From NCBI GenBank assembly GCA_037893245.1, contig JBAIAA010000351.1, forward strand, positions 1 through 64,000: a stretch of 64,000 bases of DNA. Direction: 5' to 3'. Origin of the DNA: Crossaster papposus (Eukaryota; Echinodermata; Asteroidea; Velatida; Solasteridae). Below are positions 1 through 64,000 of the stretch, in pieces. Within the stretch, counting starts at the first letter, position 1; every line of letters begins with the position of its first letter. The translations under genes were made by a program, and so were the position numbers. The notes under the pieces were generated by a model. The model was given only the letters and a program-made list of their open reading frames with translations, had not been told where the DNA came from and searched no databases.

Positions 1-1628
1 ATGTAGATGTAGATGGTACCAAGGAAGTGTTTTCCAAGGTCCGCATACACTGTTAAGAGGGATACTGTAGTTCTGAAGATGTTTTTAGATTCGGCCATCA
101 GCCAGCTTTGCATTTTCACAATAACTGTTTCTTCCCAATGGCACATTGTATATTCTAGCTAATTTTGAATGTTATCACACTAACAACTGACAGGTATGGG
201 TGGGATCAAGTCAGCTAGTGAAACCATATATCAGGCCAAAAAAACCAAATAAATTAGTTTCTCATCCTCGCGCACATCCTTTTTTGCTGCTGCATCAAAA
301 CAATTTGTTTATATTTGTATTTGTTTCGCATCGTCACTTTTCTCCCGATCTTAATTGTTCTCGTTTGCATTTTTTTAGAAGAGTGAAGCCTTATTATTAT
401 CATATGACGCGACACTATACAGTGTGGCAGGCCTGGAATTACAATTACAATTTGTTTAGGGAAAGGCCACTTTGGCCTTGGAGTATTCAAAATTTGGGAG
501 GGCACCAAGGCCAGTAGGAAGGGCGCCAAGGCCAAAATTTGAAAATAAAAAGGGTATGTCGCTGTATATACCACTAAAATAACGAGACGAAGTCCGTGGA
601 CCCATTACCCCTATTTATTTCGCACACCGCTGATGCAGGCAGGTGAAAACTAAAGCAAAATACACAAAATAGTTATTATTAAGCATTATAATTTAAAGAA
701 ATACAAATGTGCAATAAAATAATTACATTAGGTTTGGAGAAAATTGGGCAGCACCTTGTCGGCAAAATCAGTTACAGAGGAGCAACAATCAATCAGTTAT
801 GAAAATAAAGAAACCCGTATATAAACTTACAATCGTTCCCGGGGTAAGGGATCGTCCGCACACACAGCGAGATAAACAGGAATTTACGGCGGCATTCTGG
901 GGTGCTGCACAAATAATAAATACACGTATATAATTCAACAAATACCACTATAATTCTAGTAATTTGCAATTACTAACCCAAACTAAGAATTTATATTTGT
1001 TTCCCCGACGCACCATGAACTATAAAGGGCGTTGGCTCTGAGGAATGTTCGGATATTTCCATTAAAAGGCTTATAAACTAGAAGGCAAACAATTTAACAG
1101 CAATATAAACCTTAAGATAAATGCTTCCATGTAAATTACATCTTCGGAAATAAACATGATATAAATCAAAGGTAAAAATACTTACAAATGGTTGACTACA
1201 GAAAGAACGAAGTGAGTTGGTTGGGAGCGTGAACGCAACTGACTCAATCCCCCCCCGCGCGCCTCGGTGGTTAAGTGGGGCAACCAGAAATTACGTAATT
1301 ACATACCAAACATGCTCAGACCTACGGCTTATGCAAATAAGAGAACAATCATTTAACAGATGGAAAAATACATAGCGGTGACGATAACAGGGTACGAAGG
1401 CCACTTAGTTATGAAAGTTATAAAACAAACTACAACCAACGGCGAACTACTTTGTTGATTCAACACTAAAACAGGCCTCTTTATTGAACAAGTTTCCAAG
1501 ATAATAACTATTGATCCGTTGAACATTGTTACTCTATTAAATTCTTGTAGTTTAATCCGAAAAGTTTTGGACGGTGAAGGGATTCATTCACTAAAAAAGT
1601 TTTTCTAGTCATGCGTTGCAACAATTCC
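1..1628. other. AT-rich non-coding stretch, no gene recognised
   Basis: I see no credible coding region here. The open frames at 200-574 are low-complexity, overlap on both strands and have no recognisable motif. The stretch holds A/T-rich DNA, a small inverted-repeat cluster near 472-535, and a C-run followed by GC-rich bases at about 1250-1262. It could be intergenic DNA or an intron of an upstream gene. The sequence gives no basis for choosing. Confidence 0.6.
472..535. repeat. Small inverted repeat with ccaaggcc motifs
   Basis: A 10 bp arm TTGGCCTTGG at 472-481 is matched exactly by its reverse complement CCAAGGCCAA at 526-535. A further direct CCAAGGCC lies at 505-512 inside the loop. 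The flanks also pair roughly (TTCAAAATTT on the left, AAAATTTGAAA on the right). This could be the end of an old foldback element or a simple hairpin. I see no target duplication. Confidence 0.45.
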
Positions 1629-1629
1629 A

Positions 1630-1671
1630 CCAGAAGAGGGCGTTCAAACAACAGAGAGCGCCCTCTGTTGG
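1630..1671. repeat. Short hairpin with agagggcg / cgccctct arms
   Basis: The arms CCAGAAGAGGGCG (1630-1642) and CGCCCTCTGTTGG (1659-1671) pair with two mismatches across 13 bp around a 16 bp loop. GCGCCCTCTGTTGG-like ends recur on many animal repeats, so this may be a remnant of a mobile-element terminus. That is inference. Nothing else of an element is visible. Confidence 0.4.
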
Positions 1672-1768
1672 TCAATGTTTTTATTTTAGACTGGTCCCTT
1701 GTTTAAAGACGTCGGGTGTTCGTGTACAACGCGAGCGGGTGCCGAGAGAGTCGCGAATGCGTTGAACG

Positions 1769-2087
1769 CACTGACCTCTATACATGGACAGATCATCATT
1801 GTTCTATTTTGAAGTCGGCATGCGGAGAAGTGCAACATGGCGGACCCACGACGTCACTCTGTGAGCCAATGAAATGTCTAGGTGTTGGTACGATACGTAT
1901 TACGTAATGTTTATAAATACAAAACGTACAGAGTAAATCCACTAACCTAGGCTCTACACTGGACATTTCATTGGCTCACAGCAGTGACGTCTCGGGTCCG
2001 CCATGTTGCACTTCCAGTTCGCGCCGACTTCAAGTGTTAGCACAGCAGAATATGGACAATGATCCGTCCAGGTGTAGAGGTCAGTGG
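1769..2087. repeat. Large imperfect inverted repeat (foldback) with CRE, CCAAT and YY1-like motifs in each arm
   Basis: The left arm (1769-1882) and right arm (1959-2087) are inverted copies, separated by about 75 bp. Matching blocks in order from the outside inward are CACTGACCTCTA, TTGAAGTCGGC, AAGTGCAACATGGCGGACCC, the core GACGTCACT, and TGTGAGCCAATGAAATGTC. The right arm has a roughly 13-15 bp insertion relative to the left. The loop contains the palindrome ATTACGTAAT. Each arm carries a CRE-like GACGTCA, a CCAAT box and a YY1-like ATGGCGG. It may be a foldback MITE or a duplicated, divergent promoter. No clean target duplication was found, so the class is unresolved. The open frames across it (1716-1907, 1954-2184) mirror one another because of the inverted repeat and are not genes. 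Confidence 0.75.
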
Positions 2088-2178
2088 TTGAACGTAAACA
2101 ATTTACGCTAGTGCAACTTCCTTTGACTCGTTCGAGCGGATTGCGCTGCACGTACAAACTTATCGCGGAAATTCCCAT

Positions 2179-2404
2179 ATGCAAATTAGGTGAACAGCGC
2201 CGCTCATTATGACGTCATCGTACGTTCTCGCTTTACGCGCGTCATCGCCTTCGGCCACTTCCGGGTAGGTACGGACTCGTTTCAGTTTAATGAATGAATC
2301 ATTATGCATCGGGTACTGCACATGCGTAGTGATGGTATGAGAAAAAGCTAAGATGGCCGCTGTCTAGTAGTGCTGAAAAAAGCTTCCGAATCGGTGGAGT
2401 TTGG
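2179..2404 (+). promoter_or_regulatory. Candidate TATA-less promoter and short non-coding first exon
   Basis: Several motifs typical of animal housekeeping promoters cluster here: octamer ATGCAAAT (2179-2186), full CRE TGACGTCA (2210-2217), ETS core CTTCCGG (2258-2264) and a YY1-type AAGATGGCCGC (2350-2360). I see no TATA box. A consensus donor follows, TTTGG|GTGAGT, with the GT at 2405-2406, so 2350-2404 could be the end of a first exon. The ATG inside the YY1 motif opens only a four-codon frame (MAAV, then stop), so coding would have to begin in a later exon. Orientation and position, about 1.2 kb upstream of the TRMO exon, make TRMO the obvious candidate target. This is inferred from motifs only; there is no transcript evidence. 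Confidence 0.45.
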
Positions 2405-2953
2405 GTGAGTTATTGACAGTTTAAAAACTTTTTGCGTCTTCCTTTTTTGGAACTCAAAGTTCAGAGAGTCCATATTTGTAATAATGTTATTCTTTCTCAC
2501 CAAATTTCTTTGAAAATCAAGCGATTTAGTTCCGAATAGTTCATTTGTTTAGCTGTCGAATGGTGTTACACACGTGGGTAATCGGATTGATAGTGCGATG
2601 GTCGCGAGCAATATGCATGGCCATTTTTAGATGAAACTCCCAAAATTTGCCAATAATTCTCAAAGGATCACGTGATAAACTACACGCGGCGTGTGAACGC
2701 ATCAAGTTACATCGATGCATTGTTATGGAAATTGAGCGGCGGCGCATCGTTAAATATAGAATGACTGGAGGGGAATGACCAGCAAATTGGCGGGACAATC
2801 TTACGTCACAAAAGTCACTGATAATTTTGGGCATCAAATGAGTGCAAGTGCGCAGGCGTGCAAATTCCCGCATGATTTATGGGACAGGTTTGTAAAACTA
2901 ACACAAGTAAATAACGCGCTGGAAAACTGGTGTCGATTTTCCTTGATTTGCAG

Positions 2954-3014
2954 GTCAAGAATTGATCGTGAATACCTTAGAAGTTCGTTAACTCAGCTTG
3001 GATACATATGGAAG
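2954..3014 (+). other. Weak candidate upstream exon of TRMO
   Basis: It is bounded by an acceptor-like GATTTGCAG ending at 2953 and a donor-like GGAAG|GTTATT at 3014/3015. The open frame reads about 20 residues, ending LTQLGYIWK. In TRMO proteins a segment resembling P-[IV]-G-Y-[IL] lies shortly before the conserved N-G-T-P-R-Q motif, so the GYI here is suggestive. It is too short to be convincing, and the donor is weak. Treat it as a hypothesis. Confidence 0.2.
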
Positions 3015-3394
3015 GTTATTTAGACGATTTGTGTGGATTTTGGCGACATTTTGAACCACATTCAAGACATAATCATTCGTCAATATTCTTCTGGCTCGGC
3101 CTCTAGTAGCGCAAGATAATGCCCAAATGTAAAAAAAGCGATAACTAGAAGCCAGTAACTCGGTCTACACCACACCGTGTTTTGTCGCACCGAAAAATAA
3201 CTAGCTATTTACTTTACAAAATAGGGTCTGGAGCTAAAATTACTAGCCCAAATCAATATATCTTGGTATCAGTTTTCTTGTAGAAAGATTCTCCATCCAT
3301 TGGTATAGGTAGTTTTGGCCTCATGGAAGTGGAAGTATGCTTGTTCGTTGAGATATTATGCTTGTTGGTTTTTTTGGGGGCCATCCTGTGTAAG

Positions 3395-3570
3395 TTTCTC
3401 TATACAAACACATCAAGCCAACGTCAAGCTCCCCAAAAATGTCCCCATCTTCCGCTTTTAAAAATAGTTAGGACGAGAAAAAAATTTTTATTTGGCCTAA
3501 CAGACCAGTTTTCACTGGTTGCGATGAGTTACCACTCAGCAATTCAGAATCAAGAACCATTGAGTTTTAG
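3395..3570 (+). pseudogene. Weak, possibly degenerate TRMO N-domain-like segment
   Basis: The frame is open throughout. It shows an order-preserved but faint resemblance to the TRMO segment that precedes the HKNG motif: an F..N...QRQAP..C stretch, then LKI, then RTRKKF, then GLTDQFSLV, with spacing close to the family (compare NGTPRQ..C, L-R/K-I, basic patch, GL.QFSHVW). The strongly conserved NGTPRQ is not intact, and the FSHVW position reads FSLVA. A good donor (TTTTAG|GTAAAA, 3570/3571) exists, but its phase does not join in frame with the exon at 3628. It could be a decayed exon, a badly modelled real exon, or chance. Confidence 0.2.
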
Positions 3571-3627
3571 GTAAAATAAGTCTGGGACTTCAATAATTGC
3601 GCCCCAAATTGTATGTGTAATTTGCAG

Positions 3628-3787
3628 GATACTATTCATCTCCACAAGAATGGTGATGGGAGGTTCACCAAGGCCAAAGTGAAGCCGCCTCGTTTAGACG
3701 GAGCCAAGGTTGGGGTTTTCGCCATCCGCAGTCCCCATCGACCCAATCCTATCGGCCTGACCTTAGCCAAGCTGGATAGAATCCAAG
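3628..3787 (+). CDS. TRMO: Internal exon of TRMO (tRNA N6-methyladenosine methyltransferase, TsaA/UPF0066 domain)
   Basis: TRMO uses S-adenosylmethionine to N6-methylate t6A37 of certain cytosolic tRNAs. This exon encodes 53 codons plus one base, with no stop, and covers the most conserved part of the beta-barrel TsaA/UPF0066 domain. HKNG is near residue 7, KAKVKPPRLDGAKVGVF follows, then the signature RSPHRPNPIGLTLAKL. The acceptor is TAATTTGCAG|GAT (AG at 3626-3627) and the donor is CCAAG|GTATTC (GT at 3788-3789). The exon starts in phase 0 and ends in phase 1. One oddity is FAIRSPHRPN, where the family normally has Thr before RSPHRPN (here Ile). Its last 54 bp are the founder of the satellite that follows. 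The remaining coding exons, including the rest of the domain downstream, are not in this window, so whether the gene is intact cannot be judged. It could be a functional gene with a giant intron or a 3'-truncated copy. Confidence 0.85.
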
Positions 3788-4003
3788 GTATTCATAACCC
3801 CATCGACCCAATCCTATCGGCCTGACCTAGTAGCTAAGCTGGATAGAATCCAAGGTATTCATAACTCCATCGACCCAATCCTATCGACCTGACCTAATAG
3901 CTAAGCTGAATAGAATCAACGGTATTCATAACCCCATTGACCCAATCCTACCGGCCTGACCTAATAGCTAAGCTGGATAGAATCCACGGTATTCATATAA
4001 TAA
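3734..4003 (+). repeat. Founder cluster: four tandem copies of the TRMO exon end plus splice donor
   Basis: The first copy is the genuine exon end (3734-3787) plus the first intronic bases. Three more copies follow, beginning at 3799, 3866 and 3933, at periods of 65, 67 and 67 bp. Each reads CCCAT(C/T)GACCCAATCCTA..GGCCTGACC..AGC.AAGCTGGATAGAATC, then a GGTATTCAT donor-like end. Copies 2-4 gained two bases (CCTTAGC becomes CCTARTAGC), so the reading frame is lost. The coding-like frames at 3613-3825 and 4995-5177 are echoes of this duplication. The cluster ends in an (ATA)n microsatellite. Confidence 0.92.
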
Positions 4004-4268
4004 TAATAATTGGGGAGGCTAATCATCCTTACTCGCAGCTGGTGTGCTGAATTGCGAAGGATGCAAGTGACACCCAATGACTGTTCATGTGTCACGTCAC
4101 ATTAAAGAACCATTTTTTCAAAAGAACCTAAAAACAAATGTAAACATTGGTTTTTATGTTGATTATTTCCTAACGTTTCCAACAATGTATAGTTTAGCAA
4201 ATCTACACAAACAGTGAACGAAACTTTCAATATGTACATTATGAACCTGACTTGGAGGCAAGCGCTTT
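3990..4268. repeat. First copy of the ~260 bp satellite linker, preceded by (TAA)n
   Basis: The segment runs from the ATAATAATAAT tract through TTGGGGAGGCTAATCATCC to GGCAAGCGCTTTACACACAAGCC. It is unrelated to the exon and is repeated in every later unit. It contains a hairpin-forming pair GTGACAC ... GTGTCAC and the CRE-like TCACGTCA. An acceptor-like TCCTTACTCGCAG|CTGG (later TTACTTGCAG|CTGG) is also present. The (TAA)n edge suggests either the tail of an old retroelement on the opposite strand or original TRMO intron DNA that was co-amplified. I cannot assign it to a known family. Confidence 0.8.
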
Positions 4269-7253
4269 ACACACAAGCCACCCAACCCAATCCTATCGGC
4301 TTGATCTGTTAGCTAAGCTTGATAGAATCCAAGGTATTATATTCCCATCGACCCAGTCCTATCGGCCTGACCTTAGCTAAGCTGGATAGAATCCAAGGTA
4401 TTCATATTCCCATCGACCCAATCCTACCGGCCTGACCTAATAGCTAAGCTTGATAGAATCCAAGGTATATCCCAATCGACCCAATCCTATCGGCCTGAGC
4501 TAATAGCTAAGCTGACTAGAATCAACGGTATTCATAACCCCATTGACCCAATCCTATCGGCCTGACCTAATAGCTAAGCTTGATAGAATCCAATGTATTC
4601 ATAACCCCATCGACCCAATCCTACCGGCCTGACCTAATAGCTAAGCTGGATAGAATCAACGGTATTCATATAATAATAATAATAATTGGGGAGGCTAATC
4701 ATCCTTACTCGCAGCTGGTGTGCTGAATTGCGAAGGATGCAAGTGACACCCACTGACTGTTCATGTGTCACGTCACATTAAAGAACCATTTTTTCAAAAG
4801 AACCTAAAAACAAATGTAAACATTGGTTTTTATGTTGATTATTTCCTAACGTTTCCAAAAATGTATAGTTTAGCAAATCTACACAAACAGTGAACGAAAC
4901 TTTCAATATGTACATTATGAACCTGACTTGGAGGCAAGCGCTTTACACACAAGCCACCCAACCCAATCCTATCGGTTTGATCTGTTAGCTAAGCTTGATA
5001 GAATCCAAGGTATTCATATTCCCATCGACCCAATCCTACCGGCCTGACCTAATAGCTAAGCTGGATAGAATCCTAGGTATAACCCAATCGACCCAATCCT
5101 ATCGGCCTGAGCTAATGGCTAAGCTGAATAGAATCAACGGTATTCATAACCCCATCGACCCAATCCTACCGGCCTGACCTAATAGCTAAGCTGGATAGAA
5201 TCCACGGTATTCATATAATAATAATAATTGGGGAGGCTAATCATCCTTACTTGCAGCTGGTGTGCTGAATTGCGAAGGATGCAAGTGACACCCAATGACT
5301 TTCCATGTGTCACGTCACATTAATGAACCATTTTTTTCAAAAAAACCTAAAAACAAATGTAAACATTGGTTTTTATGTTGAGTATTTCCTAACGTTTCCA
5401 AAAATGTATTGTTTAGCAAATCTACACAAACAGTGAACGAAACTTTCAATATGTACATTATGAACCTGACTTGGAGGCAAGGGCTTTACACACAAGCCAC
5501 GCAACCAATCCTATCGGCTTGATCTGTTAGCTAAGCTTGATAGAATCCAAGGTATTATATTCCCATCGACCCAGTCCTATCGGCCTGACCTTAGCTAAGC
5601 TGGATAGAATCCAAGGTATTCATATTTCCATCAACCCAATCCTACCGGCCTGACCTAATAGCTAAGCTGGATAGAATCCAAGGTATATCCCAATCGACCC
5701 AATCCTATCGGCCTGAGCTAATGGCTAAGCTGAATAGAATCAACGGTATTCATAACCCCATTGACCCAATCCTATCGGCCTGACCTAATAGCTAAGCTTG
5801 ATAGAATCCATGGTATTCATAACCCCATCGACCCAATCCTACCGGCCTGACCTAATAGCTAAGCTGGATAGAATCCACGGTATTCATATAATAATAATAA
5901 TAATTGGGGAGGCTAATCATCCTTACTCGCAGCTGGTGTGCTGAATTGCGAAGGATGCAAGTGACACCCAATGACTGTTCATGTGTCACGTCACATTAAA
6001 GAACCATTTTTTCAAAAGAACCTAAAAACAAATGTAAACATTGGTTTTTATGTTGATTATTTTCTAACGTTTCCAAAAATGTATAGTTTAGCAAATCTAC
6101 ACAAACAGTGAACGAAACTTTCAATATGTACATTATGAACCTGACTTGGAGGCAAGCGCTTTACACAGAAGCCACCCAACCCAATCCTATCGGCTTGATC
6201 TGTTAGCTAAGCTTGATAGAATCCAAGGTATTATATTCCCATCGACCCAGTCCTATCGGCCTGACCTTAGCTAAGCTGGATAGAATCCAAGGTATTCATA
6301 TTCCCATCGACCCAATCCTACCGGCCTGACCTAATAGCTAAGCTGGATAGAATCCAAGGTATATCCCAATCGACCCAATCCTATCGGCCTGAGCTAATGG
6401 CTAAGCTAAATAGAATCAACGGTATTCATAACCCCATTGACCCAATCCTATCGGCCTGACCTAATAGCTAAGCTTGATAGAATCCAATGTATTCATAACC
6501 CCATCGACCCAATCCTACCGGCCTGACCTAATAGCTAAGCTGGATAGAATCCACGGTATTCATATAATAATAATAATTGGGGAGGCTAATCATCCTTACT
6601 TGCAGCTGGTGTGCTGAATTGCGAAGGATGCAAGTGACACCCAATGACTGTTCATGTGTCACGTCACATTAAAGAACCATTTTTTCAAAAGAACCTAAAA
6701 ACAAATGTAAACATTGGTTTTTATGTTGATTATTTCCTAACGTTTCCAAAAATGTATAGTTTAGCAAATCTACACAAACAGTGAACGAAACTTTCAATAT
6801 GTACATTATGAACCTGACTTGGAGGCAAGCGTTTTACACACAAGCCACCCAACCCAATCCTATCGGCTTGATCTGTTAGCTAAGCTTGATAGAATCCAAG
6901 GTATTATATTCCCATCGACCCAGTCCTATCGGCCTGACCTTAGCTAAGCTGGATAGAATCCAAGGTATTCATATTCCCATCGACCCAATCCTACCGGCCT
7001 GACCTAATAGCTAAGCTGGATAGAATCCAAGGTATATCCCAATCGACCCAATCCTATCGGCCTGAGCTAATGGCTAAGCTGAATAGAATCCATGGTATTC
7101 ATAACCCCATTGACCCAATCCTATCGGCCTGACCTAATAGCTAAGCTTGATAGAATCCATGGTATTCATAACCCCATCGACCCAATCCTACCGGCCTGAC
7201 CTAATAGCTAAGCTGGATAGAATCCACGGTATTCATATAATAATAATAATAAT
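4011..7253. repeat. Proximal, older satellite units of 676/542/676/673/676 bp
   Basis: Unit starts, taken at the T of TGGGGAGGCT, fall at 4011, 4687, 5229, 5905, 6578 and 7254. Each unit is a linker followed by exon-derived subunits: six in the 673-676 bp units and four in the 542 bp unit. Each lost pair of subunits accounts for 134 bp, consistent with unequal exchange in register with the 67 bp subunit. These units are more divergent than the distal ones: GGCAAGCGC against GGCAAGGGC, CTCGCAG against CTTGCAG, CCCAACCCAATCC against CCCAACCAATCC, and variable (TAA)n length. They look like the oldest surviving part of the array, next to the founder exon. Confidence 0.93.
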
Positions 7254-10200
7254 TGGGGAGGCTAATCATCCTTACTCGCAGCTGGTGTGCTGAATTGCGA
7301 AGGATGCAAGTGACACCCAATGACTGTTCATGTGTCACGTCACATTAAAGAACTATTTTTTCAAAAGAACCTAAAAACAAATGTAAACATTGGTTTTTAT
7401 ATTGATTATTTCCTAACGTTTCCAAAAATGTATAGTTTAGCAAATCTACACAAACAGTGAACGAAACTTTCAATATGTACATTATGAACCTGACTTGGAG
7501 GCAAGCGCTTTACACAGAAGCCACCCAACCCAATCCTATCGGCTTGATCTGTTAGCTAAGCTTGATAGAATCCAAGGTATTATATTCCCATCGACCCAGT
7601 CCTATCGGCCTGACCTTAGCTAAGCTGGATAGAATCCAAGGTATTCATATTCCCATCGACCCAATCCTACCGGCCTGACCTAATAGCTAAGCTGTATAGA
7701 ATCCACGGTATTCATATAATAATAATAATTGGGGAGGCTAATCATCCTTACTTGCAGCTGGTGTGCTGAATTGCGAAGGATGCAAGTGACACCCAATGAC
7801 TGTTCATGTGTCACGTCACATTAAAGAACCATTTTTTCAAAAGAACCTAAAAACAAATGTAAACATTGGTTTTTATGTTGATTATTTCCTAACGTTTCCA
7901 AAAATGTATAGTTTAGCAAATCTACACAAACAGTGAACGAAACTTTCAATATGTACATTATGAACCTGACTTGGAGGCAAGGGCTTTACACACAAGCCAC
8001 CCAACCAATCCTATCGGCTTGATCTGTTAGCTAAGCTTGATAGAATCCAAGGTATTATATTCCCATCGACCCAGTCCTATCGGCCTGACCTTAGCTAAGC
8101 TGGATAGAATCCAAGGTATTCATATTCCCATCGACCCAATCCTACCGGCCTGACCTAATAGCTAAGCTGGATAGAATCCACGGTATTCATATAATAATAA
8201 TAATTGGGGAGGCTAATCATCCTTACTTGCAGCTGGTGTGCTGAATTGCGAAGGATGCAAGTGACACCCAATGACTGTTCATGTGTCACGTCACATTAAA
8301 GAACCATTTTTTCAAAAGAACCTAAAAACAAATGTAAACATTGGTTTTTATGTTGATTATTTCCTAACGTTTCCAAAAATGTATAGTTTAGCAAATCTAC
8401 ACAAACAGTGAACGAAACTTTCAATATGTACATTATGAACCTGACTTGGAGGCAAGGGCTTTACACACAAGCCACCCAACCAATCCTATCGGCTTGATCT
8501 GTTAGCTAAGCTTGATAGAATCCAAGGTATTATATTCCCATCGACCCAGTCCTATCGGCCTGACCTTAGCAGCTGGATAGAATCCAAGGTATTCATATTC
8601 CCATCGACCCAATCCTACCGGCCTGACCTAATAGCTAAGCTGGATAGAATCCACGGTATTCATATAATAATAATAATTGGGGAGGCTAATCATCCTTACT
8701 TGCAGCTGGTGTGCTGAATTGCGAAAGATGCAAGTGACACCCAATGATTGTTCATGTGTCACGTCACATTAAAGAACCATTTTTTCAAAAGAACCTAAAA
8801 ACAAATGTAAACATTGGTTTTTATGTTGATTATTTCCTAACGTTTCCAAAAATGTATAGTTTAGCAAATCTACACAAACAGTGAACGAAACTTTCAATAT
8901 GTACATTATGAACCTGACTTGGAGGCAAGGGCTTTACACACAAGCCACCCAACCAATCCTATCGGCTTGATCTGTTAGCTAAGCTTGATAGAATCCAAGG
9001 TATTATATTCCCATCGACCCAGTCCTATCGGCCTGACCTTAGCTAAGCTGGATAGAATCCAAGGTATTCATATTCCCATCGACCCAATCCTACCGGCCTG
9101 ACCTAATAGCTAAGCTGGATAGAATCCACGGTATTCATATAATAATAATAATTGGGGAGGCTAATCATCCTTACTTGCAGCTGGTGTGCTGAATTGCGAA
9201 GGATGCAAGTGACACCCAATGACTGTTCATGTGTCACGTCACATTAAAGAACCATTTTTTCAAAAGAACCTAAAAACAAATGTAAACATTGGTTTTTATG
9301 TTGATTATTTCCTAACGTTTCCAAAAATGTATAGTTTAGCAAATCTACACAAACAGTGAACGAAACTTTCAATATGTACATTATGAACCTGACTTGGAGG
9401 CAAGGGCTTTACACACAAGCCACCCAACCAATCCTATCGGCTTGATCTGTTAGCTAAGCTTGATAGAATCCAAGGTATTATATTCCCATCGACCCAGTCC
9501 TATCGGCCTGACCTTAGCTAAGCTGGATAGAATCCAAGGTATTCATATTCCCATCGACCCAATCCTACCGGCCTGACCTAATAGCTAAGCTGGATAGAAT
9601 CCACGGTATTCATATAATAATAATAATTGGGGAGGCTAATCATCCTTACTTGCAGCTGGTGTGCTGAATTGCGAAGGATGCAAGTGACACCTAATGACTG
9701 TTCATGTGTCACGTCACATTAAAGAACCATTTTTTCAAAAGAACCTAAAAACAAATGTAAACATTGGTTTTTATGTTGATTATTTCCTAACGTTTCCAAA
9801 AATGTATAGTTTAGCAAATCTACACAAACAGTGAACGAAACTTTCAATATGTACATTATGAACCTGACTTGGAGGCAAGGGCTTTACACACAAGCCACCC
9901 AACCAATCCTATCGGCTTGATCTGTTAGCTAAGCTTGATAGAATCCAAGGTATTATATTCCCATCGACCCAGTCCTATCGGCCTGACCTTAGCTAAGCTG
10001 GATAGAATCCAAGGTATTCATATTCCCATCGACCCAATCCTACCGGCCTGACCTAATAGCTAAGCTGGATAGAATCCACGGTATTCATATAATAATAATA
10101 ATTGGGGAGGCTAATCATCCTTACTTGCAGCTGGTGTGCTGAATTGCGAAGGATGCAAGTGACACCCAATGACTGTTCATGTGTCACGTCACATTAAAGA

Positions 10201-13200
10201 ACCATTTTTTCAAAAGAACCTAAAAACAAATGTAAACATTGGTTTTTATGTTGATTATTTCCTAACGTTTCCAAAAATGTATAGTTTAGCAAATCTACAC
10301 AAACAGTGAACGAAACTTTCAATATGTACATTATGAACCTGACTTGGAGGCAAGGGCTTTACACACAAGCCACCCAACCAATCCTATCGGCTTGATCTGT
10401 TAGCTAAGCTTGATAGAATCCAAGGTATTATATTCCCATCGACCCAGTCCTATCGGCCTGACCTTAGCTAAGCTGGATAGAATCCAAGGTATTCATATTC
10501 CCATCGACCCAATCCTACCGGCCTGACCTAATAGCTAAGCTGGATAGAATCCACGGTATTCATATAATAATAATAATTGGGGAGGCTAATCATCCTTACT
10601 TGCAGCTGGTGTGCTGAATTGCGAAGGATGCAAGTGACACCCAATGACTGTTCATGTGTCACGTCACATTAAAGAACCATTTTTTCAAAAGAACCTAAAA
10701 ACAAATGTAAACATTGGTTTTTATGTTGATTATTTCCTAACGTTTCCAAAAATGTATAGTTTAGCAAATCTACACAAACAGTGAACGAAACTTTCAATAT
10801 GTACATTATGAACCTGACTTGGAGGCAAGGGCTTTACACACAAGCCACCCAACCAATCCTATCGGCTTGATCTGTTAGCTAAGCTTGATAGAATCCAAGG
10901 TATTATATTCCCATCGACCCAGTCCTATCGGCCTGACCTTAGCAGCTGGATAGAATCCAAGGTATTCATATTCCCATCGACCCAATCCTACCGGCCTGAC
11001 CTAATAGCTAAGCTGGATAGAATCCACGGTATTCATATAATAATAATAATTGGGGAGGCTAATCATCCTTACTTGCAGCTGGTGTGCTGAATTGCGAAGG
11101 ATGCAAGTGACCCCCAATGACTGTTCATGTGTCACGTCACATTAAAGAACCATTTTTTCAAAAGAACCTAAAAACAAATGTAAACATTGGTTTTTATGTT
11201 GATTATTTCCTAACGTTTCCAAAAATGTATAGTTTAGCAAATCTACACAAACAGTGAACGAAACTTTCAATATGTACATTATGAACCTGACTTGGAGGCA
11301 AGGGCTTTACACACAAGCCACCCAACCAATCCTATCGGCTTGATCTGTTAGCTAAGCTTGATAGAATCCAAGGTATTATATTCCCATCGACCCAGTCCTA
11401 TCGGCCTGACCTTAGCTAAGCTGGATAGAATCCAAGGTATTCATATTCCCATCGACCCAATCCTACCGGCCTGACCTAATAGCTAAGCTGGATAGAATCC
11501 ACGGTATTCATATAATAATAATAATTGGGGAGGCTAATCATCCTTACTTGCAGCTGGTGTGCTGAATTGCGAAGGATGCAAGTGACACCCAATGACTGTT
11601 CATGTGTCACGTCACATTAAAGAACCATTTTTTCAAAAGAACCTAAAAACAAATGTAAACATTGGTTTTTATGTTGATTATTTCCTAACGTTTCCAAAAA
11701 TGTATAGTTTAGCAAATCTACACAAACAGTGAACGAAACTTTCAATATGTACATTATGAACCTGACTTGGAGGCAAGGGCTTTACACACAAGCCACCCAA
11801 CCAATCCTATCGGCTTGATCTGTTAGCTAAGCTTGATAGAATCCAAGGTATTATATTCCCATCGACCCAGTCCTATCGGCCTGACCTTAGCTAAGCTGGA
11901 TAGAATCCAAGGTATTCATATTCCCATCGACCCAATCCTACCGGCCTGACCTAATAGCTAAGCTGGATAGAATCCACGGTATTCATATAATAATAATAAT
12001 TGGGGAGGCTAATCATCCTTACTTGCAGCTGGTGTGCTGAATTGCGAAGGATGCAAGTGACACCCAATGACTGTTCATGTGTCACGTCACATTAAAGAAC
12101 CATTTTTTCAAAAGAACCTAAAAACAAATGTAAACATTGGTTTTTATGTTGATTATTTCCTAACGTTTCCAAAAATGTATAGTTTAGCAAATCTACACAA
12201 ACAGTGAACGAAACTTTCAATATGTACATTATGAACCTGACTTGGAGGCAAGGGCTTTACACACAAGCCACCCAACCAATCCTATCGGCTTGATCTGTTA
12301 GCTAAGCTTGATAGAATCCAAGGTATTATATTCCCATCGACCCAGTCCTATCGGCCTGACCTTAGCTAAGCTGGATAGAATCCAAGGTATTCATATTCTC
12401 ATCGACCCAATCCTACCGGCCTGACCTAATAGCTAAGCTGGATAGAATCCACGGTATTCATATAATAATAATAATTGGGGAGGCTAATCATCCTTACTTG
12501 CAGCTGGTGTGCTGAATTGCGAAGGATGCAAGTGACACCCAATGACTGTTCATGTGTCACGTCACGTTAAAGAACCATTTTTTCAAAAGAACCTAAAAAC
12601 AAATGTAAACATTGGTTTTTATGTTGATTATTTCCTAACGTTTCCAAAAATGTATAGTTTAGCAAATCTACACAAACAGTGAACGAAACTTTCAATATGT
12701 ACATTATGAACCTGACTTGGAGGCAAGGGCTTTACACACAAGCCACCCAACCAATCCTATCGGCTTGATCTGTTAGCTAAGCTTGATAGAATCCAAGGTA
12801 TTATATTCCCATCGACCCAGTCCTATCGGCCTGACCTTAGCTAAGCTGGATAGAATCCAAGGTATTCATATTCCCATCGACCCAATCCTACCGGCCTGAC
12901 CTAATAGCTAAGCTGGATAGAATCCACGGTATTCATATAATAATAATAATTGGGGAGGCTAATCATCCTTACTTGCAGCTGGTGTGCTGAATTGCGAAGG
13001 ATGCAAGTGACACCCAATGACTGTTCATGTGTCACGTCACATTAAAGAACCATTTTTTCAAAAGAACCTAAAAACAAATGTAAACATTGGTTTTTATGTT
13101 GATTATTTCCTAACGTTTCCAAAAATGTATAGTTTAGCAAATCTACACAAACAGTGAACGAAACTTTCAATATGTACATTATGAACCTGACTTGGAGGCA

Positions 13201-16200
13201 AGGGCTTTACACACAAGCCACCCAACCAATCCTATCGGCTTGATCTGTTAGCTAAGCTTGATAGAATCCAAGGTATTATATTCCCATCGACCCAGTCCTA
13301 TCGGCCTGACCTTAGCTAAGCTGGATAGAATCCAAGGTATTCATATTCTCATCGACCCAATCCTACCGGCCTGACCTAATAGCTAAGCTGGATAGAATCC
13401 ACGGTATGCATATAATAATAATAATTGGGGAGGCTAATCATCCTTACTTGCAGCTGGTGTGCTGAATTGCGAAGGATGCAAGTGACACCCAATGACTGTT
13501 CATGTGTCACGTCACATTAAAGAACCATTTTTTCAAAAGAACCTAAAAACAAATGTAAACATTGGTTTTTATGTTGATTATTTCCTAACGTTTCCAAAAA
13601 TGTATAGTTTAGCAAATCTACACAAACAGTGAACGAAACTTTCAATATGTACATTATGAACCTGACTTGGAGGCAAGGGCTTTACACACAAGCCACCCAA
13701 CCAATCCTATCGGCTTGATCTGTTAGCTAAGCTTGATAGAATCCAAGGTATTATATTCCCATCGACCCAGTCCTATCGGCCTGACCTTAGCTAAGCTGGA
13801 TAGAATCCAAGGTATTCATATTCCCATCGACCCAATCCTACCGGCCTGACCTAATAGCTAAGCTGGATAGAATCCACGGTATTCATATAATAATAATAAT
13901 TGGGGAGGCTAATCATCCTTACTTGCAGCTGGTGTGCTGAATTGCGAAGGATGCAAGTGACACCCAATGACTGTTCATGTGTCACGTCACATTAAAGAAC
14001 CATTTTTTCAAAAGAACCTAAAAACAAATGTAAACATTGGTTTTTATGTTGATTATTTCCTAACGTTTCCAAAAATGTATAGTTTAGCAAATCTACACAA
14101 ACAGTGAACGAAACTTTCAATATGTACATTATGAACCTGACTTGGAGGCAAGGGCTTTACACACAAGCCACCCAACCAATCCTATCGGCTTGATCTGTTA
14201 GCTAAGCTTGATAGAATCCAAGGTATTATATTCCTATCGACCCAGTCCTATCGGCCTGACCTTAGCAGCTGGATAGAATCCAAGGTATTCATATTCCCAT
14301 CGACCCAATCCTACCGGCCTGACCTAATAGCTAAGCTGGATAGAATCCACGGTATTCATATAATAATAATAATTGGGGAGGCTAATCATCCTTACTTGCA
14401 GCTGGTGTGCTGAATTGCGAAGGATGCAAGTGACACCCAATGACTGTTCATGTGTCACGTCACATTAAAGAACCATTTTTTCAAAAGAACCTAAAAACAA
14501 ATGTAAACATTGGTTTTTATGTTGATTATTTCCTAACGTTTCCAAAAATGTATAGTTTAGCAAATCTACACAAACAGTGAACGAAACTTTCAATATGTAC
14601 ATTATGAACCTGACTTGGAGGCAAGGGCTTTACACACAAGCCACCCAACCAATCCTATCGGCTTGATCTGTTAGCTAAGCTTGATAGAATCCAAGGTATT
14701 ATATTCCCATCGACCCAGTCCTATCGGCCTGACCTTAGCTAAGCTGGATAGAATCCAAGGTATTCATATTCCCATCGACCCAATCCTACCGGCCTGACCT
14801 AATAGCTAAGCTGGATAGAATCCACGGTATTCATATAATAATAATAATTGGGGAGGCTAATCATCCTTACTTGCAGCTGGTGTGCTGAATTGCGAAGGAT
14901 GCAAGTGACACCCAATGACTGTTCATGTGTCACGTCACATTAAAGAACCATTTTTTCAAAAGAACCTAAAAACAAATGTAAACATTGGTTTTTATGTTGA
15001 TTATTTCCTAACGTTTCCAAAAATGTATAGTTTAGCAAATCTACACAAACAGTGAACGAAACTTTCAATATGTACATTATGAACCTGACTTGGAGGCAAG
15101 GGCTTTACACACAAGCCACCCAACCAATCCTATCGGCTTGATCTGTTAGCTAAGCTTGATAGAATCCAAGGTATTATATTCCCATCGACCCAGTCCTATC
15201 GGCCTGACCTTAGCTAAGCTGGATAGAATCCAAGGTATTCATATTCCCATCGACCCAATCCTACCGGCCTGACCTAATAGCTAAGCTGGATAGAATCCAC
15301 GGTATTCATATAATAATAATAATTGGGGAGGCTAATCATCCTTACTTGCAGCTGGTGTGCTGAATTGCGAAGGATGCAAGTGACACCCAATGACTGTTCA
15401 TGTGTCACGTCACATTAAAGAACCATTTTTTCAAAAGAACCTAAAAACAAATGTAAACATTGGTTTTTATGTTGATTATTTCCTAACGTTTCCAAAAATG
15501 TATAGTTTAGCAAATCTACACAAACAGTGAACGAAACTTTCAATATGTACATTATGAACCTGACTTGGAGGCAAGGGCTTTACACACAAGCCACCCAACC
15601 AATCCTATCGGCTTGATCTGTTAGCTAAGCTTGATAGAATCCAAGGTATTATATTCCCATCGACCCAGTCCTATCGGCCTGACCTTAGCTAAGCTGGATA
15701 GAATCCAAGGTATTCATATTCTCATCGACCCAATCCTACCGGCCTGACCTAATAGCTAAGCTGGATAGAATCCACGGTATTCATATAATAATAATAATTG
15801 GGGAGGCTAATCATCCTTACTTGCAGCTGGTGTGCTGAATTGCGAAGGATGCAAGTGACACCCAATGACTGTTCATGTGTCACGTCACATTAAAGAACCA
15901 TTTTTTCAAAAGAACCTAAAAACAAATGTAAACATTGGTTTTTATGTTGATTATTTCCTAACGTTTCCAAAAATGTATAGTTTAGCAAATCTACACAAAC
16001 AGTGAACGAAACTTTCAATATGTACATTATGAACCTGACTTGGAGGCAAGGGCTTTACACACAAGCCACCCAACCAATCCTATCGGCTTGATCTGTTAGC
16101 TAAGCTTGATAGAATCCAAGGTATTATATTCCCATCGACCCAGTCCTATCGGCCTGACCTTAGCTAAGCTGGATAGAATCCAAGGTATTCATATTCCCAT

Positions 16201-19200
16201 CGACCCAATCCTACCGGCCTGACCTAATAGCTAAGCTGGATAGAATCCACGGTATTCATATAATAATAATAATTGGGGAGGCTAATCATCCTTACTTGCA
16301 GCTGGTGTGCTGAATTGCGAAGGATGCAAGTGACACCCAATGACTGTTCATGTGTCACGTCACATTAAAGAACCATTTTTTCAAAAGAACCTAAAAACAA
16401 ATGTAAACATTGGTTTTTATGTTGATTATTTCCTAACGTTTCCAAAAATGTATAGTTTAGCAAATCTACACAAACAGTGAACGAAACTTTCAATATGTAC
16501 ATTATGAACCTGACTTGGAGGCAAGGGCTTTACATACAAGCCACCCAACCAATCCTATCGGCTTGATCTGTTAGCTAAGCTTGATAGAATCCAAGGTATT
16601 ATATTCCCATCGACCCAGTCCTATCGGCCTGACCTTAGCTAAGCTGGATAGAATCCAAGGTATTCATATTCCCATCGACCCAATCCTACCGGCCTGACCT
16701 AATAGCTAAGCTGGATAGAATCCACGGTATTCATATAATAATAATAATTGGGGAGGCTAATCATCCTTACTTGCAGCTGGTGTGCTGAATTGCGAAGGAT
16801 GCAAGTGACACCCAATGACTGTTCATGTGTCACGTCACATTAAAGAACAATTTTTTCAAAAGAACCTAAAAACAAATGTAAACATTGGTTTTTATGTTGA
16901 TTATTTCCTAACGTTTCCAAAAATGTATAGTTTAGCAAATCTACACAAACAGTGAACGAAACTTTCAATATGTACATTATGAACCTGACTTGGAGGCAAG
17001 GGCTTTACACACAAGCCACCCAACCAATCCTATCGGCTTGATCTGTTAGCTAAGCTTGATAGAATCCAAGGTATTATATTCCCATCGACCCAGTCCTATC
17101 GGCCTGACCTTAGCTAAGCTGGATAGAATCCAAGGTATTCATATTCCCATCGACCCAATCCTACCGGCCTGACCTAATAGCTAAGCTGGATAGAATCCAC
17201 GGTATTCATATAATAATAATAATTGGGGAGGCTAATCATCCTTACTTGCAGCTGGTGTGCTGAATTGCGAAGGATGCAAGTGACACCCAATGACTGTTCA
17301 TGTGTCACGTCACATTAAAGAACCATTTTTTCAAAAGAACCTAAAAACAAATGTAAACATTGGTTTTTATGTTGATTATTTCCTAACGTTTCCAAAAATG
17401 TATAGTTTAGCAAATCTACACAAACAGTGAACGAAACTTTCAATATGTACATTATGAACCTGACTTGGAGGCAAGGGCTTTACACACAAGCCACCCAACC
17501 AATCCTATCGGCTTGATCTGTTAGCTAAGCTTGATAGAATCCAAGGTATTATATTCCCATCGACCCAGTCCTATCGGCCTGACCTTAGCTAAGCTGGATA
17601 GAATCCAAGGTATTCATATTCCCATCGACCCAATCCTACCGGCCTGACCTAATAGCTAAGCTGGATAGAATCCACGGTATTCATATAATAATAATAATTG
17701 GGGAGGCTAATCATCCTTACTTGCAGCTGGTGTGCTGAATTGCGAAGGATGCAAGTGACACCTAATGACTGTTCATGTGTCACGTCACATTAAAGAACCA
17801 TTTTTTCAAAAGAACCTAAAAACAAATGTAAACATTGGTTTTTATGTTGATTATTTCCTAACGTTTCCAAAAATGTATAGTTTAGCAAATCTACACAAAC
17901 AGTGAACGAAACTTTCAATATGTACATTATGAACCTGACTTGGAGGCAAGGGCTTTACACACAAGCCACCCAACCAATCCTATCGGCTTGATCTGTTAGC
18001 TAAGCTTGATAGAATCCAAGGTATTATATTCCCATCGACCCAGTCCTATCGGCCTGACCTTAGCTAAGCTGGATAGAATCCAAGGTATTCATATTCCCAT
18101 CGACCCAATCCTACCGGCCTGACCTAATAGCTAAGCTGGATAGAATCCACGGTATTCATATAATAATAATAATTGGGGAGGCTAATCATCCTTACTTGCA
18201 GCTGGTGTGCTGAATTGCGAAGGATGCAAGTGACACCCAATGACTGTTCATGTGTCACGTCACATTAAAGAACCATTTTTTCAAAAGAACCTAAAAACAA
18301 ATGTAAACATTGGTTTTTATGTTGATTATTTCCTAACGTTTCCAAAAATGTATAGTTTAGCAAATCTACACAAACAGTGAACGAAACTTTCAATATGTAC
18401 ATTATGAACCTGACTTGGAGGCAAGGGCTTTACACACAAGCCACCCAACCAATCCTATCGTCTTGATCTGTTAGCTAAGCTTGATAGAATCCAAGGTATT
18501 ATATTCCCATCGACCCAGTCCTATCGGCCTGACCTTAGCTAAGCTGGATAGAATCCAAGGTATTCATATTCCCATCGACCCAATCCTACCGGCCTGACCT
18601 AATAGCTAAGCTGGATAGAATCCACGGTATTCATATAATAATAATAATTGGGGAGGCTAATCATCCTTACTTGCAGCTGGTGTGCTGAATTGCGAAGGAT
18701 GCAAGTGACACCCAATGACTGTTCATGTGTCACGTCACATTAAAGAACCATTTTTTCAAAAGAACCTAAAAACAAATGTAAACATTGGTTTTTATGTTGA
18801 TTATTTCCTAACGTTTCCAAAAATGTATAGTTTAGCAAATCTACACAAACAGTGAACGAAACTTTCAATATGTACATTATGAACCTGACTTGGAGGCAAG
18901 GGCTTTACACACAAGCCACCCAACCAATCCTATCGGCTTGATCTGTTAGCTAAGCTTGATAGAATCCAAGGTATTATATTCCCATCGACCCAGTCCTATC
19001 GGCCTGACCTTAGCAGCTGGATAGAATCCAAGGTATTCATATTCCCATCGACCCAATCCTACCGGCCTGACCTAATAGCTAAGCTGGATAGAATCCACGG
19101 TATTCATATAATAATAATAATTGGGGAGGCTAATCATCCTTACTTGCAGCTGGTGTGCTGAATTGCGAAGGATGCAAGTGACCCCCAATGACTGTTCATG

Positions 19201-22200
19201 TGTCACGTCACATTAAAGAACCATTTTTTCAAAAGAACCTAAAAACAAATGTAAACATTGGTTTTTATGTTGATTATTTCCTAACGTTTCCAAAAATGTA
19301 TAGTTTAGCAAATCTACACAAACAGTGAACGAAACTTTCAATATGTACATTATGAACCTGACTTGGAGGCAAGGGCTTTACACACAAGCCACCCAACCAA
19401 TCCTATCGGCTTGATCTGTTAGCTAAGCTTGATAGAATCCAAGGTATTATATTCCCATCGACCCAGTCCTATCGGCCTGACCTTAGCTAAGCTGGATAGA
19501 ATCCAAGGTATTCATATTCCCATCGACCCAATCCTACCGGCCTGACCTAATAGCTAAGCTGGATAGAATCCACGGTATTCATATAATAATAATAATTGGG
19601 GAGGCTAATCATCCTTACTTGCAGCTGGTGTGCTGAATTGCGAAGGATGCAAGTGACCCCCAATGACTGTTCATGTGTCACGTCACATTAAAGAACCATT
19701 TTTTCAAAAGAACCTAAAAACAAATGTAAACATTGGTTTTTATGTTGATTATTTCCTAACGTTTCCAAAAATGTATAGTTTAGCAAATCTACACAAACAG
19801 TGAACGAAACTTTCAATATGTACATTATGAACCTGACTTGGAGGCAAGGGCTTTACACACAAGCCACCCAACCAATCCTATCGGCTTGATCTGTTAGCTA
19901 AGCTTGATAGAATCCAAGGTATTATATTCCCATCGACCCAGTCCTATCGGCCTGACCTTAGCTAAGCTGGATAGAATCCAAGGTATTCATATTCCCATCG
20001 ACCCAATCCTACCGGCCTGACCTAATAGCTAAGCTGGATAGAATCCACGGTATTCATATAATAATAATAATTGGGGAGGCTAATCATCCTTACTTGCAGC
20101 TGGTGTGCTGAATTGCGAAGGATGCAAGTGACACCCAATGACTGTTCATGTGTCACGTCACATTAAAGAACCATTTTTTCAAAAGAACCTAAAAACAAAT
20201 GTAAACATTGGTTTTTATGTTGATTATTTCCTAACGTTTCCAAAAATGTATAGTTTAGCAAATCTACACAAACAGTGAACGAAACTTTCAATATGTACAT
20301 TATGAACCTGACTTGGAGGCAAGGGCTTTACACACAAGCCACCCAACCAATCCTATCGGCTTGATCTGTTAGCTAAGCTTGATAGAATCCAAGGTATTAT
20401 ATTCCCATCGACCCAGTCCTATCGGCCTGACCTTAGCTAAGCTGGATAGAATCCAAGGTATTCATATTCCCATCGACCCAATCCTACCGGCCTGACCTAA
20501 TAGCTAAGCTGGATAGAATCCACGGTATTCATATAATAATAATAATTGGGGAGGCTAATCATCCTTACTTGCAGCTGGTGTGCTGAATTGCGAAGGATGC
20601 AAGTGACACCCAATGACTGTTCATGTGTCACGTCACATTAAAGAACCATTTTTTCAAAAGAACCTAAAAACAAATGTAAACATTGGTTTTTATGTTGATT
20701 ATTTCCTAACGTTTCCAAAAATGTATAGTTTAGCAAATCTACACAAACAGTGAACGAAACTTTCAATATGTACATTATGAACCTGACTTGGAGGCAAGGG
20801 CTTTACACACAAGCCACCCAACCAATCCTATCGGCTTGATCTGTTAGCTAAGCTTGATAGAATCCAAGGTATTATATTCCCATCGACCCAGTCCTATCGG
20901 CCTGACCTTAGCTAAGCTGGATAGAATCCAAGGTATTCATATTCTCATCGACCCAATCCTACCGGCCTGACCTAATAGCTAAGCTGGATAGAATCCACGG
21001 TATTCATATAATAATAATAATTGGGGAGGCTAATCATCCTTACTTGCAGCTGGTGTGCTGAATTGCGAAGGATGCAAGTGACACCCAATGACTGTTCATG
21101 TGTCACGTCACGTTAAAGAACCATTTTTTCAAAAGAACCTAAAAACAAATGTAAACATTGGTTTTTATGTTGATTATTTCCTAACGTTTCCAAAAATGTA
21201 TAGTTTAGCAAATCTACACAAACAGTGAACGAAACTTTCAATATGTACATTATGAACCTGACTTGGAGGCAAGGGCTTTACACACAAGCCACCCAACCAA
21301 TCCTATCGGCTTGATCTGTTAGCTAAGCTTGATAGAATCCAAGGTATTATATTCCCATCGACCCAGTCCTATCGGCCTGACCTTAGCTAAGCTGGATAGA
21401 ATCCAAGGTATTCATATTCCCATCGACCCAATCCTACCGGCCTGACCTAATAGCTAAGCTGGATAGAATCCACGGTATTCATATAATAATAATAATTGGG
21501 GAGGCTAATCATCCTTACTTGCAGCTGGTGTGCTGAATTGCGAAGGATGCAAGTGACACCCAATGACTGTTCATGTGTCACGTCACATTAAAGAACCATT
21601 TTTTCAAAAGAACCTAAAAACAAATGTAAACATTGGTTTTTATGTTGATTATTTCCTAACGTTTCCAAAAATGTATAGTTTAGCAAATCTACACAAACAG
21701 TGAACGAAACTTTCAATATGTACATTATGAACCTGACTTGGAGGCAAGGGCTTTACACACAAGCCACCCAACCAATCCTATCGGCTTGATCTGTTAGCTA
21801 AGCTTGATAGAATCCAAGGTATTATATTCCCATCGACCCAGTCCTATCGGCCTGACCTTAGCTAAGCTGGATAGAATCCAAGGTATTCATATTCTCATCG
21901 ACCCAATCCTACCGGCCTGACCTAATAGCTAAGCTGGATAGAATCCACGGTATGCATATAATAATAATAATTGGGGAGGCTAATCATCCTTACTTGCAGC
22001 TGGTGTGCTGAATTGCGAAGGATGCAAGTGACACCCAATGACTGTTCATGTGTCACGTCACATTAAAGAACCATTTTTTCAAAAGAACCTAAAAACAAAT
22101 GTAAACATTGGTTTTTATGTTGATTATTTCCTAACGTTTCCAAAAATGTATAGTTTAGCAAATCTACACAAACAGTGAACGAAACTTTCAATATGTACAT

Positions 22201-25200
22201 TATGAACCTGACTTGGAGGCAAGGGCTTTACACACAAGCCACCCAACCAATCCTATCGGCTTGATCTGTTAGCTAAGCTTGATAGAATCCAAGGTATTAT
22301 ATTCCCATCGACCCAGTCCTATCGGCCTGACCTTAGCTAAGCTGGATAGAATCCAAGGTATTCATATTCCCATCGACCCAATCCTACCGGCCTGACCTAA
22401 TAGCTAAGCTGGATAGAATCCACGGTATTCATATAATAATAATAATTGGGGAGGCTAATCATCCTTACTTGCAGCTGGTGTGCTGAATTGCGAAGGATGC
22501 AAGTGACACCCAATGACTGTTCATGTGTCACGTCACATTAAAGAACCATTTTTTCAAAAGAACCTAAAAACAAATGTAAACATTGGTTTTTATGTTGATT
22601 ATTTCCTAACGTTTCCAAAAATGTATAGTTTAGCAAATCTACACAAACAGTGAACGAAACTTTCAATATGTACATTATGAACCTGACTTGGAGGCAAGGG
22701 CTTTACACACAAGCCACCCAACCAATCCTATCGGCTTGATCTGTTAGCTAAGCTTGATAGAATCCAAGGTATTATATTCCTATCGACCCAGTCCTATCGG
22801 CCTGACCTTAGCAGCTGGATAGAATCCAAGGTATTCATATTCCCATCGACCCAATCCTACCGGCCTGACCTAATAGCTAAGCTGGATAGAATCCACGGTA
22901 TTCATATAATAATAATAATTGGGGAGGCTAATCATCCTTACTTGCAGCTGGTGTGCTGAATTGCGAAGGATGCAAGTGACACCCAATGACTGTTCATGTG
23001 TCACGTCACATTAAAGAACCATTTTTTCAAAAGAACCTAAAAACAAATGTAAACATTGGTTTTTATGTTGATTATTTCCTAACGTTTCCAAAAATGTATA
23101 GTTTAGCAAATCTACACAAACAGTGAACGAAACTTTCAATATGTACATTATGAACCTGACTTGGAGGCAAGGGCTTTACACACAAGCCACCCAACCAATC
23201 CTATCGGCTTGATCTGTTAGCTAAGCTTGATAGAATCCAAGGTATTATATTCCCATCGACCCAGTCCTATCGGCCTGACCTTAGCTAAGCTGGATAGAAT
23301 CCAAGGTATTCATATTCCCATCGACCCAATCCTACCGGCCTGACCTAATAGCTAAGCTGGATAGAATCCACGGTATTCATATAATAATAATAATTGGGGA
23401 GGCTAATCATCCTTACTTGCAGCTGGTGTGCTGAATTGCGAAGGATGCAAGTGACACCCAATGACTGTTCATGTGTCACGTCACATTAAAGAACCATTTT
23501 TTCAAAAGAACCTAAAAACAAATGTAAACATTGGTTTTTATGTTGATTATTTCCTAACGTTTCCAAAAATGTATAGTTTAGCAAATCTACACAAACAGTG
23601 AACGAAACTTTCAATATGTACATTATGAACCTGACTTGGAGGCAAGGGCTTTACACACAAGCCACCCAACCAATCCTATCGGCTTGATCTGTTAGCTAAG
23701 CTTGATAGAATCCAAGGTATTATATTCCCATCGACCCAGTCCTATCGGCCTGACCTTAGCTAAGCTGGATAGAATCCAAGGTATTCATATTCCCATCGAC
23801 CCAATCCTACCGGCCTGACCTAATAGCTAAGCTGGATAGAATCCACGGTATTCATATAATAATAATAATTGGGGAGGCTAATCATCCTTACTTGCAGCTG
23901 GTGTGCTGAATTGCGAAGGATGCAAGTGACACCCAATGACTGTTCATGTGTCACGTCACATTAAAGAACCATTTTTTCAAAAGAACCTAAAAACAAATGT
24001 AAACATTGGTTTTTATGTTGATTATTTCCTAACGTTTCCAAAAATGTATAGTTTAGCAAATCTACACAAACAGTGAACGAAACTTTCAATATGTACATTA
24101 TGAACCTGACTTGGAGGCAAGGGCTTTACACACAAGCCACCCAACCAATCCTATCGGCTTGATCTGTTAGCTAAGCTTGATAGAATCCAAGGTATTATAT
24201 TCCCATCGACCCAGTCCTATCGGCCTGACCTTAGCTAAGCTGGATAGAATCCAAGGTATTCATATTCTCATCGACCCAATCCTACCGGCCTGACCTAATA
24301 GCTAAGCTGGATAGAATCCACGGTATTCATATAATAATAATAATTGGGGAGGCTAATCATCCTTACTTGCAGCTGGTGTGCTGAATTGCGAAGGATGCAA
24401 GTGACACCCAATGACTGTTCATGTGTCACGTCACATTAAAGAACCATTTTTTCAAAAGAACCTAAAAACAAATGTAAACATTGGTTTTTATGTTGATTAT
24501 TTCCTAACGTTTCCAAAAATGTATAGTTTAGCAAATCTACACAAACAGTGAACGAAACTTTCAATATGTACATTATGAACCTGACTTGGAGGCAAGGGCT
24601 TTACACACAAGCCACCCAACCAATCCTATCGGCTTGATCTGTTAGCTAAGCTTGATAGAATCCAAGGTATTATATTCCCATCGACCCAGTCCTATCGGCC
24701 TGACCTTAGCTAAGCTGGATAGAATCCAAGGTATTCATATTCCCATCGACCCAATCCTACCGGCCTGACCTAATAGCTAAGCTGGATAGAATCCACGGTA
24801 TTCATATAATAATAATAATTGGGGAGGCTAATCATCCTTACTTGCAGCTGGTGTGCTGAATTGCGAAGGATGCAAGTGACACCCAATGACTGTTCATGTG
24901 TCACGTCACATTAAAGAACCATTTTTTCAAAAGAACCTAAAAACAAATGTAAACATTGGTTTTTATGTTGATTATTTCCTAACGTTTCCAAAAATGTATA
25001 GTTTAGCAAATCTACACAAACAGTGAACGAAACTTTCAATATGTACATTATGAACCTGACTTGGAGGCAAGGGCTTTACATACAAGCCACCCAACCAATC
25101 CTATCGGCTTGATCTGTTAGCTAAGCTTGATAGAATCCAAGGTATTATATTCCCATCGACCCAGTCCTATCGGCCTGACCTTAGCTAAGCTGGATAGAAT

Positions 25201-28200
25201 CCAAGGTATTCATATTCCCATCGACCCAATCCTACCGGCCTGACCTAATAGCTAAGCTGGATAGAATCCACGGTATTCATATAATAATAATAATTGGGGA
25301 GGCTAATCATCCTTACTTGCAGCTGGTGTGCTGAATTGCGAAGGATGCAAGTGACACCCAATGACTGTTCATGTGTCACGTCACATTAAAGAACAATTTT
25401 TTCAAAAGAACCTAAAAACAAATGTAAACATTGGTTTTTATGTTGATTATTTCCTAACGTTTCCAAAAATGTATAGTTTAGCAAATCTACACAAACAGTG
25501 AACGAAACATTCAATATGTACATTATGAACCTGACTTGGAGGCAAGGGCTTTACACACAAGCCACCCAACCAATCCTATCGGCTTGATCTGTTAGCTAAG
25601 CTTGATAGAATCCAAGGTATTATATTCCCATCGACCCAGTCCTATCGGCCTGACCTTAGCTAAGCTGGATAGAATCCAAGGTATTCATATTCCCATCGAC
25701 CCAATCCTGCCGGCCTGACCTAATAGCTAAGCTGGATAGAATCCACGGTATTCATATAATAATAATAATTGGGGAGGCTAATCATCCTTACTTGCAGCTG
25801 GTGTGCTGAATTGCGAAGGATGCAAGTGACACCCAATGACTGTTCATGTGTCACGTCACATTAAAGAACCATTTTTTCAAAAGAACCTAAAAACAAATGT
25901 AAACATTGGTTTTTATGTTGATTATTTCCTAACGTTTCCAAAAATGTATAGTTTAGCAAATCTACACAAACAGTGAACGAAACATTCAATATGTACATTA
26001 TGAACCTGACTTGGAGGCAAGGGCTTTACACACAAGCCACCCAACCAATCCTATCGGCTTGATCTGTTAGCTAAGCTTGATAGAATCCAAGGTATTATAT
26101 TCCCATCGACCCAGTCCTATCGGCCTGACCTTAGCTAAGCTGGATAGAATCCAAGGTATTCATATTCCCATCGACCCAATCCTACCGGCCTGACCTAATA
26201 GCTAAGCTGGATAGAATCCACGGTATTCATATAATAATAATAATTGGGGAGGCTAATCATCCTTACTTGCAGCTGGTGTGCTGAATTGCGAAGGATGCAA
26301 GTGACACCCAATGACTGTTCATGTGTCACGTCACATTAAAGAACCATTTTTTCAAAAGAACCTAAAAACAAATGTAAACATTGGTTTTTATGTTGATTAT
26401 TTCCTAACGTTTCCAAAAATGTATAGTTTAGCAAATCTACACAAACAGTGAACGAAACTTTCAATATGTACATTATGAACCTGACTTGGAGGCAAGGGCT
26501 TTACACACAAGCCACCCAACCAATCCTATCGGCTTGATCTGTTAGCTAAGCTTGATAGAATCCAAGGTATTATATTCCCATCGACCCAGTCCTATCGGCC
26601 TGACCTTAGCTAAGCTGGATAGAATCCAAGGTATTCATATTCCCATCGACCCAATCCTACCGGCCTGACCTAATAGCTAAGCTGGATAGAATCCACGGTA
26701 TTCATATAATAATAATAATTGGGGAGGCTAATCATCCTTACTTGCAGCTGGTGTGCTGAATTGCGAAGGATGCAAGTGACACCCAATGACTGTTCATGTG
26801 TCACGTCACATTAAAGAACCATTTTTTCAAAAGAACCTAAAAACAAATGTAAACATTGGTTTTTATGTTGATTATTTCCTAACGTTTCCAAAAATGTATA
26901 GTTTAGCAAATCTACACAAACAGTGAACGAAACTTTCAATATGTACATTATGAACCTGACTTGGAGGCAAGGGCTTTACACACAAGCCACCCAACCAATC
27001 CTATCGGCTTGATCTGTTAGCTAAGCTTGATAGAATCCAAGGTATTATATTCCCATCGACCCAGTCCTATCGGCCTGACCTTAGCTAAGCTGGATAGAAT
27101 CCAAGGTATTCATATTCCCATCGACCCAATCCTACCGGCCTGACCTAATAGCTAAGCTGGATAGAATCCACGGTATTCATATAATAATAATAATTGGGGA
27201 GGCTAATCATCCTTACTTGCAGCTGGTGTGCTGAATTGCGAAGGATGCAAGTGACACCCAATGACTGTTCATGTGTCACGTCACATTAAAGAACCATTTT
27301 TTCAAAAGAACCTAAAAACAAATGTAAACATTGGTTTTTATGTTGATTATTTCCTAACGTTTCCAAAAATGTATAGTTTAGCAAATCTACACAAACAGTG
27401 AACGAAACTTTCAATATGTACATTATGAACCTGACTTGGAGGCAAGGGCTTTACACACAAGCCACCCAACCAATCCTATCGGCTTGATCTGTTAGCTAAG
27501 CTTGATAGAATCCAAGGTATTATATTCCCATCGACCCAGTCCTATCGGCCTGACCTTAGCAGCTGGATAGAATCCAAGGTATTCATATTCCCATCGACCC
27601 AATCCTACCGGCCTGACCTAATAGCTAAGCTGGATAGAATCCACGGTATTCATATAATAATAATAATTGGGGAGGCTAATCATCCTTACTTGCAGCTGGT
27701 GTGCTGAATTGCGAAGGATGCAAGTGACACCCAATGACTGTTCATGTGTCACGTCACATTAAAGAACCATTTTTTCAAAAGAACCTAAAAACAAATGTAA
27801 ACATTGGTTTTTATGTTGATTATTTCCTAACGTTTCCAAAAATGTATAGTTTAGCAAATCTACACAAACAGTGAACGAAACTTTCAATATGTACATTATG
27901 AACCTGACTTGGAGGCAAGGGCTTTACACACAAGCCACCCAACCAATCCTATCGGCTTGATCTGTTAGCTAAGCTTGATAGAATCCAAGGTATTATATTC
28001 CCATCGACCCAGTCCTATCGGCCTGACCTTAGCTAAGCTGGATAGAATCCAAGGTATTCATATTCCCATCGACCCAATCCTACCGGCCTGACCTAATACC
28101 GGTAGCTAAGCTGGATAGAATCCACGGTATTCATATAATAATAATAATTGGGGAGGCTAATCATCCTTACTTGCAGCTGGTGTGCTGAATTGCGAAGGAT

Positions 28201-31200
28201 GCAAGTGACACCCAATGACTGTTCATGTGTCACGTCACATTAAAGAACCATTTTTTCAAAAGAACCTAAAAACAAATGTAAACATTGGTTTTTATGTTGA
28301 TTATTTCCTAACGTTTCCAAAAATGTATAGTTTAGCAAATCTACACAAACAGTGAACGAAACTTTCAATATGTACATTATGAACCTGACTTGGAGGCAAG
28401 GGCTTTACACACAAGCCACCCAACCAATCCTATCGGCTTGATCTGTTAGCTAAGCTTGATAGAATCCAAGGTATTATATTCCCATCGACCCAGTCCTATC
28501 GGCCTGACCTTAGCTAAGCTGGATAGAATCCAAGGTATTCATATTCCCATCGACCCAATCCTACCGGCCTGACCTAATAGCTAAGCTGGATAGAATCCAC
28601 GGTATTCATATAATAATAATAATTGGGGAGGCTAATCATCCTTACTTGCAGCTGGTGTGCTGAATTGCGAAGGATGCAAGTGACACCCAATGACTGTTCA
28701 TGTGTCACGTCACATTAAAGAACCATTTTTTCAAAAGAACCTAAAAACAAATGTAAACATTGGTTTTTATGTTGATTATTTCCTAACGTTTCCAAAAATG
28801 TATAGTTTAGCAAATCTACACAAACAGTGAACGAAACTTTCAATATGTACATTATGAACCTGACTTGGAGGCAAGGGCTTTACACACAAGCCACCCAACC
28901 AATCCTATCGGCTTGATCTGTTAGCTAAGCTTGATAGAATCCAAGGTATTATATTCCTATCGACCCAGTCCTATCGGCCTGACCTTAGCAGCTGGATAGA
29001 ATCCAAGGTATTCATATTCCCATCGACCCAATCCTACCGGCCTGACCTAATAGCTAAGCTGGATAGAATCCACGGTATTCATATAATAATAATAATTGGG
29101 GAGGCTAATCATCCTTACTTGCAGCTGGTGTGCTGAATTGCGAAGGATGCAAGTGACACCCAATGACTGTTCATGTGTCACGTCACATTAAAGAACCATT
29201 TTTTCAAAAGAACCTAAAAACAAATGTAAACATTGGTTTTTATGTTGATTATTTCCTAACGTTTCCAAAAATGTATAGTTTAGCAAATCTACACAAACAG
29301 TGAACGAAACTTTCAATATGTACATTATGAACCTGACTTGGAGGCAAGGGCTTTACACACAAGCCACCCAACCAATCCTATCGGCTTGATCTGTTAGCTA
29401 AGCTTGATAGAATCCAAGGTATTATATTCCCATCGACCCAGTCCTATCGGCCTGACCTTAGCTAAGCTGGATAGAATCCAAGGTATTCATATTCCCATCG
29501 ACCCAATCCTACCGGCCTGACCTAATAGCTAAGCTGGATAGAATCCACGGTATTCATATAATAATAATAATTGGGGAGGCTAATCATCCTTACTTGCAGC
29601 TGGTGTGCTGAATTGCGAAGGATGCAAGTGACACCCAATGACTGTTCATGTGTCACGTCACATTAAAGAACCATTTTTTCAAAAGAACCTAAAAACAAAT
29701 GTAAACATTGGTTTTTATGTTGATTATTTCCTAACGTTTCCAAAAATGTATAGTTTAGCAAATCTACACAAACAGTGAACGAAACTTTCAATATGTACAT
29801 TATGAACCTGACTTGGAGGCAAGGGCTTTACACACAAGCCACCCAACCAATCCTATCGGCTTGATCTGTTAGCTAAGCTTGATAGAATCCAAGGTATTAT
29901 ATTCCCATCGACCCAGTCCTATCGGCCTGACCTTAGCTAAGCTGGATAGAATCCAAGGTATTCATATTCCCATCGACCCAATCCTACCGGCCTGACCTAA
30001 TAGCTAAGCTGGATAGAATCCACGGTATTCATATAATAATAATAATTGGGGAGGCTAATCATCCTTACTTGCAGCTGGTGTGCTGAATTGCGAAGGATGC
30101 AAGTGACACCCAATGACTGTTCATGTGTCACGTCACATTAAAGAACCATTTTTTCAAAAGAACCTAAAAACAAATGTAAACATTGGTTTTTATGTTGATT
30201 ATTTCCTAACGTTTCCAAAAATGTATAGTTTAGCAAATCTACACAAACAGTGAACGAAACTTTCAATATGTACATTATGAACCTGACTTGGAGGCAAGGG
30301 CTTTACACACAAGCCACCCAACCAATCCTATCGGCTTGATCTGTTAGCTAAGCTTGATAGAATCCAAGGTATTATATTCCCATCGACCCAGTCCTATCGG
30401 CCTGACCTTAGCTAAGCTGGATAGAATCCAAGGTATTCATATTCTCATCGACCCAATCCTACCGGCCTGACCTAATAGCTAAGCTGGATAGAATCCACGG
30501 TATTCATATAATAATAATAATTGGGGAGGCTAATCATCCTTACTTGCAGCTGGTGTGCTGAATTGCGAAGGATGCAAGTGACACCCAATGACTGTTCATG
30601 TGTCACGTCACATTAAAGAACCATTTTTTCAAAAGAACCTAAAAACAAATGTAAACATTGGTTTTTATGTTGATTATTTCCTAACGTTTCCAAAAATGTA
30701 TAGTTTAGCAAATCTACACAAACAGTGAACGAAACTTTCAATATGTACATTATGAACCTGACTTGGAGGCAAGGGCTTTACACACAAGCCACCCAACCAA
30801 TCCTATCGGCTTGATCTGTTAGCTAAGCTTGATAGAATCCAAGGTATTATATTCCCATCGACCCAGTCCTATCGGCCTGACCTTAGCTAAGCTGGATAGA
30901 ATCCAAGGTATTCATATTCCCATCGACCCAATCCTACCGGCCTGACCTAATAGCTAAGCTGGATAGAATCCACGGTATTCATATAATAATAATAATTGGG
31001 GAGGCTAATCATCCTTACTTGCAGCTGGTGTGCTGAATTGCGAAGGATGCAAGTGACACCCAATGACTGTTCATGTGTCACGTCACATTAAAGAACCATT
31101 TTTTCAAAAGAACCTAAAAACAAATGTAAACATTGGTTTTTATGTTGATTATTTCCTAACGTTTCCAAAAATGTATAGTTTAGCAAATCTACACAAACAG

Positions 31201-33154
31201 TGAACGAAACTTTCAATATGTACATTATGAACCTGACTTGGAGGCAAGGGCTTTACATACAAGCCACCCAACCAATCCTATCGGCTTGATCTGTTAGCTA
31301 AGCTTGATAGAATCCAAGGTATTATATTCCCATCGACCCAGTCCTATCGGCCTGACCTTAGCTAAGCTGGATAGAATCCAAGGTATTCATATTCCCATCG
31401 ACCCAATCCTACCGGCCTGACCTAATAGCTAAGCTGGATAGAATCCACGGTATTCATATAATAATAATAATTGGGGAGGCTAATCATCCTTACTTGCAGC
31501 TGGTGTGCTGAATTGCGAAGGATGCAAGTGACACCCAATGACTGTTCATGTGTCACGTCACATTAAAGAACCATTTTTTCAAAAGAACCTAAAAACAAAT
31601 GTAAACATTGGTTTTTATGTTGATTATTTCCTAACGTTTCCAAAAATGTATAGTTTAGCAAATCTACACAAACAGTGAACGAAACATTCAATATGTACAT
31701 TATGAACCTGACTTGGAGGCAAGGGCTTTACACACAAGCCACCCAACCAATCCTATCGGCTTGATCTGTTAGCTAAGCTTGATAGAATCCAAGGTATTAT
31801 ATTCCCATCGACCCAGTCCTATCGGCCTGACCTTAGCTAAGCTGGATAGAATCCAAGGTATTCATATTCCCATCGACCCAATCCTACCGGCCTGACCTAA
31901 TAGCTAAGCTGGATAGAATCCACGGTATTCATATAATAATAATAATTGGGGAGGCTAATCATCCTTACTTGCAGCTGGTGTGCTGAATTGCGAAGGATGC
32001 AAGTGACACCCAATGACTGTTCATGTGTCACGTCACATTAAAGAACCATTTTTTCAAAAGAACCTAAAAACAAATGTAAACATTGGTTTTTATGTTGATT
32101 ATTTCCTAACGTTTCCAAAAATGTATAGTTTAGCAAATCTACACAAACAGTGAACGAAACTTTCAATATGTACATTATGAACCTGACTTGGAGGCAAGGG
32201 CTTTACACACAAGCCACCCAACCAATCCTATCGGCTTGATCTGTTAGCTAAGCTTGATAGAATCCAAGGTATTATATTCCCATCGACCCAGTCCTATCGG
32301 CCTGACCTTAGCTAAGCTGGATAGAATCCAAGGTATTCATATTCCCATCGACCCAATCCTACCGGCCTGACCTAATAGCTAAGCTGGATAGAATCCACGG
32401 TATTCATATAATAATAATAATTGGGGAGGCTAATCATCCTTACTTGCAGCTGGTGTGCTGAATTGCGAAGGATGCAAGTGACACCCAATGACTGTTCATG
32501 TGTCACGTCACATTAAAGAACCATTTTTTCAAAAGAACCTAAAAACAAATGTAAACATTGGTTTTTATGTTGATTATTTCCTAACGTTTCCAAAAATGTA
32601 TAGTTTAGCAAATCTACACAAACAGTGAACGAAACTTTCAATATGTACATTATGAACCTGACTTGGAGGCAAGGGCTTTACACACAAGCCACCCAACCAA
32701 TCCTATCGGCTTGATCTGTTAGCTAAGCTTGATAGAATCCAAGGTATTATATTCCCATCGACCCAGTCCTATCGGCCTGACCTTAGCTAAGCTGGATAGA
32801 ATCCAAGGTATTCATATTCCCATCGACCCAATCCTACCGGCCTGACCTAATAGCTAAGCTGGATAGAATCCACGGTATTCATATAATAATAATAATTGGG
32901 GAGGCTAATCATCCTTACTTGCAGCTGGTGTGCTGAATTGCGAAGGATGCAAGTGACACCCAATGACTGTTCATGTGTCACGTCACATTAAAGAACCATT
33001 TTTTCAAAAGAACCTAAAAACAAATGTAAACATTGGTTTTTATGTTGATTATTTCCTAACGTTTCCAAAAATGTATAGTTTAGCAAATCTACACAAACAG
33101 TGAACGAAACTTTCAATATGTACATTATGAACCTGACTTGGAGGCAAGGGCTTT
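7254..33154. repeat. Left satellite array of TRMO-exon-derived 475 bp units
   Basis: There are 54 complete head-to-tail units from 7254 to 32896, plus a partial unit up to the transposon insertion at 33155. The canonical unit is 475 bp: a ~260 bp linker, then three exon-derived subunits. Subunit a is diverged (CGGCTTGATCTGTTAGC). Subunit b matches the TRMO exon end at 52 of 54 bases. Subunit c is CTACCGGCCTGACCTAATAGC ending in GATAGAATCCACGG. Seven units carry a 2 bp deletion (TTAGCAGCTGG for TTAGCTAAGCTGG; 473 bp), and one near 28097 has a 6 bp insertion. These account exactly for the total length. All frames are quickly closed by stops, so this is non-coding. Units differ at only a few positions, indicating recent amplification or strong homogenisation. 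Confidence 0.97.
9692..31686. repeat. Higher-order block duplications in the left array (offsets 8071/8546 and 6177 bp)
   Basis: Rare variants recur at constant spacing. CACCTAATG: 9692 and 17763 (8071). ACCCCCAATG: 11112, then 19183 and 19658 (8071 and 8546). TATTCTCATCG: 12399/20945, 13349/21895 and 15722/24268. CACGTTAAAG: 12566/21112. GTATGCATA: 13408/21954. ATTCCTATCG: 14235/22781. TACATACAAG: 16535/25081. AACAATTTT: 16849/25395. All from the 12.4 kb marker on are at 8546. A third partial copy lies 6177 bp further: 28958, 30445, 31258 and 31686. The offsets equal whole numbers of units after correcting for known indels. The repeat is therefore hierarchical: 67 bp subunits, 475 bp units, and blocks of 13-18 units. 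Confidence 0.9.
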
Positions 33155-33640
33155 TAGTCCTGCAGATTAATAACATTTTTCACCACAATATTGCATTTGA
33201 TGATACAAGCACCAAAATTGGCATAACTACTCTTTTGGGGTCACTGTACACAAAAACCCCGTTAGCCAAATTAAAATCCAATATGGCGGCCATTTTTTTC
33301 AAGATGGCCGCCACTAAATGGTAACACTTAATGTTACATTGGATTAATTGGTCATACAAGCACCAACAGTTGCAATTATCCACCAAATGTACCCCTTATC
33401 AATTCAAAAATAGAAACAACTTAAACATTCAAGATGGCGGCCATTTTGTCAAGATGGCGGCCATGTTTTCCAGGATTGCTTTCATTGAATGACATACATT
33501 GGTTATTTTACAAAATAAACCAAATGGTCATACAATAAAGCTGCAATTTACCTCTCGTTGGTCATTTATAATTAACAAATCATAAATCACTGGAAATCAA
33601 AGATGGCCGCCATTTTTCAAAATGGCTGCCAACACGTACA
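33155..33640 (+). repeat. Left composite inverted arm of the 3.7 kb element
   Basis: The outer 158 bp (33155-33312) is the terminal inverted repeat proper. It shares CCTGCAGATTA, GATACAAGCACCAAAATTGG, ACAAAAACCCCGTTAGCC and AAATTAAAATCCA with the right end. The arm then continues as two further diverged modules of about 150 bp. Each carries paired YY1-like ATGGCGGCCAT / AAGATGGCCGCC motifs (near 33283/33300, 33431/33452 and 33600/33620) and usually a 'catacaagcacc' or 'catacaa' block. The terminal repeat appears to have been tandemly multiplied within the arm. Confidence 0.75.
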
Positions 33641-33930
33641 TACAATACCAATTTATAACAATAGCGGGTGTCAGTAAAGAAGAAAATTGTTACAAGAATT
33701 GCGACCTGACTTGAGATTCTTACCATTACTGTTGTAATTGCTTTCCAAGATTAACTCTTTATTTTGTATTTGCGTTACTGAACATTTTGAAGGCATACTT
33801 AGCGTGCCTTTGATGCTTACAGTCTGTGTTTTAACATCCCATGCATAGAGCAAATCAATCTCAGTCCTGGTTGAGCTTGTAACCAAGGTATTATCCTCCA
33901 ACTAGTTATATTGGTTGAGCTTGCAACCAA
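33641..33930. other. Internal spacer of the 3.7 kb element
   Basis: Between the left arm and the nested element I see no conserved coding segment. The minus-strand frame 33671-33901 is short and unrecognised. The right part begins the CCAAT minisatellite (a TTGGTTGAGCTTGTAACCAA block near 33868-33886 and another at 33911-33930). Confidence 0.5.
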
Positions 33931-33947
33931 CCCACTGGGCATTTTAC

Positions 33948-34870
33948 CCGATATTACCCGGGTTGTAACCAGTAATAACGCTAGTTATTACTGGTTATTA
34001 TTGGGTAGCATACCGATATTACACGGGCTGTAACGAGTAATAACTCGTGGTTATTACTGGGTAATAAATAACGGGAAAATAGTAGACCAATATTTCCCTG
34101 TTATTACCACCCGATATTACCCCATTTACCCACTGTTACCAGGGAGAATGTTTCCGATATTTCCGGCATTGCATTGTTATTACCACCCGATAGAATGTAA
34201 TTGTTATTTGTTATTGTTATTTCCACCCGATATTTCACCCTTTACCTATTATTATTACCCAATAAAATGTAATCGTTATTTACCGTTATTTCTGGCATTG
34301 CATTATATATCACCCGATATTACCCAATAGTACCAGGAAGAATGTTACCGATATTTCTGGCATTGTACTGTTATTACCACCCGATATTACCCAATTGGTT
34401 AATTATATTGGTTAATACTAATATTACGATACTACCGGAATAATATTACAATATATACACATTATAAACATCAATGACTCTTCTGAGCTTGCCACTGCTA
34501 CAATCTTAGCAAGTACTTAAACGCTATATATGTGCCCAATATCACCGCCTCTCTATAATCACAGTTTGCAATAAATTTTTTGTTAATTTATTTGTGTGTT
34601 AGCTTTTTGGCAAATTTGTTCCTTTGAGACTTGGAGTAAATAAATATTACACAATTATCTCTACGAAAACACCCTAAACGTATCGCTATTACGCAAAACA
34701 TAACGTTCATGTAGAAAAAGTGACACAAATGTTTCACCAAAGTTTATCACCCACTTGGGGTCAACATGTAAATTGAGGTCACCCGATATTACCCCATTTA
34801 CCCAATATTATCAGGGAGAATGTAACTAATATTCCTGGCATTGCCGTGTTATTACCACCTGATATTACCC
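33948..34870. repeat. Degenerate minisatellite of CCCGATATTACCC / GGGAGAATGT modules
   Basis: Within the nested element a module recurs: CCCGATATTACCCCATTTACCC, then TACCAGGGAGAATGT, then GATATTTCTGGCATTGCA, then TGTTATTACCA. Copies or partial copies lie near 33948, 34113, 34315-34390 and 34783-34870. The first 150 bp also contain mutually inverted GTAATAAC and GTTATTAC runs that could fold extensively. The frame at 34148-34330 is a product of this repetition. Confidence 0.65.
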
Positions 34871-34950
34871 TATTTACCAAATATTACCTAGGAGAATGTA
34901 ACAATATTTGGACTTGGACATTTTTCTGTGATTGCTATAATTTTACAGTT

Positions 34951-35240
34951 ATTACTCAAGTTCCCAATGTAATGACCAATTCAAGCCTTCCACCATTACC
35001 CACATTACCTGTATTATATTGTTGTTACTCGGTAAAATGTAGGTTTCAACAGGGTAATAACAGTAATATTTGAACTTGACAATTTTGCTGGAATCGCTAC
35101 TAATTTTACTGTTATTACTCAAGTTCCTAATGTTATAACCAATTAATTTCTTTTACCATTACCCACATTACCTGTATTATCCTGTTGTTACTCGGTAAAA
35201 TGTTTGTTTCAACAGGGTAATAACGGTTATATTTGGACTT
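34951..35240. repeat. 163 bp tandem duplication inside the nested element
   Basis: ATTACTCAAGTTCC at 34951 recurs at 35114. Both are followed by CAATGTAATGACCAATT-like sequence, ACCATTACCCACATTACCTG, TGTTGTTACTCGGTAAAATG, and TTTCAACAGGGTAATAAC. The second copy is incomplete at its right end. It overlaps the frame 34846-35073, which is not a gene. Confidence 0.75.
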
Positions 35241-35500
35241 TGAAATTTGGTAGAGCGGTGCACCATTTTTCAAGAGTTTTGTTATCAGATACAGATCCTG
35301 TCGGTCTCAAGGATCAATTATATCCAATCCTTATATTAAAAAAACTAATATTAAGGAATTTATAACAATTTAATTATCACAAAGGTAATATCATTTGGGT
35401 AATAACTCGGTAATATGGGTAATATTTAGACTTAGTCAAATTTTGGGGTGATATTACCGGTAATATCGGTAACCGGTAACAAATTGCCCAGTGGGAAGGT

Positions 35501-35690
35501 CCCAACCAATATATTGGTCATTCATAACCAATGTTGGTTGTCCTTTAACCAGTCATATTGGTTGAGCTTGCAACCAAGTTATCAACCAATCTAATGGTTA
35601 TTCATAACCAATATGTTGGTTGTCCTTCAACCAGTCATATTGGTTGAGCTTGTAACCAATGTATTAACCAATCTATTGGTTATTCATAAT
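35501..35690. repeat. ~82 bp CCAAT-rich minisatellite (ATTGGTTGAGCTTGCAACCAA)
   Basis: Units read AACCAGTCATATTGGTTGAGC, TTGCAACCAAGTTATCAACC, AATCTAATGGTTATTCATAACC, AATATGTTGGTTGTCC. About two and a half units lie here, and the interrupted first unit lies left of the nested element (33868-33930). Each unit has several inverted ATTGGTT / AACCAAT pairs, so single strands can fold. Related TTGGTT-rich sequence continues to about 36290. Confidence 0.75.
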
Positions 35691-36359
35691 GTAGGAAATG
35701 TACCTACAGCAACTGACCAATCAGAAGTGAGAAAATTTGTTTTGACAATAGTCGACCATAATATGTAATTATTCAAACGATTCCATGATTGAATTTATAT
35801 GTTTGTGCTAACATAGTGAAAAATTGACATTAAATTTCATACTGTTGACATTATTCATAAGTAATATTAGCTGTGACTTCGTCGTGGACAAAAAATCGAA
35901 CTATAAAACTAACAACGGCAGTAGCTAAGTGTGTAGTAAGTGGTCAGTAGCTAATATCTAATAGGAATAGGTTATTATTGTCTGTATGCATAATTGCAAT
36001 GTGTAATAAGTAATAAGGTATTATTTCATTACGTAATTTGTCCACGTTATGTAATTGGTTGTGTGGGAACCTTTGAATTAAATATTGTATTGGTTGGTGT
36101 TATGCAAATTGTTTGGTTGGTGTTATGCAAATTAGTTGCGTGTTGACCAATATGAATATGCAGCCCTACTATTATGTATTGGTTAGTGCTATAACCAATA
36201 CAAATTACCAATACAAATTGGTTGGAGTCCATTGTGGATTGGTTAAATTAACCAACATTGCATTCGTTATTTTCAACCAATCTGTTTTTAGAGTGTGTTG
36301 TATGTCTTTGTACCAGATATGTTACGATTTGTGTGTCACTTTTCGTAACATATAGGCTG
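35691..36359. other. Internal AT-rich part of the 3.7 kb element
   Basis: This segment is non-coding, with scattered ATTGGTT/AACCAAT copies between 36050 and 36290 and a short duplication TTGGTTGGTGTTATGCAAATT (two copies within 36090-36133). No transposase-related frame was recognised. Confidence 0.55.
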
Positions 36360-36838
36360 AGTCATCTTGTAGCGGCCATCTTTAAAAATGTTAGCCATCT
36401 TAAATTACCAAGTGGTTGACAATTTTAGCATAATATTGGATTCAAATGGAGATTAAATGCCCATTTTGGTCCTTGTATTACTGTTTGATCCTTGGTAACA
36501 CTACTACTAGCCATTCAGTGGCGACCATTTTTGGAAAATGGCGGCCATCTTGAATTTTCAAGTGCCTAATATACTGTTTTGGATATGCCAACAACAGGGA
36601 GACCAAACAGATGTTAAATGCCAAGTTTTGTGCTTGTATTGCCATTCTATCCATCTGTACATCAATATTTTCGGTGATATTTGGCCTTCATTGGCGGCCA
36701 TTTTCAAAAATGGCGGCCATCTTGGATTTTAATTTGGCTAACGGGGTTTTTGTGTAAAGTGACCCAAAATGAGCATGTGTGCCAATTTTGGTGCTTGTAT
36801 CACTAAATGCAATATTATTGTAGTAATCTGCAGGACTA
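36360..36838 (-). repeat. Right composite inverted arm of the 3.7 kb element
   Basis: Read on the minus strand, it starts TAGTCCTGCAGATTA and follows the left arm closely through 36693. It then shows two more modules with paired GGCGGCC motifs near 36521/36538 and 36370/36388, and blocks resembling 'tacaagcaccaaaattgg'. The module number and spacing mirror the left arm. The frames at 36113-36355 and 36538-36732 fall in this element and have no recognisable protein features. Confidence 0.72.
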
Positions 36839-39167
36839 TTTACACACAAGCCACCCAACCAATCCTATCGGCTTGATCTGTTAGCTAAGCTTGATAGAAT
36901 CCAAGGTTTTATATTCCCATCGACCCAGTCCTATCGGCCTGACCTTAGCAGCTGGATAGAATCCAAGGTATTCATATTCCCATCGACCCAATCCTACCGG
37001 CCTGACCTAATAGCTAAGCTGGATAGAATCCACGGTATTCATATAATAATAATAATTGGGGAGGCTAATCATCCTTACTTGCAGCTGGTGTGCTGAATTG
37101 CGAAGGATGCAAGTGACACCCAATGACTGTTCATGTGTCACGTCACATTAAAGAACCATTTTTTCAAAAGAACCTAAAAACAAATGTAAACATTGGTTTT
37201 TATGTTGATTATTTCCTAACGTTTCCAAAAATGTATAGTTTAGCAAATCTACACAAACAGTGAACGAAACTTTCAATATGTACATTATGAACCTGACTTG
37301 GAGGCAAGGGCTTTACACACAAGCCACCCAACCAATCCTATCGGCTTGATCTGTTAGCTAAGCTTGATAGAATCCAAGGTATTATATTCCCATCGACCCA
37401 GTCCTATCGGCCTGACCTTAGCTAAGCTGGATAGAATCCAAGGTATTCATATTCCCATCGACCCAATCCTACCGGCCTGACCTAATACCGATAGCTAAGC
37501 TGGATAGAATCCACGGTATTCATATAATAATAATAATTGGGGAGGCTAATCATCCTTACTTGCAGCTGGTGTGCTGAATTGCGAAGGATGCAAGTGACAC
37601 CCAATGACTGTTCATGTGTCACGTCACATTAAAGAACCATTTTTTCAAAAGAACCTAAAAACAAATGTAAACATTGGTTTTTATGTTGATTATTTCCTAA
37701 CGTTTCCAAAAATGTATAGTTTAGCAAATCTACACAAACAGTGAACGAAACTTTCAATATGTACATTATGAACCTGACTTGGAGGCAAGGGCTTTACACA
37801 CAAGCCACCCAACCAATCCTATCGGCTTGATCTGTTAGCTAAGCTTGATAGAATCCAAGGTATTATATTCCCATCGACCCAGTCCTATCGGCCTGACCTT
37901 AGCTAAGCTGGATAGAATCCAAGGTATTCATATTCCCATCGACCCAATCCTACCGGCCTGACCTAATAGCTAAGCTGGATAGAATCCACGGTATTCATAT
38001 AATAATAATAATTGGGGAGGCTAATCATCCTTACTTGCAGCTGGTGTGCTGAATTGCGAAGGATGCAAGTGACACCCAATGACTGTTCATGTGTCACGTC
38101 ACATTAAAGAACCATTTTTTCAAAAGAACCTAAAAACAAATGTAAACATTGGTTTTTATGTTGATTATTTCCTAACGTTTCCAAAAATGTATAGTTTAGC
38201 AAATCTACACAAACAGTGAACGAAACTTTCAATATGTACATTATGAACCTGACTTGGAGGCAAGGGCTTTACACACAAGCCACCCAACCAATCCTATCGG
38301 CTTGATCTGTTAGCTAAGCTTGATAGAATCCAAGGTATTATATTCCCATCGACCCAGTCCTATCGGCCTGACCTTAGCTAAGCTGGATAGAATCCAAGGT
38401 ATTCATATTCTCATCGACCCAATCCTACCGGCCTGACCTAATAGCTAAGCTGGATAGAATCCACGGTATTCATATAATAATAATAATTGGGGAGGCTAAT
38501 CATCCTTACTTGCAGCTGGTGTGCTGAATTGCGAAGGATGCAAGTGACACCCAATGACTGTTCATGTGTCACGTCACATTAAAGAACCATTTTTTCAAAA
38601 GAACCTAAAAACAAATGTAAACATTGGTTTTTATGTTGATTATTTCCTAACGTTTCCAAAAATGTATAGTTTAGCAAATCTACACAAACAGTGAACGAAA
38701 CTTTCAATATGTACATTATGAACCTGACTTGGAGGCAAGGGCTTTACACACAAGCCACCCAACCAATCCTATCGGCTTGATCTGTTAGCTAAGCTTGATA
38801 GAATCCAAGGTATTATATTCCCATCGACCCAGTCCTATCGGCCTGACCTTAGCTAAGCTGGATAGAATCCAAGGTATTCATATTCCCATCGACCCAATCC
38901 TACCGGCCTGACCTAATAGCTAAGCTGGATAGAATCCACGGTATTCATATAATAATAATAATTGGGGAGGCTAATCATCCTTACTTGCAGCTGGTGTGCT
39001 GAATTGCGAAGGATGCAAGTGACACCCAATGACTGTTCATGTGTCACGTCACATTAAAGAACCATTTTTTCAAAAGAACCTAAAAACAAATGTAAACATT
39101 GGTTTTTATGTTGATTATTTCCTAACGTTTCCAAAAATGTATAGTTTAGCAAATCTACACAAACAGT

Positions 39168-42100
39168 AAACGAAACTTTCAATATGTACATTATGAACCT
39201 GACTTGGAGGCAAGGGCTTTACACACAAGCCACCCAACCAATCCTATCGGCTTGATCTGTTAGCTAAGCTTGATAGAATCCAAGGTATTATATTCCCATC
39301 GACCCAGTCCTATCGGCCTGACCTTAGCTAAGCTGGATAGAATCCAAGGTATTCATATTCCCATCGACCCAATCCTACCGGCCTGACCTAATAGCTAAGC
39401 TGGATAGAATCCACGGTATTCATAAAATAATAATAATTGGGGAGGCTAATCATCCTTACTTGCAGCTGGTGTGCTGAATTGCGAAGGATGCAAGTGACAC
39501 CCAATGACTGTTCATGTGTCACGTCACATTAAAGAACCATTTTTTCAAAAGAACCTAAAAACAAATGTAAACATTGGTTTTTATGTTGATTATTTCCTAA
39601 CGTTTCCAAAAATGTATAGTTTAGCAAATCTACACAAACAGTGAACGAAACTTTCAATATGTACATTATGAACCTGACTTGGAGGCAAGGGCTTTACACA
39701 CAAGCCACCCAACCAATCCTATCGGCTTGATCTGTTAGCTAAGCTTGATAGAATCCAAGGTATTATATTCCCATCGACCCAGTCCTATCGGCCTGACCTT
39801 AGCTAAGCTGGATAGAATCCAAGGTATTCATATTCCCATCGACCCAATCCTACCGGCCTGACCTAATAGCTAAGCTGGATAGAATCCACGGTATTCATAT
39901 AATAATAATAATTGGGGAGGCTAATCATCCTTACTTGCAGCTGGTGTGCTGAATTGCGAAGGATGCAAGTGACACCCAATGACTGTTCATGTGTCACGTC
40001 ACATTAAAGAACCATTTTTTCAAAAGAACCTAAAAACAAATGTAAACATTGGTTTTTATGTTGATTATTTCTTAACGTTTCCAAAAATGTATAGTTTAGC
40101 AAATCTACACAAACAGTGAACGAAACTTTCAATACGCACATTATGAACCTGACTTGGAGGCAAGGGCTTTACACACAAGCCACCCAACCAATCCTATCGG
40201 CTTGATCTGTTAGCTAAGCTTGATAGAATCCAAGGTATTATATTCCCATCGACCCAGTCCTATCGGCCTGACCTTAGCTAAGCTGGATAGAATCCAAGGT
40301 ATTCATATTCCCATCGACCCAATCCTACCGGCCTGACCTAATAGCTAAGCTGGATAGAATCCACGGTATTCATATAATAATAATAATTGGGGAGGCTAAT
40401 CATCCTTACTTGCAGCTGGTGTGCTGAATTGCGAAGGATGCAAGTGACACCCAATGACTGTTCATGTGTCACGTCACATTAAAGAACCATTTTTTCAAAA
40501 GAACCTAAAAACAAATGTAAACATTGGTTTTTATGTTGATTATTTCCTAACGTTTCCAAAAATGTATAGTTTAGCAAATCTACACAAACAGTGAACGAAA
40601 CTTTCAATATGTACATTATGAACCTGACTTGGAGGCAAGGGCTTTACACACAAGCCACCCAACCAATCCTATCGGCTTGATCTGTTAGCTAAGCTTGATA
40701 GAATCCAAGGTATTATATTCCCATCGACCCAGTCCTATCGGCCTGACCTTAGCAGCTGGATAGAATCCAAGGTATTCATATTCCCATCGACCCAATCCTA
40801 CCGGCCTGACCTAATAGCTAAGCTGGATAGAATCCACGGTATTCATATAATAATAATAATTGGGGAGGCTAATCATCCTTACTTGCAGCTGGTGTGCTGA
40901 ATTGCGAAGGATGCAAGTGACACCCAATGACTGTTCATGTGTCACGTCACATTAAAGAACCATTTTTTCAAAAGAACCTAAAAACAAATGTAAACATTGG
41001 TTTTTATGTTGATTATTTCCTAACGTTTCCAAAAATGTATAGTTTAGCAAATCTACACAAACAGTGAACGAAACTTTCAATATGTACATTATGAACCTGA
41101 CTTGGAGGCAAGGGCTTTACACACAAGCCACCCAACCAATCCTATCGGCTTGATCTGTTAGCTAAGCTTGATAGAATCCAAGGTATTATATTCCCATCGA
41201 CCCAGTCCTATCGGCCTGACCTTAGCTAAGCTGGATAGAATCCAAGGTATTCATATTCCCATCGACCCAATCCTACCGGCCTGACCTAATAGCTAAGCTG
41301 GATAGAATCCACGGTATTCATATAATAATAATAATTGGGGAGGCTAATCATCCTTACTTGCAGCTGGTGTGCTGAATTGCGAAGGATGCAAGTGACACCC
41401 AATGACTGTTCATGTGTCACGTCACATTAAAGAACCATTTTTTCAAAAGAACCTAAAAACAAATGTAAACATTGGTTTTTATGTTGATTATTTCCTAACG
41501 TTTCCAAAAATGTATAGTTTAGCAAATCTACACAAACAGTGAACGAAACTTTCAATATGTACATTATGAACCTGACTTGGAGGCAAGGGCTTTACACACA
41601 AGCCACCCAACCAATCCTATCGGCTTGATCTGTTAGCTAAGCTTGATAGAATCCAAGGTATTATATTCCCATCGACCCAGTCCTATCGGCCTGACCTTAG
41701 CTAAGCTGGATAGAATCCAAGGTATTCATATTCCCATCGACCCAATCCTACCGGCCTGACCTAATAGCTAAGCTGGATAGAATCCACGGTATTCATATAA
41801 TAATAATAATTGGGGAGGCTAATCATCCTTACTTGCAGCTGGTGTGCTGAATTGCGAAGGATGCAAGTGACACCCAATGACTGTTCATGTGTCACGTCAC
41901 ATTAAAGAACCATTTTTTCAAAAGAACCTAAAAACAAATGTAAACATTGGTTTTTATGTTGATTATTTCCTAACGTTTCCAAAAATGTATAGTTTAGCAA
42001 ATCTACACAAACAGTGAACGAAACTTTCAATATGTACATTATGAACCTGACTTGGAGGCAAGGGCTTTACACACAAGCCACCCAACCAATCCTATCGGCT

Positions 42101-45100
42101 TGATCTGTTAGCTAAGCTTGATAGAATCCAAGGTATTATATTCCCATCGACCCAGTCCTATCGGCCTGACCTTAGCTAAGCTGGATAGAATCCAAGGTAT
42201 TCATATTCTCATCGACCCAATCCTACCGGCCTGACCTAATAGCTAAGCTGGATAGAATCCACGGTATTCATATAATAATAATAATTGGGGAGGCTAATCA
42301 TCCTTACTTGCAGCTGGTGTGCTGAATTGCGAAGGATGCAAGTGACACCCAATGACTGTTCATGTGTCACGTCACATTAAAGAACCATTTTTTCAAAAGA
42401 ACCTAAAAACAAATGTAAACATTGGTTTTTATGTTGATTATTTCCTAACGTTTCCAAAAATGTATAGTTTAGCAAATCTACACAAACAGTGAACGAAACT
42501 TTCAATATGTACATTATGAACCTGACTTGGAGGCAAGGGCTTTACACACAAGCCACCCAACCAATCCTATCGGCTTGATCTGTTAGCTAAGCTTGATAGA
42601 ATCCAAGGTATTATATTCCCATCGACCCAGTCCTATCGGCCTGACCTTAGCTAAGCTGGATAGAATCCAAGGTATTCATATTCCCATCGACCCAATCCTA
42701 CCGGCCTGACCTAATAGCTAAGCTGGATAGAATCCACGGTATTCATATAATAATAATAATTGGGGAGGCTAATCATCCTTACTTGCAGCTGGTGTGCTGA
42801 ATTGCGAAGGATGCAAGTGACACCCAATGACTGTTCATGTGTCACGTCACATTAAAGAACCATTTTTTCAAAAGAACCTAAAAACAAATGTAAACATTGG
42901 TTTTTATGTTGATTATTTCCTAACGTTTCCAAAAATGTATAGTTTAGCAAATCTACACAAACAGTGAACGAAACTTTCAATATGTACATTATGAACCTGA
43001 CTTGGAGGCAAGGGCTTTACACACAAGCCACCCAACCAATCCTATCGGCTTGATCTGTTAGCTAAGCTTGATAGAATCCAAGGTATTATATTCCCATCGA
43101 CCCAGTCCTATCGGCCTGACCTTAGCTAAGCTGGATAGAATCCAAGGTATTCATATTCCCATCGACCCAATCCTACCGGCCTGACCTAATAGCTAAGCTG
43201 GATAGAATCCACGGTATTCATATAATAATAATAATTGGGGAGGCTAATCATCCTTACTTGCAGCTGGTGTGCTGAATTGCGAAGGATGCAAGTGACACCC
43301 AATGACTGTTCATGTGTCACGTCACATTAAAGAACCATTTTTTCAAAAGAACCTAAAAACAAATGTAAACATTGGTTTTTATGTTGATTATTTCCTAACG
43401 TTTCCAAAAATGTATAGTTTAGCAAATCTACACAAACAGTGAACGAAACTTTCAATATGTACATTATGAACCTGACTTGGAGGCAAGGGCTTTACACACA
43501 AGCCACCCAACCAATCCTATCGGCTTGATCTGTTAGCTAAGCTTGATAGAATCCAAGGTATTATATTCCCATCGACCCAGTCCTATCGGCCTGACCTTAG
43601 CAGCTGGATAGAATCCAAGGTATTCATATTCCCATCGACCCAATCCTACCGGCCTGACCTAATAGCTAAGCTGGATAGAATCCACGGTATTCATATAATA
43701 ATAATAATTGGGGAGGCTAATCATCCTTACTTGCAGCTGGTGTGCTGAATTGCGAAGGATGCAAGTGACACCCAATGACTGTTCATGTGTCACGTCACAT
43801 TAAAGAACCATTTTTTCAAAAGAACCTAAAAACAAATGTAAACATTGGTTTTTATGTTGATTATTTCCTAACGTTTCCAAAAATGTATAGTTTAGCAAAT
43901 CTACACAAACAGTGAACGAAACTTTCAATATGTACATTATGAACCTGACTTGGAGGCAAGGGCTTTACACACAAGCCACCCAACCAATCCTATCGGCTTG
44001 ATCTGTTAGCTAAGCTTGATAGAATCCAAGGTATTATATTCCCATCGACCCAGTCCTATCGGCCTGACCTTAGCTAAGCTGGATAGAATCCAAGGTATTC
44101 ATATTCCCATCGACCCAATCCTACCGGCCTGACCTAATAGCTAAGCTGGATAGAATCCACGGTATTCATATAATAATAATAATTGGGGAGGCTAATCATC
44201 CTTACTTGCAGCTGGTGTGCTGAATTGCGAAGGATGCAAGTGACACCCAATGACTGTTCATGTGTCACGTCACATTAAAGAACCATTTTTTCAAAAGAAC
44301 CTAAAAACAAATGTAAACATTGGTTTTTATGTTGATTATTTCCTAACGTTTCCAAAAATGTATAGTTTAGCAAATCTACACAAACAGTGAACGAAACTTT
44401 CAATATGTACATTATGAACCTGACTTGGAGGCAAGGGCTTTACACACAAGCCACCCAACCAATCCTATCGGCTTGATCTGTTAGCTAAGCTTGATAGAAT
44501 CCAAGGTATTATATTCCCATCGACCCAGTCCTATCGGCCTGACCTTAGCTAAGCTGGATAGAATCCAAGGTATTCATATTCCCATCGACCCAATCCTACC
44601 GGCCTGACCTAATAGCTAAGCTGGATAGAATCCACGGTATTCATATAATAATAATAATTGGGGAGGCTAATCATCCTTACTTGCAGCTGGTGTGCTGAAT
44701 TGCGAAGGATGCAAGTGACACCCAATGACTGTTCATGTGTCACGTCACATTAAAGAACCATTTTTTCAAAAGAACCTAAAAACAAATGTAAACATTGGTT
44801 TTTATGTTGATTATTTCCTAACGTTTCCAAAAATGTATAGTTTAGCAAATCTACACAAACAGTGAACGAAACTTTCAATATGTACATTATGAACCTGACT
44901 TGGAGGCAAGGGCTTTACACACAAGCCACCCAACCAATCCTATCGGCTTGATCTGTTAGCTAAGCTTGATAGAATCCAAGGTATTATATTCCCATCGACC
45001 CAGTCCTATCGGCCTGACCTTAGCTAAGCTGGATAGAATCCAAGGTATTCATATTCTCATCGACCCAATCCTACCGGCCTGACCTAATAGCTAAGCTGGA

Positions 45101-48100
45101 TAGAATCCACGGTATTCATATAATAATAATAATTGGGGAGGCTAATCATCCTTACTTGCAGCTGGTGTGCTGAATTGCGAAGGATGCAAGTGACACCCAA
45201 TGACTGTTCATGTGTCACGTCACATTAAAGAACCATTTTTTCAAAAGAACCTAAAAACAAATGTAAACATTGGTTTTTATGTTGATTATTTCCTAACGTT
45301 TCCAAAAATGTATAGTTTAGCAAATCTACACAAACAGTGAACGAAACTTTCAATATGTACATTATGAACCTGACTTGGAGGCAAGGGCTTTACACACAAG
45401 CCACCCAACCAATCCTATCGGCTTGATCTGTTAGCTAAGCTTGATAGAATCCAAGGTATTATATTCCCATCGACCCAGTCCTATCGGCCTGACCTTAGCT
45501 AAGCTGGATAGAATCCAAGGTATTCATATTCCCATCGACCCAATCCTACCGGCCTGACCTAATAGCTAAGCTGGATAGAATCCACGGTATTCATATAATA
45601 ATAATAATTGGGGAGGCTAATCATCCTTACTTGCAGCTGGTGTGCTGAATTGCGAAGGATGCAAGTGACACCCAATGACTGTTCATGTGTCACGTCACAT
45701 TAAAGAACCATTTTTTCAAAAGAACCTAAAAACAAATGTAAACATTGGTTTTTATGTTGATTATTTCCTAACGTTTCCAAAAATGTATAGTTTAGCAAAT
45801 CTACACAAACAGTGAACGAAACTTTCAATATGTACATTATGAACCTGACTTGGAGGCAAGGGCTTTACACACAAGCCACCCAACCAATCCTATCGGCTTG
45901 ATCTGTTAGCTAAGCTTGATAGAATCCAAGGTATTATATTCCCATCGACCCAGTCCTATCGGCCTGACCTTAGCTAAGCTGGATAGAATCCAAGGTATTC
46001 ATATTCCCATCGACCCAATCCTACCGGCCTGACCTAATAGCTAAGCTGGATAGAATCCACGGTATTCATATAATAATAATAATTGGGGAGGCTAATCATC
46101 CTTACTTGCAGCTGGTGTGCTGAATTGCGAAGGATGCAAGTGACACCCAATGACTGTTCATGTGTCACGTCACATTAAAGAACCATTTTTTCAAAAGAAC
46201 CTAAAAACAAATGTAAACATTGGTTTTTATGTTGATTATTTCCTAACGTTTCCAAAAATGTATAGTTTAGCAAATCTACACAAACAGTGAACGAAACTTT
46301 CAATATGTACATTATGAACCTGACTTGGAGGCAAGGGCTTTACACACAAGCCACCCAACCAATCCTATCGGCTTGATCTGTTAGCTAAGCTTGATAGAAT
46401 CCAAGGTATTATATTCCCATCGACCCAGTCCTATCGGCCTGACCTTAGCTAAGCTGGATAGAATCCAAGGTATTCATATTCCCATCGACCCAATCCTACC
46501 GGCCTGACCTAATAGCTAAGCTGGATAGAATCCACGGTATTCATATAATAATAATAATTGGGGAGGCTAATCATCCTTACTTGCAGCTGGTGTGCTGAAT
46601 TGCGAAGGATGCAAGTGACACCCAATGACTGTTCATGTGTCACGTCACATTAAAGAACCATTTTTTCAAAAGAACCTAAAAACAAATGTAAACATTGGTT
46701 TTTATGTTGATTATTTCCTAACGTTTCCAAAAATGTATAGTTTAGCAAATCTACACAAACAGTGAACGAAACTTTCAATATGTACATTATGAACCTGACT
46801 TGGAGGCAAGGGCTTTACACACAAGCCACCCAACCAATCCTATCGGCTTGATCTGTTAGCTAAGCTTGATAGAATCCAAGGTATTATATTCCCATCGACC
46901 CAGTCCTATCGGCCTGACCTTAGCTAAGCTGGATAGAATCCAAGGTATTCATATTCCCATCGACCCAATCCTACCGGCCTGACCTAATAGCTAAGCTGGA
47001 TAGAATCCACGGTATTCATATAATAATAATAATTGGGGAGGCTAATCATCCTTACTTGCAGCTGGTGTGCTGAATTGCGAAGGATGCAAGTGACACCCAA
47101 TGACTGTTCATGTGTCACGTCACATTAAAGAACCATTTTTTCAAAAGAACCTAAAAACAAATGTAAACATTGGTTTTTATGTTGATTATTTCCTAACGTT
47201 TCCAAAAATGTATAGTTTAGCAAATCTACACAAACAGTGAACGAAACTTTCAATATGTACATTATGAACCTGACTTGGAGGCAAGGGCTTTACACACAAG
47301 CCACCCAACCAATCCTATCGGCTTGATCTGTTAGCTAAGCTTGATAGAATCCAAGGTATTATATTCCCATCGACCCAGTCCTATCGGCCTGACCTTAGCT
47401 AAGCTGGATAGAATCCAAGGTATTCATATTCCCATCGACCCAATCCTACCGGCCTGACCTAATAGCTAAGCTGGATAGAATCCACGGTATTCATATAATA
47501 ATAATAATTGGGGAGGCTAATCATCCTTACTTGCAGCTGGTGTGCTGAATTGCGAAGGATGCAAGTGACACCCAATGACTGTTCATGTGTCACGTCACAT
47601 TAAAGAACCATTTTTTCAAAAGAACCTAAAAACAAATGTAAACATTGGTTTTTATGTTGATTATTTCCTAACGTTTCCAAAAATGTATAGTTTAGCAAAT
47701 CTACACAAACAGTGAACGAAACTTTCAATATGTACATTATGAACCTGACTTGGAGGCAAGGGCTTTACACACAAGCCACCCAACCAATCCTATCGGCTTG
47801 ATCTGTTAGCTAAGCTTGATAGAATCCAAGGTATTATATTCCCATCGACCCAGTCCTATCGGCCTGACCTTAGCTAAGCTGGATAGAATCCAAGGTATTC
47901 ATATTCTCATCGACCCAATCCTACCGGCCTGACCTAATAGCTAAGCTGGATAGAATCCACGGTATTCATATAATAATAATAATTGGGGAGGCTAATCATC
48001 CTTACTTGCAGCTGGTGTGCTGAATTGCGAAGGATGCAAGTGACACCCAATGACTGTTCATGTGTCACGTCACATTAAAGAACCATTTTTTCAAAAGAAC

Positions 48101-51100
48101 CTAAAAACAAATGTAAACATTGGTTTTTATGTTGATTATTTCCTAACGTTTCCAAAAATGTATAGTTTAGCAAATCTACACAAACAGTGAACGAAACTTT
48201 CAATATGTACATTATGAACCTGACTTGGAGGCAAGGGCTTTACACACAAGCCACCCAACCAATCCTATCGGCTTGATCTGTTAGCTAAGCTTGATAGAAT
48301 CCAAGGTATTATATTCCCATCGACCCAGTCCTATCGGCCTGACCTTAGCTAAGCTGGATAGAATCCAAGGTATTCATATTCCCATCGACCCAATCCTACC
48401 GGCCTGACCTAATAGCTAAGCTGGATAGAATCCACGGTATTCATATAATAATAATAATTGGGGAGGCTAATCATCCTTACTTGCAGCTGGTGTGCTGAAT
48501 TGCGAAGGATGCAAGTGACACCCAATGACTGTTCATGTGTCACGTCACATTAAAGAACCATTTTTTCAAAAGAACCTAAAAACAAATGTAAACATTAGTT
48601 TTTATGTTGATTATTTCCTAACGTTTCCAAAAATGTATAGTTTAGCAAATCTACACAAACAGTGAACGAAACTTTCAATATGTACATTATGAACCTGACT
48701 TGGAGGCAAGGGCTTTACACACAAGCCACCCAACCAATCCTATCGGCTTGATCTGTTAGCTAAGCTTGATAGAATCCAAGGTATTATATTCCCATCGACC
48801 CAGTCCTATCGGCCTGACCTTAGCAGCTGGATAGAATCCAAGGTATTCATATTCCCATCGACCCAATCCTACCGGCCTGACCTAATAGCTAAGCTGGATA
48901 GAATCCACGGTATTCATATAATAATAATAATTGGGGAGGCTAATCATCCTTACTTGCAGCTGGTGTGCTGAATTGCGAAGGATGCAAGTGACACCCAATG
49001 ACTGTTCATGTGTCACGTCACATTAAAGAACCATTTTTTCAAAAGAACCTAAAAACAAATGTAAACATTGGTTTTTATGTTGATTATTTCCTAACGTTTC
49101 CAAAAATGTATAGTTTAGCAAATCTACACAAACAGTAAACGAAACTTTCAATATGTACATTATGAACCTGACTTGGAGGCAAGGGCTTTACACACAAGCC
49201 ACCCAACCAATCCTATCGGCTTGATCTGTTAGCTAAGCTTGATAGAATCCAAGGTATTATATTCCCATCGACCCAGTCCTATCGGCCTGACCTTAGCTAA
49301 GCTGGATAGAATCCAAGGTATTCATATTCCCATCGACCCAATCCTACCGGCCTGACCTAATAGCTAAGCTGGATAGAATCCACGGTATTCATAAAATAAT
49401 AATAATTGGGGAGGCTAATCATCCTTACTTGCAGCTGGTGTGCTGAATTGCGAAGGATGCAAGTGACACCCAATGACTGTTCATGTGTCACGTCACATTA
49501 AAGAACCATTTTTTCAAAAGAACCTAAAAACAAATGTAAACATTGGTTTTTATGTTGATTATTTCCTAACGTTTCCAAAAATGTATAGTTTAGCAAATCT
49601 ACACAAACAGTGAACGAAACTTTCAATATGTACATTATGAACCTGACTTGGAGGCAAGGGCTTTACACACAAGCCACCCAACCAATCCTATCGGCTTGAT
49701 CTGTTAGCTAAGCTTGATAGAATCCAAGGTATTATATTCCCATCGACCCAGTCCTATCGGCCTGACCTTAGCTAAGCTGGATAGAATCCAAGGTATTCAT
49801 ATTCCCATCGACCCAATCCTACCGGCCTGACCTAATAGCTAAGCTGGATAGAATCCACGGTATTCATATAATAATAATAATTGGGGAGGCTAATCATCCT
49901 TACTTGCAGCTGGTGTGCTGAATTGCGAAGGATGCAAGTGACACCCAATGACTGTTCATGTGTCACGTCACATTAAAGAACCATTTTTTCAAAAGAACCT
50001 AAAAACAAATGTAAACATTGGTTTTTATGTTGATTATTTCTTAACGTTTCCAAAAATATATAGTTTAGCAAATCTACACAAACAGTGAACGAAACTTTCA
50101 ATATGCACATTATGAACCTGACTTGGAGGCAAGGGCTTTACACACAAGCCACCCAACCAATCCTATCGGCTTGATCTGTTAGCTAAGCTTGATAGAATCC
50201 AAGGTATTATATTCCCATCGACCCAGTCCTATCGGCCTGACCTTAGCTAAGCTGGATAGAATCCAAGGTATTCATATTCCCATCGACCCAATCCTACCGG
50301 CCTGACCTAATAGCTAAGCTGGATAGAATCCACGGTATTCATATAATAATAATAATTGGGGAGGCTAATCATCCTTACTTGCAGCTGGTGTGCTGAATTG
50401 CGAAGGATGCAAGTGACACCCAATGACTGTTCATGTGTCACGTCACATTAAAGAACCATTTTTTCAAAAGAACCTAAAAACAAATGTAAACATTGGTTTT
50501 TATGTTGATTATTTCCTAACGTTTCCAAAAATGTATAGTTTAGCAAATCTACACAAACAGTGAACGAAACTTTCAATATGTACATTATGAACCTGACTTG
50601 GAGGCAAGGGCTTTACACACAAGCCACCCAACCAATCCTATCGGCTTGATCTGTTAGCTAAGCTTGATAGAATCCAAGGTATTATATTCCCATCGACCCA
50701 GTCCTATCGGCCTGACCTTAGCAGCTGGATAGAATCCAAGGTATTCATATTCCCATCGACCCAATCCTACCGGCCTGACCTAATAGCTAAGCTGGATAGA
50801 ATCCACGGTATTCATATAATAATAATAATTGGGGAGGCTAATCATCCTTACTTGCAGCTGGTGTGCTGAATTGCGAAGGATGCAAGTGACACCCAATGAC
50901 TGTTCATGTGTCACGTCACATTAAAGAACCATTTTTTCAAAAGAACCTAAAAACAAATGTAAACATTGGTTTTTATGTTGATTATTTCCTAACGTTTCCA
51001 AAAATGTATAGTTTAGCAAATCTACACAAACAGTGAACGAAACTTTCAATATGTACATTATGAACCTGACTTGGAGGCAAGGGCTTTACACACAAGCCAC

Positions 51101-54100
51101 CCAACCAATCCTATCGGCTTGATCTGTTAGCTAAGCTTGATAGAATCCAAGGTATTATATTCCCATCGACCCAGTCCTATCGGCCTGACCTTAGCTAAGC
51201 TGGATAGAATCCAAGGTATTCATATTCCCATCGACCCAATCCTACCGGCCTGACCTAATAGCTAAGCTGGATAGAATCCACGGTATTCATATAATAATAA
51301 TAATTGGGGAGGCTAATCATCCTTACTTGCAGCTGGTGTGCTGAATTGCGAAGGATGCAAGTGACACCCAATGACTGTTCATGTGTCACGTCACATTAAA
51401 GAACCATTTTTTCAAAAGAACCTAAAAACAAATGTAAACATTGGTTTTTATGTTGATTATTTCCTAACGTTTCCAAAAATGTATAGTTTAGCAAATCTAC
51501 ACAAACAGTGAACGAAACTTTCAATATGTACATTATGAACCTGACTTGGAGGCAAGGGCTTTACACACAAGCCACCCAACCAATCCTATCGGCTTGATCT
51601 GTTAGCTAAGCTTGATAGAATCCAAGGTATTATATTCCCATCGACCCAGTCCTATCGGCCTGACCTTAGCTAAGCTGGATAGAATCCAAGGTATTCATAT
51701 TCCCATCGACCCAATCCTACCGGCCTGACCTAATAGCTAAGCTGGATAGAATCCACGGTATTCATATAATAATAATAATTGGGGAGGCTAATCATCCTTA
51801 CTTGCAGCTGGTGTGCTGAATTGCGAAGGATGCAAGTGACACCCAATGACTGTTCATGTGTCACGTCACATTAAAGAACCATTTTTTCAAAAGAACCTAA
51901 AAACAAATGTAAACATTGGTTTTTATGTTGATTATTTCCTAACGTTTCCAAAAATGTATAGTTTAGCAAATCTACACAAACAGTGAACGAAACTTTCAAT
52001 ATGTACATTATGAACCTGACTTGGAGGCAAGGGCTTTACACACAAGCCACCCAACCAATCCTATCGGCTTGATCTGTTAGCTAAGCTTGATAGAATCCAA
52101 GGTATTATATTCCCATCGACCCAGTCCTATCGGCCTGACCTTAGCTAAGCTGGATAGAATCCAAGGTATTCATATTCCCATCGACCCAATCCTACCGGCC
52201 TGACCTAATAGCTAAGCTGGATAGAATCCACGGTATTCATATAATAATAATAATTGGGGAGGCTAATCATCCTTACTTGCAGCTGGTGTGCTGAATTGCG
52301 AAGGATGCAAGTGACACCCAATGACTGTTCATGTGTCACGTCACATTAAAGAACCATTTTTTCAAAAGAACCTAAAAACAAATGTAAACATTGGTTTTTA
52401 TGTTGATTATTTCCTAACGTTTCCAAAAATGTATAGTTTAGCAAATCTACACAAACAGTGAACGAAACTTTCAATATGTACATTATGAACCTGACTTGGA
52501 GGCAAGGGCTTTACACACAAGCCACCCAACCAATCCTATCGGCTTGATCTGTTAGCTAAGCTTGATAGAATCCAAGGTATTATATTCCCATCGACCCAGT
52601 CCTATCGGCCTGACCTTAGCTAAGCTGGATAGAATCCAAGGTATTCATATTCCCATCGACCCAATCCTACCGGCCTGACCTAATAGCTAAGCTGGATAGA
52701 ATCCACGGTATTCATATAATAATAATAATTGGGGAGGCTAATCATCCTTACTTGCAGCTGGTGTGCTGAATTGCGAAGGATGCAAGTGACACCCAATGAC
52801 TGTTCATGTGTCACGTCACATTAAAGAACCATTTTTTCAAAAGAACCTAAAAACAAATGTAAACATTGGTTTTTATGTTGATTATTTCCTAACGTTTCCA
52901 AAAATGTATAGTTTAGCAAATCTACACAAACAGTGAACGAAACTTTCAATATGTACATTATGAACCTGACTTGGAGGCAAGGGCTTTACACACAAGCCAC
53001 CCAACCAATCCTATCGGCTTGATCTGTTAGCTAAGCTTGATAGAATCCAAGGTATTATATTCCCATCGACCCAGTCCTATCGGCCTGACCTTAGCTAAGC
53101 TGGATAGAATCCAAGGTATTCATATTCCCATCGACCCAATCCTACCGGCCTGACCTAATAGCTAAGCTGGATAGAATCCACGGTATTCATATAATAATAA
53201 TAATTGGGGAGGCTAATCATCCTTACTTGCAGCTGGTGTGCTGAATTGCGAAGGATGCAAGTGACACCCAATGACTGTTCATGTGTCACGTCACATTAAA
53301 GAACCATTTTTTCAAAAGAACCTAAAAACAAATGTAAACATTGGTTTTTATGTTGATTATTTCCTAACGTTTCCAAAAATGTATAGTTTAGCAAATCTAC
53401 ACAAACAGTGAACGAAACTTTCAATATGTACATTATGAACCTGACTTGGAGGCAAGGGCTTTACACACAAGCCACCCAACCAATCCTATCGGCTTGATCT
53501 GTTAGCTAAGCTTGATAGAATCCAAGGTATTATATTCCCATCGACCCAGTCCTATCGGCCTGACCTTAGCTAAGCTGGATAGAATCCAAGGTATTCATAT
53601 TCCCATCGACCCAATCCTACCGGCCTGACCTAATAGCTAAGCTGGATAGAATCCACGGTATTCATATAATAATAATAATTGGGGAGGCTAATCATCCTTA
53701 CTTGCAGCTGGTGTGCTGAATTGCGAAGGATGCAAGTGACACCCAATGACTGTTCATGTGTCACGTCACATTAACCAGTTCGCGCCGGGATTATTTTAAC
53801 ATCGCCGAGCCCACGGGCGGGATTATTTTTAACGAAACTCAACCCAAAGCGTGTTCAGGCTGATAGTGCCGGGAAGCACACCCACGCATTTCAGGCCTTG
53901 TCCGCTGCCGACATACATTTCCGAACTTGAACTTGGCGTGTTTATGCGTCATCCGTTTTGAATCTGGGAATTGTTTTGCGTTTATATACGTCATCCGGCG
54001 CGAACTGGTTAAAGAACCATTTTTTCAAAAGAACCTAAAAACAAATGTAAACATTGGTTTTTATGTTGATTATTTCCTAACGTTTCCAAAAATGTATAGT

Positions 54101-57100
54101 TTAGCAAATCTACACAAACAGTGAACGAAACTTTCAATATGTACATTATGAACCTGACTTGGAGGCAAGGGCTTTACACACAAGCCACCCAACCAATCCT
54201 ATCGGCTTGATCTGTTAGCTAAGCTTGATAGAATCCAAGGTATTATATTCCCATCGACCCAGTCCTATCGGCCTGACCTTAGCTAAGCTGGATAGAATCC
54301 AAGGTATTCATATTCCCATCGACCCAATCCTACCGGCCTGACCTAATAGCTAAGCTGGATAGAATCCACGGTATTCATATAATAATAATAATTGGGGAGG
54401 CTAATCATCCTTACTTGCAGCTGGTGTGCTGAATTGCGAAGGATGCAAGTGACACCCAATGACTGTTCATGTGTCACGTCACATTAAAGAACCATTTTTT
54501 CAAAAGAACCTAAAAACAAATGTAAACATTGGTTTTTATGTTGATTATTTCCTAACGTTTCCAAAAATGTATAGTTTAGCAAATCTACACAAACAGTGAA
54601 CGAAACTTTCAATATGTACATTATGAACCTGACTTGGAGGCAAGGGCTTTACACACAAGCCACCCAACCAATCCTATCGGCTTGATCTGTTAGCTAAGCT
54701 TGATAGAATCCAAGGTATTATATTCCCATCGACCCAGTCCTATCGGCCTGACCTTAGCTAAGCTGGATAGAATCCAAGGTATTCATATTCCCATCGACCC
54801 AATCCTACCGGCCTGACCTAATAGCTAAGCTGGATAGAATCCACGGTATTCATATAATAATAATAATTGGGGAGGCTAATCATCCTTACTTGCAGCTGGT
54901 GTGCTGAATTGCGAAGGATGCAAGTGACACCCAATGACTGTTCATGTGTCACGTCACATTAAAGAACCATTTTTTCAAAAGAACCTAAAAACAAATGTAA
55001 ACATTGGTTTTTATGTTGATTATTTCCTAACGTTTCCAAAAATGTATAGTTTAGCAAATCTACACAAACAGTGAACGAAACTTTCAATATGTACATTATG
55101 AACCTGACTTGGAGGCAAGGGCTTTACACACAAGCCACCCAACCAATCCTATCGGCTTGATCTGTTAGCTAAGCTTGATAGAATCCAAGGTATTATATTC
55201 CCATCGACCCAGTCCTATCGGCCTGACCTTAGCTAAGCTGGATAGAATCCAAGGTATTCATATTCCCATCGACCCAATCCTACCGGCCTGACCTAATAGC
55301 TAAGCTGGATAGAATCCACGGTATTCATATAATAATAATAATTGGGGAGGCTAATCATCCTTACTTGCAGCTGGTGTGCTGAATTGCGAAGGATGCAAGT
55401 GACACCCAATGACTGTTCATGTGTCACGTCACATTAAAGAACCATTTTTTCAAAAGAACCTAAAAACAAATGTAAACATTGGTTTTTATGTTGATTATTT
55501 CCTAACGTTTCCAAAAATGTATAGTTTAGCAAATCTACACAAACAGTAAACGAAACTTTCAATATGTACATTATGAACCTGACTTGGAGGCAAGGGCTTT
55601 ACACACAAGCCACCCAACCAATCCTATCGGCTTGATCTGTTAGCTAAGCTTGATAGAATCCAAGGTATTATATTCCCATCGACCCAGTCCTATCGGCCTG
55701 ACCTTAGCTAAGCTGGATAGAATCCAAGGTATTCATATTCCCATCGACCCAATCCTACCGGCCTGACCTAATAGCTAAGCTGGATAGAATCCACGGTATT
55801 CATAAAATAATAATAATTGGGGAGGCTAATCATCCTTACTTGCAGCTGGTGTGCTGAATTGCGAAGGATGCAAGTGACACCCAATGACTGTTCATGTGTC
55901 ACGTCACATTAAAGAACCATTTTTTCAAAAGAACCTAAAAACAAATGTAAACATTGGTTTTTATGTTGATTATTTCCTAACGTTTCCAAAAATGTATAGT
56001 TTAGCAAATCTACACAAACAGTGAACGAAACTTTCAATATGTACATTATGAACCTGACTTGGAGGCAAGGGCTTTACACACAAGCCACCCAACCAATCCT
56101 ATCGGCTTGATCTGTTAGCTAAGCTTGATAGAATCCAAGGTATTATATTCCCATCGACCCAGTCCTATCGGCCTGACCTTAGCTAAGCTGGATAGAATCC
56201 AAGGTATTCATATTCCCATCGACCCAATCCTACCGGCCTGACCTAATAGCTAAGCTGGATAGAATCCACGGTATTCATATAATAATAATAATTGGGGAGG
56301 CTAATCATCCTTACTTGCAGCTGGTGTGCTGAATTGCGAAGGATGCAAGTGACACCCAATGACTGTTCATGTGTCACGTCACATTAAAGAACCATTTTTT
56401 CAAAAGAACCTAAAAACAAATGTAAACATTGGTTTTTATGTTGATTATTTCCTAACGTTTCCAAAAATGTATAGTTTAGCAAATCTACACAAACAGTGAA
56501 CGAAACTTTCAATATGTACATTATGAACCTGACTTGGAGGCAAGGGCTTTACACACAAGCCACCCAACCAATCCTATCGGCTTGATCTGTTAGCTAAGCT
56601 TGATAGAATCCAAGGTATTATATTCCCATCGACCCAGTCCTATCGGCCTGACCTTAGCAGCTGGATAGAATCCAAGGTATTCATATTCCCATCGACCCAA
56701 TCCTACCGGCCTGACCTAATAGCTAAGCTGGATAGAATCCACGGTATTCATATAATAATAATAATTGGGGAGGCTAATCATCCTTACTTGCAGCTGGTGT
56801 GCTGAATTGCGAAGGATGCAAGTGACACCCAATGACTGTTCATGTGTCACGTCACATTAAAGAACCATTTTTTCAAAAGAACCTAAAAACAAATGTAAAC
56901 ATTGGTTTTTATGTTGATTATTTCCTAACGTTTCCAAAAATGTATAGTTTAGCAAATCTACACAAACAGTGAACGAAACTTTCAATATGTACATTATGAA
57001 CCTGACTTGGAGGCAAGGGCTTTACACACAAGCCACCCAACCAATCCTATCGGCTTGATCTGTTAGCTAAGCTTGATAGAATCCAAGGTATTATATTCCC

Positions 57101-57131
57101 ATCGACCCAGTCCTATCGGCCTGACCTTAGC
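39168..57131. repeat. Higher-order block duplications in the right array (offsets 9969 and ~6.4 kb)
   Basis: Linked rare variants recur. CAGTAAACG: 39168, 49137 and 55548. CATAAAATAA: 39425, 49394 and 55805. TTTCTTAACG: 40072 and 50041. A GCACATT change: 40137 and 50106. The AGCAGCTGG deletion: 40751 and 50720. The first offset is 9969 bp (21 units minus three 2 bp deletions). The second is 6411 bp (13 units minus 2 bp plus 238 bp of MITE insertion). In the third copy the TTTCTTAACG unit is missing and the deletion marker comes one unit early (56656), indicating loss of a single unit. Confidence 0.88.
53776..54009. mobile_element. piggyBac-like MITE, 234 bp, in one satellite unit
   Basis: The satellite sequence CACATTAAAGAACC is interrupted. 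The left side reads CACATTAA|CCAGTTCGCGCCGG and the right side CCGGCGCGAACTGG|TTAAAGAACC. That gives perfect 14 bp inverted termini and a duplicated TTAA, the target choice of piggyBac-superfamily elements. A TA duplication with 16 bp termini (mariner-like) explains the same bases, because TTAA is palindromic. Inside, each end has its own duplicated subterminal block: CGGGATTATTTTAAC and CGGGATTATTTTTAAC on the left, and two GTTTAT..CGTCATCCG on the right. There is no coding sequence. Only one unit carries it, so it is younger than the local amplification. Confidence 0.85.
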
Positions 57132-60100
57132 TAAGCTGGATAGAATCCAAGGTATTCATATTCCCATCGACCCAATCCTACCGGCCTGACCTAATAGCTA
57201 AGCTGGATAGAATCCACGGTATTCATATAATAATAATAATTGGGGAGGCTAATCATCCTTACTTGCAGCTGGTGTGCTGAATTGCGAAGGATGCAAGTGA
57301 CACCCAATGACTGTTCATGTGTCACGTCACATTAAAGAACCATTTTTTCAAAAGAACCTAAAAACAAATGTAAACATTGGTTTTTATGTTGATTATTTCC
57401 TAACGTTTCCAAAAATGTATAGTTTAGCAAATCTACACAAACAGTGAACGAAACTTTCAATATGTACATTATGAACCTGACTTGGAGGCAAGGGCTTTAC
57501 ACACAAGCCACCCAACCAATCCTATCGGCTTGATCTGTTAGCTAAGCTTGATAGAATCCAAGGTATTATATTCCCATCGACCCAGTCCTATCGGCCTGAC
57601 CTTAGCTAAGCTGGATAGAATCCAAGGTATTCATATTCCCATCGACCCAATCCTACCGGCCTGACCTAATAGCTAAGCTGGATAGAATCCACGGTATTCA
57701 TATAATAATAATAATTGGGGAGGCTAATCATCCTTACTTGCAGCTGGTGTGCTGAATTGCGAAGGATGCAAGTGACACCCAATGACTGTTCATGTGTCAC
57801 GTCACATTAAAGAACCATTTTTTCAAAAGAACCTAAAAACAAATGTAAACATTGGTTTTTATGTTGATTATTTTCTAACGTTTCCAAAAATGTATAGTTT
57901 AGCAAATCTACACAAACAGTGAACGAAACTTTCAATATGTACATTATGAACCTGACTTGTAGGCAAGGGCTTTACACACAAGCCACCCAACCAATCCTAT
58001 CGGCTTGATCTGTTAGCTAAGCTTGATAGAATCCAAGGTATTATATTCCCATCGACCCAGTCCTATCGGCCTGACCTTAGCTAAGCTGGATAGAATCCAA
58101 GGTATTCATATTCCCATCGACCCAATCCTACCGGCCTGACCTAATAGCTAAGCTGGATAGAATCCACGGTATTCATATAATAATAATAATTGGGGAGGCT
58201 AATCATCCTTACTTGCAGCTGGTGTGCTGAATTGCGAAGGATGCAAGTGACACCCAATGACTGTTCATGTGTCACGTCACATTAAAGAACCATTTTTTCA
58301 AAAGAACCTAAAAACAAATGTAAACATTGGTTTTTATGTTGATTATTTCCTAACGTTTCCAAAAATGTATAGTTTAGCAAATCTACACAAACAGTGAACG
58401 AAACTTTCAATATGTACATTATGAACCTGACTTGGAGGCAAGGGCTTTACACACAAGCCACCCAACCAATCCTATCGGCTTGATCTGTTAGCTAAGCTTG
58501 ATAGAATCCAAGGTATTATATTCCCATCGACCCAGTCCTATCGGCCTGACCTTAGCTAAGCTGGATAGAATCCAAGGTATTCATATTCTCATCGACCCAA
58601 TCCTACCGGCCTGACCTAATAGCTAAGCTGGATAGAATCCACGGTATGCATATAATAATAATAATTGGGGAGGCTAATCATCCTTACTTGCAGCTGGTGT
58701 GCTGAATTGCGAAGGATGCAAGTGACACCCAATGACTGTTCATGTGTCACGTCACATTAAAGAACCATTTTTTCAAAAGAACCTAAAAACAAATGTAAAC
58801 ATTGGTTTTTATGTTGATTATTTCCTAACGTTTCCAAAAATGTATAGTTTAGCAAATCTACACAAACAGTGAACGAAACTTTCAATATGTACATTATGAA
58901 CCTGACTTGGAGGCAAGGGCTTTACACACAAGCCACCCAACCAATCCTATCGGCTTGATCTGTTAGCTAAGCTTGATAGAATCCAAGGTATTATATTCCC
59001 ATCGACCCAGTCCTATCGGCCTAACCTTAGCTAAGCTGGATAGAATCCAAGGTATTCATATTCCCATCGACCCAATCCTACCGGCCTGACCTAATAGCTA
59101 AGCTGGATAGAATCCACGGTATTCATATAATAATAATAATTGGGGAGGCTAATCATCCTTACTTGCAGCTGGTGTGCTGAATTGCGAAGGATGCAAGTGA
59201 CACCCAATGACTGTTCATGTGTCACGTCACATTAAAGAACCATTTTTTCAAAAGAACCTAAAAACAAATGTAAACATTGGTTTTTATGTTGATTATTTCC
59301 TAACGTTTCCAAAAATGTATAGTTTAGCAAATCTACACAAACAGTGAACGAAACTTTCAATATGTACATGTACATTATGAACCTGACTTGGAGGCAAGGG
59401 CTTTACACACAAGCCACCCAACCAATCCTATCGGCTTGATCTGTTAGCTAAGCTTGATAGAATCCAAGGTATTATATTCCCATCGACCCAGTCCTATCGG
59501 CCTGACCTTAGCTAAGCTGGATAGAATCCAAGGTATTCATATTCCCATCGACCCAATCCTACCGGCCTGACCTAATAGCTAAGCTGGATAGAATCCACGG
59601 TATTCATATAATAATAATAATTGGGGAGGCTAATCATCCTTACTTGCAGCTGGTGTGCTGAATTGCGAAGGATGCAAGTGACACCCAATGACTGTTCATG
59701 TGTCACGTCACATTAAAGAACCATTTTTTCAAAAGAACCTAAAAACAAATGTAAACATTGGTTTTTATGTTGATTATTTCCTAACGTTTCCAAAAATGTA
59801 TAGTTTAGCAAATCTACACAAACAGTGAACGAAACTTTCAATATGTACATTATGAACCTGACTTGGAGGCAAGGGCTTTACACACAAGCCACCCAACCAA
59901 TCCTATCGGCTTGATCTGTTAGCTAAGCTTGATAGAATCCAAGGTATTATATTCCCATCGACCCAGTCCTATCGGCCTGACCTTAGCTAAGCTGGATAGA
60001 ATCCAAGGTATTCATATTCCCATCGACCCAATCCTACCGGCCTGACCTAATAGCTAAGCTGGATAGAATCCACGGTATTCATATAATAATAATAATTGGG

Positions 60101-63100
60101 GAGGCTAATCATCCTTACTTGCAGCTGGTGTGCTGAATTGCGAAGGATGCAAGTGACACCCAATGACTGTTCATGTGTCACGTCACATTAAAGAACCATT
60201 TTTTCAAAAGAACCTAAAAACAAATGTAAACATTGGTTTTTATGTTGATTATTTCCTAACGTTTCCAAAAATGTATAGTTTAGCAAATCTACACAAACAG
60301 TGAACGAAACTTTCAATATGTACATTATGAACCTGACTTGGAGGCAAGGGCTTTACACACAAGCCACCCAACCAATCCTATCGGCTTGATCTGTTAGCTA
60401 AGCTTGATAGAATCCAAGGTATTATATTCCCATCGACCCAGTCCTATCGGCCTGACCTTAGCTAAGCTGGATAGAATCCAAGGTATTCATATTCCCATCG
60501 ACCCAATCCTACCGGCCTGACCTAATAGCTAAGCTGGATAGAATCCACGGTATTCATATAATAATAATAATTGGGGAGGCTAATCATCCTTACTTGCAGC
60601 TGGTGTGCTGAATTGCGAAGGATGCAAGTGACACCCAATGACTGTTCATGTGTCACGTCACATTAAAGAACCATTTTTTCAAAAGAACCTAAAAACAAAT
60701 GTAAACATTGGTTTTTATGTTGATTATTTCCTAACGTTTCCAAAAATGTATAGTTTAGCAAATCTACACAAACAGTGAACGAAACTTTCAATATGTACAT
60801 TATGAACCTGACTTGGAGGCAAGGGCTTTACACACAAGCCACCCAACCAATCCTATCGGCTTGATCTGTTAGCTAAGCTTGATAGAATCCAAGGTATTAT
60901 ATTCCCATCGACCCAGTCCTATCGGCCTGACATTAGCTAAGCTGGATAGAATCCAAGGTATTCATATTCCCATCGACCCAATCCTACCGGCCTGACCTAA
61001 TAGCTAAGCTGGATAGAATCCACGGTATTCATATAATAATAATAATTGGGGAGGCTAATCATCCTTACTTGCAGCTGGTGTGCTGAATTGCGAAGGATGC
61101 AAGTGACACCCAATGACTGTTCATGTGTCACGTCACATTAAAGAACCATTTTTTCAAAAGAACCTAAAAACAAATGTAAACATTGGTTTTTATGTTGATT
61201 ATTTCCTAACGTTTCCAAAAATGTATAGTTTAGCAAATCTACACAAACAGTGAACGAAACTTTCAATATGTACATGTACATTATGAACCTGACTTGGAGG
61301 CAAGGGCTTTACACACAAGCCACCCAACCAATCCTATCGGCTTGATCTGTTAGCTAAGCTTGATAGAATCCAAGGTATTATATTCCCATCGACCCAGTCC
61401 TATCGGCCTGACCTTAGCTAAGCTGGATAGAATCCAAGGTATTCATATTCCCATCGACCCAATCCTACCGGCCTGACCTAATAGCTAAGCTGGATAGAAT
61501 CCACGGTATTCATATAATAATAATAATTGGGGAGGCTAATCATCCTTACTTGCAGCTGGTGTGCTGAATTGCGAAGGATGCAAGTGACACCCAATGACTG
61601 TTCATGTGTCACGTCACATTAAAGAACCATTTTTTCAAAAGAACCTAAAAACAAATGTAAACATTGGTTTTTATGTTGATTATTTCCTAACGTTTCCAAA
61701 AATGTATAGTTTAGCAAATCTACACAAACAGTGAACGAAACTTTCAATATGTACATTATGAACCTGACTTGGAGGCAAGGGCTTTACACACAAGCCACCC
61801 AACCAATCCTATCGGCTTGATCTGTTAGCTAAGCTTGATAGAATCCAAGGTATTATATTCCCATCGACCCAGTCCTATCGGCCTGACCTTAGCTAAGCTG
61901 GATAGAATCCAAGGTATTCATATTCCCATCGACCCAATCCTACCGGCCTGACCTAATAGCTAAGCTGGATAGAATCCACGGTATTCATATAATAATAATA
62001 ATTGGGGAGGCTAATCATCCTTACTTGCAGCTGGTGTGCTGAATTGCGAAGGATGCAAGTGACACCCAATGACTGTTCATGTGTCACGTCACATTAAAGA
62101 ACCATTTTTTCAAAAGAACCTAAAAACAAATGTAAACATTGGTTTTTATGTTGATTATTTCCTAACGTTTCCAAAAATGTATAGTTTAGCAAATCTACAC
62201 AAACAGTGAACGAAACTTTCAATATGTACATTATGAACCTGACTTGGAGGCAAGGGCTTTACACACAAGCCACCCAACCAATCCTATCGGCTTGATCTGT
62301 TAGCTAAGCTTGATAGAATCCAAGGTATTATATTCCCATCGACCCAGTCCTATCGGCCTGACATTAGCTAAGCTGGATAGAATCCAAGGTATTCATATTC
62401 CCATCGACCCAATCCTACCGGCCTGACCTAATAGCTAAGCTGGATAGAATCCACGGTATTCATATAATAATAATAATTGGGGAGGCTAATCATCCTTACT
62501 TGCAGCTGGTGTGCTGAATTGCGAAGGATGCAAGTGACACCCAATGACTGTTCATGTGTCACGTCACATTAAAGAACCATTTTTTCAAAAGAACCTAAAA
62601 ACAAATGTAAACATTGGTTTTTATGTTGATTATTTCCTAACGTTTCCAAAAATGTATAGTTTAGCAAATCTACACAAACAGTGAACGAAACTTTCAATAT
62701 GTACATTATGAACCTGACTTGGAGGCAAGGGCTTTACACACAAGCCACCCAACCAATCCTATCGGCTTGATCTGTTAGCTAAGCTTGATAGAATCCAAGG
62801 TATTATATTCCCATCGACCCAGTCCTATCGGCCTGACCTTAGCTAAGCTGGATAGAATCCAAGGTATTCATATTCCCATCGACCCAATCCTACCGGCCTG
62901 ACCTAATAGCTAAGCTGGATAGAATCCACGGTATTCATATAATAATAATAATTGGGGAGGCTAATCATCCTTACTTGCAGCTGGTGTGCTGAATTGCGAA
63001 GGATGCAAGTGACACCCAATGACTGTTCATGTGTCACGTCACATTAAAGAACCATTTTTTCAAAAGAACCTAAAAACAAATGTAAACATTGGTTTTTATG

Positions 63101-64000
63101 TTGATTATTTCCTAACGTTTCCAAAAATGTATAGTTTAGCAAATCTACACAAACAGTGAACGAAACTTTCAATATGTACATTATGAACCTGACTTGGAGG
63201 CAAGGGCTTTACACACAAGCCACCCAACCAATCCTATCGGCTTGATCTGTTAGCTAAGCTTGATAGAATCCAAGGTATTATATTCCCATCGACCCAGTCC
63301 TATCGGCCTGACCTTAGCTAAGCTGGATAGAATCCAAGGTATTCATATTCCCATCGACCCAATCCTACCGGCCTGACCTAATAGCTAAGCTGGATAGAAT
63401 CCACGGTATTCATATAATAATAATAATTGGGGAGGCTAATCATCCTTACTTGCAGCTGGTGTGCTGAATTGCGAAGGATGCAAGTGACACCCAATGACTG
63501 TTCATGTGTCACGTCACATTAAAGAACCATTTTTTCAAAAGAACCTAAAAACAAATGTAAACATTGGTTTTTATGTTGATTATTTCCTAACGTTTCCAAA
63601 AATGTATAGTTTAGCAAATCTACACAAACAGTGAACGAAACTTTCAATATGTACATTATGAACCTGACTTGGAGGCAAGGGCTTTACACACAAGCCACCC
63701 AACCAATCCTATCGGCTTGATCTGTTAGCTAAGCTTGATAGAATCCAAGGTATTATATTCCCATCGACCCAGTCCTATCGGCCTGACCTTAGCTAAGCTG
63801 GATAGAATCCAAGGTATTCATATTCCCATCGACCCAATCCTACCGGCCTGACCTAATAGCTAAGCTGGATAGAATCCACGGTATTCATATAATAATAATA
63901 ATTGGGGAGGCTAATCATCCTTACTTGCAGCTGGTGTGCTGAATTGCGAAGGATGCAAGTGACACCCAATGACTGTTCATGTGTCACGTCACATTAAAGA

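Follow-up and report, generated by a model that had tools for sequence, protein, structure and literature searches.

A protein-coding exon of TRMO, a tRNA-methylase gene, has very probably given birth to a satellite in the genome of Crossaster papposus. The window considered in this study is the first 64,000 nucleotides of contig C351 (C351:1-64000), and the genome searched amounts to 1.02 Gb. An initial annotation of the window had derived the core of the satellite from the end of a TRMO exon and the adjoining splice donor, and this derivation is upheld, with intact exons and short intronic arrays surviving in the genome.

The origins of satellites are mostly guessed, the seed being gone before the array is seen. 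Here, a single genome still contains intact exons, starter arrays of four and about 20 copies, a spacer-free head and finished arrays, which allows each step of the birth to be tested. I will refer to the exon copies that stand at the beginning of arrays as heads. The birth can be followed stepwise from the surviving exon copies, the starter repeats and about 40 broken heads.

Layout of the array in the window

The window begins with DNA copied from the TRMO intron upstream of the exon (positions 1 to 428, forward strand, 97.7% identical to C217:1857591-1858019). There follows an insertion (429 to 3178) that neither of the gene copies has at this place and that L033, a type-B head, also lacks there; the corresponding site of C116 bears an insertion that is shorter and similar in part. 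Within the insertion, at 1770 to 2090, a stretch of about 110 bp and its reverse complement form a foldback pair, as judged by eye. The 3' end of the intron (3179 to 3627, forward strand; 93.5% identical to C217 over 3179 to 3998) leads into the exon at 3628 to 3787, which is bounded by an acceptor AG at 3626-3627 and a donor GT at 3788-3789. It is a TRMO pseudo-exon of type A, on the forward strand and 160 bp in length, one base shorter than the 161 bp of both gene copies.

The last 55 bases of the exon and the first 10 of the intron (GTATTCATAA) make up a unit equivalent to the founder of the repeat (3733 to 3797). From it a run of cores, mostly 63 to 67 bp and joined with a spacer in composite units, extends to position 64000, and so the tandem repeat does begin, as first proposed, with the end of the exon and the start of the intron. 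Three tandem cores (u1 to u3; 3798 to 3997), the first of which is identical to copy 1 of C116 and differs at two positions from copy 1 of C217, are followed by the first spacer, of 287 bp with (TAA)n at one end (3998 to 4284), by early composite units (4278 to 7237), four with six cores (a to f) and one with four, and by homogenised units, mostly of 475 bp and consisting of cores a, b and f plus spacer (7254 to 33154). Units mostly of 475 bp resume at 36839 to 53774 and again at 54009 to 64000, and the cores and spacers from the founder-equivalent unit on lie on the forward strand. The satellite had been said to fill the rest of the window. It does reach the end, and this long head-to-tail array continues to C351:113,209 (five of five probes at 72 to 110 kb fell in satellite), but it is broken in two places by inserted elements. 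The first of these, of 3,684 bp (33155 to 36838), has inverted ends TAGTCCTGCAGATTA and an apparent TTT target duplication (by eye), and some of its tracts abound in ATGGCGGCCAT-like and ACCAAT-like motifs. The second, of 234 bp (53775 to 54008), has inverted ends CCAGTTCGCGCCGG and TTAA on both sides, and I take it to be a piggyBac-like MITE.

A motif script counted 363 cores in the window, including that of the exon, and 117 spacers. The 116 spacer-to-spacer intervals are 475 bp in 92 cases, 473 bp in 12, 481 bp in four and 676 bp in three, with five others. Units of 460 to 490 bp number 109 and fall into 25 distinct sequences, differing on average by 1.94 per pair and least at a lag of 18 units; homogenisation is evident in the 55 of the 109 that are identical, and higher-order organisation in the composites of 673 to 676 bp and 475 bp. 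Along the window the composites shift from mostly six-core to three-core, and I read the 475-bp unit as a six-core unit that lacks cores c, d and e.

In ungapped comparison with the last 54 bases of the exon, 99 positions in the array match at 52 of 54, the level of similarity originally reported, and three at 51 of 54. The best match in the 3.6-kb flank is 27 of 54, which excludes a chance resemblance of cores to exon. The cores carry stops and indels, and the intact frame in each unit that would mark a gene-bearing macrosatellite is absent: the longest start-codon frame in the 475-bp unit examined has 46 amino acids, comes from the spacer, and found no protein relative. A search of window positions 1 to 10000, spacer included, against Rfam returned nothing. 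By eye, the spacer is possibly an inverted SINE-like retroposon; a tRNA-derived SINE, suggested by the same visual impression, was set aside when Rfam gave no match.

Intact and disabled copies of the TRMO exon

The frame of the window exon matches the Pfam family TrmO_N above its cut-off (E 2.6e-14) and the NCBIfam family tRNA_TsaA with E 1.6e-11 and 44.5 bits, below the cut-off of 93.25, and it aligns with four TrmO/UPF0066 structures (bacterial or archaeal TrmO). Among the matches listed, 18 of 18 predicted-protein relatives from other sources have TrmO_N. The presence of the domain in these proteins and the bacterial or archaeal structures argue that the exon is ancestral, and the claim that it is a conserved coding exon is borne out. 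The opposite order, in which the satellite came first and the exon took sequence from it by exonisation or conversion, would fit the precise boundary common to the exon end and the cores. It is contradicted, however, by the conservation of the exon outside this genome, where relatives of TrmO and the bacterial protein have kept the segment HRPNPIGL, and by the stops and indels of the cores, and I find it scarcely credible.

The exon came first, but the founder is not the exon copy in the window, as had been supposed. Alignment with 13 of the 18 TRMO-like fragments and with the two gene copies shows that one base is missing after ILFI in the assembled sequence, and the resulting frameshift rules this exon out as founder; it is a disabled copy, and the intact ones are at C217 and C162. 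The deletion is common to 20 of 20 type-A copies. Given this deletion and the absence of a next exon at the window in the genome family search, the window exon is not counted as part of a TRMO gene. That search gave 44 matches, comprising 42 copies of the window's exon type and two of the next exon, the latter found only beside the intact copies. The 42 divide into the two intact exons, 20 of type A and 20 with an in-frame stop (two stops in one case); in all eight stop-bearing copies that were read, out of the 20, CAT TGA replaces HR. No match in the search covered profile positions 1 to 37, and thus upstream TRMO exons were not seen. A 62-bp query found at least 40 full-length matches in the genome at 97 to 100% identity, two of them the genes, with 40 of 69 candidates scored. 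Four of the 40 (C603:277379, C603:282936, C246:3232742 and C116:1636951) are absent from the exons of the family search.

C217 and C162 have what a TRMO gene should have at this place, an intact exon in a conserved frame with the following exon behind it. The exon of the gene copies reads ILFIFHKNG...LAKLDRIQ, and that of C217 joins G|NTLHLSGVDIIDGTPVLDIKPYVPSYD in phase. The two copies may be alleles or paralogues, and bases 3734 to 3795 of the founder-equivalent unit are identical in both and in the window. In both gene introns, cores stand directly after the exon with no spacer between them. C217 has about 20 within 1.3 kb, the next exon lying 1.9 kb on, and C162 has four decayed cores, the last cut short; the spacer was not found in the whole of the C217 intron nor in the parts of the C162 intron examined. 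The statement that the satellite adjoins its parent exon therefore holds for these short arrays and fails for the window, where the neighbouring exon is a disabled copy. The C217 intron contains 14 further AAGGTATT donors downstream of the true donor, and read-through to any of them meets an in-frame stop, always the same codon, which makes this gene a natural test of splice-site choice.

It is also conceivable that a processed or moved TRMO fragment founded the array at another place and that recombination then brought it to the window exon copy, as copies on many contigs might suggest. I consider this very unlikely, because the heads carry intron DNA with an acceptor, and so are not processed, and because the gene introns already have spacer-free cores right behind the exon.

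Descent of the heads and spread of the array

A tree was constructed from 595 bp of flank plus exon in 30 rows (18 distinct), including 28 of the 40 disabled heads and rooted on C162. C217 branches after C162, and next to it the 28 disabled heads are united in a single clade (87/87), which splits into group B (eight heads, with C116 at the base; 92/95) and group A (20 heads; 94/94), though the support values are moderate and the bootstrap had yet to converge. Over the same flank and exon, the window is 96.7% identical to C217 and 93.7% to C162. The tree of cores (67 columns) is mostly unresolved, with one of 37 inner branches starred. C116 has a type-B head followed, over the 1.5 kb read, by cores only, with a period of about 520 bp over about two copies; spacer units are present at the end of that contig. 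By its exon C116 belongs with B, but it has in common with A an insertion site that is missing in the B head L033, and so the A and B lineages have recombined.

The order of units along the window, from founder through duplicates and older units to amplified ones, had been read as a direct record of the birth. That reading must be abandoned. The head is itself a copy: a stretch of 1,663 bp, starting at the exon, recurs without a difference at C351:277631 and at C351:362818, so the gradient at the left edge was copied along with it (four other heads compared with the window align in part, at 95 to 96%). The closest sequence to subunit b is a core within the C116 array (two differences), as against four differences from the exon unit, five from window copy 1 and four from C217 core 9, and the closeness of b to the exon is therefore no sign of a first duplicate.

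Upstream homology to C217 starts at 1857046 in one A head and at 1856870 in one B head. Just upstream of where the homology of amplified heads begins, C217:1852138-1857137 contains open frames (about positions 3846 to 4655 of that stretch) that look by eye like a Tc1/mariner transposase, judging from a motif. At the other edge of the array, C351:113207-122028 corresponds, in inverted orientation, to C217:1840324 down to 1832500, the matching pieces being mostly 80 to 96% identical, and the source of this flank lies 18 to 26 kb upstream of the C217 gene exon. Both edges thus come from one C217 neighbourhood about 26 kb wide. Most probes between this right-hand block and the next heads, a region partly read, had no match to the C217 stretch compared. 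C351:129743-130093 contains a piece with 82 to 90% similarity, in both orientations, to the part of the TRMO intron that immediately precedes the next exon (C217:1860299-1860548); it is either an intron remnant or a dispersed repeat.

These flanks bear on another possibility, that the exon end was picked up and dispersed by a transposable element containing tandem repeats of its own. The (TAA)n end of the spacer, with its look of an inverted retroposon by eye, and the insertion of elements into the array would be in keeping with capture. Against it are the spacer-free tandem cores of C162, of C217 and of the portion of C116 that was read, and the long flanks, derived in part from around the gene, that recur with the array. 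Capture by an element is very improbable.

As to the spread of the exon-derived repeat, array and flank recur together on C351 and on other contigs. C351 has heads at 3634, 182554, 277631, 362818, 489864, 615435, 743093 and 923081, 85 to 180 kb apart, and of 20 probes along it eight are satellite, seven forward and one, at 1,000,000, inverted. A 400-bp piece beyond the array has at least 40 full-length matches, including itself and comprising all those scored among 2731 candidates; C217:1833914 and C185:2004781 are two of the 40. For a 1-kb piece lying 5' of a B head, 19 full-length copies at 97 to 100% were counted, the piece itself being one. An exact 50-mer of the spacer occurs 108 times in the window and 2001 times in the genome, the latter a lower bound on the number of units. 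The initial annotation had asked whether the repeat is specific to its locus. It is not: the 40 disabled heads, the matches of the 62-bp query and the spacer 50-mers place arrays on many contigs. Exact patterns from the satellite were found in neither of two other collections, of viral and of genome contigs (0 and 0), from which near records may be left out.

The assembly evidently breaks in this satellite, nine of 13 end-probed contigs having at least one probed end in it, and the mega-units of array plus flank might accordingly be an artefact, haplotypes or collapsed repeats set end to end. I strongly doubt this, since the spacings differ, the heads differ in type and in the layout behind the exon, and eight of them lie on one 1.08-Mb contig.

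A subtelomeric location is disfavoured by the TTAGGG pair, found in none of 40 probes (19 contig ends), and by mixed orientation, C116, C246 and parts of C377 and C351 differing. TTAGGGx6 occurs in the genome 17946 times forward and 22005 times reverse, the listed places including two separate positions each on C5, C7 and C11. A tandem repeat of about 86 bp shares contigs with the TRMO satellite (C351:1040000 and the ends of C589 and C267). It is possibly the main (peri)centromeric satellite, and its presence on shared contigs is at most suggestive of a heterochromatic or centromeric location for the TRMO satellite. The end of C351 (1079000-1080575) differs from the other stretches that were read in containing a long palindrome, recognised by eye, with CTAGCCCGTTCATTTGTTCCGCG at its borders.

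A proposed route and related systems

Birth from the TRMO exon would have proceeded in four steps. In the first, the last 55 bp of the exon and the first 10 bp of the intron would have been duplicated in tandem within the gene and would have grown by slippage or unequal exchange into a short intronic array, the state now seen at C162 and C217. In the second, a copy of the 5' part of the intron, the exon and the early array would have lost its link to the downstream exon and come to adjoin, in inverted orientation, DNA from 18 to 26 kb upstream, a junction that is observed once and whose formation I infer; the exon would have decayed in the two lineages, A and B. In the third, the spacer of about 287 bp would have entered the array, composite units of 673 to 676 bp and then of 475 bp being amplified and homogenised. 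In the fourth, array and flank would have been amplified as mega-units of 85 to 180 kb (the spacing on C351). None of these steps would need a function, and the amplification was probably neutral or selfish.

A wider scenario may be offered tentatively, as one that is more likely wrong than right: that a young pericentromeric satellite common to several chromosomes stems from a coding exon. The exon-end repeat, amplified with tens of kb of flank of which some came from around its gene, would have become one of the chromosome-structural repeats next to an older satellite of about 86 bp, and the gene itself would go on splicing past the 14 look-alike donors in its intron.

The review PMC5615363 names rDNA spacers and transposable elements as seeds of satellites, and a figure legend in a 2019 review (PMC6947457) states that the reverse of a passage from transposable element through satellite to coding sequence is not proved. 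In such satellites, as described in both papers, a pre-existing sequence was likewise duplicated in tandem, formed into higher-order units and homogenised; the seed here differs in being the 3' end of a coding exon with its splice donor, and in that intact exons and starter arrays persist. Among the titles and abstract beginnings listed from the open-licence literature searched, no satellite seeded by a coding exon was found.

Some other systems are similar in part. Macrosatellites of the D4Z4/DUX4 type also have tandem units with gene sequence at more than one place, but every D4Z4 unit retains a complete reading frame, whereas the cores here keep at most 55 exon bases, with stops. Stellate and Suppressor of Stellate of Drosophila are likewise tandem arrays descended from a protein-coding gene; Stellate, however, repeats gene-sized units, and the repeat here is a fragment shorter than an exon. 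The arrays of C217 and C162 are of the kind known as intronic minisatellites (VNTRs), from which the present case differs in that the repeat left the gene, to form an array of about 110 kb on C351 and more arrays on many contigs.
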